Assembly (NCBI GenBank): GCA_039804165.1
Contig: JBDRZZ010000007.1
Location: forward strand, 1 to 64,000
Length of the DNA: 64,000 nt
Reading direction: 5' to 3'
DNA from: a candidate division WOR-3 bacterium
GTDB lineage: Bacteria; Hydrothermota; UBA3072
How positions within the stretch are numbered: position 1 is the first letter of the stretch; the number at the start of each line of letters is the position of its first letter. Shown one piece after another: positions 1 through 64,000 of this stretch. The position numbers were made by a program, and so were the translations under genes. The notes beneath the pieces were generated by a model. The model saw only the letters and a list, made by a program, of their open reading frames with translations, was not told the origin of the DNA and did no database searches.

Positions 1-138
1 TGTTAGAAGCCCAATTATAGTTTTCTCTATTATTTCTCTTTGCCCAATAATAGATTTACCAATCTCTGCAAGTAAGGTCTCAATTACAGCACTTTTCTCT
101 TTTGTTTCAGCATTAAGGCTTTGCAAATCTATACTCAT
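1..138 (-). CDS. MoxR-family AAA ATPase, N-terminal fragment
   Basis: The first 46 codons of a gene that continues beyond the left edge. Translation from the ATG at 138 gives MSIDLQSLNAETKEK, then IGKSIIGQREIIEKTIIGLL. This matches the start of MoxR-type AAA+ ATPases, in which a short helix and a (V/I)GQ..(V/I)E motif precede the Walker A loop. The Walker A loop itself lies outside the window. A clear Shine-Dalgarno AAAGGAGG (143-150) supports the start. MoxR proteins usually act as chaperone-like ATPases with VWA-domain partners, but no partner is visible here. The family call rests on a short match. Confidence 0.62.
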   Translation of the reverse strand, partial: MSIDLQSLNAETKEKSAVIETLLAEIGKSIIGQREIIEKTIIGLLT

Positions 139-185
139 TTTACCTCCTTTTGGCAAAACTATCTATTTTAGGGAGTGGAATAAAA

Positions 186-213
186 AAATTAATCCTTAAT
201 AGAGAATTGTCAA
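186..213 (-). promoter_or_regulatory. Promoter of the MoxR-like gene
   Basis: Read on the minus strand: TTGACA at 213-208, a 16-nt spacer, TAATTT at 191-186. The predicted start is about 40 nt upstream of the ATG at 138, which leaves room for the Shine-Dalgarno site. It is arranged back to back with the ftsK promoter. Confidence 0.55.
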
Positions 214-247
214 CCCCTTGTCTTAAAGAGCAAATAGGGTATTAAAC

Positions 248-275
248 TTGACATAGTTTCTTATAAATATATTAT
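248..275 (+). promoter_or_regulatory. Promoter of ftsK, leaderless geometry
   Basis: TTGACA (248-253), 16-nt spacer, TATTAT (270-275). The ftsK ATG at 283 starts 7 nt after the -10 box, so the transcript should begin at or next to the start codon. No Shine-Dalgarno site is present. Confidence 0.6.
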
Positions 276-282
276 TTCAATT

Positions 283-2580
283 ATGAAAATATTAAATTTC
301 ACAATAATAATTGTTCTTATAGGGCTTATAATAAGATCTCTTATAGTTACAGTAAAAGAAATGGACCATAGAAAAAAAATGATTACAAATGGGATAATAA
401 TCTTATTCTTATCCATTCTTATTCTTGGTTCTCTTATCTCTTATTCTCCTAAGGAAAGTTTTAAGGAAAATTTTGGAGGAGTAGTTGGAGCTTTTATTGC
501 CAAAAGCCTTTATGACACTTTTGGCATTCTTTCTCTACCTTTACCATTAATTTTAATAATTGCAGCTTTTGCCTTATTCAAAAATAACATTAAATTAATA
601 TTTTATCGGATTGGAGGATTATTTTTGGGACTTTTCTTTATATCCTTAATGGCTGTTTCTTTAAATCAAAAAATTCCCACATCAAGTAAGGGAGCGTTTG
701 GCACATTTATTAGCTCTTTCCTAATATCTAAATTAAGTCTTGGAGGAAGTATTACATTACTGATTTTTCTTTCTTTATTAATTTTCTATGTGTATCTCCA
801 ACCCTCTTATAACATAATTAAATCAATCTTCCAAATAATTGGGAGAAAAACAAAAGGGATTCTACCTAAAAAGGAAGAAGTTCCTATCTCAGTAAAAGAG
901 GAAGAAAGAGAAGAAATAGAAATAAAACCAATAGAAAAAAAACTCCAGAAACCTTCAATCTCTATTAAAGAAAAAACAAAAGAAGAAGACCAGGAAGAGT
1001 TCAAAAGAAAATTTTTGGACTCGCTTAAAGACCCTGTTCCTGTGGAGTGGATGACTCCAGAAACAATAAATAATTACAAAAACATAATAGAAGGGAAATT
1101 AAAAAGTTTTGGAATTACAGGAAAGATCACAGGAGTCTCAAGAGGTCCTGTTGTCAGCCGATTTGAATTTAAACCAGATCTTGGTATAAAGCTATCTAAA
1201 ATCTCTAATCTTGCAAACGATATAGCTCTTGCGCTCCATTCTGAGAAAATAAGAATTATAGCTCCAATACCTGGTAAAGGAGTAGTTGGGATTGAAGTCC
1301 CAAATAAAACAAGAGAAACAGTTTTCCTTAAAGAATTAATTGAAAACGAAACATTCCAAAACAATACCTCTATAACTTATGTCCCTATTGGCAAGAATAT
1401 AACAGGACAACCTTTTTATTACTCAATAGCTTTGATGCCTCATTTACTTATTGCAGGCGCTACAGGCTCAGGGAAATCTGTTTTTATAAATTCAATTATC
1501 ACTTCCCTTTTATACAAGGCAACCCCAGATGACATTCGTTTTATTTTGATAGATCCAAAAAGAATAGAACTTTCCATTTACAATGGGATCCCTCATTTAA
1601 TTAGAAGTGTAATAACAGAACAATCTATTGCGATTCAGTATTTAAATAAAGCACTTGAGTGTATGGAACAAAGATATAAAGAATTCGCGAGAGTTGGTGT
1701 AAGAGATATTCAAGGATATAATAGTAAAATAAGAGATAAAAAGCCATACATTCTTATAATTATTGATGAGCTTGCTGACTTAATGATGCGAAGTGGTAGA
1801 GAGGTTGAAAATGCAGTAATAAGACTTGCTCAAATGAGCAGAGCAGTTGGAATACATCTAATTCTTGCAACTCAAAGACCATCAGTAGATGTTATTACAG
1901 GGCTTATAAAAGCTAATTTCCCAGCAAGAATAGCTTTTCAAGTCGCCTCTATCCACGACTCTAAAACCATTCTCGACACAAAAGGAGCTGAAAAATTGCT
2001 GGGTGGTGGGGATATGTTATTTATACCCCCAGATGAAGGAATCCCAAAAAGATTTCATGGACCACTCATAACAACAGAAGAGACAAAAAGAATTGTTTCT
2101 ATAATTGGATTTGCTCATCTTAAAAATTTATTAAAAACAAAATTTAGTAACGCTGAAGAAATCTGTGCTCTTGCAGAGGAAGAAGAAATGTTAGATGTTA
2201 TTGCAGATAGAACCTTACCCGGGGCTCCTGAAAGAATTGAAGAATTCAGTAAACTCCTAAAACTTCGCCTTGGTATTGATGAAACCACATTCACTGAATT
2301 TATAGATAACTTAGAATACTATCCACCCACAGAAGAAATTGAAGAATTCCTTTTGGAAGAAAGAGCTGAGGGAGAAATTGGAGAGTTAGATGAGCTTTAC
2401 GAACAAGCCAAAGAGATAATAATAGAAGAGCAAACAGCTTCTGTTTCTCTATTGCAAAGAAAATTAAAGATAGGGTATGCAAGAGCTGGTAGATTGATTG
2501 ATCAATTGGAAAAAACCGGTGTTGTAGGTAAATTTAAAGGTTCAAAGCCAAGGGAAGTTTTAATAAAAAAGGAGAGATAG
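283..2580 (+). CDS. ftsK: DNA translocase FtsK/SpoIIIE
   Basis: Septum-anchored ATP-driven DNA pump that clears chromosome termini during division. At 765 residues it is close to SpoIIIE and much shorter than E. coli FtsK. Hydrophobic segments lie at about residues 4-24, 33-55, 80-99, 108-126 and 155-172. A charged linker follows (about 190-245), then the RecA-like motor with Walker A GATGSGKS near residue 392 and Walker B ILIIIDELADLMM. The C-terminal winged-helix gamma domain ends the protein (KLKIGYARAGRLIDQLEKTG). The extra first hydrophobic segment before the usual four could mean the true start is Met33, but the promoter fits Met1. It heads an operon: the next gene starts on the last base of its TAG stop. 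Confidence 0.95.
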   Translation: MKILNFTIIIVLIGLIIRSLIVTVKEMDHRKKMITNGIIILFLSILILGSLISYSPKESFKENFGGVVGAFIAKSLYDTFGILSLPLPLILIIAAFALFKNNIKLIFYRIGGLFLGLFFISLMAVSLNQKIPTSSKGAFGTFISSFLISKLSLGGSITLLIFLSLLIFYVYLQPSYNIIKSIFQIIGRKTKGILPKKEEVPISVKEEEREEIEIKPIEKKLQKPSISIKEKTKEEDQEEFKRKFLDSLKDPVPVEWMTPETINNYKNIIEGKLKSFGITGKITGVSRGPVVSRFEFKPDLGIKLSKISNLANDIALALHSEKIRIIAPIPGKGVVGIEVPNKTRETVFLKELIENETFQNNTSITYVPIGKNITGQPFYYSIALMPHLLIAGATGSGKSVFINSIITSLLYKATPDDIRFILIDPKRIELSIYNGIPHLIRSVITEQSIAIQYLNKALECMEQRYKEFARVGVRDIQGYNSKIRDKKPYILIIIDELADLMMRSGREVENAVIRLAQMSRAVGIHLILATQRPSVDVITGLIKANFPARIAFQVASIHDSKTILDTKGAEKLLGGGDMLFIPPDEGIPKRFHGPLITTEETKRIVSIIGFAHLKNLLKTKFSNAEEICALAEEEEMLDVIADRTLPGAPERIEEFSKLLKLRLGIDETTFTEFIDNLEYYPPTEEIEEFLLEERAEGEIGELDELYEQAKEIIIEEQTASVSLLQRKLKIGYARAGRLIDQLEKTGVVGKFKGSKPREVLIKKER

Positions 2581-3092
2581 TGATAATTCTTTTATTTTTT
2601 TCATCAATATTAGAAGAGATTTCAGAAAAATTAAAAGAAGTTAGAGCTATTGAATGTAACTTCACGGAAATTTTAATTGTTAAGGGAGACACTTTAAAGT
2701 TCAGAGGTTCTGTTTATGCAGAGAAAAAAAGAGCAAGAATTGATGTTTATAAACCAGAGAGACAAATTATGATCTTTATAAATGATTCTATTTTTTTATG
2801 GACAGAAAAAACAAATCAGGTTTTTCGTAGAAAAGCTCCTATAATTTTTTATAATGTTTTATTTTCCCCAAACTTAAACTACAAAATAGACTCTACTTCA
2901 TCTGGGTGGATTTATTTATCTCCATTAAAGGATGAACTCATTTATCCAATTTCTGTTCTTCTCAATAAAGACCTCTTACCCAAAAAAATTCGCTTTGCTC
3001 AAGAAGAGGGGAGTGGTGTTTTTACATTCAGTTCGTATAAGTTAAACAAAAAATATCCAGAAGGGTTCTTCTCTTTAGATAAGATGAATTAA
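2580..3092 (+). CDS. LolA-like periplasmic lipoprotein carrier
   Basis: 170 residues, with a GTG start overlapping the last base of ftsK. A short hydrophobic N-terminus (MIILLFFSSI) may act as a signal peptide, though it lacks the usual basic residues. The body has the LolA pattern: an aromatic/acidic first strand (ECNFTE), a G-rich turn before a Lys/Arg strand (FRGSVYAEKKRARIDVYKPERQ), then DSIFLW and a QVFRRKAP segment. LolA carries lipoproteins from the inner to the outer membrane. A more distant, LolA-fold protein lies at 59298-59984. The family is fairly sure; being the main LolA is inferred from its house-keeping context after ftsK. Confidence 0.68.
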   Translation: MIILLFFSSILEEISEKLKEVRAIECNFTEILIVKGDTLKFRGSVYAEKKRARIDVYKPERQIMIFINDSIFLWTEKTNQVFRRKAPIIFYNVLFSPNLNYKIDSTSSGWIYLSPLKDELIYPISVLLNKDLLPKKIRFAQEEGSGVFTFSSYKLNKKYPEGFFSLDKMN

Positions 3093-3896
3093 ATGGACAA
3101 TAGAGATAAACTTAATTTCTTAATTTATCTTGCAAAAAAAGCAGGGGTGATTCTTCTTCGCTTGTTCAGAAAGGACTTTGAGATAGAAAATAAAAAGGGA
3201 GCAGAACTTTTGACTACTGCAGATAAAAAATCCGAAAATTTTATTATTGAAGCTCTTTCTAAAAAATACCCCAAAATAGAGATAATAGCTGAAGAAACGA
3301 AACCAAATAACTGGGACGTAGAGGAAGCTTTTATTATTGACCCTTTAGACGGAACGAACAATTTTTCTTTTGGAATCCCCATTTTTTCTGTTTCTATTGC
3401 TTATCAACTTGAAGGAAAATTAAAAATTGGGGTTGTTTATGATCCTATTCATAAGGAATTATTTCATGCAACCAAAGATGGTGGTGCTTTCTTAAATGGA
3501 AAACCTATAAGAGTTTCAGAGAGACTCAAATTAGAAGAATCAATTCTTGCAACAGGGTTTCCCTATATAAAAATAAGAGAGGAAGACTCTAATATTCCAG
3601 AATTTAATGCTCTCTTAATGAAATCAAGGTGTATTAGGCGATTAGGTTCGGCTGCCCTTGATCTTTGCTATGTAGCTTGTGGTCGATTTGATGGATACTG
3701 GGAAAAGCACTTAAAAATATGGGATATCTCAGCTGGTGGTTTAATCGTAGAAGAAGCAGGTGGAAAAGTTACAAATTTCTACAAAGAGAGTTGGAATTAT
3801 AAAAATTCTGATATTATTGCATCAAATGGAAAAATTCACGACAAAATGAAAGAAATAATAGAAAGGGTAAGAAATGAAAAGACCTTCCTGGCATGA
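3093..3896 (+). CDS. Inositol-monophosphatase family phosphatase (SuhB-like)
   Basis: 267-residue Mg-dependent sugar-phosphate phosphatase of the IMPase superfamily. Metal and catalytic motifs are intact: E67-E68 (AEETK), DPLDGT at 83-88 and the C-terminal [15 protein letters not shown]. Likely substrates are inositol 1-phosphate or fructose 1,6-bisphosphate, which sequence alone does not separate. It starts directly after the stop of the LolA-like gene and overlaps the deaminase gene by 23 nt, so it is translated within the ftsK operon. Confidence 0.9.
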
Positions 3897-4341
3897 ATAC
3901 TTTATGGAAATAACAGAGTTGGTAAGTAAAAGAGCAACCTGCTTGAGGAGAAAAGTTGGAGCAATTATTGTTCGAAACAAACGTATTTTAACAACGGGTT
4001 ATAATGGTCCTCCTGAGAATATAATTCATTGCGAAGAAAGAGGTGGATGTATAAGAGAGCAACTTAAGATCCCATCTGGAGAAAGGATGGAGCTTTCAAG
4101 AGCAATTCACGCCGAACAAAATGCAATAATTCAGGCGGCAAAAGAAGGAATATCAATACAAAATTCAACTCTATATGTGACAACTCATCCTTGTTTTACT
4201 TGTGCTAAAATGCTTATAAATGCAGGAATAAAAGAAATTATCTATAAAGAAGGCTATCCTGATGAATTTGCGAAAGAAATATTAAAAGAAGCAGGAGTAA
4301 AGGTCATTAAATTTGAAGATCTTTTAAAAGAAGGCTCTTAA
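3874..4341 (+). CDS. dCMP deaminase (ComEB-like)
   Basis: 155-residue zinc cytidine/deoxycytidylate deaminase. The zinc site is HAE (79-81) with PCFTC (Cys107, Cys110). The insert [12 protein letters not shown] is typical of the dCMP deaminase/ComEB branch and not of tRNA or cytidine deaminases. It should convert dCMP to dUMP for thymidylate synthesis. The start lies 23 nt inside the phosphatase gene and it is the last gene of the operon. It converges on the DUF3467 gene only 10 nt away, and no obvious terminator hairpin separates them. Confidence 0.88.
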
Positions 4342-4351
4342 AGAATTTAAA

Positions 4352-4645
4352 TTAGGCAGGTTTAACCTCTTCAGAAATAATAAGACCCGGAGCCTGTGCT
4401 TCTTTTATTTTACCAAATTTTTCTTCATATTTTCTCACATTATCCTGGAGAGCATTAATTATTCTCTTCATATGTCCGGGACTCGTAATCACTCGAGCCA
4501 CAACACTTCCCACGGGAGGAGAAACTAAAATGAAATCCATAATAAATTCCTCCATTGTATGTAGAACTATCATATGATTCGCATAAGCTCCACTCATTAA
4601 TTCTTCCGGAAACCTCACTTTAACTTCTTGTTTTTTCTCTTCCAT
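4352..4645 (-). CDS. DUF3467 family protein
   Basis: A 97-residue acidic/basic protein with the DUF3467 pattern: a PEELMSGAYANHMIV opening (a family asparagine before the strand), EEFIMDFILVSPP, then RVITSPGHMKRIINALQDN. These small proteins are common in bacteria of several phyla and their function is unknown to me. The start is secured by a strong Shine-Dalgarno AAAGGAGGAA just upstream of the ATG and its own promoter further up. It is monocistronic. Confidence 0.8.
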   Translation of the reverse strand: MEEKKQEVKVRFPEELMSGAYANHMIVLHTMEEFIMDFILVSPPVGSVVARVITSPGHMKRIINALQDNVRKYEEKFGKIKEAQAPGLIISEEVKPA

Positions 4646-4665
4646 AAATTCCTCCTTTTTTATTC

Positions 4666-4693
4666 AAAATACCCTAATTCTCATATTAGTCAA
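4666..4693 (-). promoter_or_regulatory. Promoter of the DUF3467 gene
   Basis: Minus strand: TTGACT (4693-4688), 16-nt spacer, TATTTT (4671-4666), followed by a short leader with a GGAGG site before the ATG at 4645. Confidence 0.55.
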
Positions 4694-4794
4694 GAATTAT
4701 TCAAAATCTCTCCCACTTTAAAAAATAAATTGAATAATTTTTATTTTTAAGACTATATAATAAAATAAAGAATAAAGAAATTTTATTTACGTTC

Positions 4795-4822
4795 TTTTCA
4801 ACTTTGTTATTTTTATTATAAT
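4795..4822 (+). promoter_or_regulatory. Promoter of the sigma-factor operon, leaderless geometry
   Basis: A weak -35 (TTTTCA, 4795-4800), 16-nt spacer and a perfect TATAAT (4817-4822). The ATG at 4830 starts 7 nt after the -10 box, and there is no Shine-Dalgarno site. Confidence 0.55.
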
Positions 4823-4829
4823 TTAATTT

Positions 4830-5351
4830 ATGGAAGACAAACTCTTATTAGAGAAATGTAAAAAGGGAGACATAGAAGCCTACGAAATGTTGGTTAAGAA
4901 GTATATGAAAAAAGCTTACAATGTAGCCTTATACTTCACAAAAAACCCAGCGGATGCTTGGGATATTTCTCAAGAAGGATTCATTAGCGCTTGGAAAGGG
5001 ATAAAGAATTTTGACACAAAAAGCCCTTTTTCCCCGTGGCTATATACAATAATCAAAAATAAAGCATTGGCGAAGTTAAAAAAAGAAAAAAGAGAAGTAA
5101 TAGAGGAAGAGCTACCTCTTAAAATTGCCTCTCCTGAAGAAAATTTAGAGAAAAAAGAAGAAATAATGAAGTTAAAAGAAGCTCTTTTAAAACTTGATGA
5201 AGAAAAAAGGCAAATTATTTATCTAAGACATTATGCTGAGATGAGCTATAAAGAAATCTCCATTGTCTTAAATCTACCTATAGGAACAGTGATGTCTCGA
5301 CTTTATTACGCAAGAAAGGCTTTACTTGAGGAGTTTAAAAAAATTGAATAG
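4830..5351 (+). CDS. RNA polymerase sigma factor, ECF (group 4) type
   Basis: 173 residues with only sigma regions 2 and 4. Region 2 spans about 17-86 (DAWDISQEGFISAWKGI and SPWLYTIIKNKALAKLKK). A charged linker follows, and region 4 lies at about 118-170 (LDEEKRQIIYLRHYAEMSYK, IALNLPIGTVMSRLYYARK-like helix-turn-helix). The next gene overlaps it and encodes a membrane protein of anti-sigma layout, the usual sigma/anti-sigma arrangement. The promoter is a house-keeping type rather than an obvious autoregulated ECF site. Confidence 0.9.
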   Translation: MEDKLLLEKCKKGDIEAYEMLVKKYMKKAYNVALYFTKNPADAWDISQEGFISAWKGIKNFDTKSPFSPWLYTIIKNKALAKLKKEKREVIEEELPLKIASPEENLEKKEEIMKLKEALLKLDEEKRQIIYLRHYAEMSYKEISIVLNLPIGTVMSRLYYARKALLEEFKKIE

Positions 5352-5784
5352 GCTTGAAAAACTTAAAAATAAATATTTTGATGGGACTTTATCCGAAGAA
5401 GAAATGAAACAACTAAAAGAGTTATCTTCCAAAAATAAAAAATTAAAAGAGGAACTGAAAGAAATAGACAAATTAAAGGAGGTGATGAAAATGCTAAGAC
5501 CAATTAACCCCGAAAAAGAGTGGGAAGAGTATTGGAGTTCTCTCTACAATAGATTGGAGAGACGAATAGGATGGATTGTATTCTCTATAGGAGCAATCCT
5601 AACCCTAACTTTTCTTGGGGTTCAGTTTTTAAAGGAGGTAATCAAAGATCCTAAGATTGCTCTTTATGCAAAGGTTGGATTTATATCACTACTGTTGGGA
5701 TTTGTAATCCTTTTAGTGTCAGTTGTAAGAGAAAGATTAACTCTAATAAAAACAGACAGATATTCTAAGGAGGTGAAAAAATGA
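5344..5784 (+). CDS. Membrane protein, probable anti-sigma partner
   Basis: About 146 residues. The N-terminal part (to about residue 65) is a soluble helical domain with SEEEMKQLKELSSKNKKLK, resembling the cytosolic end of anti-sigma factors but without the zinc-finger Cys/His residues. Two membrane helices follow. I chose the TTG at 5344 because GAGGAG (5328-5333) sits 10 nt upstream; an in-frame TTG at 5326 is the alternative. The overlap with the sigma gene suggests coupled translation. The anti-sigma role is inferred from position and layout, not from a recognised family. Confidence 0.6.
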   Translation: MNRLEKLKNKYFDGTLSEEEMKQLKELSSKNKKLKEELKEIDKLKEVMKMLRPINPEKEWEEYWSSLYNRLERRIGWIVFSIGAILTLTFLGVQFLKEVIKDPKIALYAKVGFISLLLGFVILLVSVVRERLTLIKTDRYSKEVKK

Positions 5785-6098
5785 TCTTATCAACTATTGA
5801 TTTTATTCCAGGAAAAGAAATAAAAGAAATTCTCGGGCTTGTTAAGGGAAACACAATTCGAGCTAGGCATATAGGGAAAGACATTATGGCAACTCTTAAA
5901 AATATTGTAGGGGGAGAAATTACTGATTATACAAAGTTACTAGCAGAATCCAGAGAACAAGCCTTGGATAGAATGATAGAAAATGCAAAAGAACTTGGAG
6001 CGGATGCTGTAATAGGAGTTCGTTTTGCAACCTCTTTCGTTATGGGAGGAGCTGCCGAACTTCTCGCATATGGAACTGCAGTCAAATTAAGTAAATAG
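5781..6098 (+). CDS. YbjQ/UPF0145 family protein
   Basis: A 105-residue heavy-metal-binding-like protein of the YbjQ (UPF0145, DUF74) family: it opens with a T-x-D-x-I-P-G-K-E-I pattern (TIDFIPGKEIKEI). It then has GNTIRARHIGKDI, an ESREQALDRMIENAKELGADAVIG helix-strand and a final AYGTAVKL. Known structures of the family are pentameric rings; the cellular role is unsettled. The ATGA overlap with the previous gene and the AAGGAGGTG site fix the start. Being third in a sigma/anti-sigma operon suggests a link to envelope stress, which is inference. Confidence 0.85.
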   Translation: MILSTIDFIPGKEIKEILGLVKGNTIRARHIGKDIMATLKNIVGGEITDYTKLLAESREQALDRMIENAKELGADAVIGVRFATSFVMGGAAELLAYGTAVKLSK

Positions 6099-6110
6099 AG
6101 AAAAATCTTT

Positions 6111-6803
6111 CTACCAACAAGGGAAACTTTTCCCTTTCTCAAAAATTTCTACTCCATCTCCCTTTCCGACAATCACAATATCAACCACATCTAAAAAAAG
6201 GCCGTTTTCTACTACCCCTGGAATCATATTTAGTTCAACTTCCATCTCATACGGGTCTTTAATTTCTCCTAAATTTAAATCTATTATAAAGTTTCCACTA
6301 TCCGTAATAAACTCTTTCCCATTACTCATCCTAAGCTTAGGATTAAACCCGAGTTTTTCAAATTTTTTCAAGACACTGCTTTTACCAAAAGGAACCACTT
6401 CTACAGGAAGAGGAAATTTACCTAATTTTTTTACCAACTTAGAAGAATCAACAACCCATAGATTCTTCTTAGAAATCTTTGCCACTATTTTCTCGAATAA
6501 TAATGCCCCACCCCCTCCTTTAATTCCATTAAAATTCAGATCAACCTCATCGGCTCCATCAATGGTTAAATCAATCTCTTCTACCTCATCGATAGAAACA
6601 AGAGGGATACCTAAAGATTTAGCTAGTTCAGTCGTCGCACGAGATGTAGAAACAGCTTTTATTTTCAACCCTTCCTTTATCATTTCTCCAATCTTTCTTA
6701 TTGCATAAAAAAAAGTAGAACCTGTTCCAAGACCTAAGAGCATTCCATCTTTAATAAAATCAGAAACTTTTGAACCAGCTAATTCCTTCTCTTTCTCTCT
6801 CAT
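6111..6803 (-). CDS. rpiA: Ribose-5-phosphate isomerase A
   Basis: 230 residues, full length. Interconverts ribose 5-phosphate and ribulose 5-phosphate in the non-oxidative pentose phosphate pathway. Diagnostic motifs are GLGTGST (24-30), TIDGADEVD and KGGGGALLFEKIVA, plus the C-terminal NGLFLDVVDIVIVG. A strong AAAAGGAGGA site (6811-6820) and its own promoter lie upstream. It converges on the YbjQ gene with 12 nt between stops. Confidence 0.96.
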   Translation of the reverse strand: MREKEKELAGSKVSDFIKDGMLLGLGTGSTFFYAIRKIGEMIKEGLKIKAVSTSRATTELAKSLGIPLVSIDEVEEIDLTIDGADEVDLNFNGIKGGGGALLFEKIVAKISKKNLWVVDSSKLVKKLGKFPLPVEVVPFGKSSVLKKFEKLGFNPKLRMSNGKEFITDSGNFIIDLNLGEIKDPYEMEVELNMIPGVVENGLFLDVVDIVIVGKGDGVEIFEKGKSFPCW

Positions 6804-6830
6804 AGAAAACTCCTCCTTTTGACTTAAACA

Positions 6831-6858
6831 AATATAAAAGGAAACCTTTTTATGTCAA
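6831..6858 (-). promoter_or_regulatory. Promoter of rpiA
   Basis: Minus strand: perfect TTGACA (6858-6853), 16-nt spacer, TATATT (6836-6831). The leader is about 20 nt and carries the Shine-Dalgarno site. Confidence 0.65.
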
Positions 6859-8050
6859 GAAATGACCTCCTATAACCTAGATAGAGTATACTTTGAGATT
6901 ATAAATATTAAAGTTCAATTCCATATCAAAAGAGATAGTTCCATTTCTCTTTTCGAATAAATTAAGTAAAGGAGTTTTAAGATTACTTCCTTTCCCCTAA
7001 GGTCTTATCTTCCTTCTCTAACTCCATATATTATGAACACCTTCTAACATTCCTTTTTATTTTTATTGCCTTACAGTATCTTAATTACCCCTACACCTTA
7101 CCTCATTAATTATTATTTAATTCTGAATGATTTTTCGTTGGAGAAACACCAGCAATCTCCGAAGTATCATCTATTTATGCAGTTTAAATTAAATAATAAT
7201 TTATTTTACTAAATTTTATGTTTATGCTAAGAAGGGTTGTTTATTAATTTTAAACTTATTTTTCTGTTAAATTACAAGAGAGGAAAATATCAAAATCAAA
7301 AATGCCTTAGAAATTAGAAAGAAGAATATTAACAGCTCGGTTTTAAATTTTCTAAGATTAGAGGAGTCAAAATCAGCCTCATACGTGTGGAATGAGTTTT
7401 TAAATTATTTCTCCTTCTAGAACCATTTGTTGGGGATATTTAAATTAAGATTTTATGAGGTAAAAATAGACGAAAAATTATATTTGCAACTTTAAAGAGA
7501 TATTCAAAAAGATACTTTTATTCTACAGGTATAAGAAAAGATTAAATTAGTGTTTAATAGAATATTCTTATTGATTCCTTTAGATCATCATAGGAAAATA
7601 AAGGAGCAAAATAACGAATCTGCTTTAGAAAAAGGAGAAACTAGTTAAAATAAAAACATTCTGAAAGCAAAATAAAGTATTCTCAAATTTGAAGAATTTA
7701 TAAGAAGCTGTACCTAATAGAGATTAAATAAGGACTTGCAGAAAGGGAAAATTATCTATATAAAGAGAAAAAGCTAAAAAATAGAAAATTATGAAAGATA
7801 AGAAAGAGTTATAAAATTTAAGTTAAATGAAATAGATGCTTGGCAGCTCTTTTAAATTTTGCAGAAAAATGGCCTTGCCTATAAATCCAATATCATAAGT
7901 ATCCCCCAATAAATTTATTAAGAAAGAAATAACTTCATATAAATAGTGAAATATTCCTTAACTTCAAACGTAAAAAATACTTTTTAATAAAAACAAGACT
8001 AGGTTTTATGTTTTACTTCCTTTATGTTATCGGTTTATATCTTCTTTTAC
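6859..8050. other. Gene-free AT-rich stretch of about 1.2 kb
   Basis: No reading frame of useful length on either strand, no RNA gene recognised, and stops are frequent in all frames. It separates the rpiA promoter from the 3' end of the giant protease gene. Short protein-like runs appear: on the plus strand near 7565-7640 (IPLDHHRKIKEQNNES), and on the minus strand near 7110-7170 (DDTSEIAGVSPTKNHSELN). They are too short and isolated to name. An AT-only inverted repeat lies at 7108-7201. The stretch may be decayed coding DNA or a long 3' untranslated region. Confidence 0.5.
7108..7201. repeat. Inverted repeat with a 64-nt inner segment
   Basis: Perfect 15-bp arms AATTATTATTTAATT (7108-7122) and its reverse complement (7187-7201). 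The inner segment carries a smaller hairpin, GGAGA and TCTCC around an 11-nt loop (about 7140-7160). The arms are A/T only, so chance is a real possibility in this AT-rich stretch. It could be a small structured RNA or a relic element end. Confidence 0.35.
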
Positions 8051-11000
8051 CTACCTGCTCAATACCACTTTCCTTACCTGAATGAACTCCTTTGGCTCTT
8101 CTTGCGATTTTGCAACAAATCGAATGAAGTAAACCCCATTTGTAAGCTTCGAACCGTCAAATATTACAGAATGGTATCCTGCTTCCTTTACTCCATCTAC
8201 TAGGTTTGCCACCTCACGACCAAGTATATCGTAAACCTTCAGCGTTACATGGCTAGGGGTTTTTAACTGATATTTAACAATTGTTGTAAGACCAAATAGG
8301 GTTTGATGGTTCTGAGAAAGGCCAAACTCCTCAGGTATATTTGGATTCTCTACCTTAATGGTAAACAAAGGAATCTCTTTGCCATAGGTCATCGCATACG
8401 TCTCAATCACTTCCTGAGCAAGTGAGAGATCTATCTCATTTAGCAATTCGGGATTGTTTAATACTTCATTAAGAATTTTAGTGGCACCGTTAAAATCGTT
8501 CTCATTGTGCAAAGCAATATAGAAATTGTTGATTTTTGCTCTCGCTGCAAGTTCTGTGTTTGGATTTTCACCTATTATTTTACTATTTATCTTCTTTGCC
8601 ATATCAATTTGGCCTTGCTTAATATACAGATAAGAAAGAAGTAATTTATGCTCCTTAGCAGCTTCCTTTGGGAGAGAAGAAAAATATTCAATTAGAGCAT
8701 CTACTGTTTCAGGAGAATAACAATTGTAAAGTTCCACATACGCTGCCTGATTCTCAGGATGCTCGGCTAGATAAGATATTAAAAAGTCTTTTGTTTCCCT
8801 ATATTTGTTTTGGAGCCGTAACTCCACGGTTGAATATAGAGATACTCCGGAAAGTTTATCAGTCTGCAAACTTAGCTCTCCATCCACTATATTTACACCA
8901 TTGGGTTCTAAATGAGTTGGTATAACTCCATTTGATTCACTCAAAGAGTATAGCTTCGCATTTTCTTGGGTTATTAAAGTAACATCACTACCCATTTCCC
9001 CTGAAGGTAATGGAATATCTGCCCAAGGGTCACTTGTGCAAGTGGGATTATAATAAAACCATGAATTAGGTCCAACTTCAAACAAATAAGTATTTGGAGG
9101 ATTACTTCCCCACCAGTTTCCATAAGCTAAAAGTCCGCTACTATAGGTGGGATAGGAAGTTCCCACTGAAACATTAATCGTATTACCATAAATACTATTC
9201 CACATATACTTGCTTAGAGGAGGGGTACCAAATACAGGATAGCTTTCTCGGTATACCACTAAACCTTTTAAGCAGTCAGTTACTCGGTTATTTCTAGGAA
9301 TAGAGTAAGACCCAAGAGATGCTGGCGAAGAACCCCAGATTGCACCAATACCCTGATTCATCCCCCTTATGTCATTCTGCCAAACGGTTCCTGAGGAACC
9401 TCCACCATATAAAATTCCAAAACCGGTGTGATAGTAAGCAAAGTTCGAGGTTTTAATAATTACATTCTGGTTGCAGGTAAATGTTGATAAATTTAAATTA
9501 ATTCCGTGGTCACGAACATTCTTGATAGTATTATTCAAAATAGAACCTGATGAATTATACGCATAGACGCCATTGATCATATCTTTGATTATCGAATTTT
9601 GGATGGTGATGTTTGAGGAATTAAGAATTTGTATTTGTGTTCCGTATCTTACATTCACATGATTCAAAATTGAGCCATTTGCTCCTGAGCCACTAAAAAC
9701 GATCGACCCCCAGCTACCCCGTTTTTTCGCCTCTGTTGAGGTAAATGTAATTTTGGAAAAATTTGTAGCATTAGCATTTAGAATGCCTTCAACAATGAGC
9801 GATTTTCCTGGTGCAAACGCTATAGTGGCACAAGGCTTAATCGTGAGTGTTGCTCCACATGGAATCGTCACAGTCTCAGCGACTCTGCATCTCCCACTTA
9901 AGGTGGTATTCCCAGGTATAGTTCCAGAAATAATCATCTCATACCATCCTGTATGTTGAGGGTCATAATGAAACATAGACCAATCTCTTTTACCTATTCC
10001 TTTCGTATCCCATACATAGACTTCCCAATCCCAAGAACCAACAACAACTTCATTGTCTCCATCACCGTCAACATCTCCTACTGCAGGGGTGCCTAAGTTC
10101 ATATCTCCTGTCACCAATGGCCAGCCTTTAATTCTGGTTCCGTCAGCATGCCAACCATACAAATTTTTATGAAAAGATCCAATTATAATCTCTGGATCAG
10201 GATTCTCATCTACATTTGCAATTATGGGGCTTGAGCACGTTCCTTGAAATCCAGCTTCTGTTTTTGGCCAACCAGGTAAAGGCGAACCGTCATGATTCCA
10301 TGCATAAACAGTCGATCTTGTTCCTACTACGATTTCCAGCTCTCTGTCGCCATCCAGGTTACAAACAGCAGGGGAAGTAAGCACTACACCTCCTATATCA
10401 GAGATTGATTTACCAGAAACCCACCCAGATTTATCATTGCCATACTCATCTTTGACATATACAACACAATTATCACTTAAGTCGTTGTTTACCTTATTCC
10501 CGGCAACATAAATAATTTCATAATGTCCATCTATATCGATATCTGCAACTGCAGGTGACGAGCCCAAATTATTCCGTCCTGTATAAAATGGCCAGTTAGT
10601 AGAAAAAGATATACCGTTATGGTGACATACATATATATATCCATCACTTCCCCCAATTATAATTTCAAGGTCACTATCACCATCAAGATCAATCAATGAC
10701 GGCGTGCAATAAGCCTCTATTTGATCTGAGTTTCCACCAATCACCATCCAAGGAGATGGCCCATAAACGTCTCCATTATATCTCCGAATGTGAACTTGGC
10801 CACTATGAGTCATAATGACGACCTCAGGATAACCATCATTATCAATATCACCTATTACGGGAGAACTTAAACATGGGGCACCGAGCTTTACACTCCAAAA
10901 TGGGTCTGGCTTCCTGTCTCCATCAATATCCTTTATATGCCAGCAGTAAAGAGTATCATTCCCTCTACTAGCAATCACCAACTCGTATCCATTATTAAGA

Positions 11001-14000
11001 TTGTTATCTAAATCGGCTATAGCAGGTGAACTCCAAAAATTTGCACCCTTTCTATAAGCAAATCCACTTATCGTAGTGGGGTTATTATCGATGTCAAACA
11101 ATTCGGCGCCTGTATTATTAAAAGCATATACCCTACCTGATTGGTCGGCAATAAATATTTCCATTTTCCCATCATTGTTAACATCAAATAAAGTGGGGGA
11201 CGAAAATATTTTTTCATTTAACTTAACTGGCCAACCACTTACCTGCTTGACTGTAGTCCAGGCTTCCAGATAATCACTCAAATTACTTTCATTAGCAGAC
11301 TCATCTACTGCTGACACTTTATAATAATAAACGGTTTCATTTTGCAAGCCAACATCTTTGAAATACGAAGTCCCTTCGATCAATCGATCGTTTATCTTCT
11401 TATATACACCTGTGGGGCTATCAGAACGGTAGACATTATATCCTTTCAAATCTGAATCTGCGGGTTTCTTCCAAATTAAATCAATAGAATTTTCGTATCC
11501 TATAAAATTTAAACCGGTAGGTGTTGCAGGACCCTTCAAATCAAAATTGTGAATCCATGTTTTCCCGTATGCATCTTGAATTGTCAGTTTAAAAGTTAAT
11601 GCCTCCGGGGTATTTGGATAACTCGGACTTATAGTAAAATAATACTTACTACCCCACGGTTTTTTTGAACTATTAGGAAGAATATCTTCAAATGTTTGAG
11701 GATTATTAGTTATCGAGGTTATGTATGGAGATGATGAACTTAGAGTAGCTGTTATTTCTCTAGCTACACCATGACCGTAATTTGAAAGTTCAACTGTCAA
11801 ACCAACTGTAGCTCCTGGCTGTAAATTTCCATAAACTGTATGACCCGTATGTTGAACCTGAGGTGCATAAATTTGTAGATAGAAATTATCTGTAAAACCT
11901 GCCACTGTTAACCTAAACTCCACGACTTCTCCGTCAGGGCAATCTGAAGAGACAGTGAATTTAAAATCATCCAAACAAGTTACAGAACTCCCTGGACCGA
12001 TATCTCCAAAATTTTCTATACTATCTATTATGGTAATATAAGGATGAAGGGTATTTGTTCCCTTTTTATAAGCAGCTAGAGTAGCAACAACATTTCCAAT
12101 CCCTATTTTACTACTGTTTCTCAACGTTATAGGTAGCTCTATTGTTTCACCAGCATCAACTTTACCATCTCCATTACCTCTACTGTCACCAGACTCATCA
12201 TCATTAATTATGTATCTTTCTACATATAAATGGAAGTCACCATCACCTATTTGAGTAACAGGCACACTCGCTTCATACGGAACAAAATTGTGAGCAGTTA
12301 CCGTAACACTCAATTCGCCAGGCGTATCAGGAGTGAAGACAAAATCTACATTAACTGGATTACCTGTCCCTGTAACAGTCTTTATCGCATAATCTTCTAC
12401 GCCTTTCTTCAAACATATAACAGCTTTCTTACCAACCGGTAAATTAGAGATGGTTACAGGGAAAATATTTACACCGTTTGTAATTGTGGAAGGATGTCTA
12501 ACGATAAGAGTATCTGGAGGCGCTGTCCAAATAGGCAATTCAGGGTCCCCAAGTAAATTCATAATGGTTGCTTCGTAAGGAATACCATTTTCTATGTGCG
12601 TAGCGCCAAGAGTATGACCAATATTATAGATCTCATTACGGAATAAATTTTTATAGAATTTAGAATCAAAAGAAAAAACAAAATTAACAAAATTATACCT
12701 TGACCCACCTATAAATGCAACAGCCCCACCATTTTTATTTAACAATAAACGCTCACCAATACAATCATAATCAAATGCTCCAGGTGAACAACCCCCACTA
12801 ACCATAATAAAATATTTGTTCCCATTAGCCAAATTACTCGCATCATTATTTGTTATTCCTCCACAACCTGTCTTCGTTCCTGCTCCCATTTCTTGTGGAT
12901 TTGAATGGTCGATGTGATTAACAATGCCATAACCTTCATTCAACCTCCTAATAGCATTTGCTGGATTTAATACCTCATCACGGTTAAAATATGCCCCATA
13001 AGCAGAGTCAAAGTGATAATCATATTCATACATTTGCCAATGAGTAAACCACGGTGGAAGAAGCTTATCATTTATGTAATCTTTATCATAGATTCCAGAT
13101 TCTGACCACCACGCAGCAAATTTGCCGGAGTCATCAAAAATATCATATACTATACCTCCTAAAGATAACATAGTCGTTAAATATGTCGCTGGAGGAAGAT
13201 TTGGAGCTAAAGAATTTCTTTCATAAGTAAAAACCTTATCTATAAATACCCTCACCTCTTTCTTATTATGAACAGGTGCCCTTCCCACCCAAATATCTGG
13301 AAGATAATCAGCACCATCTCCGAATTTATGATCTCCGTTCGAATTCCAATTATTATTTATTGGGTATATGGCAGAATAATATAGATCTGTTATGGCAGGA
13401 TAAGGTCCGTAAGAATTTAGTCGGACAGGAACAATATCTACATCTCCACCCAGTAAAATGTATTCTGTTCCCCATTTTATATAGGCATCTTGAATAAAAT
13501 GACGAATTTTCTCTTGGAGATCACAACCTGAATAATTTTGGGAAATCCAGGAAACAGTTTTGATTGTAGATACTATACCTTTTTTCGTTTTCCAGTCCGC
13601 CAAAGGTTGAAAGGCATCAACTAATGAATCAGCAGTGATGATTATATATTTAACATCAAGCCCTTCAGTAGCTGATGGGAACGAAGGTACTGATAATGGC
13701 TGAGTTATTACTTGTAGACTTGTTTCTATATCTAACGAAGATTGAGATATATTATATGAAATATCTTCAGGATTAACAATAAGTTTTCTTATTTTTTCTT
13801 TAAATTCGTTGTCTTCCACTTCATTTTTTCTTAGTCGCGGAGGAAGTTGGTATTTATCAGAAGTAAAATATTCTATCTCAATCACCATCTCCGTATTTAA
13901 AATAAGTTCTCTTTTTGCCGGTTTATACTGAATAGGATATACTATAATATCTACGAGATGATATTCTCTAAAATAACCTTCATACAAAAATTCTACCAAT

Positions 14001-14428
14001 TTACCAGGATAGATTTTACTTGATGAATATATTTCTTTTTTAGGTTCTACAAATCCCCTTTGTTTTACTTCACCCACAGGAATAGGATACTGAACTGGAT
14101 AGATATAATACTCTCCTTCTAGTTTTTTTTCGCGGGTTGAAATAACTCTTACGTTTCTTACTTCTGTCCCCGACGGAAGTAAAACCTTAACACCCTTTAC
14201 GGGGAGCATAGGTTCACCTACTTTTAAAGAATCCTGGATAAAATCAAATTCAGGCAAAGACACAATGTCATAACCGCGGAGTTTAGAAAATTTGACTTCG
14301 TTCTCCTTATAAAATAGCTTGATTGTTTTTGTTTCGCCATAAAGTTCCATATTTACGAATGATATTATAAAGAAAGCAGAGAAAACAATCAGGACAAAAT
14401 TAGTTTTAACAAAGTTAAAAAATCTCAT
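8051..14428 (-). CDS. Giant secreted gingipain-type (C25) cysteine protease with Por sorting domain
   Basis: 2125 residues. Order: signal peptide (about 1-31); gingipain-like propeptide region (to about 235); C25 caspase-fold protease (about 255-640) with the pattern ILLGGDVDIVPVR, candidate catalytic His508 in NHIDHSN and Cys547 in VSGGCSPGAFD; an Ig-like domain (about 640-725); CARDB-like beta domains; a fibronectin type III domain (about 985-1075). FG-GAP/PQQ-like propeller repeats follow (about 1080-1440), each with D-x-(N/D)-x-D-G-x-x-E, then a right-handed beta-helix (about 1460-1750), a TPR-like helical part (about 1800-2000) and a C-terminal type IX sorting domain (YDILGREVANLVDG, NGVYFIRFVA). 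A strong AGGAGG site precedes the ATG. It is likely secreted or surface attached; its substrate is unknown. Confidence 0.88.
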   Translation of the reverse strand: MRFFNFVKTNFVLIVFSAFFIISFVNMELYGETKTIKLFYKENEVKFSKLRGYDIVSLPEFDFIQDSLKVGEPMLPVKGVKVLLPSGTEVRNVRVISTREKKLEGEYYIYPVQYPIPVGEVKQRGFVEPKKEIYSSSKIYPGKLVEFLYEGYFREYHLVDIIVYPIQYKPAKRELILNTEMVIEIEYFTSDKYQLPPRLRKNEVEDNEFKEKIRKLIVNPEDISYNISQSSLDIETSLQVITQPLSVPSFPSATEGLDVKYIIITADSLVDAFQPLADWKTKKGIVSTIKTVSWISQNYSGCDLQEKIRHFIQDAYIKWGTEYILLGGDVDIVPVRLNSYGPYPAITDLYYSAIYPINNNWNSNGDHKFGDGADYLPDIWVGRAPVHNKKEVRVFIDKVFTYERNSLAPNLPPATYLTTMLSLGGIVYDIFDDSGKFAAWWSESGIYDKDYINDKLLPPWFTHWQMYEYDYHFDSAYGAYFNRDEVLNPANAIRRLNEGYGIVNHIDHSNPQEMGAGTKTGCGGITNNDASNLANGNKYFIMVSGGCSPGAFDYDCIGERLLLNKNGGAVAFIGGSRYNFVNFVFSFDSKFYKNLFRNEIYNIGHTLGATHIENGIPYEATIMNLLGDPELPIWTAPPDTLIVRHPSTITNGVNIFPVTISNLPVGKKAVICLKKGVEDYAIKTVTGTGNPVNVDFVFTPDTPGELSVTVTAHNFVPYEASVPVTQIGDGDFHLYVERYIINDDESGDSRGNGDGKVDAGETIELPITLRNSSKIGIGNVVATLAAYKKGTNTLHPYITIIDSIENFGDIGPGSSVTCLDDFKFTVSSDCPDGEVVEFRLTVAGFTDNFYLQIYAPQVQHTGHTVYGNLQPGATVGLTVELSNYGHGVAREITATLSSSSPYITSITNNPQTFEDILPNSSKKPWGSKYYFTISPSYPNTPEALTFKLTIQDAYGKTWIHNFDLKGPATPTGLNFIGYENSIDLIWKKPADSDLKGYNVYRSDSPTGVYKKINDRLIEGTSYFKDVGLQNETVYYYKVSAVDESANESNLSDYLEAWTTVKQVSGWPVKLNEKIFSSPTLFDVNNDGKMEIFIADQSGRVYAFNNTGAELFDIDNNPTTISGFAYRKGANFWSSPAIADLDNNLNNGYELVIASRGNDTLYCWHIKDIDGDRKPDPFWSVKLGAPCLSSPVIGDIDNDGYPEVVIMTHSGQVHIRRYNGDVYGPSPWMVIGGNSDQIEAYCTPSLIDLDGDSDLEIIIGGSDGYIYVCHHNGISFSTNWPFYTGRNNLGSSPAVADIDIDGHYEIIYVAGNKVNNDLSDNCVVYVKDEYGNDKSGWVSGKSISDIGGVVLTSPAVCNLDGDRELEIVVGTRSTVYAWNHDGSPLPGWPKTEAGFQGTCSSPIIANVDENPDPEIIIGSFHKNLYGWHADGTRIKGWPLVTGDMNLGTPAVGDVDGDGDNEVVVGSWDWEVYVWDTKGIGKRDWSMFHYDPQHTGWYEMIISGTIPGNTTLSGRCRVAETVTIPCGATLTIKPCATIAFAPGKSLIVEGILNANATNFSKITFTSTEAKKRGSWGSIVFSGSGANGSILNHVNVRYGTQIQILNSSNITIQNSIIKDMINGVYAYNSSGSILNNTIKNVRDHGINLNLSTFTCNQNVIIKTSNFAYYHTGFGILYGGGSSGTVWQNDIRGMNQGIGAIWGSSPASLGSYSIPRNNRVTDCLKGLVVYRESYPVFGTPPLSKYMWNSIYGNTINVSVGTSYPTYSSGLLAYGNWWGSNPPNTYLFEVGPNSWFYYNPTCTSDPWADIPLPSGEMGSDVTLITQENAKLYSLSESNGVIPTHLEPNGVNIVDGELSLQTDKLSGVSLYSTVELRLQNKYRETKDFLISYLAEHPENQAAYVELYNCYSPETVDALIEYFSSLPKEAAKEHKLLLSYLYIKQGQIDMAKKINSKIIGENPNTELAARAKINNFYIALHNENDFNGATKILNEVLNNPELLNEIDLSLAQEVIETYAMTYGKEIPLFTIKVENPNIPEEFGLSQNHQTLFGLTTIVKYQLKTPSHVTLKVYDILGREVANLVDGVKEAGYHSVIFDGSKLTNGVYFIRFVAKSQEEPKEFIQVRKVVLSR

Positions 14429-14731
14429 TTCCTACCTCCTAATTTAATTTTTATAATTTAACCTCCACATGCCTTCTAAGATTATTAATTATAATTTTAT
14501 AATTCTCTTTTTGCCTTATTTCACTTTTATACTATGTTATTTAATATAATTTTATCATTTATCAAGTTTCTCTTATTTAATTTGCCTTGTCAAACTTACA
14601 TTTTTCCCTAATTTCTTTTAGGCTTATATTTAAATCCACCCCCACTTTTTTATCCCTTAACCAAATAGAGACTTGCTTAAAGAAAATTTTTTATTATACT
14701 TTTTAATATAAATTTGAATTAAGAGGTAAGA
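14429..14731. other. Divergent intergenic region
   Basis: 303 bp between the protease gene and the plus-strand operon. It holds the plus-strand promoter at 14673-14700. On the minus strand there is a TTGACA at about 14587-14592, and further AT-rich boxes lie closer to the protease start, but no convincing -35/-10 pair with normal spacing. Nothing else is recognised. Confidence 0.5.
14673..14700 (+). promoter_or_regulatory. Promoter of the pilin-like gene/purD operon
   Basis: TTGCTT (14673-14678), 16-nt spacer, TATACT (14695-14700), then a leader of about 25 nt with an AAGAGG ribosome site before the ATG at 14732. Confidence 0.5.
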
Positions 14732-15529
14732 ATGAAAAAAGGAGTTGCTATATTTTTAATATTCATAGCTTTTTTTATAGGAGTTGGGATTGGTTATTTC
14801 TTCGCTCCATATATTTCTAAGAGTTTGGAATCTTATAGAGAAGTTACTAATGTTGTTATTATTTCTTCTCTGAAAGAGAATATGAGAATTATGGAAATAG
14901 AAGCAAAAAAGTATGCCGAAAAATATGGACACTATCCCAAAAATAGCTCTGTTTCGTGGTTAGAAACTCCATTAGAAATTGAAAATCCAATTACTTACAA
15001 AAGAGGAGAAGGGGAAGCATACACCTCTGGGAAGGCAAATAAACCAGGTATTATAGGTTTTGAAAGTGACATAAACGGAACATTTTGTAAAATAACGGGT
15101 TATGGTGTTAATGATACTATTAAGCTTTACTTGGGGGCAAAAGCCTCTTCAGAAGAGAAAAAAGAAAAAATAGATGAAGGAACTCTTTTGGGTAGAAGAA
15201 AGGTAGAAGAGGATAGTGTAAAAAGTTCAAGCTGGGATATAATAGGAATACACTCCAAGATAGTTGAAAAAAACATTGATAATTGGAAATTTTTCTGGGA
15301 ATTTACAGTTTATAACCAGGAAAAAAACAATATATCATTTTCAGGAAAGATTAATTTTATTAACAAAAAGGGAATAACAGTTACAACCGAAATTTTAGAA
15401 AATCTTGAGGTTCCGGGAGCATCCTCTAAAACATTCAACGGATATACTCTTATAAATGCAGATTTGGCAGCTGAAGTAGAAGAAGTAGATGTAAAATTAA
15501 AGAGAGAAAAATTTGTCCGAGTGGAATAA
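14732..15529 (+). CDS. Membrane-anchored pseudopilin-like protein with C-terminal beta domain
   Basis: 265 residues, not recognised as a named family. An N-terminal membrane helix (about 4-27) is followed by a helix (MRIMEIEAKKYAEKYGHYPK) and a TPLEIENPITYKRGEG segment, like the layout of minor type II/IV pseudopilins. A charged linker (SSEEKKEKIDEG) leads to a C-terminal beta domain (about 170-265) resembling FxLYD-type repeats (WKFFWEFTVYNQEKN, LENLEVPGASSKTFNG). It lacks a prepilin peptidase site, so it is probably anchored rather than assembled. Its stop overlaps the purD start (TAATG). Confidence 0.5.
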   Translation: MKKGVAIFLIFIAFFIGVGIGYFFAPYISKSLESYREVTNVVIISSLKENMRIMEIEAKKYAEKYGHYPKNSSVSWLETPLEIENPITYKRGEGEAYTSGKANKPGIIGFESDINGTFCKITGYGVNDTIKLYLGAKASSEEKKEKIDEGTLLGRRKVEEDSVKSSSWDIIGIHSKIVEKNIDNWKFFWEFTVYNQEKNNISFSGKINFINKKGITVTTEILENLEVPGASSKTFNGYTLINADLAAEVEEVDVKLKREKFVRVE

Positions 15530-16785
15530 TGAAAGTATTAGTGATTGGAGGTGGGGGAAGAGAACACGCTATAGGGTGGAAACTTTCAAAGAGTAAGAAA
15601 TTGTCAAAGCTTTATTTCGCTCCAGGGAATGGGGGAACAAGTCTTTTAGGAAAAAATATAAATTATTCAAGTAACGAAGATATTCTTAATTTTGCAATAG
15701 AAGAAAAAATTGATTTTACCGTTGTGGGGCCAGAAAAACCATTGGTAGAAGGTATTGTTGACTCCTTTTTAAAAGAAGGATTAAATATATTTGGGCCAAA
15801 AAAAGATGCGGCTCAATTAGAAGGAAGCAAAGCTTTTTCAAAAGAGATTATGGCTTCTATGAATATTCCCACTGCTTATTTTGAAATCTTCGATGATTTT
15901 AATGCAGCAAAAAGATACATTGAAAAAAAGAATGGAAAAGTTGTGGTGAAAGCAAGTGGTTTAGCCGCCGGAAAAGGTGTTACAGTTTGTCATAGCAAAG
16001 AAGAAGGAATTAAGGCTCTTGAATCTTTAATGGTGGAGAAAAAATTTGGAGAGGCTGGAGAAACTGTTGTAATCGAGGAAATCTTAGAAGGAGAGGAAGT
16101 TTCAATTTTAGCTCTTATTTCTGGAGATAAAATCATCCCTTTTATCCCTTCACAGGATCATAAAAGAGCCTTCGATGGAGATAAAGGACCCAACACAGGA
16201 GGGATGGGGGCTTATGCACCCGTTCCCTTTATTAGAGAAAGGGAACTTTCTGAGATAAAAGAGAAAATATTTAGCCCAATAATAAAAGGCTTAGGAAGAA
16301 AAGGAATAGAATATAAAGGCGTTCTTTATGGCGGATTAATTATTACAAAAGAAGGCCCTTTAGTTCTTGAGTTTAATGTAAGATTTGGAGATCCTGAAAC
16401 CCAAGCTATTTTACCTCTCTTAGAAGACGACTTATTAGAACTTCTTTTAATGGCGAATGAATATAAATTACCAGATAAGTTGAATTTCAGCAAGAACTTT
16501 GCTCTTGCGGTTGTTTTGGCTTCAAAAGGATACCCAGAAAAATACGAAAAAGATTTTGAGGTTATTATCCCTTCTGATCCTACTTGTAATATATTCCATG
16601 CAGGAACAGAACTTAGAGATGGACATTTTTACGTAACTGGGGGAAGGGTCCTTTCTTGTGTTGGAGTAGGAGAAACATTACCTATTGCAAAAGAAAAAGC
16701 TTATCAGTGCATAAGAAAAATGGAAGGGGAAAAACTATTTTATAGAAAGGATATTGGAGAAAGAGGAATTAAATTTTTATCTTAG
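15529..16785 (+). CDS. purD: Phosphoribosylamine-glycine ligase
   Basis: 418 residues, full length. ATP-grasp enzyme making glycinamide ribonucleotide, step two of purine synthesis. It starts with GGGGREHAIGWKL and has the ATP-grasp loops VVKASGLAAGKGV, EEILEGEEVSIL, the family signature SQDHKRAFDGDKGPNTGG and the metal strand EFNVRFGDPETQ. It overlaps the upstream gene by one base. The previous step (PurF) has only a degenerate relative in this window (49486-50895). Confidence 0.97.
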   Translation: MKVLVIGGGGREHAIGWKLSKSKKLSKLYFAPGNGGTSLLGKNINYSSNEDILNFAIEEKIDFTVVGPEKPLVEGIVDSFLKEGLNIFGPKKDAAQLEGSKAFSKEIMASMNIPTAYFEIFDDFNAAKRYIEKKNGKVVVKASGLAAGKGVTVCHSKEEGIKALESLMVEKKFGEAGETVVIEEILEGEEVSILALISGDKIIPFIPSQDHKRAFDGDKGPNTGGMGAYAPVPFIRERELSEIKEKIFSPIIKGLGRKGIEYKGVLYGGLIITKEGPLVLEFNVRFGDPETQAILPLLEDDLLELLLMANEYKLPDKLNFSKNFALAVVLASKGYPEKYEKDFEVIIPSDPTCNIFHAGTELRDGHFYVTGGRVLSCVGVGETLPIAKEKAYQCIRKMEGEKLFYRKDIGERGIKFLS

Positions 16786-16813
16786 AAAATGTTTTTCCTA
16801 AATCTTTTTAAAT

Positions 16814-18118
16814 TTGAATAATTTATTTGAAAGAGGAAAAGGAAAGGCTCCTTTATCATATAGAGTTAGACCAAAGAAATTAGAAGATTTTATAGGTCAG
16901 GAAGAGATAATAGGGCCTGGTTCTCCCCTAAGAAAACTCATTGAGATGGGGGAAGTTCCTTCTTTAATTTTCTGGGGACCTCCAGGTTCAGGGAAAACTA
17001 CCCTTGCTTACATAATCTCTAATTATCTAAAAGCTAATTTTGAAAGCCTCAGTGCCACAGAGAGTGGTGTTAAAGATGTAAGAGAGATAATCCAAAAAGC
17101 AAAATATCTTTTACAAAATAAAAATAAAAAGACAATCCTTTTTATTGACGAAATTCATCGCTTCAATAAAGCACAACAGGATGTCTTACTTCCAGCTCTT
17201 GAAGATGGGACTCTCATTCTTATAGGGGCAACAACTGAAAATCCTTCCTTTGAAGTAATTTCTCCTCTGCTTTCCAGGGTAAGAACATACATTTTAAAAC
17301 CGTTAACTCCAGAAGAAATCAAAAAGATAATAAATAGAGCTTTAAAGATAGATGAAGAACTTAAAAAAATTGAGATAGAAATAGGAGAAGAGGAAAAAGA
17401 TTATCTTGCAAAAATATCTTTAGGAGATGCAAGAGTAGCCCTAAATGTGCTTGAAACAAGTGTAAAGATTTGCGCAAGAGACAAAAGGAAAATAGACAAG
17501 GATTTAATATCAAGCGTTCTTCAAAGACAAGTTATATACGATAAATCAGGTGAAGAACATTATAATATCATTTCGGCTTTTATAAAATCTATTCGTGGGA
17601 GTGATCCTGATGCAGCTCTTTATTGGATGGTGAGAATGTTAGAAGGAGGAGAAGATCCACTTTTTATTGCAAGAAGGTTGGTTATCCTTGCTTCAGAAGA
17701 CATTGGTAACGCTGACCCAAGAGCCCTTCCTTTAGCCGTGGCCGCTAAAGAAGCCATTGATTTTGTTGGAATGCCTGAGGCCGGTATAATTCTTGCCCAT
17801 GCCGTAACTTATCTCGCTTCTGCTCCAAAAAGTAATGCTTCATATTTAGCTTATAATAAAGCTCGGGCATTTTTTAAAGAGCATCCAAATGGAAAAGTCC
17901 CACTTCATCTTAGAAACGCTCCTACTGAATTTATGAAAGAAATTGGTTATGGAGAAGGTTATAAGTATCCCCATAATTACCCAGGACATTTTGTCCCTGA
18001 AAACTATTTCCCGGATGGGATTAAGAAAAAAATATTTTATGAGCCAACAGATGAAGGATGGGAGAAAAATATAAAAGAGAGGCTCAAAAAGTTAAAAGAA
18101 GAGCAGAAAGAAATATAG
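16814..18118 (+). CDS. rarA: Replication-associated recombination protein A (MgsA/WRNIP1 family)
   Basis: 434-residue AAA+ ATPase acting at stalled replication forks. The N-terminus has PLSYRVRPKKLEDFIGQE, Walker A WGPPGSGKTTLAY, Walker B TILFIDEIHRFNKAQQD and sensor GATTENPSFEV. The C-terminal tetramerisation part has SIRGSDPDAALYWMVRML and EDIGNADPRAL, both family hallmarks, and the tail ends in YEPTDEGWEKNIKERL. The start is a TTG 28 nt after purD with no strong ribosome site; it is probably cotranscribed with purD. Confidence 0.95.
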   Translation: MNNLFERGKGKAPLSYRVRPKKLEDFIGQEEIIGPGSPLRKLIEMGEVPSLIFWGPPGSGKTTLAYIISNYLKANFESLSATESGVKDVREIIQKAKYLLQNKNKKTILFIDEIHRFNKAQQDVLLPALEDGTLILIGATTENPSFEVISPLLSRVRTYILKPLTPEEIKKIINRALKIDEELKKIEIEIGEEEKDYLAKISLGDARVALNVLETSVKICARDKRKIDKDLISSVLQRQVIYDKSGEEHYNIISAFIKSIRGSDPDAALYWMVRMLEGGEDPLFIARRLVILASEDIGNADPRALPLAVAAKEAIDFVGMPEAGIILAHAVTYLASAPKSNASYLAYNKARAFFKEHPNGKVPLHLRNAPTEFMKEIGYGEGYKYPHNYPGHFVPENYFPDGIKKKIFYEPTDEGWEKNIKERLKKLKEEQKEI

Positions 18119-18136
18119 TCCTTGAAATTTTTCCCC

Positions 18137-18164
18137 TTGACATTTTTAAAATTATCCTTATCAT
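18137..18164 (+). promoter_or_regulatory. Promoter of the 391-residue membrane protein gene
   Basis: Perfect TTGACA (18137-18142), 16-nt spacer, TATCAT (18159-18164). The leader of about 15 nt carries AAAAGGAGG before the ATG at 18186. Confidence 0.65.
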
Positions 18165-18185
18165 TCTTCATAAAAAGGAGGTAAA

Positions 18186-19361
18186 ATGGAACTTCAATAC
18201 AAATGGGAAGATATATTTAAAGCTGGACGTTTAGGGGTGAATCCAAGAAAAATAAGTGTTGGAGTAAAAGGTTTATTTTATGGGGTCTTACTATACAGTG
18301 TCCTATCTTATATAGCCTTAGTAGTTTCAGGATGGCAGATAAAGGAAATTTGGCAAACATTTAGATTTATTCCAGCTCCTTTTGTTAAAGGAAATCTAAA
18401 TCTTATTGGGATTATAATTTACATAATAGCTTGCTTGGGCACCCTTTTCTTTTATCTTGTGACTCTTACAGCAATTTCTAAGATTACTTTTGAGCAATTA
18501 AAAGGGGATGAGTTCTACGAAGCGAAAGAAGCTTGGTCCTTTGCTTGGAAGAATTGGAAAGGAGCTTTTGGATCTCCTTTATTCTTAGCAATAGCCATCT
18601 TCTGTTTCCTCTTAGTGGGTGTGGTGATGGCATTAATTGTTCGTCTCCCTCATGTGGGACCAATCTTTATAAGTTTGTTTTCTTTTCCTCTTATAGGAGG
18701 AGCTTTCTTAATTGTTTATCTAACAATTGTGACAATGGTTGTTCTCATTGCTGGTCCTGCTATAGTGGGAACTACAAATAGTGATACTTTTGATACTGTA
18801 TTTGAGGGCTTTTCTTTAATTAATGACCAAACTTGGAGATTTCTGCTATGGGAAGTAATTCTTCTTTTGTTTACCTTAATTTGCACTTTTATTCTTGCAT
18901 ATTTAGCTAAAAAAGCCTTGTGGCTAACAAATATTGTTTTTACAAAATGGGGTGGAAAGAATTGGCCTATTATGTGGGGAAATGCAAAATGGTTATTATA
19001 TATCCCGAATTTCTTCCCTATTATTGTCGGGAAATTCTTTCCCTCGATTGTCTTTCCAAACGTAGAATTTGTAACTGAAGGGGTGGCTAAATCTACTCTT
19101 GTGGCAAGTTTCATCTTAGGTCTTACACTATATCTTATAGTCTTCATCGTATTAGGATATGGATTATCAGTTTTAGGTTCTGGACAAACAGTTATCTATA
19201 CAATACTTGTGAAGTTTAAAGATAAGAAAGACCTTCTTGAAGAGAAAGAAGAACTTTTTGGAGAAGAAGTTAAAGAAGAAGAGAAAAAAGAGGAAGAAAA
19301 AGAGAAGAAAGCCACACCAAAAAGAAGAGTAAGAAAGAAAAAAGCAGAAAAGAAAAAATAG
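18186..19361 (+). CDS. Polytopic membrane protein with Lys/Glu-rich tail
   Basis: 391 residues, family not recognised. About seven or eight membrane segments (for example 28-50, 74-102, 132-160, 165-203, 216-239, 295-330). A short soluble N-terminus (YKWEDIFKAGRLGVNPRK) precedes them. The last 45 or so residues are highly charged, first Glu/Lys repeats, then a basic end (PKRRVRKKK). The basic tail could face the cytosol and contact nucleic acid or the ribosome, which is speculation. Strong own promoter and Shine-Dalgarno site; monocistronic and convergent with the next gene. Confidence 0.6.
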   Translation: MELQYKWEDIFKAGRLGVNPRKISVGVKGLFYGVLLYSVLSYIALVVSGWQIKEIWQTFRFIPAPFVKGNLNLIGIIIYIIACLGTLFFYLVTLTAISKITFEQLKGDEFYEAKEAWSFAWKNWKGAFGSPLFLAIAIFCFLLVGVVMALIVRLPHVGPIFISLFSFPLIGGAFLIVYLTIVTMVVLIAGPAIVGTTNSDTFDTVFEGFSLINDQTWRFLLWEVILLLFTLICTFILAYLAKKALWLTNIVFTKWGGKNWPIMWGNAKWLLYIPNFFPIIVGKFFPSIVFPNVEFVTEGVAKSTLVASFILGLTLYLIVFIVLGYGLSVLGSGQTVIYTILVKFKDKKDLLEEKEELFGEEVKEEEKKEEEKEKKATPKRRVRKKKAEKKK

Positions 19362-19369
19362 TTTAAAAT

Positions 19370-19930
19370 TTATTGCTTATTTACTTTCTCTTCTAAGATT
19401 CTAAGTGTATTTCTGGACAAAATTCCGGGAGGAAGAAGAGGGTAATTTTTTATCAATTCTTTAAAATACTCTTTTGTCTTTTTGGGTTTCTCTTCCATCC
19501 AATTCATACCAAGTTTAAAAATCACATAAGGATAAATAATAGAGTCTGAGGGTATTTTTTTTAAATAAAGAGTTTCCGGAGAAATAACAAAATACCGAAT
19601 ATAAGGAGAGTGAAAAGAAAATAAACTATCTTTAGAAACTCCTATTTCTCTTTTTATATATTCTATGAGTTCTTCTCTATCCACCTCAAGATTAAAGAGC
19701 AAGAATAAATTTAAGGAAAAAATATCACCTTTTGTGGCAGATTCTTTTATTTCTTCAATTCCTCCTTTAATATCACCCTTTAAAATTTTAATACACCCTG
19801 TAAGTCTTTTATCTTGAGTTAGAGACAAAGCTTTTTCATATTCACTATTTCTAATAAAATCAAGAATTATTTTTTCGTTTTCTATCTTTTGGTCCTCGGA
19901 GAAAAAAAATAATAATATTAAAGGAATCAT
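19370..19930 (-). CDS. Small TPR-like protein downstream of the DUF4175-like gene
   Basis: 186 residues, no named family recognised. It has a short hydrophobic start (MIPLILLFFF, possible signal peptide), then helix pairs of TPR character (ENEKIILDFIRNSEYEKALS, ILKGDIKGGIEEIKESATKG) and a last helical pair (EEKPKKTKEYFKELIKNYP). Its ATG overlaps the stop of the 978-residue gene (ATGA), so the two are coupled and probably work together at the membrane. Confidence 0.55.
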   Translation of the reverse strand: MIPLILLFFFSEDQKIENEKIILDFIRNSEYEKALSLTQDKRLTGCIKILKGDIKGGIEEIKESATKGDIFSLNLFLLFNLEVDREELIEYIKREIGVSKDSLFSFHSPYIRYFVISPETLYLKKIPSDSIIYPYVIFKLGMNWMEEKPKKTKEYFKELIKNYPLLPPGILSRNTLRILEEKVNKQ

Positions 19931-22863
19931 TCAATTAACCTCCTAAAATAATCCTCTATTTCCTTCTTATATTCATAAGGATAAGGCTCCTCTTCTATTC
20001 TTTTCTTAAGAAGTTCTCTTAATCTCTTCTTCTCTTCTCCCAAATTCTCTGGAAGTTTTACCCTCTCTGGAGCTACAAAAATCCCAGGTTCGGAATATCT
20101 TCTGGTTGACAAATCTCCTTCCCTTATTGATCTTTCTGCCTCAAGCAATCTATCTAAAACCTTTCTCTGCCTTTCAATAATTTCCTTATCAATAAATCCC
20201 TTTTCTAAGCTTTCTGCCATTTCTTTCATTTCATCCGAAAGAGGACCAAAAGCACTTCCCATTTCTTCTAATTTTTGAGCAAGTTGACGTTGTTTCTCTG
20301 CCAATTCTTTTAAATAGCTCTCCCCTCCTGAAGTAGGCACAGGTAAAAGGGACATTTTATTTAACTCATTCAAGATCGCACTTTGTTCTTCAATGAGCTC
20401 TTTTAGAGCACCCGCAAGACTCTTCCCCCCTCCAGGAGGGGAAAAAAGTTTTAATATTGCTTGAATTATTAAATCATTAACCCTTTCCATTGATGTCCGT
20501 GGAACTTCTCTTACCTTTAACTCTTCGCTTAAGGCTCTCATCTTTTCTTTTGCTCTTTGAAGGTCTTTGAAAACCTCTGGTGAGAATGAAAGACTCTTAA
20601 GAAATATACTCTTTAATTCCTTTTCTATTCTATCAATAGATTCTGAAAGCCCAAGTTCAATTAAAGCTTTTTCAATACCATGTCTTCTTTCAATAAGCTC
20701 ATTATGAGTGTTGAGGACAAAACAAAGTTCCCAACCTTTTTTTCTAATCAGGTTTTTTACTTCTTCTCCAAACTTGGAATTTCTTAAAGAATTAAGAGAT
20801 AAGTTTAGATTCCTTAAGTTCTCTTCAATATTTTTTGCAATTTCTTTATCCATCTTTCCTTCTTTCATAAATTCAGCTAATTTCTTCATATTCTCTATGG
20901 TCATTGTTTCCTTAAAGTCCGAAGCCAATTTTTTTATTTCACTATTTTTCGACTCTCTCATCTCTTGTAGCAATTTTTCAAGTTCTTGAGCCAATTTTTC
21001 TTCCTGAGGTGAAAGAGAATCACTTGGCTTTCCCTGAGTTATTTCTTTTTGCTCCTCGTATATTTCTTCTGCCCTTTTTGAAAAATCACTTATCTCTAAC
21101 AGACTCTTCAAATATTCAAGGCTTTTTTTGAAAATTTCTAACGATTCCAAAAGTTCCTTCTGATCTTTTGTTAGTTTTTTTAATTCCTCAGGAGAAAACT
21201 CTTTTTTTTCTATTAATTTTTCAAGAGCATTTAAAAATTCTTTCACATACTTATTATTTAGAATTTCTCTTATGTTTTCTATTTCCCTTGAAATCTCCGG
21301 GCTTTTTATTTTTTCTGTAAATTCTACAAGTTTTTCTACACCTTCAATTATATCTCTCTGAGTTTGGAGAGTCTTTCTTAACTCAATTTGATCTTCAGGT
21401 TTATGATAACCCTTATATAAGAAATCCTCAATCCTCTCAACCATCTCTTTGCTTTTATCTTCAAAATCACTTGTTGATTCTATAGCAGAATCACTTAAAT
21501 TCCTATACTTTGCAAATATCTCCTCCAAAGTTGGCATATAAATGAAAACAGGTTGAGAAAAGGTCTTATTCCCTGCAAAATCTATTGCTATAGCTTTGAG
21601 TTTAATAGTATCTCCAGGTGGGAGGTTTTCTATCGCTAATACCGTAGAATCCACGATCATTTTTGAACCCTCTGGAATTTTAATTCTTATTTTATCTTTT
21701 CCATATAATAAGCTTATTGATCTCAACCCATAATCATCTTCTGCATTTAGTATAATAGGAACCTCCATTGACTCCCCAAGTTTATATTCCCCTTTAGGGT
21801 AAAGAAACTCAACATAAGGAGGTTCATCTTTTATAGGTTCTACAAGAAAACGAAGACTATAAGAAAAAAGTTCTAAACAATCTCTTAAATTTAAGACCTT
21901 TTCTTCCTTTTCTTTTAAAACAAAACTACAATAAAAGTTCTTTCCACTTATTGATTTATCAAATACTTCTCCTTCCAGTTTACCTATTTCAACGTTCGCC
22001 TCCCCACTAATAACGATCTTCGTCCCTTCTAAAGCCTGAATAAAAATCTCTTTTTCTATCTTATACAAAGTATCGGAAAAGGGCCTCTTCCCAAGATAAG
22101 AAGGAAATTGATAGGTAAGTATTAATTTTCTTAACAATAAGGGAGAAAATACCTCGATCTTCCTTTTTTCGCTTTTCCATATTCTATAACCAACTTGAAT
22201 TTCTGTAGTTTTTTCAAGATTTAATATAACCCCAAATTTTCCATTTCCAAAATTAAACATTTTTTTCTTCTCTTCCCCATAAAATGCATACATTTTTTTT
22301 AATTGATTGCTTCTTGCAAGAACAAGTGTATTCCCTTCTTCTCTTGCCACCTCACTTAGATAAGTTATAGAAGGTTTCTCTGATATTCTTATAAGAATTA
22401 TATTTTGAAAATAAAAAAATATAGCTATTATAGATAAAAGGATTAAAGACATAAGACTTTTCTTTCCTATTTTTATAGGAACCAATTCCTTTATGTTGAT
22501 CTTTCTTAATATAGAATAAGCTTCTTCTACCGCTCTTTTCTTATATTTTGAAGAATCAAAAATAGAAGGATAAGGATCTATTAAAAGATATAATCTCCCC
22601 TCTAAACCTTGAAGCTTATTCTCAAGAAACTCTACAACTTCTAATAAAGAAGGTTTTCTTCTGAACGAGTAGAAAAATGGGGAAATTAATGTCAAAGGGA
22701 AAAGAAACCATTCCAAGGTGGTCATATAAAAAAATCTATTGTAAAACAACCAAAAAAGATAAAAGGAAATTGAAAAGGAAGCTCCAATAATGAACTTGTT
22801 CACCATCCAATTTATAAACATTCTTTTATAGATAGGAATTAAAAACTTATTTATCTTTTCCAT
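19927..22863 (-). CDS. DUF4175-like membrane protein with long coiled coil
   Basis: 978 residues. Two or three membrane helices lie at the N-terminus (about 19-60 and 133-155), with a short soluble loop between (LLEVVEFLENKLQGLEGRL). A periplasmic beta-rich part follows (about 175-420), including a region like EDDYGLRSISLLYGKD typical of DUF4175 proteins. Residues about 440-970 are almost entirely charged helix and coiled coil. The opening of the family, with two helices and a LE..LE..L(Q/E)GR segment, is familiar from Bacteroidetes and Proteobacteria; function unknown. The promoter gives an almost leaderless mRNA. Coupled to the TPR-like gene downstream. Confidence 0.6.
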   Translation of the reverse strand: MEKINKFLIPIYKRMFINWMVNKFIIGASFSISFYLFWLFYNRFFYMTTLEWFLFPLTLISPFFYSFRRKPSLLEVVEFLENKLQGLEGRLYLLIDPYPSIFDSSKYKKRAVEEAYSILRKINIKELVPIKIGKKSLMSLILLSIIAIFFYFQNIILIRISEKPSITYLSEVAREEGNTLVLARSNQLKKMYAFYGEEKKKMFNFGNGKFGVILNLEKTTEIQVGYRIWKSEKRKIEVFSPLLLRKLILTYQFPSYLGKRPFSDTLYKIEKEIFIQALEGTKIVISGEANVEIGKLEGEVFDKSISGKNFYCSFVLKEKEEKVLNLRDCLELFSYSLRFLVEPIKDEPPYVEFLYPKGEYKLGESMEVPIILNAEDDYGLRSISLLYGKDKIRIKIPEGSKMIVDSTVLAIENLPPGDTIKLKAIAIDFAGNKTFSQPVFIYMPTLEEIFAKYRNLSDSAIESTSDFEDKSKEMVERIEDFLYKGYHKPEDQIELRKTLQTQRDIIEGVEKLVEFTEKIKSPEISREIENIREILNNKYVKEFLNALEKLIEKKEFSPEELKKLTKDQKELLESLEIFKKSLEYLKSLLEISDFSKRAEEIYEEQKEITQGKPSDSLSPQEEKLAQELEKLLQEMRESKNSEIKKLASDFKETMTIENMKKLAEFMKEGKMDKEIAKNIEENLRNLNLSLNSLRNSKFGEEVKNLIRKKGWELCFVLNTHNELIERRHGIEKALIELGLSESIDRIEKELKSIFLKSLSFSPEVFKDLQRAKEKMRALSEELKVREVPRTSMERVNDLIIQAILKLFSPPGGGKSLAGALKELIEEQSAILNELNKMSLLPVPTSGGESYLKELAEKQRQLAQKLEEMGSAFGPLSDEMKEMAESLEKGFIDKEIIERQRKVLDRLLEAERSIREGDLSTRRYSEPGIFVAPERVKLPENLGEEKKRLRELLKKRIEEEPYPYEYKKEIEDYFRRLIE

Positions 22864-22870
22864 TTTTTAA

Positions 22871-22898
22871 ATAATATCCTTTATTTATAAAAAATCAA
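22871..22898 (-). promoter_or_regulatory. Promoter of the DUF4175-like gene, leaderless geometry
   Basis: Minus strand: TTGATT (22898-22893), 16-nt spacer, TATTAT (22876-22871). The ATG at 22863 starts 7 nt after the -10 box. Confidence 0.5.
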
Positions 22899-22908
22899 TA
22901 AGAAGACC

Positions 22909-22936
22909 TTGACAAAAATATACTTCTGGTTAAAAT
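22909..22936 (+). promoter_or_regulatory. Promoter of tRNA-Glu
   Basis: TTGACA (22909-22914), 16-nt spacer, TAAAAT (22931-22936), 11 nt before the tRNA 5' end. It lies back to back with the promoter of the DUF4175-like gene. Confidence 0.65.
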
Positions 22937-22947
22937 AGCCTCAAAGA

Positions 22948-23020
22948 GGCTCCGTCGTCTAATGGCTTAGGACATCACTCTTTCAAGGTGAAGATGGGGG
23001 TTCGATTCCCCTCGGAGCTA
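22948..23020 (+). tRNA. tRNA-Glu (anticodon TTC)
   Basis: A 73-nt cloverleaf: acceptor GGCTCCG/CGGAGCT with a G1-U72 wobble, D-stem GTCT/GGAC, anticodon stem TCACT/GGTGA with loop CTTTCAA (anticodon TTC), T-arm with TTCGATT loop, discriminator A. The 3' CCA is not encoded. It stands alone between the DUF4175-like gene and the LysM lipoprotein gene. Confidence 0.95.
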
Positions 23021-23029
23021 ATTATATTC

Positions 23030-23058
23030 TTGACAAAATACCAAAAATTTATTAATAT
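23030..23058 (+). promoter_or_regulatory. Promoter of the LysM lipoprotein gene
   Basis: TTGACA (23030-23035), 17-nt spacer, TAATAT (23053-23058), starting ten bases after the tRNA end. A GGAGG site follows before the TTG start at 23082. Confidence 0.55.
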
Positions 23059-23081
23059 TTTATTGGAGGAAAATAGAAACG

Positions 23082-23675
23082 TTGAGGAAGCTTCTAAGAG
23101 GCATAATATGCATTCTTTTAATTTATGGATGCATTAAATATGCCTCAGAAGAACAATTTAATGAAATAAAAGTAAGGGAAAGCGCTGTTAAAGCTTTAAA
23201 ATTAGAGATAGAGAAAACAAAAAAGAATTTATCTCAGTTAGAAGAAGAGACTGAGAAAAGAAATAAAGTTGTCCAGTTGGAACCTCAATTATCAGAAAAA
23301 AAAGAATTTAGCCTATGTAGAAAATTAAATCCAGAAGAAGCGGATTCTATTATTAAGGCATTAAGAATGGAAGAAGAAGAATTAAAAAAAGAACTTGAAA
23401 AGCTTCAAGAAAAATTTGAAGCGAAGGATGTGGGAATTTTTTCTCCAGAGGAAAAAAGTGTTGTCTTTGAGGAAAAACTTTCTCCCAAAAATGTAGAGAT
23501 TCTCTCTTATAAAGTAAAACCAGGTGATTATCTATCTAAAATAGCGGAATTCCCAGAAATCTATGGTAGAGGAAATTATAGGAGATGGAGAGACATTTAT
23601 AACGCAAACAAGGATAAAATTAAAGATCCTAATTTGATATTACCAGGGTGGAATCTGAATATACCAAGACCTTGA
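23082..23675 (+). CDS. LysM-domain lipoprotein with coiled coil
   Basis: 197 residues from a TTG start. The N-terminus is a lipoprotein signal with lipobox ending IYGC (Cys17). A coiled coil follows (about 25-125), then a C-terminal LysM module (about 145-195; SYKVKPGDYLSKIAEFPEIY, RDIYNANKDKIKDPNLILPG), which binds peptidoglycan. The variant with GRGNYRRWRDIYNANKDKI is also seen in CIS/tail-associated LysM proteins and in OmpA-like lipoproteins. It is probably an envelope tether between a membrane and the wall. Confidence 0.8.
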   Translation: MRKLLRGIICILLIYGCIKYASEEQFNEIKVRESAVKALKLEIEKTKKNLSQLEEETEKRNKVVQLEPQLSEKKEFSLCRKLNPEEADSIIKALRMEEEELKKELEKLQEKFEAKDVGIFSPEEKSVVFEEKLSPKNVEILSYKVKPGDYLSKIAEFPEIYGRGNYRRWRDIYNANKDKIKDPNLILPGWNLNIPRP

Positions 23676-23738
23676 CTTTTAACATAATTAACAAAGAGAT
23701 AGCTTTCTATCTATTAAAGGGAGGGTTTCCAAAAATCT

Positions 23739-24668
23739 ATGATTAAACAATCATTAAACTTAGATAATATCCCAAGTATTGCTCTTTTAGGGATAAAAGA
23801 TGAAAATATAAACTTCCTTGAGAAACATCTAGGAGTAAAGATAACAGTTAGAGGTTCTTATTTAACAATCACAGGGGAAGAAGAAAGGGTTCAAAAGTCC
23901 GTTACACTAATAGAAGAATTAATAAAGTCACTTGAAAAAGGAAGTAGGCTTACAACAAGTGATATAGAATACTTCCTTTATACCAAAAATAATAACAAGA
24001 AAAACATTATATTATTGCCAGATTATGTTATAAAGCCAAGAACTTCTAATCAATCAAAGTATCTTGAAGAAATAGAAAAGAACGTTATAACAATCGCAAT
24101 AGGACCAGCAGGAACAGGGAAAACTTATCTAGCTGTGGCTTCAGCCATTTCTGCTCTTCTCTCTAAGAAGGTCTCTCGAATAATACTCGCAAGACCAGCT
24201 GTTGAAGCTGGAGAAAGTTTAGGATTTTTACCTGGAGATTATGAAGAAAAAGTTAGACCTTATCTTACCCCTCTTTATGATGCAATTTCTGAAATGATGC
24301 CCGCTAGAAGAATCCAACAGTATATGGATAACAACATTATAGAAATAGCTCCTCTTGCTTTTATGCGAGGAAGAAACTTAAAAGACTCTTTTATAATTCT
24401 TGATGAAGCACAAAACACAACTCACACACAAATGAAGATGTTTTTAACTAGAATTGGAGAAAGATCAAAAGCTGTAATAACAGGAGATATAACGCAAATA
24501 GACCTTCCAGATAGAACCACATCAGGTCTTATAGAACTTAAGGATATTTTAAAGGGATTAAAGGACATTTCTTTTGTGTATCTTGATGAAAGTGACGTCG
24601 TAAGAAATCCTGTGGTTGAAAAAATAGTCCGGGCTTATAAGAAATATGAAGAAAATAAAAGTAAATAA
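23739..24668 (+). CDS. phoH: PhoH-family ATPase
   Basis: 309 residues. An N-terminal KH-like RNA-binding part (about 1-75) precedes the PhoH P-loop domain with Walker A GPAGTGKTYLA, the family motif GFLPGDYEEKVRPYLTPLYD, and Walker B FIILDEAQNTTHTQMKMFLT with AVITGDITQIDLP. PhoH proteins are ATPases linked to RNA metabolism. The order phoH-pgpH-ybeY seen here is conserved in many bacteria, and YbeY acts in rRNA processing. A short 6-bp hairpin (23698-23713) lies just before the GGGAGG ribosome site. Confidence 0.93.
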   Translation: MIKQSLNLDNIPSIALLGIKDENINFLEKHLGVKITVRGSYLTITGEEERVQKSVTLIEELIKSLEKGSRLTTSDIEYFLYTKNNNKKNIILLPDYVIKPRTSNQSKYLEEIEKNVITIAIGPAGTGKTYLAVASAISALLSKKVSRIILARPAVEAGESLGFLPGDYEEKVRPYLTPLYDAISEMMPARRIQQYMDNNIIEIAPLAFMRGRNLKDSFIILDEAQNTTHTQMKMFLTRIGERSKAVITGDITQIDLPDRTTSGLIELKDILKGLKDISFVYLDESDVVRNPVVEKIVRAYKKYEENKSK

Positions 24669-26661
24669 AGAGACTTTCATATTTTCTATTTTACTTCTTT
24701 TTATCTTCGATGTTTTTTACCCATATAAATGGAAGATTAGAGTTTTAAAAGAAGGAGAGATAGCCTTAAAACCTATAATAGCTCCCACAACTTTCAAAAT
24801 CCTAAAATTACCCGAAGTCTTAAATGAAGAAAGAGAAAAAGTTGCGGCTCAGGTTCCGCCTGTCCTTAAATTGATAAAGGAGAGAACTCCAGAAAGGTTA
24901 TTTCCTAAAGTAGATTCCCTTATTACTTTCCGTGCCAATGAATCTCCACACAAAAACAAAATTTTAGGAGAAAAAGAAGAAATAAAGGAAGTATTTTTTG
25001 AGATTTACAGAAGAGGTATTATATCAAATAAAGAAAATTTACCTGAGAGTGAGAGTAGCAAAATTCTTATAGAAGGGAATGGTAAAGATATTCTTATAGA
25101 TCGAGATGTGATTCTAAGTCAGAAAGAAGCAGCAGAAATTTTTGCTCAAAAAATTAAGGAAGCTTTTAAACCATATGAAGTTAAAGAAACATTTATTGAA
25201 GAGATAAAAAAATATATTGAGCCAAATTTACTAATTGATTTTGCTGAAACAGAAAAAATGAGAGATGAAGCAAAGAAATCAGTCTCTGACTCAATCGGAG
25301 TCGTTCGGGAAGGAGAAAAAATAATTGATGCTCATGAAGTTGTAACCCTAGACATTTATAGAAAATTATATTCTCTTAGAAAACATCAAGATCAGAAATA
25401 TTATTATTCCATTTTTTCTATTCTTGGAAGAACACAATTATACTTTATCTTCGTTTCTCTTTTTGTCTTTATATTTATCTTCTTTCGGATAGAAAAAGTT
25501 TATAAAAACAATAAATATCTTTATTTGTTTTTAATAAATATTTCAATAATCCTCTTCTTATATAGAATTCTACCTAAATATTTAATTCCACTTTCAAGCT
25601 TTGTCATTTTTCTTTCCCTTTCTATTGGCGTAGACTTTGGAATATTATTAGTATTAACAAGCTTTCTTACCATCTCAATATACGAAAATTTCTCTGTTGT
25701 TAATCTGATTCCTATAATTACAGGAGCTCTTGTTGGGGGTGCTCTTAGTACTAATTTTAAGAATAGAGAGGAACTTTATCGTATTGGATTTGTTGTTGGA
25801 GGGGTAACAGCGTTTTTAATTCTTGGTATTGAACTTTATAATAATTCAAGTTTAATCAATATTCTGGTTGGTTTTTTCTCAGGGGTTAGTAATGGAGCCT
25901 TCTCTATTCTCATATTATTTGGACTTCTATATGTTTTTGAGCGTTTATTTCACATAACCACTAATTTTACCTGGATGGAATACTCTGATTTAAATTATCC
26001 ATTACTTAAAAGATTAGCAAAAGAAGCTCCTGGAACCTATCAACACGCTCTTATGGTAAGCACTCTTGCGGAAAACGCGGGAGAGGTAATAGGAGCAAAT
26101 TCTCTTCTTGCAAAAGTTGGAGGTCTATTTCATGATATTGGGAAATTAAAAAGACCTCAATATTTTGCAGAAAACTTTAAAGATAATAACAATCCCCATG
26201 ACGAACTTCCTCCAAAACTTTCGGCAATTATTATCAAATCACACGTTAAAGACGCAATAGAAATGGCAAAAGAAAACAAACTCCCAGAAGAAATAATTAA
26301 TATTATTAAACAACATCAAGGGAGATCTTTGATAAGACCTTTTTACGAAAAAGCAAAAAAAATGCTTGATGAAGTAGATGAAGAGTTTTTTAGATACAAC
26401 GCTGAGTTACCAACTAGTAAGGAAGCCAGTATTATTATGCTTGCCGATATGGTTGAAGCTACTGTTAGATCTCTTGACAATCCTACATTAGAAGAAATAC
26501 AAAATACAGTAAAAGAGAGAATAAATAGAGCTATTAGTAATGGCTTACTCAGCAAATCAGAACTCTCTTTAGAAGAAATTGAACTTATAATTCAAGAATT
26601 TTCGCAGAACTTAGGTGGTTTTTATCATCATCGTCCTAAATACCCTACGGAGGTTAAATAA
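24646..26661 (+). CDS. PgpH-type 7TM-HD membrane phosphodiesterase
   Basis: 671 residues. One membrane helix (about 8-24), an extracytoplasmic 7TMR-HDED domain (about 30-255, with the usual PPVLKL and VREGEKIIDAHEVVT segments), then seven transmembrane helices (about 255-440). A cytosolic HDIG domain ends it (about 455-655; TYQHALMVSTLAENAG, GLFHDIGKLKRPQYFAEN, IIKQHQGRSLI). Characterised members hydrolyse cyclic di-AMP. It overlaps phoH by 23 nt and is followed at once by ybeY. I see no diadenylate cyclase in the window. Confidence 0.9.
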   Translation: MKKIKVNKETFIFSILLLFIFDVFYPYKWKIRVLKEGEIALKPIIAPTTFKILKLPEVLNEEREKVAAQVPPVLKLIKERTPERLFPKVDSLITFRANESPHKNKILGEKEEIKEVFFEIYRRGIISNKENLPESESSKILIEGNGKDILIDRDVILSQKEAAEIFAQKIKEAFKPYEVKETFIEEIKKYIEPNLLIDFAETEKMRDEAKKSVSDSIGVVREGEKIIDAHEVVTLDIYRKLYSLRKHQDQKYYYSIFSILGRTQLYFIFVSLFVFIFIFFRIEKVYKNNKYLYLFLINISIILFLYRILPKYLIPLSSFVIFLSLSIGVDFGILLVLTSFLTISIYENFSVVNLIPIITGALVGGALSTNFKNREELYRIGFVVGGVTAFLILGIELYNNSSLINILVGFFSGVSNGAFSILILFGLLYVFERLFHITTNFTWMEYSDLNYPLLKRLAKEAPGTYQHALMVSTLAENAGEVIGANSLLAKVGGLFHDIGKLKRPQYFAENFKDNNNPHDELPPKLSAIIIKSHVKDAIEMAKENKLPEEIINIIKQHQGRSLIRPFYEKAKKMLDEVDEEFFRYNAELPTSKEASIIMLADMVEATVRSLDNPTLEEIQNTVKERINRAISNGLLSKSELSLEEIELIIQEFSQNLGGFYHHRPKYPTEVK

Positions 26662-26664
26662 ATT

Positions 26665-27042
26665 ATGGAAATTTTTATTAATAATCTTCCTCTATTTGAA
26701 AAAGAAATAAGAGAAGTTGCTGAAAAAGTAGTGAAAGGTGAGAAATTAGAAGGAGAACTATCCATAACTTTTATAGATGACGCACAAATGGAGGAACTAA
26801 ATAAGAAGTTTAGAAAAAGAGAAGGGGTCACAGATGTTTTAGCTTTTGCCTTTCATATTCCTCAACTTTTAGGAGATATTTATATTTGCGTTCCTCAAGC
26901 TTTGCGTCAGAAGAAGGGAAGTATTCTTGATGAACTGAAACTTCTTACAGTTCATGGAATTTTACACATTGCGGGTTACTCTGACGAAACAGAGGAAGAT
27001 AGAAAAAAAATGAGGGAGAAAGAAAAAGAATATCTATCTTAA
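26665..27042 (+). CDS. ybeY: Endoribonuclease YbeY (rRNA maturation)
   Basis: 125 residues, slightly short for the family. Metal-dependent RNase acting in 16S rRNA maturation and ribosome quality control. The strand FIDDAQMEELNKKFRKREGVTDVLAFAF is typical in pieces (NKKFRKREGVTDVLAF). The metal motif reads HGILHIAGYSDET: His97 and His101 are kept, but the third ligand position of the H-x3-H-x5-H motif is Asp107. From memory, FCB-group YbeY proteins also carry Asp or Lys there. A GGAGG site precedes the start; third gene of the phoH operon. Confidence 0.9.
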   Translation: MEIFINNLPLFEKEIREVAEKVVKGEKLEGELSITFIDDAQMEELNKKFRKREGVTDVLAFAFHIPQLLGDIYICVPQALRQKKGSILDELKLLTVHGILHIAGYSDETEEDRKKMREKEKEYLS

Positions 27043-27054
27043 TTAAATTTCTTC

Positions 27055-29856
27055 TTAGAAAGGCAATCCTAAATAGATTTCGTAATAGGTTCCTTCGTAA
27101 ATACTGTGTAAATCGGTCCTTTTAGAAATATCAAAATTCAAAACTGCTATTCCAAGGTTAAGTCTAAATTCTACACCAAAGGACATAACGGGATCCACAA
27201 GTCTTATCCAATTTTCCTCTATTGTGAAAAACTTTAATTTTTTATAATCATATGTAGCAACTCCAAAGTCTGAGAAAAGAGCCCCATCAATTCCACTTAA
27301 GGAAATAGGAGGAAAACCTAGCTCCAACCTTTTTATTAAAGGAAGTCTCAATTCCATCTTTATTAACCCTGCAGAGTTTCCTGTTTGAGTATAATAATCA
27401 TATCCTCTAACCGTCCTACTACCACCAATCCCGAAAATTCCAAATAATTCCGCATCTCTACCCCAAGAGTGGATCAAGAATAAGCGGAATGCTAAACTAT
27501 ATCCAGTGGTGAGATAAAAGTAATCTCTGAAATCTAAATAAGCTGTGGAAATATCCCAATACCTTTCTCCTTTCAAAAGAGACTTACTAAAAGAAATTCT
27601 TCCTCTTGTTCCTTTTATAGGATTTATATTCCCCCAAACTGCATTATCATGGATTAGAGATATATCTCCCATTAAACCAAAATTAGGTAAACCTGTAGAA
27701 GGAATTCTTATCCACCATCCTGGGTATTCTGGTAAAGGTATCCATAATTCTTCCCCAAGATAGTAAGAACTTAAACCAAGCTCAATTCTTCTAAACCTAT
27801 TAAAAGGATATATAACAATACCATTTAAATTCCAAATATCTCCTGCGGCCGGAAGCCCTCCTCCAAGAAGAAAATATCCCACTTGTCTTATTACAGAAGC
27901 TGCGAAATCCACTCTATTTTTGAGATAAAGGTATTCAATATAAAAATTACTTTCTGTAAGATCTCCTGTATTATCAAATACCCCATAGATTTGATGATTA
28001 CCAAGCATATCGCTAAGACCCAATGCTCCATATCCATAAACACCATAATCTAAATAATAACCCAAAGCTCCAAATAAATAATCAACCCCAAACATTAAAG
28101 GAGCTCTTTCGTCCCCTTTCCCTTCTTTTTCCATAACCACAGGGATAAACTCTTCTAACTCAAAATCCATAGGTGGATTTGGGTCTTTTTCTTTTAATTC
28201 TTCTATTGAATCTAAAAAATATATATCCCATCCAAGATTTGAATAAACACAAAGAGATAGATGCCCTGAATTTGAGATAGAAAAACCATCAATAGAACCA
28301 ACAATATCTGTAAGTTGTTTTATAGCCTTTTCTTTGGGTTTATACACATATAAATTCTTACTCCCATCTCTATAAGAGATGAAATACACCATAGAATTGT
28401 AAACCTGAGGAGCTATAATTTCTTTACCAAAGGAAAAATATTTTCTTATTTTACCTTTTAAATCAGTAATATATAAATCTTTTTTCTCATATTCCCAAAG
28501 ATCCATTTCTGGTCTATCACTAACAAAAATTATAGAATCACCAAACCAGGTAGGATAATCATCAGAATAAATATCATGGGTTATATTTAAAACTTCTTTG
28601 CTTTTAAGGTCATAAACGTAAATATCTGAAGAAGCATTTTTAAGCCCACTAAAAGCGATTTTTACTCCATTAGGAGAAAACTCTGGCCATCTTATTCTGT
28701 CCAAGTCTAAATCTATTCTATCTAATATCCTCTTTTCTCTTATATCCATTACATATAGGACATCTTTCCCTTTCTCCATAGCAGAAAAAACAATTCTATT
28801 TCCATCCTGAGAAAAATCAACATGCCCATCCATAAGGTGAAGAGATTCAAACTTCGAAGTAAGCCCACCCTTAACAAGAGTTCCCAGATCTTCTTTAGTA
28901 AGAGTAGAGATCACCTTAATTTGAACTTCTCCAACTTTATCTGTAAAATAAATTACCTTGTCTCCTTCTGGAGAAATGGCTGGAGCATAATTATATAAAT
29001 CTTCAAAACCTTTATGCGTAACAATTGGTCTTGCAAAATCATTTATGTATTGTTTTTCTTTTATAATAGGCCAGTATTTTTTCTTTAATTCCTGCTCCCA
29101 CTCCGTGTTTAATCTCCCGACACCAATACCCAACACACTACTTAAGGCTTCTTCAAAAGAATTTGTGTGTCTCATTTTACTCACAATTTCTCCGATTTTC
29201 TCATCACCATATTTTTTTCTTATGTAATATAAGATTGATTGCCCTTGTTTGTAGATAGGATAACCTCCCATTCTACTTAATTGAGAAATAGAGAAGAGTT
29301 TATTGGTTAGAACAGCATCCTTTATGTAAGTTTCTGCACTCTCATCCCATCCCAAAGATTCGAATTCTGCCATTCCTTCTATAAACCATAAAGGAATATC
29401 AGAAGCTAAAGCTCTTTTAATTGCATCTACACCTTTTCCATAAAGAAGACGGTATTGAAATATATGAACTAACTCATGAGCCAAGACGTGTCTAAAATCA
29501 GAATAAGATCCTGTGAAAGGCAAAACAATTCTGTGCTTAAAAATCTCAGAAAATCCTCCAACTCCTTCCGGAATCCTATCCAGGATTATATTAGTTTCTT
29601 GAAAATCTGGATGAGACTTATAAAGAATTACAGGGATCTTCTCTTCAAATTTTCTTTCTTTGTAATTGAGTCTTTTTTTCAACTTTTCGTAAGTTTCTTC
29701 AAGCACCTTAATTGCAAAAGGCAAAAGAATCTTTTCTTCTTCATAATAATATATAGAGAAATGGTCTGTTTCGTGCAAAAGCCAATGATGACTTCTATAC
29801 TGAATTTTGTTTTGCTCAAAAAGGTATTGAGAGGTTAATAAAAGAAATAAAATCAT
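27055..29856 (-). CDS. Metallopeptidase/beta-propeller/outer-membrane barrel fusion
   Basis: About 933 residues. A signal peptide (MILFLLLTSQYLF) is followed by a peptidase MA-like domain (to about 255) with zinc motif HELVH and a downstream FIEGMAEF. Next comes a TolB/WD40-like propeller (about 260-560; SPEGDKVIYFTD, SQDGNRIVFSA, SPNGVKIAFSG). The C-terminal third (about 600-933) is an Omp85/surface-antigen-like barrel with GIGGSRTVRGYD and LRLPLIKRLELGFPP. I place the start at the ATG at 29856, not the longer frame at 29907: AGGAG lies just upstream, the result is a signal peptide, and it gives an ATGA overlap with the previous gene. Predicted to sit in the outer membrane with the protease outside the cytosol. 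Confidence 0.82.
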   Translation of the reverse strand: MILFLLLTSQYLFEQNKIQYRSHHWLLHETDHFSIYYYEEEKILLPFAIKVLEETYEKLKKRLNYKERKFEEKIPVILYKSHPDFQETNIILDRIPEGVGGFSEIFKHRIVLPFTGSYSDFRHVLAHELVHIFQYRLLYGKGVDAIKRALASDIPLWFIEGMAEFESLGWDESAETYIKDAVLTNKLFSISQLSRMGGYPIYKQGQSILYYIRKKYGDEKIGEIVSKMRHTNSFEEALSSVLGIGVGRLNTEWEQELKKKYWPIIKEKQYINDFARPIVTHKGFEDLYNYAPAISPEGDKVIYFTDKVGEVQIKVISTLTKEDLGTLVKGGLTSKFESLHLMDGHVDFSQDGNRIVFSAMEKGKDVLYVMDIREKRILDRIDLDLDRIRWPEFSPNGVKIAFSGLKNASSDIYVYDLKSKEVLNITHDIYSDDYPTWFGDSIIFVSDRPEMDLWEYEKKDLYITDLKGKIRKYFSFGKEIIAPQVYNSMVYFISYRDGSKNLYVYKPKEKAIKQLTDIVGSIDGFSISNSGHLSLCVYSNLGWDIYFLDSIEELKEKDPNPPMDFELEEFIPVVMEKEGKGDERAPLMFGVDYLFGALGYYLDYGVYGYGALGLSDMLGNHQIYGVFDNTGDLTESNFYIEYLYLKNRVDFAASVIRQVGYFLLGGGLPAAGDIWNLNGIVIYPFNRFRRIELGLSSYYLGEELWIPLPEYPGWWIRIPSTGLPNFGLMGDISLIHDNAVWGNINPIKGTRGRISFSKSLLKGERYWDISTAYLDFRDYFYLTTGYSLAFRLFLIHSWGRDAELFGIFGIGGSRTVRGYDYYTQTGNSAGLIKMELRLPLIKRLELGFPPISLSGIDGALFSDFGVATYDYKKLKFFTIEENWIRLVDPVMSFGVEFRLNLGIAVLNFDISKRTDLHSIYEGTYYEIYLGLPF

Positions 29857-30341
29857 AATATCGCTCCTATTATAAAACCTATAAGAAGCCCTCCCGCAAA
29901 AACCCAAGCAAGTAATTTTGCATCCATTATTTCTCTTTTATAACCCATCTTAATTGCCAAAAAAGACAAAAAATTCCCTATTGCATTTATGAGAAAAAGA
30001 AAAGGAAGAGCTAAAAATTTAACTATCACATTCCCTATAATAGGGATCCCACCCAAAAGAGAAACAAGACTTGCCCAACCCTGAGCTACTAAACCAAAAA
30101 GAAACACCCCTATTCCTATTAAGAGTTTATCCCATCGGTAATAAATCCCCAAGGAAATCACAATACCACTTACAAAAATAAGAACAATCAATTGAATCCA
30201 CTTCCTTCTTGGAGTCTCCGACTCTTCCAATAAAATACTATTCTCTATTTTTACTTTCTCAAGAGAAACCATATTTTGTTTCTTATCTTTAGACCTTTTC
30301 GAGTTAATAACAGTTCCCCTCTTCTTTATTTTATCAACCAT
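29853..30341 (-). CDS. Small membrane protein, unknown
   Basis: 162 residues, no family recognised. A basic/polar N-terminus (about 1-47, KKRGTVINSKRSKDKKQN) precedes three or four membrane helices (about 48-68, 72-95, 100-125, 143-162). It overlaps comM by 16 nt and the peptidase-barrel gene by 4 nt, so it is translationally coupled on both sides. I see no ribosome site before the ATG, and a later Met24 is possible. Confidence 0.55.
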   Translation of the reverse strand: MVDKIKKRGTVINSKRSKDKKQNMVSLEKVKIENSILLEESETPRRKWIQLIVLIFVSGIVISLGIYYRWDKLLIGIGVFLFGLVAQGWASLVSLLGGIPIIGNVIVKFLALPFLFLINAIGNFLSFLAIKMGYKREIMDAKLLAWVFAGGLLIGFIIGAIL

Positions 30342-31864
30342 AATTTTTTGTCAAGGGTTCTATATTGAATTGCTTCGGCTAGATGATGAGGTTGAATTCT
30401 TTCTTCCCCTTCAAGATCAGAGATTGTTCTCGCCATCTTTAAGACTCTATCTAAAGCTCTTAAAGAAAACCCAAACTTCTCCATTGCGGTGTTAAGTATT
30501 TCTTTTCCATCCTCTCCAATTTCGCAATATTTTCTCACCATCCTTGAATTTAGATGAGCATTAAAAAATATTCCTTCTTTTTTGTATCTTTCCTCCTGAA
30601 TCTTTCTACAACGTTCGATTCTATCCCTTATTACTTCTGAACTCTCACCAGGTTCTTCATTCATTATTTCATTATACTTAACTCTTCCCACAGTAATATG
30701 CATATCAATTCTGTCAAGTAAGGGACCAGAAATCTTTGCACGATAACGTTCTATTTGAGAAGGAGAGCAGGTGCATTCTATATAAGAATCTCCAAAATAT
30801 CCGCAGGGACAGGGATTCATAGCCCCAATTAACATAAACCGAGCAGGGTAAACAATCGTGGTTTTTGCTCTTGAGATTGTGACAAAACCATCTTCCAGAG
30901 GTTGCCTGAGAACCTCAAGGACATTTCTATTAAATTCTGGTAACTCATCTAAAAAAAGAATTCCATTATGAGCAAGGCTAACTTCTCCTGGTTGAGGATA
31001 AGCTCCTCCTCCAATTAACCCTGCATAAGAGATTGTATGATGAGGCGCTCTAAAAGGCCTTCTTGCTATAAGAGAAGTCTTTGGAGATAAAATTCCTGCA
31101 ACAGAATGAATCTTTGTTGTTTCTATAGCTTCTTCAATACTCATTAAAGGAAGAATTGTAGGAATTCTTTTGGCAAGCATTGTTTTCCCAGAACCTGGAG
31201 GCCCTATCATCAGCACATTATGTCCTCCTGCAACTGCGATTTCAAGAGCCCTTTTTGCCAAATGTTGTCCTCTAACATCAGAAAAATCCAGATCAAATTT
31301 GGAATTCTCTTCAAAAATCTCTTTCACATTCATCGAAAAAGACGGTTTATATTTATCCTCTAAAACAAGAAGACATTCTTGCAAATTATCAACAGGGTAA
31401 ACAAGAATCCCTTCTACAATTCCAGCCTCTTTAGCATTCGATGTTGGAACAACAATTCTTTTTATCTTACTCTCTTTTGCAAGAATTGAAGCAGATAAAA
31501 CCCCCTTTACTTTTCTAATCCTACCATCTAGGGCAAGTTCTCCAATTATTAATGTTTCTTCTAAATGAAGAGGAGTGATCTGGCCTGAAGCAGAGAGGAT
31601 CCCTATTGCTATTGGGAGATCTAAGGCTGTTCCTTCTTTTCTAATATCTGCAGGGGCAAGATTTACAGTAATTTTCTTAAGAGGAAATTCTAAATTAAGA
31701 CTTTTTATTGCAGATTCAACTCTTTCCTTTGACTCCTTTACCGCTGTTTCTGGAAGACCCACTATTGTGAAAGAAGGAAGCCCTCTCGATAAACTAACCT
31801 CAACCTCAACAGTTTTAGCTTCAATACCCAAAAGGGCACAGGAAATAACCCTGGCTAATTCCAA
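30326..31864 (-). CDS. comM: YifB/ComM family Mg-chelatase-like AAA ATPase
   Basis: 512 residues, full length. The N-terminal ChlI/Lon-like domain (SRGLPSFTIVGLPETAVKES, NLAPADIRKEGTALDLPIA) precedes the AAA module with Walker A GPPGSGKTMLAKRI and GILFLDELPEFNRNVLEVL. It ends with the family C-terminal domain (Cys-containing MNPCPCGYFGD and SLRALDRVLKMARTI). ComM is a branch-migration helicase in natural transformation of Gram-negatives. A comEC gene at 41713-43023 supports a DNA-uptake role. TTG start with GGGAG about 9 nt upstream. Confidence 0.93.
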   Translation of the reverse strand: MELARVISCALLGIEAKTVEVEVSLSRGLPSFTIVGLPETAVKESKERVESAIKSLNLEFPLKKITVNLAPADIRKEGTALDLPIAIGILSASGQITPLHLEETLIIGELALDGRIRKVKGVLSASILAKESKIKRIVVPTSNAKEAGIVEGILVYPVDNLQECLLVLEDKYKPSFSMNVKEIFEENSKFDLDFSDVRGQHLAKRALEIAVAGGHNVLMIGPPGSGKTMLAKRIPTILPLMSIEEAIETTKIHSVAGILSPKTSLIARRPFRAPHHTISYAGLIGGGAYPQPGEVSLAHNGILFLDELPEFNRNVLEVLRQPLEDGFVTISRAKTTIVYPARFMLIGAMNPCPCGYFGDSYIECTCSPSQIERYRAKISGPLLDRIDMHITVGRVKYNEIMNEEPGESSEVIRDRIERCRKIQEERYKKEGIFFNAHLNSRMVRKYCEIGEDGKEILNTAMEKFGFSLRALDRVLKMARTISDLEGEERIQPHHLAEAIQYRTLDKKLWLIK

Positions 31865-31885
31865 TAATCTTCTCCCTTCGTCCCT

Positions 31886-32107
31886 TTAAATAGAGTCCTT
31901 TTTGCTGAGATGCTTCTGACTCATTCCAATTCCTGTTCCGTAGCTTATCTCTCCATTATCCACTCTAATATGATAATGGCAATCAGGATTGGTACACACC
32001 CAAGCTTTATAGTGTATTGAAGCACCACCTTGTCCATAGTCAGATAAAGGAACAAGAACACCAAAATTACACTTTAAGCATTTTGGATATTCTATAATAA
32101 AATCCAC
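31886..32107 (-). CDS. Small zinc-ribbon protein
   Basis: 73 residues with two Cys pairs, PKCLKC and VCTNPDCHYH, which should form a zinc ribbon. Function unknown. A longer frame begins at GTG 32137, but the GTG at 32107 has a strong AAAGGGAGG site directly upstream, so I place the start there. First gene of the operon that continues into comM 21 nt later. Confidence 0.62.
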   Translation of the reverse strand: MDFIIEYPKCLKCNFGVLVPLSDYGQGGASIHYKAWVCTNPDCHYHIRVDNGEISYGTGIGMSQKHLSKKDSI

Positions 32108-32167
32108 ATCCACCTCCCTTTTTAGGTTAACAAACACAATTTAACTCCAGGATCTGCTTTGTCTAAA

Positions 32168-32195
32168 ATTATAATTTACTGCATAAATAAGTCAA
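32168..32195 (-). promoter_or_regulatory. Promoter of the zinc-ribbon/comM operon
   Basis: Minus strand: TTGACT (32195-32190), 16-nt spacer, perfect TATAAT (32173-32168). The leader to the GTG at 32107 is about 55 nt and contains the Shine-Dalgarno site. Confidence 0.6.
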
Positions 32196-32224
32196 GCCCT
32201 ATAAAATTTTAAGCAAAATGGATT

Positions 32225-32809
32225 TCAATAAAGAGAAAAAATATGCATTATAATGGCGGAAATAAGAGCTACTGTAAAATTGTCATTTATTTTTAATGGT
32301 AGAGCTTCCCCAATAGTAGCTGCTATTGCCCCAAATATCAAAATTATAAGATGGATTGGAACTTTTATCCATTCAGAGAAAATAAGAGCAATTATCATTG
32401 TCGTAATAAAGAATGCAAGACTTCCTTCCAAAGTTTTCTCTCCTATTTTTATTTTTCCATATTTTGTTCCAATAATGGAGGCAGCGGCATCCCCAAAAAG
32501 CATATATGATAAACTAACAATAGCTATCCATTTTTTGAAAAATGCGATTACTATCGCGTTAGAAAGAAGGAAAGCTGTTGTCCCTGAAATAATAAAGCCT
32601 TCCTTCTCTCTTAAAATCCCATGAGAGTGTTCAACCATCACTTTCCAAAGATTTGGAGAAAGGTGCCTTATTACTTCAATAGGCGTCATTATCCCTAATA
32701 GGTATAAAATCAACATTTCAACAATTATTTTATTTGGAGAAAAATAGTAAATAAGTGGAAATACAATACCTGCGAAAATCCTATAAGTCTTTCTTGCTTT
32801 TAAACTCAT
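32225..32809 (-). CDS. CTP-transferase/dolichol-kinase-like membrane protein
   Basis: 194 residues, six or seven membrane helices. The motif FGDAAASIIGTKYGKIKI and the following EKTLEGSLAFF are those of CTP-dependent lipid kinases and cytidylyltransferases (diacylglycerol kinase DGK1, SEC59 and CdsA-related). A phytol or diacylglycerol kinase-like role in lipid synthesis is plausible. Its ATG overlaps the plsY stop (ATGA), so the two lipid genes are coupled. Confidence 0.72.
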   Translation of the reverse strand: MSLKARKTYRIFAGIVFPLIYYFSPNKIIVEMLILYLLGIMTPIEVIRHLSPNLWKVMVEHSHGILREKEGFIISGTTAFLLSNAIVIAFFKKWIAIVSLSYMLFGDAAASIIGTKYGKIKIGEKTLEGSLAFFITTMIIALIFSEWIKVPIHLIILIFGAIAATIGEALPLKINDNFTVALISAIIMHIFSLY

Positions 32810-33384
32810 TTATTCCCTCCTTTTATAAACTCTTTAACCACATCTATATTCAAGATAATCCCCACAGTAAAGAATATAAAAATAAACGGGAAAAAAAGAG
32901 GCATAGAATTCCAATACAAAAGAATCCATAAACTAAAAGCTAAAAGAAAAATCGGTAAAACAAACTTAGGGTTTCTTGGGCTTCTTTGAATTATAAAATA
33001 TGAGGCAATGGCTATTAAGGAGAATTTAGGGAATAGATATATAAGAACACCTCCTGAACTTGCAACTCCTTTCCCTCCTCTAAAATTCAAAAATAAAGAA
33101 TGGCAATGTCCAATCACTGCAAAAAGACCAACAATACCAGTCCAAAATAAACTAAAATGCAAAACTTTATCAGCTATTAACATTGGGATAACTGCTTTTA
33201 TTGCATCTAAAACAAAAGTTAAAATTCCCCAAATAGCCCCAACTTCTCTAAAGACATTCCCTGCTCCTGGATTACCAGTCCCAACTTTCCTAATATCAAT
33301 TCTTTTTAACTTTGAAATTAAAACAGCATTAGGGATAGAACCAAATAAATATCCGAGTAAAATTAGAAATAATACTTTAACCAT
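32806..33384 (-). CDS. plsY: Acyl-phosphate glycerol-3-phosphate acyltransferase
   Basis: 192 residues, about five membrane helices. Makes lysophosphatidate from acyl phosphate. Family motifs: YLFGSIPNAVLISK, the GTGNPGAGNVFREVG loop, and GHCHSLFLNFRGGKGVAS. An open frame runs upstream to 33477, but its extra 31 codons simply translate the tRNA gene next door, so the real start is the ATG at 33384, 14 nt after the tRNA end. plsY is probably cotranscribed with tRNA-fMet. Confidence 0.94.
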   Translation of the reverse strand: MVKVLFLILLGYLFGSIPNAVLISKLKRIDIRKVGTGNPGAGNVFREVGAIWGILTFVLDAIKAVIPMLIADKVLHFSLFWTGIVGLFAVIGHCHSLFLNFRGGKGVASSGGVLIYLFPKFSLIAIASYFIIQRSPRNPKFVLPIFLLAFSLWILLYWNSMPLFFPFIFIFFTVGIILNIDVVKEFIKGGNK

Positions 33385-33398
33385 AATATCAATTTTAA

Positions 33399-33472
<74 letters not shown>

Positions 33473-33482
33473 GTCAAATTAT

Positions 33483-33510
33483 AATATAGGATTTAATTTT
33501 CTCTTGTCAA
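33483..33510 (-). promoter_or_regulatory. Promoter of tRNA-fMet/plsY
   Basis: Minus strand: TTGACA (33510-33505), 16-nt spacer, TATATT (33488-33483), about 10 nt before the tRNA 5' end. Confidence 0.65.
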
Positions 33511-33567
33511 GTCCTTTTTCTCGGTTCATTCAAAATCAAATTATTTTTACCCAAGTTTCTAAAAGGG

Positions 33568-33596
33568 TTGACAAAATAGAAATAAGGAGTTAATAA
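33568..33596 (+). promoter_or_regulatory. Promoter of the 114-residue membrane protein gene
   Basis: TTGACA (33568-33573), 17-nt spacer, TAATAA (33591-33596), then a short leader with AAAGGAGGAG before the ATG at 33621. Confidence 0.6.
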
Positions 33597-33620
33597 TGAA
33601 AAACTAAAAAGGAGGAGTAA

Positions 33621-33965
33621 ATGGAGTTTTTAATTTTAGGCGGTCTAATATTAACAATGGATCTCTTTAAAAAAGCAAGTGAGGAGTTTGGAAACTCAAT
33701 CAAAGCGCTCTCTGCATTAAAAGTTCCAATTGGCATTGTTGTTATATTAACAAGCATTGGATTCTGGGGCTCTCACGGAGCAGCTGGAACCTTCCAAGGA
33801 ATCGTTGGTTTTATAGCAGGGGCAGTATTAATACTTGATTTGCTAAAGCTTTTAGTATCTAAAAAGGAAAGCGAAAAGCAACTTGAAAATGTAATGGCAG
33901 GTTTATCCATACCAATTGGGATACTTGCAATAATAGCTGGAATTGTTGGTCTTTTCTATAGGTAA
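33621..33965 (+). CDS. Small membrane protein, unknown
   Basis: 114 residues with three or four hydrophobic segments (about 32-50, 57-78, 92-112, and a weaker one at the N-terminus). The glycine-rich turns GFWGSHGAAGTFQG and GLSIPIGILAIIAGIVG look like two related halves. Family not recognised. Strong promoter and Shine-Dalgarno site; followed by a long inverted repeat at 33972-34011 that could end transcription. Confidence 0.6.
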   Translation: MEFLILGGLILTMDLFKKASEEFGNSIKALSALKVPIGIVVILTSIGFWGSHGAAGTFQGIVGFIAGAVLILDLLKLLVSKKESEKQLENVMAGLSIPIGILAIIAGIVGLFYR

Positions 33966-33971
33966 AGAAGA

Positions 33972-34011
33972 TTAATAAGGGATCTCTCATTAATGGGGGA
34001 TCCCTTATTAA
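33972..34011 (+). terminator. 13-bp inverted repeat, possible terminator
   Basis: Perfect arms TTAATAAGGGATC (33972-33984) and GATCCCTTATTAA (33999-34011) around a 14-nt loop, just after the stop of the small membrane protein gene. No T-tract follows, so it may instead protect mRNA ends or serve as a site for a protein. Confidence 0.45.
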
Positions 34012-34024
34012 AAAGAGGCGTAGA

Positions 34025-34834
34025 ATGTTTTTATTAATGATATTTTTTTCTATCCAAGTTTATTTTAGCCCTAATGGTGGAGCAAAGGAAGCAATTTTAC
34101 GAGAGATAGAGAATGCTAAAAATACCATAGATGTAGCAATGTATATCTTAACTGATAGAGAATTATCAAACGCTCTTGTCTTGGCAAGAGAAAGAGGGGT
34201 AACTATAAAAGTTCTTTTGGATGGCAAAAGTGCTAAAGAAATAGAATATTCTAAACATCTTTTTCTGAAAAATAAAAATGTAGATGTAAGGTTATACGAA
34301 GCTCCTCCTTCTAACTATAGAAAATATAAAGGGATAATGCATAACAAATTTGCGATAATAGATAAAAAAACAATTATAACAGGATCTTTTAATTGGACAC
34401 ACTCTGCAGAAGAGCTAAATAATGAAAATCTCTTAATTATAAAGGATGAGAAAGAACTTATTAAAAAATTTCAACATGAGTTTTCAAAACTTTGGGAAAA
34501 AGGGAAAAGCCCAATTATTTATCCAGAATTAGATCCTTACAATGTAAAGAAATTAAGAGAATATATAGGAGAATGGGTTATAATTTGTGGTAAACCCACA
34601 AGTTGGAAAATCTCCCGCTCTACAAATTTGTTTTTAAATTTTGGAGAAGGGAAAGACCATCTCACTTTTGTTCTTTGGAAAGAAGGAGTTAATGAACTAA
34701 AAGAAAAAGGTTTTGATTTTAATAAATTAACGAACTCAAAAGTAAAAATAGAAGGAAAACTCATAGATCACGAAAAATACGGTTTGGAAATTACTACATC
34801 TGATCCTACGGCAATTCAGATTGTAAAAAATTAG
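34025..34834 (+). CDS. Secreted phospholipase D-like protein with C-terminal OB-like domain
   Basis: 269 residues. A short signal peptide (about 1-14) is followed by a PLD-fold domain with one HKD motif (His106, Lys108, Asp113 in HNKFAIIDKKTIITGSFNW). A single motif is typical of Nuc/BfiI-type nucleases, which dimerise. Residues about 175-265 form a beta-rich domain (WKISRSTNLFLNFGEG, KVKIEGKLIDHEKYGLEI) resembling an OB-fold as in nucleic-acid-binding proteins. A periplasmic nuclease is therefore likelier than a lipase; this is inference. The start has only a weak ribosome site (GAGGCG). Confidence 0.75.
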   Translation: MFLLMIFFSIQVYFSPNGGAKEAILREIENAKNTIDVAMYILTDRELSNALVLARERGVTIKVLLDGKSAKEIEYSKHLFLKNKNVDVRLYEAPPSNYRKYKGIMHNKFAIIDKKTIITGSFNWTHSAEELNNENLLIIKDEKELIKKFQHEFSKLWEKGKSPIIYPELDPYNVKKLREYIGEWVIICGKPTSWKISRSTNLFLNFGEGKDHLTFVLWKEGVNELKEKGFDFNKLTNSKVKIEGKLIDHEKYGLEITTSDPTAIQIVKN

Positions 34835-34878
34835 ATTTCTTAAGAAAACATCTCAACAAAAACAATTTCAAAAGGGGG

Positions 34879-34906
34879 TTGAAATTTTTTTATAGAAGAG
34901 TAAAAT
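34879..34906 (+). promoter_or_regulatory. Promoter of the HEAT/HD-GYP pair, near-leaderless
   Basis: TTGAAA (34879-34884), 16-nt spacer, TAAAAT (34901-34906). The ATG at 34917 lies 10 nt after the -10 box, so the leader is only a few bases and there is no Shine-Dalgarno site. Confidence 0.5.
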
Positions 34907-34916
34907 TTATACTATA

Positions 34917-36467
34917 ATGGAGGATTTGAGTCTTTTTGTTACAAATTTTATAAAGGCAATTAAAAATCATAAATTATATCAGAAACTATCAGATACAACG
35001 AGAGATTTTATAGATAAAAGTTATTTGAGTCTAAAAAAAGTTCAGGAAAACTCTGGGCCTGTGGTTCTTTTAATAAATGAAGATAAAATTATTAGCGATT
35101 CAAAAGTGTTGCATTCTGACCCAAAACGTATCACTTCTGTTCCTCTTTTTCTGTATCGGAATGGAATAAGGTCTTTAACTTTTCTTGAAGGGATAGAGAA
35201 AGAAGAACTTGAGTCTTTAATAAGAATTATTGCAAGTAGAGAATATTCCTCTAAGGTCGGACTCTTAGAAGACCTATGGGAAGAAAAATTCCCTCATATC
35301 ATTTATCATGCTGTGGAAAAAATGAAAGGAATAAGTGAATATGAAGATATAAAAATTCCAAAAGGGATAAAAAGTGATGAGATTGCGATTCTTTCTGTTA
35401 AAGTTGGAGAAAAGGAATCTTCCGAAGGGAAAAAAGCCTTAGGATTGAGTTACAAACCGAAATTTTCTTTAGATAGAGAGAATGCTTATTTTCTATTAAT
35501 TGAAAGTATTAAAGATCTTCTCTCTTACGAGAAAGTCTATAGAAGGAGAAAAAGTCTTTATTCAATTCTTAAAGATTCCATTCCTAATTTTCTATCTAGT
35601 GGGAACATTTCTGCTTTATATCAGACGAAAAAGTTGTTAGAAAGTATTGAAGAGAATAAAAGAGATTTTATTGAGAGTATTGAAGAAATCAAAGAAAAGC
35701 TGACTTCTGAGGAAGCTCTACAATTATATGTAAAGAGCTTATCCTGTGCTGCTTCAAGTAAAATAAAAGAGGAAGCTGTTGAACTAATCGAGTTTGTTGG
35801 TATAAAAGCGGTTGATAGCTTAATAAATGAACTTGAGATCACAACAGATTTTATAGTTAAGGACTTAATTTTATCCATATTGAAAAATATATTTGCGGGA
35901 CACAAGGAAAAACTTAAGGCAAAACTCTTTACTGTCTCAGATGAAGTTTTTAAGATTTTATTGCTCATTATAAAGAAATTAAAGGATCCATATTTTATTC
36001 CATGTTTAAAAGAATTATTTGAAAAAAGGAATTCCATAGAGGTCCAAGAAATACTATTTTCTCTCTTACCAAGAAAAGAACTCTTACAATATTTAAGTCA
36101 TCCCAACTCTGATGTAAGAACAATGGCTCTTGAAAAGCTTAAAGCAATATGGGATCCAGAAGAATTTGAAATCATAAAGAATATAATAATCTCCAAAAAT
36201 TTTTGGAATCTTCCTAAAAATGAAATAAAAGCCCTTTTAGAACTTCTTGGCTCTCTTTCTACAGACGACGCAATAAAAATCTTTAGCGATATTCTTCGTA
36301 AAAGACATTTATTTAATGAAAAAATTTATGAGATTAAAGAAATGGCTCTTTGGATCCTCTCTAAAAACAAAAATGAGAAAGCCCTCCAGATTATTTCACA
36401 GTATAGAAAAAGAAGACGCCTTAAAAAAACAGTTGAGGAGATCTTAAAAAAATATGAAAGAAAATGA
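34917..36467 (+). CDS. HEAT-repeat protein paired with HD-GYP protein
   Basis: 516 residues, cytosolic. The N-terminal domain (about 1-130) has FIKAIKNHKLYQKLSDTTRD, LLINEDKIISDSKVL and GIEKEELESLIRI. The same layout opens the next gene's protein. Residues about 190-510 are helical pairs of HEAT type (EEAVELIEFVGIKAVDSLIN, HPNSDVRTMALEKLKAIWD, IKEMALWILSKNKNEKALQI). No enzyme motif. It overlaps the HD-GYP gene by 14 nt. Probably a scaffold or regulator for that protein. Confidence 0.65.
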   Translation: MEDLSLFVTNFIKAIKNHKLYQKLSDTTRDFIDKSYLSLKKVQENSGPVVLLINEDKIISDSKVLHSDPKRITSVPLFLYRNGIRSLTFLEGIEKEELESLIRIIASREYSSKVGLLEDLWEEKFPHIIYHAVEKMKGISEYEDIKIPKGIKSDEIAILSVKVGEKESSEGKKALGLSYKPKFSLDRENAYFLLIESIKDLLSYEKVYRRRKSLYSILKDSIPNFLSSGNISALYQTKKLLESIEENKRDFIESIEEIKEKLTSEEALQLYVKSLSCAASSKIKEEAVELIEFVGIKAVDSLINELEITTDFIVKDLILSILKNIFAGHKEKLKAKLFTVSDEVFKILLLIIKKLKDPYFIPCLKELFEKRNSIEVQEILFSLLPRKELLQYLSHPNSDVRTMALEKLKAIWDPEEFEIIKNIIISKNFWNLPKNEIKALLELLGSLSTDDAIKIFSDILRKRHLFNEKIYEIKEMALWILSKNKNEKALQIISQYRKRRRLKKTVEEILKKYERK

Positions 36468-37788
36468 TATCAGAAACTTCATTTTATATTTCTCTTCTTC
36501 TCTCCATATAGCGCGGGTTTTTCAAACAAAAAGTAGAACTCTTTATCATCATGTAGAAAAAACCCACCAATTTTTAGAATCTTTGTTTAAAGATTTCAAC
36601 AAGATAGAAGTCTCTATTTCTGATAATCACCTCTTCTTTAATAATGAAAGAGCAAATGTTGAAATGGGTTTCATGGAAAGATATATTTCTCTTATTCATG
36701 ATCTAAAAACATTAGAGATAGGAACGATCTTTTTCCCAAATCTTCCTCCTATTGAAGAGCTACTATCTCTACTTTGCTGTTTAGGAAAGAAACTCGCTTC
36801 ATCCCGTCATTCTTTTGAAGAAATTTTAGCTGAGTTAGAAGAAGAAGGAGTAAAATCAATAATAATAAGGAGAATAGAGAATGTAAAACAGAAAGAAGAC
36901 ATCCTTGCTTCAGTAAGGGAAGAAGCTGTTTCTACTCTTCTTGACGCAATTTCTTATTTAAAGAGGATTTCCTCCGAAGAGGAAACCAATATCTATGAGG
37001 CCCGAAGGATTGTAAGGAAATTTTCTGAACTTCTTCTTAAAGAAAGAAGTTATTTGATCGCCTTAACTATAATCAAAGATATAGGTTCTTACACCTTTAA
37101 TCACTCTGCCAATGTTTGCATTTTAGCTATAGCAATGGGGATAGAGCTTGGGCTTACAAGAAAAGACTTATTTGAACTTGGAATTGCAGCGCTTTTCCAT
37201 GACCTTGGCAAAATAGATATTCCTGGAGATATTCTAAATAAACCTGATATCCTTACTAATGTTGAATACGAAAAGATGAAACAACACCCTTATCTATCCG
37301 CTGAAAGAATAATTTTCTTAAAAGGAATTGACGAAGTTCCTGTTTTTGCTCTTAGAGGCATTCTTGAACATCACATTGATTATTGTGGAACAGGTTATCC
37401 CGATTTAAGCATAAAAAAGCCAACTCTTTTTGCCAGAATTATAAGAATCGTTGATTCCTATGATGCGATGACAACTCCCCGAGTTTACCAAGAGGTAAGA
37501 ACTCCTTTTGAAGCTGTCAAGTATATAATAAAAAGTAAGGAAATTTATGACCCTTCTTTAGTTAAGATATTTTTAGATATAATGGGGATTTATCCTCCTG
37601 GCTCAATAGTTCTTCTTGAGGGAGGACTAAAAGGGGTAATGATTTCTGATAAAGAAGTCGCTGTTGTGCATAAAGGAGAGATTAAAAAGAGCTTCCCAAA
37701 AGAAGTCAAAATTATAAAAGCTCTATCTCCTAACGAAGTTGATTTTGACCCTTGTGCTGTTTTAACGGCTGTGGCTCATCATAACTAA
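36454..37788 (+). CDS. HD-GYP domain protein with shared N-terminal domain
   Basis: 444 residues. The N-terminal domain (about 1-135) resembles that of the HEAT protein just upstream. The C-terminal HD-GYP domain (about 205-390) has His217, His249-Asp250 (FHDLGKIDIPGDIL), His278 and His306-His307 in EHHIDYCGTGYP. The canonical form is HHE-x-x-DGxGYP, so the Glu and the Asp are replaced by Ile and Cys. HD-GYP proteins usually hydrolyse cyclic di-GMP; the altered motif makes activity uncertain. Its 3' end overlaps the convergent flippase gene by 59 bp. Confidence 0.85.
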   Translation: MKENDIRNFILYFSSSLHIARVFQTKSRTLYHHVEKTHQFLESLFKDFNKIEVSISDNHLFFNNERANVEMGFMERYISLIHDLKTLEIGTIFFPNLPPIEELLSLLCCLGKKLASSRHSFEEILAELEEEGVKSIIIRRIENVKQKEDILASVREEAVSTLLDAISYLKRISSEEETNIYEARRIVRKFSELLLKERSYLIALTIIKDIGSYTFNHSANVCILAIAMGIELGLTRKDLFELGIAALFHDLGKIDIPGDILNKPDILTNVEYEKMKQHPYLSAERIIFLKGIDEVPVFALRGILEHHIDYCGTGYPDLSIKKPTLFARIIRIVDSYDAMTTPRVYQEVRTPFEAVKYIIKSKEIYDPSLVKIFLDIMGIYPPGSIVLLEGGLKGVMISDKEVAVVHKGEIKKSFPKEVKIIKALSPNEVDFDPCAVLTAVAHHN

Positions 37789-38749
37789 GTTTTTGCTTCT
37801 TTCTTAATTTAGAGAAAAGGCGAGTTAAAGAAAACCCCCCAATTATCATCCAAAGATATCCAGTGAAGAATCTCCAAAGAATAACATAAACTCCAAGGAT
37901 TGACTGAGGCATAAGTTCTTTAAACAATCCATATGCACTCCCCTCAGCAAGACCAGAAGCTCCTGGGGTAGGCATAAAGGCTAAAGCATAAGTTAAAATG
38001 ATCTGGATAACCGTGGCTTTTATGAAATCTACACCAACCCCCAATCCACGAATTAGAAAAAAGGCAATAAGAAAATTAAAGAAAAGAGAAATAGCTGTTA
38101 GGATGTATGCTTTTGAAAAATCTTTTTTCCTTTTGAAAAACTCTTTCCCTAAAACTTCTTTGAATTCTAAAATTCCTTTAAAAAAATTACCCTTCAATTT
38201 TTTTATGAACCATTCAGTTTTCAAAAGAGCAAATATTAAGAGTAAAACAAGTAAACCATAAAAGATAGAAACGTATTTAATAATCCCCTGGATTATCCCT
38301 TTTGTAAAATAAACTCGATAATAATAGATAAGAGGAATTAATAATGGAAGCACAAGTGCAGATAAGAGTCCCCGAGTGAATATTGCCACACTTGCTTCTG
38401 GAATGGTAATATTTTCTCTTTTACATAAATATAACTGAAGAGGTATTCCTCCAACCTGAAAAGGCGTAATCCCTCCTAAGAAAGCCCCCCCTATTGTGTA
38501 ATAAAAAGAACCAGACCAACTTAAATTTTTCCCCATAGCTTTTATGATATAACGAAGCCTCCATATATTAAAAAATTGACTAAAAGAAGAGGAAAGAAGC
38601 GTAATCCCAATAAACAATGGAGAAATTAATTGAAGCCCCTTTTTTGTTTCTTTACTAACAGTGGTTAAAAGAATTACAGTTATTGAGAGAAAACTTATAA
38701 AAAGGAATAATCTAATACCTTTATAGAAACCTTTCTCTTCAAAATTCAT
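37730..38749 (-). CDS. Flippase-like integral membrane protein (UPF0104/LPG_synthase_TM)
   Basis: 339 residues, about eight membrane helices. Matches the YbhN/AglD/MprF-N-terminal family: FNIWRLRYIIKAMG, GGAFLGGITPFQVGGIPLQL and MPTPGASGLAEGSAYGLF are its signatures. Such proteins are proposed to flip or transfer lipid-linked substrates. Last gene of a three-gene operon with a glycolipid-type glycosyltransferase and an epimerase, and its ATG overlaps the epimerase stop by one base. Tail-to-tail overlap of 59 bp with the HD-GYP gene. Confidence 0.85.
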   Translation of the reverse strand: MNFEEKGFYKGIRLFLFISFLSITVILLTTVSKETKKGLQLISPLFIGITLLSSSFSQFFNIWRLRYIIKAMGKNLSWSGSFYYTIGGAFLGGITPFQVGGIPLQLYLCKRENITIPEASVAIFTRGLLSALVLPLLIPLIYYYRVYFTKGIIQGIIKYVSIFYGLLVLLLIFALLKTEWFIKKLKGNFFKGILEFKEVLGKEFFKRKKDFSKAYILTAISLFFNFLIAFFLIRGLGVGVDFIKATVIQIILTYALAFMPTPGASGLAEGSAYGLFKELMPQSILGVYVILWRFFTGYLWMIIGGFSLTRLFSKLRKKQKLSYDEPQPLKQHKGQNQLR

Positions 38750-39834
38750 TAAAATCCTTTAATTTCTCCTTTTTTATAAAGAGTTGATTGAAAGTCACAG
38801 GTTTCCTCAAGAATTGTTCTAAGGTCTTTTTCAAAATCCCAATTTGGGAAGTGAGCTTTGAATTTCCTTACAGAACTTATATACCAGATGTGATCTCCTA
38901 TCCTATTTTGTTCTTTATATTCGTAATTCAATTTCTTCTTTAAAATTTCTTCCACAAGTTCTATTGCCTCAAGCATTGAACAATGTGAAAATCTACTCCC
39001 TCCAATGTTATATACTTCTCCAATTTTTGGGTTTTTAAAGAAATGATAAAAAGCATTAACAAGATCATAAGAATGGATGTTATCTCTAACCTGTTTCCCT
39101 TTATATCCATATATAAGATATTTTTTCCCAGTAATTGCACACCTCACAATATAGGAAAGAAACCCATGAAGCATTGTTCCAGAATGAGAAGGACCTGTAA
39201 GACATCCTCCTCTAAAACACACGGTTTTCATACCAAAATATTTTCCATATTCTTGAACAAGGATATCCGCCGCTAATTTTGAGGCTCCAAATAGAGAATG
39301 AAGGCTATAATCAATACTCATTGTCTCATCTATTCCGTTATAATAAAAGTGGTCTTCTGGCAATTCATATCTTTTCTCTAACTCAATTAGAGGCAAAGAG
39401 TTCGGGGTATCTCCATAAACTTTATTGGTAGATGTAAATATGAATACAGCTTCAGGAACAATTTGTCTTGTCGCTTCAAGGAGATTCAAAGTCCCATTCG
39501 CATTCACTGTAAAATCTGTGAAAGGCTCCCTTGCCGCCCAATCATGAGAAGGTTGTGCTGCAGTGTGAATTATGCAAGAAGGTTTATATTGAGAAAAAAT
39601 TCTCCTTATACTTTCGAAATCTCTTATATCAACATCATAATGGATATAATCTTTCTTATAGAGTTTTTTCAATCTCTCTATATTCCAGGAGGTAGAAGCT
39701 TCCTCTCCAAAGAAATATTTTCTCATATCGTTATCTATACCTATTACCTTGAAACCCTTTTTTATAAAGAAAGTCACAGATTCTGATCCAATAAGTCCAC
39801 CTGAGCCTGTAACAAGTATTATTCCATTATCCAT
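38749..39834 (-). CDS. NAD-dependent sugar-nucleotide epimerase (CDP-tyvelose epimerase-like)
   Basis: 361-residue extended SDR. Rossmann motif [11 protein letters not shown] at the N-terminus; [29 protein letters not shown] and the long insert [16 protein letters not shown] are typical of the CDP-paratose/tyvelose 2-epimerase group. The active-site segment reads SLFGASK, with Phe where most SDRs have Tyr; I recall the same in this subgroup. [12 protein letters not shown] and [14 protein letters not shown] complete the match. It likely alters the sugar used by the adjacent glycosyltransferase. The exact substrate is not readable. Confidence 0.8.
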
Positions 39835-40966
39835 AAAACTCCTTCCTGATAAATTCTATAATTTTTTCTGTTGCATAGAGATTTCTCTCCCCAAAAAGGA
39901 GAGAGTTTTTTTTAATTCTTTCGATTGTTTCGGGTCGTAAGAGAAGTTCCCGGATACATTTACCAACATCTTCTCCTCTTTCAACCCAAACCCCAGCTTC
40001 CTCTTCTTCAAGAAGTTCTGCAAATTTTGTCTCCTGAAGTGAACCTGCAAGAGGAGTAACAAAGATACCCGGTTTCCCTAAAGCTGTTAATTCAGCAATT
40101 GTAACAGAACCGGGCTTTGTAACAATAAAATCTGAAGCCCACATCCAATCATAAATATTTTCGGTAACCCCTCTTATTAATAATTTATATGGATATTTTA
40201 TCTTCCCTACTTCCTTTTTCCCTTCAATATTTTCTCCAAAAATACAAATTGTTTGATGAGGGATTTTTATTCTCCCAATAGAGTCAAGTATTTCAATAAA
40301 ATTTACCATCTCGCCAAGTAGACCACCCATAATAAGAATTGTTGGTAATCCCATTTCTATTCCTAAAGATTTTCTTAAGGAGTCTTTTTCTTTTTTAAAA
40401 ACGGTTCTAAAACCCTCTCTTATTGGAATTCCTGTAATAAAAATTTTGTTTGCTGCTACTCCATATCTCAATAATTCTCTCTTCACCAGTTCATTCGGCA
40501 CAAAAAAAAGATCAATATTTTTATCTACCCATAATCCATGAGCAACAAGATCTATTATCACAGTATATACTGGAACCTCAAACCACAATTTTAGCAATCC
40601 AGCAATAGCATTTATTTCTGGTTGAATTGATATAATCAAATCTGGTCTCTCAAAACTTGAAAGAAGTTTTCTCTTAAGGTTACCAGTTTTAAAAATTAAA
40701 GAGATTATTTTTTTATAAGGAATAAGCAAAGAACTCCTATTTTCCTTTGCAGATTTATAACACACTTTTGTTATCTTTCTCAATTTTAAATCTGCGAATC
40801 TTCCAAAACTGTCAAAAAAAGAAGCCAATGAACAGAAATCCAGAAAATTTATGCATACACTCTTAAATTTATCCCTATAATAATTCATTATGTAGGCGAA
40901 GAGACTCTCTGCCGGATATCTATGTCCTCCTTTTCTTGAACTATAAACAATCCAAAGATTCTTCAT
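39827..40966 (-). CDS. MGDG synthase/MurG-type glycosyltransferase
   Basis: About 379 residues, GT28-like. The N-terminal half opens [17 protein letters not shown] like MGDG-synthase family proteins, and the C-terminal half has the sugar-nucleotide site [20 protein letters not shown] followed by [15 protein letters not shown]. It probably adds a sugar to a diacylglycerol-type lipid. I use the ATG at 40966: the -10 box of its promoter (40981-40976) lies inside the 7 codons of the longer frame from 40987, so that frame could not be transcribed whole. First gene of the epimerase/flippase operon. Confidence 0.82.
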
Positions 40967-40975
40967 ACAGCGAGA

Positions 40976-41004
40976 ATTATAAAACAAAAATTTAAATATG
41001 TCAA
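40976..41004 (-). promoter_or_regulatory. Promoter of the glycolipid-type operon, leaderless geometry
   Basis: Minus strand: perfect TTGACA (41004-40999), 17-nt spacer, perfect TATAAT (40981-40976). The ATG at 40966 starts 9 nt after the -10 box. No ribosome site. It decides the start of the glycosyltransferase. Confidence 0.75.
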
Positions 41005-41043
41005 CCCATCTTTATTATTCTTAAGGAAAGTTTAAAAAAACTC

Positions 41044-41077
41044 TTGACATCTATCGTATTTTTCTTAAATTTATAAT
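41044..41077 (+). promoter_or_regulatory. Promoter of the J-domain/comEC operon, near-leaderless
   Basis: TTGACA (41044-41049), 16-nt spacer, TAAATT (41066-41071). A perfect TATAAT follows at 41072-41077, 6 nt before the ATG at 41084, but is too far (22 nt) from the -35. With either -10 box the leader is at most a few bases. Confidence 0.5.
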
Positions 41078-41083
41078 AAAACA

Positions 41084-41707
41084 ATGGAATATTTTAGATT
41101 ATTAGGCGTTTCTGAAGACGCTAGTGAAGCTGAAATAAAAAAGGCATATTATAAACTCGCTGCAAAATATCATCCTGACCATTTATCTCCAGAAGAAGCT
41201 AAAAAGGTCCTACCTTATTTTCTGAAAATAACCCGTGCTTATCTTACCCTTAAAGATCCAAAAAGAAGAAATGAATATATAAGACATTGTAAATTAGGGA
41301 TATTTGAAGAAGAAGAAGAAAGAGAAAGAAGAGAAAGTAGAGAAAAATTGTTTGAGCAAGGGTGTAAAATCCTTTCTGCGGACCCTTTAAGAGCTTCAAA
41401 ATATTTTAGAAAAGCCTTTGCACTTGATAAGAATAATGAAGTTTATAAGAGTTATTATGGTCTATCTTTGGTTCTCTCAGGATTGGATGGTAAAGGCATA
41501 GATCTTTGTCTAGAAGCTGTATTAAATAAAGAAAGCGCGGACCTCCATCTTAACTTAGCCAAATGTTACGCTAAGCTCGGTAAATATAGACATGCTTTAG
41601 ACCATGCAAAAAGAGCTCTTAAACTTGATAGAGATCACTTACAGGCAAAGAATTTCTATGAGAAGCTAAAAAATCACGGTGGAGGGAGCTTTTTTAAGAG
41701 AAAATAG
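41084..41707 (+). CDS. J-domain (DnaJ-like) protein with TPR repeats
   Basis: 207 residues. An N-terminal J domain (about 1-65) opens YFRLLGVSEDASEAEIKKAY and has the HPD motif in KYHPDH; a charged helix follows, then TPR repeats (about 90-200; PLRASKYFRKAFALDKNNEV, KYRHALDHAKRALKLDRDH). It lacks the Gly/Phe and zinc-finger parts of true DnaJ, so it is a specialised DnaK co-chaperone. Five bases separate it from comEC, suggesting one transcript. Confidence 0.88.
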   Translation: MEYFRLLGVSEDASEAEIKKAYYKLAAKYHPDHLSPEEAKKVLPYFLKITRAYLTLKDPKRRNEYIRHCKLGIFEEEEERERRESREKLFEQGCKILSADPLRASKYFRKAFALDKNNEVYKSYYGLSLVLSGLDGKGIDLCLEAVLNKESADLHLNLAKCYAKLGKYRHALDHAKRALKLDRDHLQAKNFYEKLKNHGGGSFFKRK

Positions 41708-41712
41708 TTTTA

Positions 41713-43023
41713 GTGAGCGTAAAAGAATTTCTTAAAAAAAGACCTGCATTACTTCCTTTCTTTACCTTTGTATTAGGACTTTCCGTTGGGGCATTTTTAG
41801 ACTTAAGAATATTCCTTATAGGGATCTGCTTTTTTTCCATTTTTTATTTTATAAAAAAAATAGATATATTTCTCTTTATTCTTTTATTTTTTGCTGGAGG
41901 TTTATACCAACAAATTGGTTTCCAACATATAGGAGAAAGGATAAATTTTAAAGGAATTTATTTTGGAGACAGGATAATAGACCTTGTTTTAGGAGAATTG
42001 TATCTAAGAACACCAAATAAAGAAGGCTTCTTTATTAAAGGCAAGGGAATTATTGAATTTAAAAATGGTTATTCTAAGCTAAAGGATATTAATATAGAAA
42101 CCTCTTACCCAACAATTTTTAATAAAATTTTTTCTTTAAGGGACTATTTTGATTACAAAATTCAAAAGTATTGTCCAGGAGATGTCGGAAAAATTTGTTC
42201 GGCTCTTTCTCTTGGGAAAAGAGATAATCTTCCTTATTCCATCCAAAAAAGATTCAGAACCTGTGGTGCTGCTCATCTTTTAGCAGTAAGTGGTTTACAT
42301 ATAGGGATTACTTTCACAGTGGTCTTCATTTTTTTGAGAGCTTTTCAATTAAAGAGGAATATCTCCCTTTTACTATCACAATTATTTATATTCTTTTATG
42401 CTCTCCTTTCAGGTTTTCGGACACCCGTAATTAGAGCTTCAATAATGTCTTTTTTTTGGACTATTGGAGAAATAAGAAACAAAAATATCGATCTTTTAAA
42501 TATTCTCTGTGTAACAGGCCTTTTTATGCTACTTTTAATCCCTAAAAGCTTATTTACAATAAGTTTTCAATTATCTTTTTTAGCTATTTTTTCAATTTTT
42601 ATTATGTTTAATCTATTAAAAGAGCAATTAGAAAAAATACCAAACAATTGGTTTAAACATTGGATTTTACTTCCCTTTTTTATAACCTTAAGCGCCCAAG
42701 TTGGAACTATTCCTTTAATTGCTTTTTACTTTGGTTATGTTCCTTTACTCAGTCTTCTTGCGAATCTAATCCTTATCCCTTTAACAGGAATTTTAATCTC
42801 AGGATGCTTTATGTTGTTACTTCTCCCTTTTCTATCTGAGATTACAGGTAATTTTCTCTGGTTAGTTGGCTTTATATTTAATAAAATAATGATAGGAATA
42901 GAAAATTCCCCTTTTGCAATTTTAACTCTTCCAGAAAAAGACTATAGATGTTTTCTTTTGTATATAGTTTATTTAATTCTAATTTTTACTTTCTCAAGGA
43001 AATATGGAAAAAGCAAAGAATAA
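41713..43023 (+). CDS. ComEC/Rec2-like DNA-uptake channel, competence domain only
   Basis: 436 residues from a GTG start. It carries the ComEC competence domain with many membrane helices and the core motif HLLAVSGLHIGI, preceded by CSALSLGKRDNLPYSIQKRF and followed by SGFRTPVIRASIMSF. The C-terminal metallo-beta-lactamase nuclease domain of full-length ComEC (about 750 residues) is absent; the frame ends cleanly and overlaps the Nudix gene by 20 nt. comM elsewhere in the window supports transformation ability. Confidence 0.85.
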   Translation: MSVKEFLKKRPALLPFFTFVLGLSVGAFLDLRIFLIGICFFSIFYFIKKIDIFLFILLFFAGGLYQQIGFQHIGERINFKGIYFGDRIIDLVLGELYLRTPNKEGFFIKGKGIIEFKNGYSKLKDINIETSYPTIFNKIFSLRDYFDYKIQKYCPGDVGKICSALSLGKRDNLPYSIQKRFRTCGAAHLLAVSGLHIGITFTVVFIFLRAFQLKRNISLLLSQLFIFFYALLSGFRTPVIRASIMSFFWTIGEIRNKNIDLLNILCVTGLFMLLLIPKSLFTISFQLSFLAIFSIFIMFNLLKEQLEKIPNNWFKHWILLPFFITLSAQVGTIPLIAFYFGYVPLLSLLANLILIPLTGILISGCFMLLLLPFLSEITGNFLWLVGFIFNKIMIGIENSPFAILTLPEKDYRCFLLYIVYLILIFTFSRKYGKSKE

Positions 43024-43525
43024 AAGAGAATTTCATTACTGCCCTATTTGTGGAAAAGAGCTTTGCCTTAGTTTCATAGAAGGAAGAAACAGAAAAAATT
43101 GTGTTTATTGCGGTTTTGTTGATTACAAAAATCCTCTTCCTTGTGTATCAATTGTAGGTTTCAAAAAGAACAAAATAGTTCTTATAAAGAGGGGTATAGA
43201 ACCTTCAAAAGGAGAGTGGGCTCTTCCTTCAGGATTTATGGAAGTAGGGGAAAGTCCTGAAGAAGCGGCATTAAGAGAATTTTATGAAGAAACTTCTTTA
43301 AGAGGTAGAATTGTAGATCTTCTTGGAGTTTATTCTCAAAAAATAGAAATATATGGGGATCTTGTTATAATTACTTTTCTTGTTGAAGTAACAGGAGGAA
43401 AAGCAAAAGCTAGAGATGATGCAATAGATGTGGATTTTTTCTCTTGGGATGAACTACCTGAATTGAAACAAGAAATTTATAGGGATGCTATAAGAATAGC
43501 TAAACATATTTTAGAAAATTTTTAA
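43004..43525 (+). CDS. Nudix hydrolase with N-terminal zinc ribbon
   Basis: 173 residues. Two Cys pairs (YCPICGK and NCVYCGF) form a zinc ribbon, as in NudC and related proteins. The Nudix box runs from GFMEVGESPEEAALRE to FYEETS with all acidic metal ligands. Substrate not readable; NADH pyrophosphatase-like or ADP-ribose hydrolase are options. It overlaps comEC by 20 nt. Confidence 0.88.
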   Translation: MEKAKNKREFHYCPICGKELCLSFIEGRNRKNCVYCGFVDYKNPLPCVSIVGFKKNKIVLIKRGIEPSKGEWALPSGFMEVGESPEEAALREFYEETSLRGRIVDLLGVYSQKIEIYGDLVIITFLVEVTGGKAKARDDAIDVDFFSWDELPELKQEIYRDAIRIAKHILENF

Positions 43526-43542
43526 ATAAAGAAATTTTTTAC

Positions 43543-43570
43543 TTGCATAAACAAACTTATTTAATAAAAT
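43543..43570 (+). promoter_or_regulatory. Promoter of the GDP-mannose epimerase-like gene
   Basis: TTGCAT (43543-43548), 16-nt spacer, TAAAAT (43565-43570), then a short leader with AAAAGGAG before the TTG at 43593. Confidence 0.5.
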
Positions 43571-43592
43571 TAGAAAGAAAAAGGAGAGTTAC

Positions 43593-44576
43593 TTGTCTAA
43601 AAAGAAAATTTTAATCTGTGGAGCTGGAGGTTTCATAGGGAGCCATATGGCTAAAAGGCTATATAAAGAAGGACACTTCGTCCGGGCCGTTGATATAAAA
43701 TGGGATGGTTTTATGGAAGAACCTTATTATTCAGAGAAATTAACCCTTGATTTAAGAGACTACAAAAATTGCTTAAGAGCAACAAAAGGAATTGAGTTGG
43801 TATATCAATTTGCAGCAGATATGGGAGGAATTGGATATATAACAAAAGTTGGGGCAGAAATTATGAAAAACAATTCTCTTATAAACATTAACATAATTAG
43901 AGCTTCTATTGAAAACAAGATAGAAAAAATATTCTTTTCTTCTTCGGCATGTGTCTATCCAGAATATAAACAATTGAGCTCAAAAGTAAAACCTCTAAAG
44001 GAAGAAGATGCAATCCCTGCTCAACCAGATCAATTTTATGGATGGGAAAAATTATTTGCCGAAAAGCTCTATGAAGCTTTTGGAAAAGACTATAGACTAA
44101 ATTTTACTATCGCACGTTATCATAACATATACGGTCCCTTCGGAGTATATGAAGGAGGTAGAGAAAAAGCTCCTGCAGCTCTCTGTAGAAAGGTAGCTCT
44201 GGCCTCTAATCCAGGAGAGATTGAAATATGGGGTGATGGGAAACAAACAAGATCTTTCTGTTATATAGATGATTGCATAGAAGGAAGCATTAGATTAATG
44301 AATTCCGAGTTTAAAGGACCATTAAATATTGGTTCAAACGAATTAGTGACAATAGACGAAATGGCAGATATAATAATTGAAATTTCTGGGAAAAAAATTA
44401 GTAAAAAATACGATCTTTCAAAACCCCAAGGGGTTAGAGGGAGAAACTCTGACAATACTCTAATCAAAAAGGTCCTTGGATGGGAACCTTCTATACCTTT
44501 AAAAGAGGGCCTTAAAAAAACTTATAATTGGATTGAAAAAGAAATCCAAAATCAAAGAATAGAGAAAAATTTATAA
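43593..44576 (+). CDS. GDP-mannose 3,5-epimerase-like SDR
   Basis: 327 residues from a TTG start with AAAAGGAG upstream. Extended SDR: CGAGGFIGSHMAKRL for NAD, the diagnostic AADMGGIGYI, SSSACVYPE, active-site Tyr-Lys in FYGWEKL, RYHNIYGPFGVYEGGREKAP, and the late GVRGRNSDNTLIK. These are the signatures of GDP-mannose 3,5-epimerase, which yields GDP-L-galactose and GDP-L-gulose. Bacterial relatives serve surface polysaccharide. It sits next to a sugar-phosphate transferase. Confidence 0.85.
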   Translation: MSKKKILICGAGGFIGSHMAKRLYKEGHFVRAVDIKWDGFMEEPYYSEKLTLDLRDYKNCLRATKGIELVYQFAADMGGIGYITKVGAEIMKNNSLININIIRASIENKIEKIFFSSSACVYPEYKQLSSKVKPLKEEDAIPAQPDQFYGWEKLFAEKLYEAFGKDYRLNFTIARYHNIYGPFGVYEGGREKAPAALCRKVALASNPGEIEIWGDGKQTRSFCYIDDCIEGSIRLMNSEFKGPLNIGSNELVTIDEMADIIIEISGKKISKKYDLSKPQGVRGRNSDNTLIKKVLGWEPSIPLKEGLKKTYNWIEKEIQNQRIEKNL

Positions 44577-44592
44577 AATATTCCAAAAAAAC

Positions 44593-44621
44593 TTGACAGA
44601 AATAGTAAATTATTATAAAAT
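44593..44621 (+). promoter_or_regulatory. Promoter of the sugar transferase gene, leaderless geometry
   Basis: TTGACA (44593-44598), 17-nt spacer, TAAAAT (44616-44621). The ATG at 44629 starts 7 nt after the -10 box; no ribosome site. Confidence 0.65.
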
Positions 44622-44628
44622 ATTATAA

Positions 44629-45285
44629 ATGATCAAATCTTTTGAGTTAAGCACAAAAGAGAATAAAAAAATTAAAAAAAAGAATAAATTATACATTTAT
44701 ATTAAAAGAATTTTTGACATTTTTCTTTCTGGAATAGGATTAATTCTTTCTTTCCCTTTTTGGGTTCTTATTGCTATTTTTATTGTTATGGAAGATGGAG
44801 GCCCCATTTTTATAAAACAAAAGAGGATTGGGATAGGAGGAAAAATATTTAAAATTCTTAAATTTAGATCTATGGATAGAAATGCTCACCTTGAATCTCC
44901 AGTAAATCATAAAGGAGAAATTTTAAATCAACGAGTTACAAGAGTTGGAAAGTTCTTAAGAGCAACAGCAATGGATGAACTCCCTCAACTTATTTCTATC
45001 TTCCTAGGAAATATGAGTTTTGTAGGGCCAAGACCAATTCATCCAGAGGAGCTAAAGATAAATGGAAGTAGATACGAAAACTTGGAAGAAATTCCAGATT
45101 TTCATAAAAGATGTTCAGTGAAGCCGGGATTAACAGGGCTGGCTCAAATTTACAGAAGAAAGCATGATTATTTTGAAAGAAAATTAAAATACGATTTGTT
45201 ATATTTAAAAAAGCAATGTTTCACCCTTGATTTAAAACTTATTCTAATCTCTTTTTTTGTAAGCTTCCTCGGTAAGTGGGATTAA
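44629..45285 (+). CDS. Undecaprenyl-phosphate sugar phosphotransferase (WcaJ/ExoY-like)
   Basis: 218 residues. The bacterial sugar transferase domain begins YIKRIFDIFLSGIGLILSFP, with one membrane hairpin, then GGPIFIKQKRIG, FKILKFRSMDRNA, TAMDELPQLISIFLGNMSFV, GPRP and KPGLTGLAQI. It should place the first sugar phosphate on undecaprenyl phosphate for polysaccharide synthesis. It has only the catalytic C-terminal part, without the four-helix N-terminal part of WbaP/WcaJ. Works with the O-antigen ligase (48308) and sugar-nucleotide enzymes nearby. Confidence 0.92.
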   Translation: MIKSFELSTKENKKIKKKNKLYIYIKRIFDIFLSGIGLILSFPFWVLIAIFIVMEDGGPIFIKQKRIGIGGKIFKILKFRSMDRNAHLESPVNHKGEILNQRVTRVGKFLRATAMDELPQLISIFLGNMSFVGPRPIHPEELKINGSRYENLEEIPDFHKRCSVKPGLTGLAQIYRRKHDYFERKLKYDLLYLKKQCFTLDLKLILISFFVSFLGKWD

Positions 45286-45387
45286 AAAATAAATTGATTT
45301 AAGGAACTACCTAAGTTTTCAACCCAAAAGAAACTCTTGACTCTTAAAAAAACACTACTACTTTTATAAAAGAAAAGGAGGTTTTTT

Positions 45388-45693
45388 ATGTTTATTGTCC
45401 ACGTTCATGTAGATGTAAAAGAAGAGTATATAGAAGATTTTAAAAAAGCCACGATAGAAAATGCTAAAAATAGTGTTAAAGAACCTGGAATAGCTAGGTT
45501 TGATGTGCTCCAACAAATTGATGATAAAACCAAGTTTATTCTTGTGGAAGTTTATAAAAAACAAGAAGATGCTAGTAAGCATAAGGAGACTGAACATTAT
45601 AAAAAATGGAGAGACACAGTAGAAAAGATGATGGCTACCCCAAGACATAGTATAAAATACACAAACATATTTCCTACCGAGGCAGGTTGGTGA
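45388..45693 (+). CDS. ABM-domain protein (LsrG-like)
   Basis: 101 residues with the antibiotic biosynthesis monooxygenase (ABM) fold: [50 protein letters not shown] and [13 protein letters not shown]. It is closest in pattern to LsrG-like and HmoA-like proteins, which are small dimeric enzymes. Strong AAAAGGAGG before the ATG. Its stop overlaps the dehydrogenase start (GTGA), and the two genes form an operon. Confidence 0.85.
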
Positions 45694-46853
45694 GTAGTAT
45701 TAATTTTGAATTCAGAGTCCCAGAAAAAATAATATTTGGAGTAGGTTCTTCAAAAGAAATTTCTTCAAACGCTTTGAACTTTGGTAAAAGACCTCTTATA
45801 GTCACAGGTAAAAATCAAAAAAGATATAATTTTCTTTTCGACTCTTTTATAAGAGAAAGAATAACTCCGGAGATATACAGTGTAGAAGGTGAACCAACGA
45901 CAGAAACAATTATAGAGTGTCTGGGGTTAGGAAAAAGAAAAAAGGTAGATGTAGTTATAGGAATTGGTGGCGGAAGTGCAATTGATACAGGAAAGGCTAT
46001 TGCTGTTCTCCTCACAAACGAAGGAAATCTCTTTAACTATTTAGAAGTTATTGGCAAAGGTAAACCATTCAAGAATCCAGGCATTCCTTTCATAGCTGTT
46101 CCTACAACAGCAGGCACAGGAGCAGAAGTTACAAAAAACGCTGTTATAAAGTCAAAAGAGCATTCTATTAAAGTAAGTCTTAGAAGTAATTTTATGCTCC
46201 CCAGGATTGCAATTGTTGATCCTGCTCTTACCTATTCAATGCCTAAGGAAATTACCTTAAACACAGGTCTTGATGCTTTTACTCAAGTTATAGAACCATT
46301 TGTTTCAAACAAATCAAATCCCTTAACAGATTCAATATGTAAAGAAGGAATTAAAAGAATAAGTCGTTCCATTCTTGAAGTAATTAAGGATGGTTCTAAC
46401 ACAAGAGCAAGAGAAGATATGTGCATCGGAAGTCTTTTTGGAGGAATTGCTCTTGCTAACGCAAAACTTGGAGCAGTCCATGGATTCGCTGGAGCTTTGG
46501 GTGGTGTTATCGATGTTTCTCACGGCCTACTTTGCGGAATCCTCTTACCTTTTGTTATTAAGATGAACATTAAAGCATTAAAGGAAAGAGAACCTCTTTC
46601 TCCAACTCTTATAAAATATAAAGAAATTGCAAAAATAGTGACAGGAAAAGAAAAAGCAGAAGAAAAGGATCTCATTTCCTGGATAGAAGATCTATATGGG
46701 AATTTTAATATTCCCTGCCTCTCCGAATTAAAATTAGAGAAAGAGAAGTTAGAAGAGATTGTTGAAAATGCTAAAAAATCAAGTAGTATGCAAGGAAACC
46801 CAATTGTCCTTACTGATGAGGAACTCAGAGAAATAATAAAAGAAGCTTTCTAA
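45690..46853 (+). CDS. Iron-containing alcohol dehydrogenase family protein
   Basis: 387 residues. The NAD site [13 protein letters not shown] and [14 protein letters not shown] are intact. The metal ligands align as Asp195, Gln199, His264, His278 ([25 protein letters not shown]), so the second ligand, His in most members, is Gln. I recall that one subgroup has DALTQ here. Substrate unknown. I chose the GTG at 45690, overlapping the ABM stop by 4 nt; a TTG one codon earlier (45687) is possible. Confidence 0.87.
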
Positions 46854-46866
46854 TTTTTCAAAACCC

Positions 46867-46895
46867 TTGAAAAATAAAATATAAAAGGTTATAAT
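46867..46895 (+). promoter_or_regulatory. Promoter of ruvX/mltG, leaderless geometry
   Basis: TTGAAA (46867-46872), 17-nt spacer, perfect TATAAT (46890-46895). The ATG at 46902 starts 6 nt after the -10 box. Confidence 0.65.
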
Positions 46896-46901
46896 TTAAT
46901 A

Positions 46902-47297
46902 ATGAAATATTGGATTGGTTTAGATATAGGAACAAAATGGACTGGAATAGCAATAAGTAACGAGCTTGTAAAGATAGCAAGCCCAAAAAAGACTGTTAAA
47001 ACTGAACACTTAATAAAAGAACTTAAAGAAATGAATAAAGAATACGATTTTAAAGGAATAATACTTGGATTTCCGTTAACCACAACTGGCAAAATAGGAC
47101 AAAGAGCAAAAATTGTCCAAGAAATGAAGAAAAAGATACAGAAAGAATTGAATATCCCTGTAAAACTTCAAGACGAGCGCTTTACGACAAAAGAAGCCAC
47201 AAAGATTGCTTCTCAATTGGGAAAAACAAAAGACAAAAGATTCATAGATAAAATTTCAGCCTCCTTGATTCTTAAAGAATTTCTTGATGAGAATTAA
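46902..47297 (+). CDS. ruvX: Putative pre-16S rRNA nuclease / Holliday junction resolvase YqgF
   Basis: 131 residues, RNase H fold. GLDIGTKWTGIAIS carries the first acidic residue, GIILGFPLTTTGKIGQRA replaces the usual GLP-x-NM-x-G, and LQDERFTTKEAT and DKISASLILKEFL complete the family. It processes 16S rRNA ends. The next gene, mltG, overlaps it; ruvX-mltG neighbours are common in bacteria. Confidence 0.93.
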   Translation: MKYWIGLDIGTKWTGIAISNELVKIASPKKTVKTEHLIKELKEMNKEYDFKGIILGFPLTTTGKIGQRAKIVQEMKKKIQKELNIPVKLQDERFTTKEATKIASQLGKTKDKRFIDKISASLILKEFLDEN

Positions 47298-48276
47298 GTG
47301 TTTTCTTCTAATTTTTTTAATTGGATCAATTCTATTTCCAATAATTTTCTCTCCTAAGAAAAGAGATATTATAATAAAAATTAGAGAGGGGGATAACTTA
47401 GAAGTTATTTCCAAAAATTTAAAAGATAGTAAAATAATCCAAGACAGAATCGGTTTTAATTTTTTAGTTATTCTCACGAAGAAATCCCGTTCATTATCCT
47501 ATGGTTGGTATAAATTTAAAATCTATGAGAACCCAAGAAATGTTATTAGAAGTCTCCTTGAGAGGAGGAGACTCACTGTAAAAATTACAATCCCTGAAGG
47601 ATTAAAAGCAAGTGAAATTATAAATATTTTCTGGCAACATAGAGAAGAACTGGATATAGATGTTAGAAGAATAGACTCCCTTATAAGGGATAAGAACTTC
47701 ATTAAAGAACTCGGGATAGAAGCGAAAACTCTTGAAGGTTATCTTTTCCCAAACACTTATTTTTTTTATAAAGGGGAAAGAGCAGAAAATGTGATAAAAA
47801 AAATGGTTTTTACTCTCTTCTCAATTATCCCAAAAGGAGAATATTTTGAGGTGGAAAAGATGAAATTTAATCTCCATGAGATTTTAACAATAGCTTCTAT
47901 GATTGAAAAAGAAGCAATGGTAGATAGAGAAAAGCCAATAATTGCCTCAGTAATATACAATAGACTAAAAAAACAGTTACCTTTGCAAATAGATGCTACA
48001 GTGATTTATGCGTTAGGAAGGCATAAAAATAGAGTTTTATATAAAGACCTTAAGATAGAATCTTCTTATAACACCTATCAGAATAAAGGACTCCCCCCTG
48101 GGCCAATTGCCAATCCAGGCCAAAAATCAATAATAGCTGCTCTTTATCCTGCAAAAACAGATTATTTATATTATGTAGCTACAGGTAAAGGAACCCATAT
48201 ATTTACTCGGACATATAAAGAACATCTACAAGTGAAAAAAGAGCTTCAAGAGAGAAAAGAGAAACCGAAATCTTGA
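47287..48276 (+). CDS. mltG: Endolytic peptidoglycan transglycosylase MltG (YceG)
   Basis: 329 residues. An N-terminal membrane anchor (about 3-19) is followed by a LysM-like part (REGDNLEVISKNLKDSKII) and the YceG catalytic domain with ASMIEKEAMVDREKPIIASV (catalytic Glu within IEKEA), YNRLKKQLPLQIDATVIYAL and SSYNTYQNKGLPPGPIANPG. It cuts nascent glycan strands and sets their length. I take the ATG at 47287; a TTG directly before it (47284) is an alternative. Confidence 0.95.
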   Translation: MRIKCFLLIFLIGSILFPIIFSPKKRDIIIKIREGDNLEVISKNLKDSKIIQDRIGFNFLVILTKKSRSLSYGWYKFKIYENPRNVIRSLLERRRLTVKITIPEGLKASEIINIFWQHREELDIDVRRIDSLIRDKNFIKELGIEAKTLEGYLFPNTYFFYKGERAENVIKKMVFTLFSIIPKGEYFEVEKMKFNLHEILTIASMIEKEAMVDREKPIIASVIYNRLKKQLPLQIDATVIYALGRHKNRVLYKDLKIESSYNTYQNKGLPPGPIANPGQKSIIAALYPAKTDYLYYVATGKGTHIFTRTYKEHLQVKKELQERKEKPKS

Positions 48277-48300
48277 TTTTCTATTTTTTTGAGTTATAAA
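48273..48300 (+). promoter_or_regulatory. Promoter of the O-antigen ligase-like gene, leaderless geometry
   Basis: TTGATT (48273-48278, overlapping the mltG stop), 16-nt spacer, TATAAA (48295-48300). The GTG at 48308 starts 7 nt after the -10 box. Confidence 0.5.
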
Positions 48301-48307
48301 TATAATC

Positions 48308-49468
48308 GTGAAAAAACATTCTTTTCAAAATGCAGCTTTTTATTTTCTACTCACAGGGATTTTCTTTTCCCCTATTTCTGCTTATTTTTCAATTCCTTTA
48401 TTTCTTATCTCCTTTATTTTATTATTATTTTGTAAAAAGAAGTTCAAAATTAATCTCTTAGACAAACTACAGCTTTTTCTTCTTCTCGCCATTATAATTT
48501 CTTCTTTGTTTGGAGTTTATAAAAAACATAGCTTTTATGCGGGTTCTGCTTTTCTTTCTTATATTTTAGCTTATTTTCTTGGGAAAGAATTAATAAAGGA
48601 AGAAGAACAAATAAAGAAATTTCTAAACGTGGTAGCTTTGTTAATTACTTTTGTATCCGCAATTGGAATAATTCAGTATATAACAAAAGCCTCTTTTGTA
48701 TATAAGGGAATCCCAATAATAACCCCTATGAAAGAGGAAAGGATAACCTCAGTTTGTCATAATCCCTTAATTTTGGCCTCTCTTATTTTATTTTGTTTAC
48801 CAATTTTGGCCTCTTTTGCTATTGAAGAGAAAAGATTTACATTTTACTGGCTTGCAATAATTCTTGGAACAGTAGCTTTTTTCTTGACTTTCTCAAGGGG
48901 GCCTACAATAGCTTTAATTATTTCTTTATTAATCTTATTTTTTATAAAAAGAAAAAGAGTTTTAGCTCTGGCGGTTTTTACTATCTTAATTGGAGTAACA
49001 TTTTTAACTCCTCATTTAAGATGGAGATTCTTAAACACCTTTAAAGATAAAAATGACACAAATAGAATAATAGGAATAAAGATTGGACTCAAAATGTGGG
49101 AAGAACATTCAATATACACTGGAGTAGGCATTCACAATTATTATCTTTTATGCCCAAAGTACTCTCCCTCTCATAAAATAGGTTCTCCTTATGTTCACAA
49201 TATGTATATAAATTTTATGGTAGAAGCGGGGATTATAGGCTTATTTGCTCTTTTATTATTATTTGGAGGAGCCCTCAAAGGTAGTTATGAAAACTTAAAT
49301 AGAAAACATACTCACAAAAAGTGGATCTCGGAAGCTTTATTTTCTTCTTTTTGGGGAATTCTCATTCACAATTTCATTGACAACACTATTTATGTGGTAG
49401 GGCTTGGTCTTCTTTTCTGGATAGGAATGGGAATAATAAGTGGTATTCAAAATAAAAATTTGATTTAA
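48308..49468 (+). CDS. O-antigen ligase/polymerase (WaaL/Wzy family)
   Basis: 386 residues from a GTG start, about eleven membrane helices. The family signature region is present: LTFSRGPTIALII (Wzy_C core), a large periplasmic loop with GIKIGLKMWEEHSIYTGVGI and SPYVHNMYINFMVEAGIIGL. It joins or polymerises lipid-linked glycans at the outer face of the inner membrane. Context: priming transferase at 44629 and UDP-xylose synthase at 52899. Confidence 0.87.
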   Translation: MKKHSFQNAAFYFLLTGIFFSPISAYFSIPLFLISFILLLFCKKKFKINLLDKLQLFLLLAIIISSLFGVYKKHSFYAGSAFLSYILAYFLGKELIKEEEQIKKFLNVVALLITFVSAIGIIQYITKASFVYKGIPIITPMKEERITSVCHNPLILASLILFCLPILASFAIEEKRFTFYWLAIILGTVAFFLTFSRGPTIALIISLLILFFIKRKRVLALAVFTILIGVTFLTPHLRWRFLNTFKDKNDTNRIIGIKIGLKMWEEHSIYTGVGIHNYYLLCPKYSPSHKIGSPYVHNMYINFMVEAGIIGLFALLLLFGGALKGSYENLNRKHTHKKWISEALFSSFWGILIHNFIDNTIYVVGLGLLFWIGMGIISGIQNKNLI

Positions 49469-49485
49469 TAAAAAGGAGAAAAATA

Positions 49486-50895
49486 ATGAGTGGAATTGTT
49501 GGAATTGTTTCAAAAAAAGACTGTAAAGAAGAACTTCTTTATGCAACTGACTATCATTCACATCTTGGGACTTCTTATGGTGGCCTTGCAATTTTTGATG
49601 GAAATAAAATGCATAAAAAAATCCACACAATAGAGAAGGCACAATTCAAAACAAGATTTGTTGAGGATCTTGACTATATACATATGCACGGACATTCAGG
49701 AATTGGAGTAATAAGCGATAGAGATTCACAACCTCTAATTCTAAGATTAAAATTTGGCGAGTATTCAATCTGTGGAGCAGGTTTTATAAATAACCAAACT
49801 GAGCTCGCTGCTGAATTAGTTAAAGAGGGAGAAATTTTTTCTGAAATGTCTAATGGTTATGTAAATCAAATAGAACTCATTGCAAAACTTATTAATAGAG
49901 GGAAAGACTTATTAGATGGTATAGAATATATGTACTCTCGGATTGAAGGTTCAATGTCTTTACTTCTTCTTGGAAAAGAAGGTCTAATAGCTGCGAGAGA
50001 TAAGTATGGTAGGACCCCTCTTGTCTTAGGAGAAAAAAAAGGAGCAAAAATTATCGTTTCAGAAACTTCCTCTTATAAAAATTTAGGATATTCTACAAAG
50101 AAATTTCTTGGACCTGGAGAAGTAATGCTTTTAAATGAAGACAAAAAAGAAGTATTAAAAGAACCTGGTAAAGACTTAAGATTATGCACTTTTTTATATG
50201 TGTATACAGGATTCCCAGCCTCAGAATATGAAGGAAAGAACGTAGAGGAATTTAGAGAGTATTCTGGAAGGCTTATGGCGAAAAAAGACAATGTTAAAGC
50301 TGATCTTGTCACTGGAGTTGCAGATTCAGGAACGGCATACGCCTATGGATATTCTTCTCAGTCAGGAATTCCAGTTAAAGCTCCTTTACTTAAATATACC
50401 CCAGGGTGGGCAAGAAGTTATGTTCCAATAAGCCAGGAAACAAGAAACTTAATTGCTTTAATGAAACAGATAACCGCAGACGCTCTCATCAAAGGACAGA
50501 GACTTATAATAACAGAGGATTCTATTGTTAGAGGAACTCAACTAAAAAATTATCTTTTGGTTAAACTCTGGAATGCAGGTGCAAAAGAGATACACGTCCG
50601 ACCTGCCTGTCCTCCACTTATGTTTCCTTGCAAATTTCTTTTCTCAACAAGGAAGATTGAAGAATTATTTGCAAGAAGGATCATTAAAAAAATTCATAAA
50701 AAGCCTCTCTATAATATAGAACCTTATCTTGACCCTAATTCAAAAGAATATCTTAGGATGATAAAGGAGATGGAAAAAGACCTTAATGTAACTTCTTTAA
50801 AATATCAAGAACTTGAAGATTTGATAAAAGCAACTTGTCTTCCAAAAGAAAACTTATGCACATATTGCTGGAACGGAAAGGAAAAGTTAGATTAG
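49486..50895 (+). CDS. PurF-like phosphoribosyltransferase with degenerate glutaminase domain
   Basis: 469 residues. The overall layout is that of amidophosphoribosyltransferase: an N-terminal Ntn domain (about 1-230), then a type I PRTase with VADSGTAYAYGYS and ITEDSIVRGTQLKNY (the PRPP loop). Four Cys match the iron-sulfur ligands of B. subtilis-type PurF (RLCTF, FPCKF, LCTYCWNGK). However the nucleophile Cys next to the initiator Met is Ser2 (MSGIVGIV), the glutamine-binding GH-x-RY-x-T is GHSGIGV, and the His-Asn-Gly-Asn loop is GAGFINNQ. It should thus not hydrolyse glutamine itself. It is a paralog or an ammonia-using enzyme. The start is fixed by AAAAGGAG. Confidence 0.82.
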   Translation: MSGIVGIVSKKDCKEELLYATDYHSHLGTSYGGLAIFDGNKMHKKIHTIEKAQFKTRFVEDLDYIHMHGHSGIGVISDRDSQPLILRLKFGEYSICGAGFINNQTELAAELVKEGEIFSEMSNGYVNQIELIAKLINRGKDLLDGIEYMYSRIEGSMSLLLLGKEGLIAARDKYGRTPLVLGEKKGAKIIVSETSSYKNLGYSTKKFLGPGEVMLLNEDKKEVLKEPGKDLRLCTFLYVYTGFPASEYEGKNVEEFREYSGRLMAKKDNVKADLVTGVADSGTAYAYGYSSQSGIPVKAPLLKYTPGWARSYVPISQETRNLIALMKQITADALIKGQRLIITEDSIVRGTQLKNYLLVKLWNAGAKEIHVRPACPPLMFPCKFLFSTRKIEELFARRIIKKIHKKPLYNIEPYLDPNSKEYLRMIKEMEKDLNVTSLKYQELEDLIKATCLPKENLCTYCWNGKEKLD

Positions 50896-50905
50896 GAGGA
50901 AAAGA

Positions 50906-52840
50906 ATGAAAAAGTTTTTTAGCTTTTATTTTATATTCTTTCTTTCTATAACAATTTATGGAGAGATAAAATTGCCAAAGCTTATAAGTGATGGGATGGT
51001 CTTACAAAGAGATATAGAATTAAAAATTTGGGGTTGGGCTAAAAAGGGGGAGAAAATTTCTATTGTTTTTCTGGATTCTATTTACAATACCACTACTAAT
51101 GATTCAGGAAAATGGGAAATTTCTTTACCAAAGCTAATAGCTGGAGGCCCACATGAAATGAAAATAACGGATTCTAAAGACACTCTCTTTATAAAAGATA
51201 TTCTAATCGGTGATGTTTGGGTAGCTTCCGGACAATCTAATATGGAATTACCAATGCGAAGAGTTTCCCACATATATAAATCTGAAATCGCATCCTCAGA
51301 AAACAGTTTTATAAGATTCTTTAAGGTTCCAGAAAAATATAACTTTAATAAGCCTGAGGAAGATTTAAAAGGAGGGAAATGGACAAAAACAAATCCAGAA
51401 ACTGTTCTTGAGTTTTCAAGCGTGGCTTATTTTTTCAGTAGAGAGCTTTATGAAAAATACAAAATCCCAATTGGTATAATAAATGCGAGTCTAGGAGGTT
51501 CTCCAGCTGAAGCTTGGATGAGCGAAGACGCTTTAAAAGACCAATTCCCACATTATTACGAAGAGGCTTTGCGATTTAAGGATAGCTCTCTCATAAACAA
51601 GATAAAAAAAGAAGATAGAGAAAGAATTCAAAATTGGTATAAAGAACTAAGAGAAAAAGATATGGGGTATAAAGAATCTGAAAAATGGTATAACCCAAAA
51701 TTTGAGGCATCTAAATGGCCTGAGATAAAAATCCCAGGTTACTGGGCTAATCAATTAGGTCCTGTAAATGGAGTTTTATGGTTCCGCCGAGAAGTAAACA
51801 TACCAAAATTTATGGCAGGGCAACCAGCTGAACTTATCTTAGGCAGAATTATAGATGCTGACTCCACATTTGTAAATGGAGTTTTTGTAGGAAATACTAC
51901 TTATCAATATCCTCCAAGAAGATATAAACTTCCAGAGGGGTTATTAAAAGAAGGGAAAAATATAATTGTAATAAGAGTTATAAGTGAAAGAGGAATAGGA
52001 GGTTTTGTCCCAGACAAACCTTATGAGATCTCTTATAATAACAAAAAAATTGACTTGAAAGGAAAATGGAAATATCAACTTGGTGCAAAGATGGAGCCTC
52101 TTTTGCCAGAAACTTTCATAAGCTGGAAGCCAGTTGGTCTATTTAACGGAATGATTGCCCCTCTTCTCAAATATCGTATTAAAGGAGTAATATGGTATCA
52201 AGGAGAATCCAATACAGATAGACCAATTGAGTATAGAGAGCTATTCCCAGCTCTTATAAAAAACTGGAGAGAAAAATGGCAAGAGGGTGACTTCCCATTT
52301 CTTTTTGTCCAACTTTCTAATTTTATGGAAGCAAAGAAAGAACCTTCCGAAAGTAATTGGGCGCTTTTAAGAGAAGCACAACTTAAGGCTTTATCTTTAC
52401 CAAATACAGGAATGGCTGTAACAATTGACATTGGAGAATGGAATGACATCCATCCTCTAAATAAAAAAGATGTGGGCAAGCGTCTTTCCCTTCTTGCTCA
52501 AAAAATAGCTTATGGTGAAGAGAATGTTGTTTCATCAGGGCCTATTTACAAATCAATGGAGATAAAAGATAATAAGATAATTCTGAGCTTTAAGGAAGTT
52601 GGTAGTGGTCTTATGGCAAAAGGGAATAAAGAACTTAAACATTTTGCCATAGCGGGGCACAATAAAAAATTTGTATGGGCAAAAGCGAAAATTGAGAAAG
52701 ATAAAGTGATTGTTTGGAATAAAAATGTGAAAAATCCTATTGCTGTTAGATACGCTTGGGCAGATAATCCAGAGGAAGCGAATCTATACAATAAAGAAGG
52801 GCTCCCAGCTTCTCCTTTTAGAACCGATGATTGGGAATAA
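50906..52840 (+). CDS. Sialate O-acetylesterase (SASA family)
   Basis: 644 residues. A signal peptide (about 1-19) leads to ISDGMVLQRDIELKIWGWAKKG and the SGNH-hydrolase nucleophile block VWVASGQSNMELP. A galactose-binding-like jelly roll insert follows (about 255-380), then KGVIWYQGESNTDRP and the catalytic His in WNDIHPLNKKDVGKRLS. It should remove O-acetyl groups from sialic acid or other acetylated glycans in the periplasm or outside. AGGAGG precedes the ATG 10 nt after the PurF-like gene, so they share a transcript, perhaps by chance. Confidence 0.9.
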   Translation: MKKFFSFYFIFFLSITIYGEIKLPKLISDGMVLQRDIELKIWGWAKKGEKISIVFLDSIYNTTTNDSGKWEISLPKLIAGGPHEMKITDSKDTLFIKDILIGDVWVASGQSNMELPMRRVSHIYKSEIASSENSFIRFFKVPEKYNFNKPEEDLKGGKWTKTNPETVLEFSSVAYFFSRELYEKYKIPIGIINASLGGSPAEAWMSEDALKDQFPHYYEEALRFKDSSLINKIKKEDRERIQNWYKELREKDMGYKESEKWYNPKFEASKWPEIKIPGYWANQLGPVNGVLWFRREVNIPKFMAGQPAELILGRIIDADSTFVNGVFVGNTTYQYPPRRYKLPEGLLKEGKNIIVIRVISERGIGGFVPDKPYEISYNNKKIDLKGKWKYQLGAKMEPLLPETFISWKPVGLFNGMIAPLLKYRIKGVIWYQGESNTDRPIEYRELFPALIKNWREKWQEGDFPFLFVQLSNFMEAKKEPSESNWALLREAQLKALSLPNTGMAVTIDIGEWNDIHPLNKKDVGKRLSLLAQKIAYGEENVVSSGPIYKSMEIKDNKIILSFKEVGSGLMAKGNKELKHFAIAGHNKKFVWAKAKIEKDKVIVWNKNVKNPIAVRYAWADNPEEANLYNKEGLPASPFRTDDWE

Positions 52841-52860
52841 TATTAAAAATTAAATACTAC

Positions 52861-52888
52861 TTGACACATTTCTATCCCAAGATAGAAT
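52861..52888 (+). promoter_or_regulatory. Promoter of the UDP-xylose synthase gene, near-leaderless
   Basis: TTGACA (52861-52866), 16-nt spacer, TAGAAT (52883-52888). The ATG at 52899 starts 10 nt after the -10 box; no ribosome site. Confidence 0.6.
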
Positions 52889-52898
52889 TGAAGAAAAA

Positions 52899-53867
52899 AT
52901 GAAAGAAAAAGTCAAAGATGAAAACTCAAAAAGGGTCTTAATAACAGGTGGAGCAGGCTTTTTAGGATCCCATCTTTGTGAAAGATTGTTAAAGGAAGGT
53001 TATTATGTTATATGTATGGATAACTTAATAACAGGAAGGATAAAAAATATACAACATCTTTTTAAAAACAAAAATTTTACTTTTATAAATCACGATGTAA
53101 CAAGCTATGTAAATATAGAAGGAGAATTAAATTACATCCTTCATTTTGCAAGTCCTGCAAGTCCAAAAGACTACCTTAAATATCCAATTCATACCTTAAA
53201 AGTCGGAGCCCTTGGAACCTATAACTTACTTGGCTTAGCAAAGGCTAAAAAAGCAAGTTTTCTTTTAGCTTCTTCTTCAGAAGTATATGGAGATCCAGAA
53301 CTCTCCCCTCAAACTGAGGAATATTGGGGAAATGTAAACCCAGTAGGGCCAAGAAGTGTTTATGATGAAGCGAAAAGGTATGCTGAGGCAATCACAACAG
53401 CTTACCACAATGTCCATAAAATAGATATAAAAATAGCGAGAATTTTTAATACTTATGGTCCAAGGATGCGCATTGAGGATGGAAGAGTTTTGCCAACTTT
53501 TATATGCCAGGCTTTAAGAAATGAGCCAATAACAGTTTTTGGAGATGGATCTCAAACTCGCTCCTTCTGTTATGTAGATGACTTAATTGAGGGGATTTAC
53601 AGATTGATGCTTTCTAATGTAAATACTCCAATCAATTTAGGGAATCCAAGCGAAATAAGTATTCTTGACTTCGCAAAAGAAATCTTAAGCCTCACCAAAA
53701 GCAAAAGCAAAATTATTTTTAAGCCTTTGCCTATTAACGATCCAAAAAAGAGAAGGCCTGACATAAGTAAAGCTAAAAAATTTCTAAATTGGGAGCCAAA
53801 GATAAAAAGAGAAGAAGGGCTTAAGAAAGTTCTCCCTTATTTTAAAGAAGAACTTGGCTTAGAATAA
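52899..53867 (+). CDS. UDP-glucuronate decarboxylase (UDP-xylose synthase)
   Basis: 322-residue extended [66 protein letters not shown], the active-site Tyr-Lys in YDEAKRYAE, and [11 protein letters not shown] with [19 protein letters not shown] are all UXS signatures. It converts UDP-glucuronate to UDP-xylose for surface glycan. It is followed directly by a strong terminator. Confidence 0.92.
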
Positions 53868-53911
53868 AAAGAGTGGGGCTTGATTAACTCCAAAGCCCCA
53901 CTCTTTCTTTT
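53868..53911. terminator. Bidirectional rho-independent terminator
   Basis: A 14-bp perfect stem (53868-53881 with 53893-53906; core GAGTGGGGCTT/AAGCCCCACTC) and an 11-nt loop. CTTTT follows on the plus strand and TTTTTATT on the minus strand. It lies between the convergent UDP-xylose synthase and FG-GAP protein genes and can end both. Confidence 0.88.
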
Positions 53912-53925
53912 AGTTAAAAAATCCC

Positions 53926-56900
53926 TTATTTCATTAAGATCAGCTTTCTTACAGCAGTAAAGTTGCTTGCTTCCATCTTACAGAAGTAAACACCATTTTT
54001 CAAGTTACCCACATTCCAATCAACAGTGTATCTTCCAGGTTTCTTAACCTCGTTAACCAGAGAAGCAATTTCTCTACCGAGTAAATCACAAATTACAATT
54101 CTTACAGAGCTTTCGTGTGGGACATCATAAGTTATTACCGCTTTCGTATTCACAAGAGAACCATTTTCTCTTAAAGCAAAGACTTTGGGTAAAGCTTCCT
54201 CTAGTACACCCTGAGCCAGGGTCTTAAAGCTCCAAACACTTGACCATTCCCCCTCACCCAGAGAATTAAATGCAAGAACGCGCCAATAGTATTGCGTATT
54301 TTCTGTAAGGCCACTAATAGCTTCGACGGTATCGTAAGAGGTCGCATCTACTATAATAGAAGGATCTTCAAATGTCTCTGTAGTCGCAACCTGACAACGG
54401 TATCCTGTAGCAGTGAGAACTTTATTCCATATCAAATTTAAAGAAAGTGGTTGATTCTCTGCACCATTTGGAGGTGAAACAAGAGTGGGTGCTGGAGGAA
54501 CTTCCGCAGCATTATTCAAATAATGATACTGATTAATAGCCAAATCACCAATTACTTGGGTAACCCCATTTGGCCAATAAACTGTGACAGTTGCAGAGGT
54601 ATTTTCTCCAAGACCAAAATTAGCCCAAATATTTCCACCTGTCATTCCTCCACAACCACCTGCTTGAATGTCTCTAATCATAGAGAGAGATCCAGCTTCA
54701 ACTTTAATCCGAGCTCCAATGGCTGACTTATTATACGTCCCAATCATCGCAAGACGGAACCCAATCCAGTTCCCAGGGTCAACTAGGTCATTTCTCAATA
54801 AATGCCTATTGGCTTGATAGTTCGTGTATATATCAAGCTTACCATCATTATTGTAATCAACAAACAAAACCGAACGACGATGCTGACCTATAGAACCAAC
54901 AGCCTCACTTGATACATCACTAAATGTCCCATCACCATTATTAGAATAAACCTTAAAATCAGCGCCCGCTGTTCCAGCTACCAAATCCAGATCTCCATCA
55001 TTGTCAAAGTCACCCCAGGAAAATCCACGATAAGCAGCATTCTGAGCTATACCCAAACCGGTTGCTGCTGTTAATGTGTCAAATACCAATGTTCCACCTT
55101 CAATTAGATTCTTCAATAAATACAACCTTCCACCATCAGCACCAAGACCTTGAGCAAGTAAATCATAATCTCCATCATTGTCAAAATCACCCCAGGCAGA
55201 AGCAATCGCAGAAACATTTAATTCATTACCTTCTACAATTATCGGCTGAGCCTGACCAAACTTACCACCATTGTTTATGTATATCGCACTCTTATTCGTA
55301 GGCCAATCACTACGAATTGAAGGAGCCCACAAATCAAGATCTCCATCATTATCCACATCTAAAAATGCCATATTCCAGCTCTCAAATTTCCTACCATCTG
55401 TCGTATCAAGGTCAGCAGTTGCATCACCTGAAGCCAATTCAAAACTCCTTGGGCTCACTTGCTTATAAAGACCTATAATTGTCCCTCCACCAGAACCCGT
55501 AGTATTCCCAGCAGCAGCTATATCAAGAAGCCCATCCTGATTGTAATCACCAACCGCAGGATTACCAAGGTTCCCAGAACCAATCGGACCCAAGATAGTT
55601 GAATCAAGGGTCGCATTCTCTAAATTTCCATAATAAACGATAATCCTATTCCCAGACTGAACAACAAGGTCAAGATTCCCATCGTTATCCACATCTGCAA
55701 ATGCACTACCCTGCTTATAACCAACTCCAATATTCTTAATAAGGGTAAAACTCTCACCCTCATTCCTCATTAAAGAACCCTTTCCACTTGCTCCAGGAAT
55801 ATATAAATCTAAATCCCAATCGTCATCATAATCTCCCCAAGAGAATCCTAAATCAGGATTCGCTGTCGGAGCTGGTAAGATGGTTGTTACATCGGTGTAT
55901 ATAGTTCTAATTCTAAATGTCCAAGCTCCTGAGAATTCACTTTCTTCTTCGTCCTCAATATATGAGCTTACATGCCAATAGAGTCTTTCTCCATAGGACA
56001 AACTTGTTAAAATATAGCTTGTCTCAGAAAGATATTCATCCACAATCAACTCTGAGAAATTAGCATCTCTTGCCACTTGAAGATGATAACCATCTACATC
56101 TGGGAGCTCTTGCCACTCTAAGGTCACATCCCCTGGGTCTAAAACAGCGTTATTTTCTGGGGATAGGAGTGCTGGAGGTGCAAGAGGTGATTCTAAATAA
56201 TGATACTGATTAATAGCCAAATCACCAATTACTTGGGTAACCCCATTTGGCCAATAAACTGTGACAGTTGCAGAGGTATTTTCTCCAAGACCAAAATTAG
56301 CCCAAATATTTCCACCTGTCATTCCTCCACAACCACCTGCTTGAATGTCTCTAATCATAGAGAGAGATCCAGCTTCAACTTTAATCCGAGCTCCAATGGC
56401 TGACTTATTATACGTCCCAATCATCGCAAGACGGAACCCAATCCAGTTATTTGTGTTTTCTACCTTATTCCTGAATAACCTGAAAGTAGAGCTTGTCCAG
56501 CCAGCAAATATATCAAGCTTACCATCATTATTATAGTCAATAAATAACGCAGAACGATGCTGCTGTATTCCAGTTCCTACTGTGCTCGCTGTAACATTGG
56601 TAAATGTAAGAGCGCTTGACTCTATTAATTGGTTCTGGTATATCGTCAAATCCATACCACCTCCACCAATTAATAAGTCCAAGTCTCCGTCATTGTCATA
56701 GTCTCCCAAAGATAAACCTCTCATCTGAACGTTCGCTACTATACCTGATGAGCCTGTAGCATCAGTAAATGTGCCATCTCCATTGTTCAACAATACATTC
56801 AAAGCACCACCGTCATCTGTAAACGCTTGTGCAATCAAATCCATATCTCCATCATTATCAATATCTCCCCAGGCAGAAGCAATTGCCGAAACATTTCTGG

Positions 56901-57657
56901 CTGAACCATCAACAATAATCTCACTCCAATTTAACGCACTACCATTATTGTTTATGTATAATCCAGACCTGTTTGTCGGGAAATTACTTCTGATCGATGG
57001 CATAAATAAATCCAGATACCCATCATTGTTGACATCAACCCAGGCAGGATTCCATGCCTCGAATTGATGAGTAATATCATCAAGCACTCCAGATGCTACA
57101 TCCTCGTATTGACCTGTTCCTGTATTCAACTTTGCCAATCGGACAGGTGTTTGGGTGTTTGCACCATAACCACCGGCAAAGGCTATCTCCAATCTTCCAT
57201 CCCGGTCAAAGTCCGCTGCCGCTGCCTCAGCAATATTACCACTGGGTATGGTAATCAGGTTCAAACCTACAGCAGATGTAATATCCGGAAACGATAAAGT
57301 ATCCCCTGTGTTTTCTACAAGAGATAAATAATTACCCTGCGTCATTAATAGGTCTAAATTACCATCTACAGTGAAGTCCGCCATCAGGGAACCATAGGTA
57401 GTTGCAGTCGAAGGATCCGGGTTCTTAGAAACAAGTGCAAATGTATCACCTATTCCCATGTTGATATACAATTTACCTGCTGAACTATGGAAGAAATCTA
57501 TCAGACCATCGTTGTTATAATCACCCCAAGAAAATCCTACATTGCCGTTACCCACTATTCCAGACTTCCCTGTTACATCCTCAAAAGAAAGCTGTGCAAA
57601 CATACTACTTGCAAACATAAGAAAACATAATATAACTAAAATTTTTATTTCTCGCAT
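53926..57657 (-). CDS. Secreted FG-GAP/ASPIC-UnbV repeat protein with Por sorting domain
   Basis: 1243 residues. A signal peptide (about 1-21) is followed by two large similar halves. Each is an FG-GAP/VCBS propeller with repeated WGDYNNDG or WGDFDNDGDxDL units, closed by an ASPIC/UnbV domain (about 404-487 and 963-1046). A fibronectin type III-like domain follows each half (about 495-585 and 1055-1150). The C-terminal type IX sorting domain (about 1160-1243) has CDLLGREIASLVNEVKKPG and NGVYFCKMEA. The two ASPIC domains are identical at the DNA level. Strong AAAAGGAGGTC before the ATG and a long 5' leader with a small ORF and hairpin. Likely a surface adhesin or ligand-binding protein. Confidence 0.88.
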   Translation of the reverse strand: MREIKILVILCFLMFASSMFAQLSFEDVTGKSGIVGNGNVGFSWGDYNNDGLIDFFHSSAGKLYINMGIGDTFALVSKNPDPSTATTYGSLMADFTVDGNLDLLMTQGNYLSLVENTGDTLSFPDITSAVGLNLITIPSGNIAEAAAADFDRDGRLEIAFAGGYGANTQTPVRLAKLNTGTGQYEDVASGVLDDITHQFEAWNPAWVDVNNDGYLDLFMPSIRSNFPTNRSGLYINNNGSALNWSEIIVDGSARNVSAIASAWGDIDNDGDMDLIAQAFTDDGGALNVLLNNGDGTFTDATGSSGIVANVQMRGLSLGDYDNDGDLDLLIGGGGMDLTIYQNQLIESSALTFTNVTASTVGTGIQQHRSALFIDYNNDGKLDIFAGWTSSTFRLFRNKVENTNNWIGFRLAMIGTYNKSAIGARIKVEAGSLSMIRDIQAGGCGGMTGGNIWANFGLGENTSATVTVYWPNGVTQVIGDLAINQYHYLESPLAPPALLSPENNAVLDPGDVTLEWQELPDVDGYHLQVARDANFSELIVDEYLSETSYILTSLSYGERLYWHVSSYIEDEEESEFSGAWTFRIRTIYTDVTTILPAPTANPDLGFSWGDYDDDWDLDLYIPGASGKGSLMRNEGESFTLIKNIGVGYKQGSAFADVDNDGNLDLVVQSGNRIIVYYGNLENATLDSTILGPIGSGNLGNPAVGDYNQDGLLDIAAAGNTTGSGGGTIIGLYKQVSPRSFELASGDATADLDTTDGRKFESWNMAFLDVDNDGDLDLWAPSIRSDWPTNKSAIYINNGGKFGQAQPIIVEGNELNVSAIASAWGDFDNDGDYDLLAQGLGADGGRLYLLKNLIEGGTLVFDTLTAATGLGIAQNAAYRGFSWGDFDNDGDLDLVAGTAGADFKVYSNNGDGTFSDVSSEAVGSIGQHRRSVLFVDYNNDGKLDIYTNYQANRHLLRNDLVDPGNWIGFRLAMIGTYNKSAIGARIKVEAGSLSMIRDIQAGGCGGMTGGNIWANFGLGENTSATVTVYWPNGVTQVIGDLAINQYHYLNNAAEVPPAPTLVSPPNGAENQPLSLNLIWNKVLTATGYRCQVATTETFEDPSIIVDATSYDTVEAISGLTENTQYYWRVLAFNSLGEGEWSSVWSFKTLAQGVLEEALPKVFALRENGSLVNTKAVITYDVPHESSVRIVICDLLGREIASLVNEVKKPGRYTVDWNVGNLKNGVYFCKMEASNFTAVRKLILMK
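54518..54771. repeat. 254-bp direct repeat, copy 1
   Basis: Identical base for base to 56195-56448, 1677 bp away in the same orientation. It encodes the second ASPIC/UnbV domain of the FG-GAP protein. Flanking sequence diverges at once on both sides. Confidence 0.95.
56195..56448. repeat. 254-bp direct repeat, copy 2
   Basis: Identical to 54518-54771. It encodes the first ASPIC/UnbV domain. The surrounding FG-GAP repeats of the two halves are related but clearly diverged. Confidence 0.95.
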
Positions 57658-57726
57658 TTGACCTCCTTTTATATTTTCCCTATACCCTACTTAATAAATC
57701 CATCTAAAACAAATTAAAATTTTTTA

Positions 57727-57759
57727 GCCTTTCCCCCTTTCAAAAATAGGAGAAAAGGC
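57727..57759 (-). promoter_or_regulatory. Stem-loop in the FG-GAP gene leader
   Basis: Arms GCCTTTCCCCC (57727-57737) and GGAGAAAAGGC (57749-57759) pair over 11 positions, counting G-U pairs on the minus-strand RNA, with an 11-nt loop. It begins one base after the small ORF stop. No T-tract follows on the minus strand, so it is not a standard terminator. Confidence 0.5.
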
Positions 57760-57760
57760 C

Positions 57761-57796
57761 TTACTCTATAAACTTAAAATTTATTCTTAAATCCAT
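57761..57796 (-). CDS. 11-codon upstream ORF in the leader
   Basis: ATG at 57796 encodes MDLRINFKFIE and stops with TAA. It has one of the best Shine-Dalgarno sites of the window, AAAAGGAGG, spaced 6 nt from the ATG, and lies in the leader of the FG-GAP protein gene about 100 nt before its ATG. It may be a translated leader peptide or a remnant start of a lost gene. The peptide has no run of a single amino acid that would suggest classical attenuation. Confidence 0.4.
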   Translation of the reverse strand: MDLRINFKFIE

Positions 57797-57827
57797 TTCC
57801 CACCTCCTTTTAATAAGTTTATTAGAA

Positions 57828-57855
57828 GTTATAAACAAAAAAATCACTTTGTCAA
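57828..57855 (-). promoter_or_regulatory. Promoter of the FG-GAP protein gene
   Basis: Minus strand: TTGACA (57855-57850), 16-nt spacer, TATAAC (57833-57828). The predicted leader to the ATG at 57657 is about 165 nt, the longest in the window. Confidence 0.55.
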
Positions 57856-58049
57856 GGGGGTAATTTTGTATGAAGTTGTTGAATCCCCATTATCTCTTTT
57901 AGGTGACAATATCGACCTTGTTTTAATGAACTTAGTAGAGAAACTCCTTTATTATCTCAAAAATTATATAAGACTTTAACTCTCCTAGCAAGCAGCTCGC
58001 AAAATATCTTAGCTTCCTATCTTATCTGAAGTTAGACTTTAGGAAGTTA

Positions 58050-59159
58050 CTATTTAAAAATCACAAGAGTCCTAACAGTTTTGAAATAGTCCGTTTGTAT
58101 TCTAAGTAAATAAACCCCTGAAGGAACATCTTTTGGAAACCACTGAATTTTGTGCCCCCCAGCTTTTAAATTTGCATCAAGGATTGTATCCACTAGTTCC
58201 CCTACGAGATTAAACACCTTAATAATAATTTTTGTTGAGATTGGTAGATAAAATTCAATAGTGGCTTTCTCTTTAACAAGAGTTGGATAGATATAAAGAT
58301 ATTTTTCTTTAAATTCCTCTTCAATTCCTTCTTCTCGGAGTAACTTTAGAGTCCCGAAGCCATCAGCGTTCATCCAGTGACTATTAGAATCCTCATGGGC
58401 AACCCAAACAGAACCGAAGAAATTATCTCTTACTTTTGGATTTTCATTAGGATCATCATTTTCACAGTATGCGAGAGAGAGTCCTATAATTTTACCCTCT
58501 GTTAAATTTACCCTGAACGCTTCAGGATTACTACTCTGGTAATTGTCATTATAAACTTTAAGAGAAAATTCCCAAGTGTAAGTAGAACCATTTTTTCTCA
58601 TTGCAAGGTTAGGGAAATGACTTGCATAGTCTACAACTTGCCAAAATCCTGCAAGATCGTATGCGGCAAATTCTTCCGTCACTCCGCCATCTTCTGGAGC
58701 ATTCAGAGTAATATGATAGGAAAATGCATTTTCAGCATTTTCTCCATCCTGGTCAATACGATGCATCCCTCCTGATTTATCTTCGTCTATAAAAACTTCT
58801 AAAACATCATAATTGTAATAACCTCCACCACCTGTATAGCCATCCACAAAGATATCGTCGGTAATCTCAACCAAAAAGTATAAAACATTTTCTAAGGAAG
58901 ACCATACTACTTTGTATCTACCGGAGTAATCCTCCGGTTCTACATAGCCACCATAAGGAATCCATACCTGATCTATTGACTGCCAATTTACCAAACTCCA
59001 ACAAGGATCATCTCCTAAACCATTAATTGTTGGAGGATTTTCTACATCTGGAGCCTTTACTGTGTCATCTTGCGGCCTCAAGGTAAAAGCTCTAAGAAAA
59101 AAAGAAGAACCAAAAAGAAAGAAAAAAAAGAAAAATTTGGAATTTTTCATAAGAACCAT
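58050..59159 (-). CDS. Secreted CBM9-like protein with Por sorting domain
   Basis: 369 residues. A long hydrophobic signal with a Phe run (about 5-25) is followed by a carbohydrate-binding family 9-like domain (about 35-275; PTINGLGDDPCWS, YKVVWSSLENVLYFLVEITD, VLEVFIDEDKSGG, WMNADGFGTLKLL). The C-terminal sorting domain (about 290-369) has VFNLVGELVDTILDA and SGVYLLRIQTDYF. It likely binds a sugar polymer outside the cell. GGGAGG lies 4 nt before the first ATG; Met4 is a possible alternative start. A TTGACA at 59206-59201 may be its -35 box, but no good -10 follows. Confidence 0.83.
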   Translation of the reverse strand: MVLMKNSKFFFFFFLFGSSFFLRAFTLRPQDDTVKAPDVENPPTINGLGDDPCWSLVNWQSIDQVWIPYGGYVEPEDYSGRYKVVWSSLENVLYFLVEITDDIFVDGYTGGGGYYNYDVLEVFIDEDKSGGMHRIDQDGENAENAFSYHITLNAPEDGGVTEEFAAYDLAGFWQVVDYASHFPNLAMRKNGSTYTWEFSLKVYNDNYQSSNPEAFRVNLTEGKIIGLSLAYCENDDPNENPKVRDNFFGSVWVAHEDSNSHWMNADGFGTLKLLREEGIEEEFKEKYLYIYPTLVKEKATIEFYLPISTKIIIKVFNLVGELVDTILDANLKAGGHKIQWFPKDVPSGVYLLRIQTDYFKTVRTLVIFK

Positions 59160-59297
59160 TTAACCTCCCTTTTCAATTAAAATGGTATTATTTTAAAATT
59201 TGTCAAGCTTTTGTTAGGCCAATTGGTTCTTATAAATTTCTTGACAGATCTTGACAGATTACTTTTATTTTGCATTTTATTTATATTTATATAATGT

Positions 59298-59984
59298 ATG
59301 TTTAGAATATTTTTATTTTTAGTTTCTTTAACTGCAGAGGAATTACTCAAGAAAATTGACGAGATAAAGACACCTCTTAAGTCTCAAGCAACAGTAGAAA
59401 TGCGTAACTATTTACGAGGTGGGCGAGAAGTAACCTACAAAATAAAAATTATCTCGGAAAGAAAAAAAGCGAGTTATCTTGAAGTCCTTGAGCCAATTAG
59501 AGAAAAAGGAAGAAAATTTCTTCTAATTGGAAATGACATTTGGATGTATGCTCCAGAAGTTGGGAAATCTTTAAGGCTTTCTATAAGAGACAGATTTCTT
59601 GGAAGTGAGTTTTCAAATAGTGATCTAATGGAAAGCAGTTACGAAAAGAATTTTAAAGCAACTTCTATTGATTCTACCTTGGATTTTTACTTTCTCGAAC
59701 TCGAAGGGAAAAGTAAAGAAGCTCCTTATAAAAAAATCACAATGAAAGTTAGAAAGAAAAACTATCTCCCTGCTGAATTAAAATTTTATACTCTCTCAGG
59801 TAGATTATATAAGGAAATGTTCTTAGATAGCCTCAAAGTTTTTGAAGGACAACTTTACACCACTTATATGAAGATGATTAATGTGCTAAACCCTGAAAGT
59901 TACACAGAGGTAAAAATTATATCCCTTAAAACCCTTCAGAGTATTTCGCCTTCTCTTTTCAAACCTGAAAACTTAAAGAAATGA
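59298..59984 (+). CDS. Outer-membrane lipoprotein-sorting protein (LolA superfamily)
   Basis: 228 residues. A short hydrophobic start (about 1-11) is followed by AEELLKKIDEIKTPLKSQAT, a strand EVTYKIKIISERKKASYLEV, then GRKFLLIGNDIWMYAPEVGKSLRLS, and DRFLGSEFSNSDLM. This is the pattern of the uncharacterised outer membrane lipoprotein-sorting family, distinct from classic LolA and usually found with LolCDE/MacB-like or MMPL exporters. It begins an operon with an outer-membrane protein and an ABC transporter, so lipoprotein or lipid export is likely. Its promoter is unclear; a tandem TTGACAGAT repeat lies at 59241-59260. Confidence 0.82.
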   Translation: MFRIFLFLVSLTAEELLKKIDEIKTPLKSQATVEMRNYLRGGREVTYKIKIISERKKASYLEVLEPIREKGRKFLLIGNDIWMYAPEVGKSLRLSIRDRFLGSEFSNSDLMESSYEKNFKATSIDSTLDFYFLELEGKSKEAPYKKITMKVRKKNYLPAELKFYTLSGRLYKEMFLDSLKVFEGQLYTTYMKMINVLNPESYTEVKIISLKTLQSISPSLFKPENLKK

Positions 59985-60958
59985 TTTTTGTTTTGTTTTC
60001 CTTTTTAAAGGCTTCTTTTGGGAATGAAATAATTTATAGCGAAAAAGATATTTTTTATCATTTTGAGAATAGAATTCATTTTGAAGGAAAAAAAGAATTT
60101 TCTTCTTTTGTTTTTTTCTCAAGAAGTGGAATTCTTTATCCTCTTGACACGATTTACATTTCAATAGATAAAGCAATAGCAAGCTTAAATTATAAAAACT
60201 TTGAGGTTTCCTTTGGAAGAGATAATCTCTTCTGGGGATATGGAATGTTTTATTCTCCTTTCTGGTATGGAAGTTCTTCCATTTCACCCTTCGATGAAGA
60301 ACTTTTAAAAGAGGGGAAAAATATTTTCTCTCTCCAATACAACAACATCCCAAATATAACTCCAGAATTTATCATTTTCTTACCAGGAGACCCCCCTAAA
60401 ATTGACAGCATTAAAGGAGGAATGCATTTTTCTTTCTTTAGCTCTGGATTAGAGGCTCACTTCCCAATTGTTTTTAGTAAAAAAGCTTTTTATCCAGGGG
60501 CGGGAATACGTTTTTCTATTTTAGGATTTATAATCTTTTCAGATTTCTCTTTTGAGTTTTCTTCTAAGGAAACTTTTGCTTCTACAACTGGTTTTAATAA
60601 AATCTTTGGAGATAATTTCTGTTTTCACTTTGAGTTTTTTTACAACCAGAAAGGTCTTACAAAAGAAGAATATGATGCTACCCCAAAAGAAGATTTACCC
60701 AAGCTTCTTGAACCTGGAGGCTCTGGAAGGAAATATATATATTCTGTGATTAGATGGACAGATGAAATAAATGGAATTGGATTATTTTCTTTAGTTAATC
60801 CAGAATGGAAAAGTGGAATCCTTGGAATTTTTCTAACCTCTTATTTTTTTGAGAATTCTCTTATTTCCTTAAATTATGTTAGAATCTTGAAAGGAAGAGA
60901 GTTTGATTTCATCCCTTATAAAAACATCTTTTCTATTGAATTAAGATATTATATTTAA
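59981..60958 (+). CDS. Predicted outer-membrane beta-barrel protein
   Basis: 325 residues, no named family recognised. A short signal-like start (about 1-14) is followed by alternating aromatic strands (FEVSFGRDNLFWGYGMFYSP, GIRFSILGFIIFSDFSFEFS, ISLNYVRILKGREFDFIP), and the chain ends in an aromatic strand (FSIELRYYI), as barrel proteins do. The ATGA overlap with the LolA-like gene and the ABC genes 13 nt downstream tie it to the same export system. It may be the outer-membrane acceptor or channel, which is inference. Confidence 0.6.
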   Translation: MIFVLFSFLKASFGNEIIYSEKDIFYHFENRIHFEGKKEFSSFVFFSRSGILYPLDTIYISIDKAIASLNYKNFEVSFGRDNLFWGYGMFYSPFWYGSSSISPFDEELLKEGKNIFSLQYNNIPNITPEFIIFLPGDPPKIDSIKGGMHFSFFSSGLEAHFPIVFSKKAFYPGAGIRFSILGFIIFSDFSFEFSSKETFASTTGFNKIFGDNFCFHFEFFYNQKGLTKEEYDATPKEDLPKLLEPGGSGRKYIYSVIRWTDEINGIGLFSLVNPEWKSGILGIFLTSYFFENSLISLNYVRILKGREFDFIPYKNIFSIELRYYI

Positions 60959-60971
60959 AGGAGAGTAGAAT

Positions 60972-61661
60972 ATGCTAATTCAAATGGAAAATGTAAAAAA
61001 AGATTATTTTCTGGGGAAAACAGAGGTTCACGCCATTAGAGGAGTCTCTTTTTCTATTTCTAAGGGCGAATTCATTGTTATTGCTGGCCCTTCAGGGAGT
61101 GGGAAAACAACTTTATTAAATTTAATGGGGCTTCTTGATAAACCAACTTTTGGGAAAATAATTTTTGAAGGAAAAGATCTCACAAGCATTTCGGAGGAGG
61201 AAGCTACCTTTATAAGAAAGAATCGCATCGGTTTCATATTTCAAAATTTTAATCTTATACCAGTTCTTACCGCTTATGAAAATATAGAACTTCCACTTAT
61301 ATTAAAGGGAGAGAAAGACAGAAAGAAAAGAATAGAAAAAATATTGTCAGAAACAGGAATAAGCGAAATAGCCTCTCACAAACCAGATGAACTCTCTGGA
61401 GGAGAAAGGCAAAGAGTTGCTATAGCGAGAGCTTTAGTTGGAAATCCTGATATTGTTCTTGCAGACGAACCTACTGCAAATCTTGATTCTGAGACTGGAT
61501 TACAAATAATCAAAATAATGGAAAATTTAAACAAAATTGAAGGAGTAACATTTATCTTCTCTACACACGACACAAGGCTATTTAAACTCGCAGATAGAAA
61601 AATAGAACTTAGAGATGGAAGGATTGTAAAAGATGTTATTCAAAGGAGCCATAAGAAATAG
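60972..61661 (+). CDS. ABC transporter ATPase, LolD/MacB type
   Basis: 229 residues. Walker A GPSGSGKTTLLNL, Q-loop IFQNFNLIPVLTAYENIELP (the LolD/MacB/FtsE signature), ABC signature LSGGERQRVAIARAL, Walker B DIVLADEPTANLD and the switch His in FSTHD. It powers lipoprotein release or export with the two FtsX-type permeases that follow. AAAGGAGAG precedes the ATG, and its 3' end overlaps the first permease by 29 nt. Confidence 0.95.
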   Translation: MLIQMENVKKDYFLGKTEVHAIRGVSFSISKGEFIVIAGPSGSGKTTLLNLMGLLDKPTFGKIIFEGKDLTSISEEEATFIRKNRIGFIFQNFNLIPVLTAYENIELPLILKGEKDRKKRIEKILSETGISEIASHKPDELSGGERQRVAIARALVGNPDIVLADEPTANLDSETGLQIIKIMENLNKIEGVTFIFSTHDTRLFKLADRKIELRDGRIVKDVIQRSHKK

Positions 61662-62775
61662 CTTAAAATACTTAAGAAGAAGCATTGTTATAGCTATCTG
61701 TATTGCGGTCTCAACAATTGCCATGCAAACAATGAGTGGAATAGGAGAAGGATTTAAAATTTCTGCTCTACGTTTTATGCTATCTCGGGAAGGAATGATT
61801 GTTTTTGAGCCAAAAGACGCTGAACCTCTTGAAGTTGCAATTTATTCTATAGAAAAATATGGAGATATAAAGAAAAAAATAAAAGAGATAATACCGAACG
61901 CAGAAATCAGAGGAAAAATATTCGCTCCAGCGATAGTTGTAAAAGACAGCTCCTCAATTGAAACTTCTATTATCTCGGAAGACGAAATTCCAAGAACAAT
62001 TATAGGGGAAAAGACAGCAGAAATTCTCAACGCAAAGAAAGGAGATACCATAATTCTTTTCGGAAGTAATAGATATGGAGGGTTAAGCGTTCTCCCAGCA
62101 AAAATTGATAGCACAGCTAAGAATTTTAAAAGTATAAAAAATGGTAAAGGAATTATTCTTCCAATTTCTCTTATGAGAATGCTTTTAGGTTGGGAAAAAG
62201 ACGAGGTTAGACTTCTTGTGATAAATTTTTACGAGTTTTGGAAGGCAGACGAATATGTAAAAGAGTTAAGGAAAATCTTTCCCAATATAAAAATCACCTC
62301 TTGGAGGGAACGTCTAACAAACATTGAGGATCTTTTTAGAGTAACAGATTACAAGATGAATATTTTCTCATTAATAATTTTGATTCTTGTTGCCGGGATT
62401 ATAATGAATACGGTTCTCACTAGTGTTCTTGAAAGAAAGAAAGACATAGGAACTCTTCGTGCTATAGGAGCTTCCCGGTTTTGGATTACTAAATTAATTC
62501 TTCTTGAAATAATTCTCATTTCCTTAATTGGAGCATTAATCGGAACAATTTTTTCCTATATCATTATTAAATTTGGATTAGGAAGAGGTATTAGTTTTGG
62601 AGAAATAGAAGAAATGATGGATTATTGGGAAGGTAAGATTTATCCTGCAATTGTCCCTCTCCAGTGGGTAGGTTACATTGTTTTTGGGGTTATCTGGGCT
62701 ATTATTTGGTCTCTTTATCCTCTTTTATATATTGTTAGAATGAAACCTATTGAAGCTTTGAAAAAAGAATTATGA
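61633..62775 (+). CDS. FtsX-type ABC permease, first subunit
   Basis: 380 residues with the MacB/LolC layout: one N-terminal membrane helix (about 17-36), a periplasmic MacB-PCD domain (to about 245), then three helices (about 248-270, 295-325, 340-365). FtsX motifs are VLERKKDIGTLRAIGASRFW and PIEALKKEL at the end. It begins inside the ATPase gene and overlaps the next permease by ATGA, so the two probably form a heterodimer. Confidence 0.9.
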   Translation: MLFKGAIRNSLKYLRRSIVIAICIAVSTIAMQTMSGIGEGFKISALRFMLSREGMIVFEPKDAEPLEVAIYSIEKYGDIKKKIKEIIPNAEIRGKIFAPAIVVKDSSSIETSIISEDEIPRTIIGEKTAEILNAKKGDTIILFGSNRYGGLSVLPAKIDSTAKNFKSIKNGKGIILPISLMRMLLGWEKDEVRLLVINFYEFWKADEYVKELRKIFPNIKITSWRERLTNIEDLFRVTDYKMNIFSLIILILVAGIIMNTVLTSVLERKKDIGTLRAIGASRFWITKLILLEIILISLIGALIGTIFSYIIIKFGLGRGISFGEIEEMMDYWEGKIYPAIVPLQWVGYIVFGVIWAIIWSLYPLLYIVRMKPIEALKKEL

Positions 62776-64000
62776 ATATATTTAAAATGGGGTTCCGAAA
62801 CACAAGCAGAAATAAAAGAAGATCAATAATAAATTCCTTTACTATTGGAGCTGCAGTTATGGTCATTATTCTATTCGATACTCTAATAGAAGGAGAATGG
62901 AATGATGTTATTGATAATTATATAAAAATGGGTGTAGGGCATATTAAGATTCATAAAAAAGGTTATGATAAGAACTCTGAAAGATTCCCAGTGACTAAGA
63001 GCCTCCTCCTTTATGATTCTAAAGATATAGAAAAGAAAATAAGAGAAATTTCTGGAATTAAAGAAATTTATCCAAGACTAAAAATAGGTGGATTAATTTC
63101 ATACGAAGGGAAGCAGATTCCTATTCTTATTAACGGAGTAAACTTACCTAAAGAAAGAAAGTTCAGTGCAATAAGAGATAAAAATGTTGAAGGGTCAATC
63201 CCTGAGAATGAAGAATATAAAATCTTAATTGGAAAGGAGCTCTCTTCTATTTTAAATAGTAAAGTAGGGGATATTCTTCTCCTTTATAGTAGAACAACTT
63301 ATGAAACTCATAATGTGATAGATCTTGAAATTTCTGGAATATATTCTATTGGTTTTTCAGAGTTTGAAAAAATGAATGCTTTTGTTCCTCTTCAGATTAT
63401 CCAAGATTTTATAGGGGCAAAAGCGATTTCCGAACTTACGATAATTCTTGAAGATCCATCCAAGGCAGAAATTTTTGTAGATTCTCTTAAAAATAAACTC
63501 TTTTCTTTTGATGTAGAAATTTTCCCATATTCTCATTATATAGAAGAAGTTATAAGTGTTCAAGCGATTCAAAAAAAAGCAATGGGTGTTATAAAAGGGA
63601 TTCTTTTAATTCTTGCTATTTTTGGAATTTCAAATATGATGATGGTTTCTGCTTGGGAGAGGAAAACAGAAATTGGAACATTAAGAGCAATTGGTTTTGG
63701 GAAGTGTCAAATATCCACTCTTTTTTTAAGCGAAGGATTTTGGATTGGATTTTTTGGAAGTCTCTTCGGTTGCTTCTTAGGATTTGTGGGCTCCATTTTA
63801 CTCCAAAACTTTGGAATTCCACTCCCATCCGGAGCTCTTGAAGGACTTAATATTCCAATAGGAACAAAAATGTATGGGAAAATAATACCTCTCTCCTTTC
63901 TCAAAGCGTTCTTTTTGGGAACTCTTACAACAATGATTGCTTCTTTACCTTCAGCGTTAAGAGCTTCTAATTTACCTATAATTAAAACCTTAAGAGAATA
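62772..64000 (+). CDS. FtsX-type ABC permease, second subunit (runs to window edge)
   Basis: 409 codons are open from the ATG at 62772 to the edge, and the last two bases are TA, so the stop is probably split by the window end. It has the same layout as the first permease: KMGFRNTSRNKRRSIINSFT at the membrane entry, a periplasmic domain (about 45-275), three C-terminal helices and the motif SAWERKTEIGTLRAIGFGKC. The end RASNLPIIKTLRE fits a natural FtsX C-terminus. The extracytoplasmic region of LolC/LolE-type permeases binds lipoproteins. Confidence 0.9.
   Translation, partial: MNIFKMGFRNTSRNKRRSIINSFTIGAAVMVIILFDTLIEGEWNDVIDNYIKMGVGHIKIHKKGYDKNSERFPVTKSLLLYDSKDIEKKIREISGIKEIYPRLKIGGLISYEGKQIPILINGVNLPKERKFSAIRDKNVEGSIPENEEYKILIGKELSSILNSKVGDILLLYSRTTYETHNVIDLEISGIYSIGFSEFEKMNAFVPLQIIQDFIGAKAISELTIILEDPSKAEIFVDSLKNKLFSFDVEIFPYSHYIEEVISVQAIQKKAMGVIKGILLILAIFGISNMMMVSAWERKTEIGTLRAIGFGKCQISTLFLSEGFWIGFFGSLFGCFLGFVGSILLQNFGIPLPSGALEGLNIPIGTKMYGKIIPLSFLKAFFLGTLTTMIASLPSALRASNLPIIKTLRE

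Follow-up and report, generated by a model that had tools for sequence, protein, structure and literature searches.

Here, we describe a five-gene operon in a bacterium of the WOR-3/Stahlbacteria lineage that probably forms a complete and dedicated export line, in which an ABC transporter would pass a hydrophobic molecule to a periplasmic carrier and the carrier would deliver it to an outer-membrane barrel of its own. The operon lies on the + strand at the right-hand end of the window, i.e., the whole stretch of 64,000 nucleotides that was analyzed, and it encodes a LolA-fold carrier, an outer-membrane beta-barrel, whose fold comes from a model of modest confidence, a LolD/MacB-type ATPase and two FtsX-type permeases in tight genetic linkage. 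The direction of export, the docking of carrier and barrel and the class of cargo are suggested by homology with systems that have been studied in more detail. We propose that the ABC machine, which would be LolCDE- or MacB-like judging from its fold classes, loads the carrier at the periplasmic side of the inner membrane; that the carrier would hold the cargo in its hydrophobic pocket while crossing the periplasm; that it would dock to the cognate barrel, which would act as a substitute for LolB; and that the barrel would either insert the cargo into the outer membrane or let it pass through.

Composition of the operon and its relation to the Lol pathway

An earlier, sequence-only reading of this DNA had described five overlapping or tightly spaced genes, and all five were confirmed. 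The carrier gene (59298..59984; 228 aa) overlaps the barrel gene (59981..60958; 325 aa) by 4 bp. A gap of 13 bp precedes the ATPase gene (60972..61661; 229 aa), which overlaps the gene for permease A (61633..62775; 380 aa) by 29 bp, and the latter overlaps by 4 bp the gene for permease B (62772..64004, of which 62772..64000 lie in the window; 410 aa). The stop codon of permease B ends at 64004 (L001:8004), 4 bp outside the window. On the left, 138 bp of intergenic DNA (59160..59297, + strand), in which the operon promoter is expected, separate the operon from a divergent gene encoding a CBM9/sorting-tail protein (58050-59159). On the right, a gene on the opposite strand converges on the operon after 180 bp and, therefore, no cargo gene follows and the operon is self-contained; the suggestion that a cargo lipoprotein might be encoded past the window edge was not borne out. 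The converging gene has a sequence that we take to be like that of LarA-type racemases, and the genes beyond it presumably resemble LptF and LptG. No biosynthetic gene adjoins the operon, no TetR or other regulator gene is present in it, and nothing near it hints at the cargo in this host.

The assignment of the carrier to a lipoprotein-sorting family held: residues 57-228 align to positions 3-184 of the 184 positions of the PF17131 (LolA_like) model with 124.8 bits at a gathering cutoff of 30. The N-terminus is a short signal peptide without a lipobox cysteine, and the carrier profile matches 3BUU at 1.1e-29, with further matches to 9TP6, 3BK5, and 4Z48. Against the canonical LolA family PF03548, the carrier scores 13.7 bits, under the cutoff of 23.6.

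The ATPase (PF00005, 2.8e-36) has intact Walker A (GPSGSGKT), signature (LSGGERQ), and Walker B (VLADEP) motifs, in agreement with its proposed LolD/MacB type, and both permeases contain the expected FtsX domain (PF02687, 7e-16 in permease A and 1.3e-17 in permease B, which is of the FtsX/MacB_PCD type). With an FtsX domain in each permease and a complete set of ATPase motifs, the pump belongs to the LolCDE/MacB (FtsX) ABC superfamily. Among solved structures, permease B is nearest to LolF (9W37, 8.6e-23) and LolE (7ARH, 4e-21), while the best PDB match of permease A is LolF at 7.8e-13, weaker than that of permease B. The ATPase scores 232.4 bits against the LolD model TIGR02211, under the cutoff of 307.75, and the permeases score 57.5 and 114 bits against the LolC/E model TIGR02212, under the cutoff of 362.45. 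At the position of the hook, which was placed using what we take to be the location of the LolA-binding hook in LolC/LolF, the loop of both permeases is 6 residues shorter than in the LolF of the host, and in permease B this position is occupied by an invariant YSRTxxxTHNVIDLE stretch, at which the carrier would be expected to dock. The shortened loop together with the invariant stretch is as expected of a separate carrier-pump pair. A structure model of permease B was unusable (pLDDT 40), and no conclusion was drawn from it.

Three Omp85 matches in the host genome indicate that the host is diderm, and two lines of evidence from this genome support well the idea that the operon is a second, self-contained route, as the sequence-only reading had it. 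First, contig C1 carries a LolF-like permease (TIGR02212, 337.9 bits, just under the cutoff of 362.45) adjoining LolD. Second, the gene at 2580 is LolA-like as claimed, although its match to PF03548 stays below threshold (14.8 bits; cutoff, 23.6). It directly follows an ftsK gene and is of a different family than the carrier at 59298; ftsK-lolA linkage supports this gene as the housekeeping LolA. Because the host has this separate canonical Lol set, the window operon is a second system. Elsewhere in the genome, on contig C6, lie genes that read as those of a TolC-like protein, an adaptor-like protein, an FtsX permease, and an ATPase. The operon resembles such MacAB-TolC systems in coupling an FtsX/MacB-type ABC pump to an outer-membrane protein, but it has neither a MacA-type adaptor nor TolC.

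A route of this kind could be reserved for a single lipoprotein or a small number of them, in which case the barrel would stand in for LolB as the acceptor or would be a surface-display pore. The operon shares with LolA-LolCDE/LolF-LolB the ABC superfamily, the carrier fold, and the supposed direction of flow; the nearest relatives of permease B and the ATPase are LolF/LolE and LolD, respectively; and the carrier family takes its name from lipoprotein sorting. However, the operon misses all Lol equivalog cutoffs, and its two permeases are unlike each other and appear to lack a full-length hook loop. Moreover, its five genes include a barrel gene instead of one for a LolB-type lipoprotein, no lipoprotein gene lies in or directly after the operon or is common to its close loci, and the neighborhoods of its relatives suggest lipid-like products (below). 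We therefore regard a lipoprotein route as unlikely.

Pairing of carrier and barrel in WOR-3

The gene after the carrier had been read as encoding a barrel, and this prediction was borne out by its AF2 fold and porin-like Foldseek matches. The model, which was built from four sequences and is of modest confidence (pLDDT 64), has 18 strands and matches porins, OccD, and AlgE at E values of ~1e-9 to 1e-8. The protein ends in RYYI and has the motif G-R-x4-W-G-Y-G-x3-S-P at residues 79-93. No Pfam family exceeds its cutoff, the matches being sub-threshold only (Wzi, 13.9 of 30.1 bits), there is no PDB sequence match, and DUF1302 (PF06980) is not among the Pfam matches at E≤1. The tie to DUF1302 comes only from an iterated profile seeded with the window barrel, by which we gathered a barrel superfamily whose members L048 and L052 pass the DUF1302 cutoff. 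By this profile evidence, the window barrel is a divergent member of a DUF1302-containing superfamily of carrier partners. The superfamily signature is G-[KR]-[QD]-x-[IL]-x-W-G followed by N-P and an acidic residue; in the window barrel, the N-P is S-P. Most of this signature lies in a low-confidence segment (residues 81-114) that may fold inward in the model. The profile recruited 63 of 862 ORFs, and every one of these lies in a carrier locus. In a decoy run, none of the 862 reversed ORFs entered the profile while 60 real ORFs did, and among 24 other OMP-like ORFs used as seeds, 8 recruited no family members. A DUF1302 search of the host genome was empty, but this carries no information, since the same search found nothing in any of the 14 genomes used as controls and did not recover L052 (23.8 bits by hmmscan).

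The operon is conserved in G002, G003, and G004, which keep the five-gene order at 45-64% identity, so that the order is found in four genomes, including the host, of four genera of the family. This conservation in three relatives rules out a chance gene cluster. No additional gene is common to the close loci. The operon is absent from G001, which is of the same genus as the host and thus indicates that the operon is dispensable, and from G005; the window type of barrel is present in 5 of 147 genomes of the phylum, including the host and G006. In G006, the carrier, ATPase, and permease genes lie together behind a TetR gene (L044) with no barrel gene between them, on a contig (C162) that ends inside permease B. 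G006 was considered as a barrel-less counterexample and rejected, since a divergent barrel homolog lies alone on its contig C189.

To place the operon in a broader context, 60 WOR-3 relatives were surveyed; the relatives in the carrier alignment are assigned to candidate division TA06, Candidatus Stahlbacteria, candidate division WOR-3, and one unclassified bacterium. Carriers were found at 71 places in 43 of the 60 genomes, and all 71 neighborhoods were taken together with that of a weak carrier on host contig C48. ORF calling recovered 70 of these carrier loci, which comprise 35 with an RND pump and barrel, 25 with an ABC pump and barrel, 4 with an ABC pump without a barrel, 2 with a barrel without a pump in the cluster, and 4 with neither; the two missed loci (L081 and L112) were found by stop-to-stop reading and have no superfamily barrel. 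Altogether, 62 of the 72 carrier loci include a superfamily barrel, which supports the proposal that the carrier has an outer-membrane acceptor of its own. Among the ten barrel-less loci, four are cut by contig ends (L044, L076, L078, and L112), one has a different OMP-like gene (L058), and three are isolated (L100, L118, and L125). The related loci L053 and L081 are complete ABC-carrier sets without a superfamily barrel. Cases in which the barrel is absent, which had been named as evidence against the proposal, thus exist but are rare.

It is very improbable that the carrier and the ABC pump alone are the real unit and that the barrel is an unrelated porin inserted between them by chance. While G006, L053, and L081 fit such a scenario, barrels of one superfamily lie near the carrier in most survey loci (62 of 72) and in all 18 loci examined from a plasmid collection (below), and G006 keeps its divergent barrel homolog elsewhere.

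In a carrier tree (n=69; L105, with a carrier in two pieces, was left out), the ABC and RND classes need three changes each compared to means of 22-23 after shuffling; long branches were flagged in this tree, among them the one joining the window clade to the neighboring clade. So few changes indicate that a carrier lineage stays with one class of pump, whereas both classes share the barrel superfamily. Over all 60 loci compared, the distances among carriers are correlated with those among barrels (rho 0.57; maximum of 500 permutations, 0.22), as they are and within the RND class (34 loci; rho 0.78). Within the ABC class (24 loci), there is no correlation (rho 0.11; permutation maximum, 0.34), which either argues against tight coevolution in the operon's class or reflects saturated distances.

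Related modules and the candidate cargo

Outside the phylum, ABC-carrier-barrel sets are present in Pseudomonadota, Bdellovibrionota, and Bacteroidota. Carrier searches of a plasmid collection gave 11 and 27 records, and 18 loci were examined. All 18 have a superfamily barrel ORF after profile iteration; with the unmodified barrel profile at E≤0.01, 14 of 18 do, one of them weakly (3e-3). In L129, the barrel is on the opposite strand, and in L138, it is in two pieces. The pump is of the ABC class in 16 loci and of the RND class in two (L129 and L140). In E. coli, 375 of 5426 complete genomes have the chromosomal ABC form (about 7%), and the plasmid form is found in 2.

The annotated ABC loci available for analysis of gene neighborhoods (n=11) comprised 10 of the 16 plasmid-collection loci and the E. 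coli chromosomal locus L146. In six of these 11 non-WOR-3 loci (L127, L131, L134, L135, L138, and L146), ketosynthase genes adjoin the module, in most cases together with ACP or malonyltransferase genes; the hosts are E. coli pG8, Enterobacter, Rahnella, Klebsiella aerogenes, Aliiroseovarius, and E. coli O169:H41. Four of the six look like one enterobacterial cluster type, leaving about three independent cases. The Paraburkholderia locus (L128) has a phosphopantetheinyl transferase gene, but no ketosynthase is annotated nearby. The loci of Vibrio HDW18 and two Plesiomonas have genes for a histidine kinase and a LytTR regulator without a ketosynthase, and the Bdellovibrio locus has neither. In its gene content, the E. 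coli cluster may resemble clusters for lipid pigments of the aryl-polyene and granadaene type. The host has a single ketosynthase, on another contig than the operon, and no biosynthetic gene adjoins the operon; the clusters of the relatives therefore do not inform on the cargo in the host.

Precedents for dedicated carriers of this fold come from several systems. AmeABCD of Castellaniella defragrans comprises an HAE3 RND pump, a DUF1329 protein of the LolA superfamily, and a DUF1302 barrel; when it is deleted, cells tolerate monoterpenes less well (PMC6394551). In the aryl-polyene cluster of E. coli, ApeL, ApeM, and ApeN (LolA-like, RND, and LolB-like DUF3261 proteins, respectively) have been proposed to deliver the aryl-polyene lipids to the outer membrane (PMC8253772). 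LolA2-LolB2, encoded in the flexirubin locus, may serve flexirubin (PMC11885536). In Thalassolituus, TOL_3187, in which MMPL and LolA-like domains are joined, is 42-fold up on a long-chain alkane, and a predicted porin is expressed exclusively on this substrate (PMC6304351). The operon is like AmeABCD in that a LolA-fold periplasmic protein, a barrel of the DUF1302-including superfamily, and an inner-membrane pump are encoded together. It differs in that the pump is an ABC machine of an ATPase and two FtsX permeases rather than an RND (HAE3) protein, the carrier is of PF17131 rather than DUF1329, and there is no AmeC-like protein. An HAE3-RND version of the AmeABCD type does occur in the host, apart from the operon, as a TetR-RND(HAE3)-carrier-DUF1302 barrel module on contig C9. 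With ApeLMN and LolA2-LolB2, the operon shares a dedicated LolA-like carrier assigned to one lipid-like, outer-membrane-bound cargo; by contrast, the acceptor in these systems is a LolB-like protein rather than a barrel, and ApeM is an RND protein. In the accessible parts of these reports, none of the precedent systems has an ABC pump of the operon's kind.

Because modules of several relatives lie in fatty acid- or polyketide-type clusters and because of the Ame and Ape precedents, the cargo is more likely a lipid or lipophilic metabolite than a lipoprotein. Of the cargo "lipoprotein or lipid" named in the sequence-only reading, the lipid part thus gains support from the surroundings of the relatives, while the lipoprotein part lost ground with the absence of such a gene after the operon or among its close loci.

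An alternative, to which we assign a minor but real probability, is that the operon, in the manner of AmeABCD, serves stress-type efflux of hydrophobic xenobiotics or membrane-damaging compounds rather than the placement of a self-made lipid. The RND-class sister modules have the carrier fold and barrel superfamily of Ame (PMC6394551), TetR genes, which also count in favor of the export line proposed above, lie just upstream of five related modules in a Pfam test of loci that were handpicked because the gene looked TetR-like, and the operon is patchily distributed, its barrel type occurring in so few genomes of the phylum. However, the window operon itself has no regulator, and those ABC relatives in named bacteria that have telling neighbors lie in biosynthetic clusters and not in degradation islands. 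The best reading is that the operon is an ABC counterpart of AmeABCD and the aryl-polyene transporters.

A possible exporter class with two kinds of pump

We raise, with even confidence for and against, a broader proposal, namely that these modules form a wide and unnamed class of exporters in which a PF17131 carrier and a barrel of the DUF1302-including superfamily are constant and the pump fitted to them is of the ABC (FtsX) type in some modules and of the RND type in others. The ABC branch, including the operon described here, would export lipid-like compounds in many phyla as well as in the E. coli genomes that have the chromosomal form, and the barrel would be the acceptor that replaces LolB. 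In the open-access literature searched, mainly titles and the beginnings of abstracts, no paper was found that describes this ABC type of pump together with a LolA-like carrier and a barrel of this kind; the operon is, thus, a member of a widespread ABC branch for which we found no prior description in that literature.

Apart from LPS, phospholipids, and lipoproteins, little is known about the delivery of lipophilic molecules to the outer membrane. If the proposal is true, a recurring carrier-barrel pair with interchangeable pumps would be one testable answer to this question, and it would explain many annotations as "outer membrane lipoprotein-sorting protein" of proteins for which a role in lipoprotein sorting is improbable. 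Since so many E. coli genomes have the ABC form, the system is open to genetics.

Barrel and module outside the window

In the WOR-3 relative G006, a divergent homologue of the window barrel lies at 1801-2757 of contig C189 (L151), unlinked from the carrier-ABC genes of that genome. Among the 5426 complete genomes of E. coli, 375 carry the ABC-carrier-barrel module. On the chromosome of E. coli O169:H41 (L146), it sits within a fatty-acid-synthase-like cluster (4236-18046), whose neighbours are a two-partner secretion pair and ycdU/tRNA-Ser.

Signal peptides and a tandem repeat

Signal peptides of this lineage's carriers and barrels (59298-59330 and 59981-60020 in the window, and those of the orthologues) are unusually short and nearly devoid of basic residues at their start, as exemplified by MILLLLSLTPEALL from the carrier-ABC locus of G006 (L044). 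On the host's own contig C48 (L125, 62-3382), the protein start MNRGIRMIKKSTIILIFLVFPI occurs in three near-identical tandem copies, which adjoin a weak, solitary LolA-like gene.

Other genes in the window

A minus-strand gene at 53926-57657 encodes a 1243-aa protein of two similar halves, i.e., one long stretch is present twice; its end carries a secretion-tail-like segment. The 950-aa product of 27055-29907, also on the minus strand, matches Omp85 weakly (24.9 bits vs. a cut-off of 24) and is possibly a third Omp85-type protein. Approximately 5 kb ahead of the operon, the genes at 43593-53867 encode sugar-transferase, epimerase, O-antigen-ligase-like and amidotransferase domains and are consistent with a surface polysaccharide cluster.
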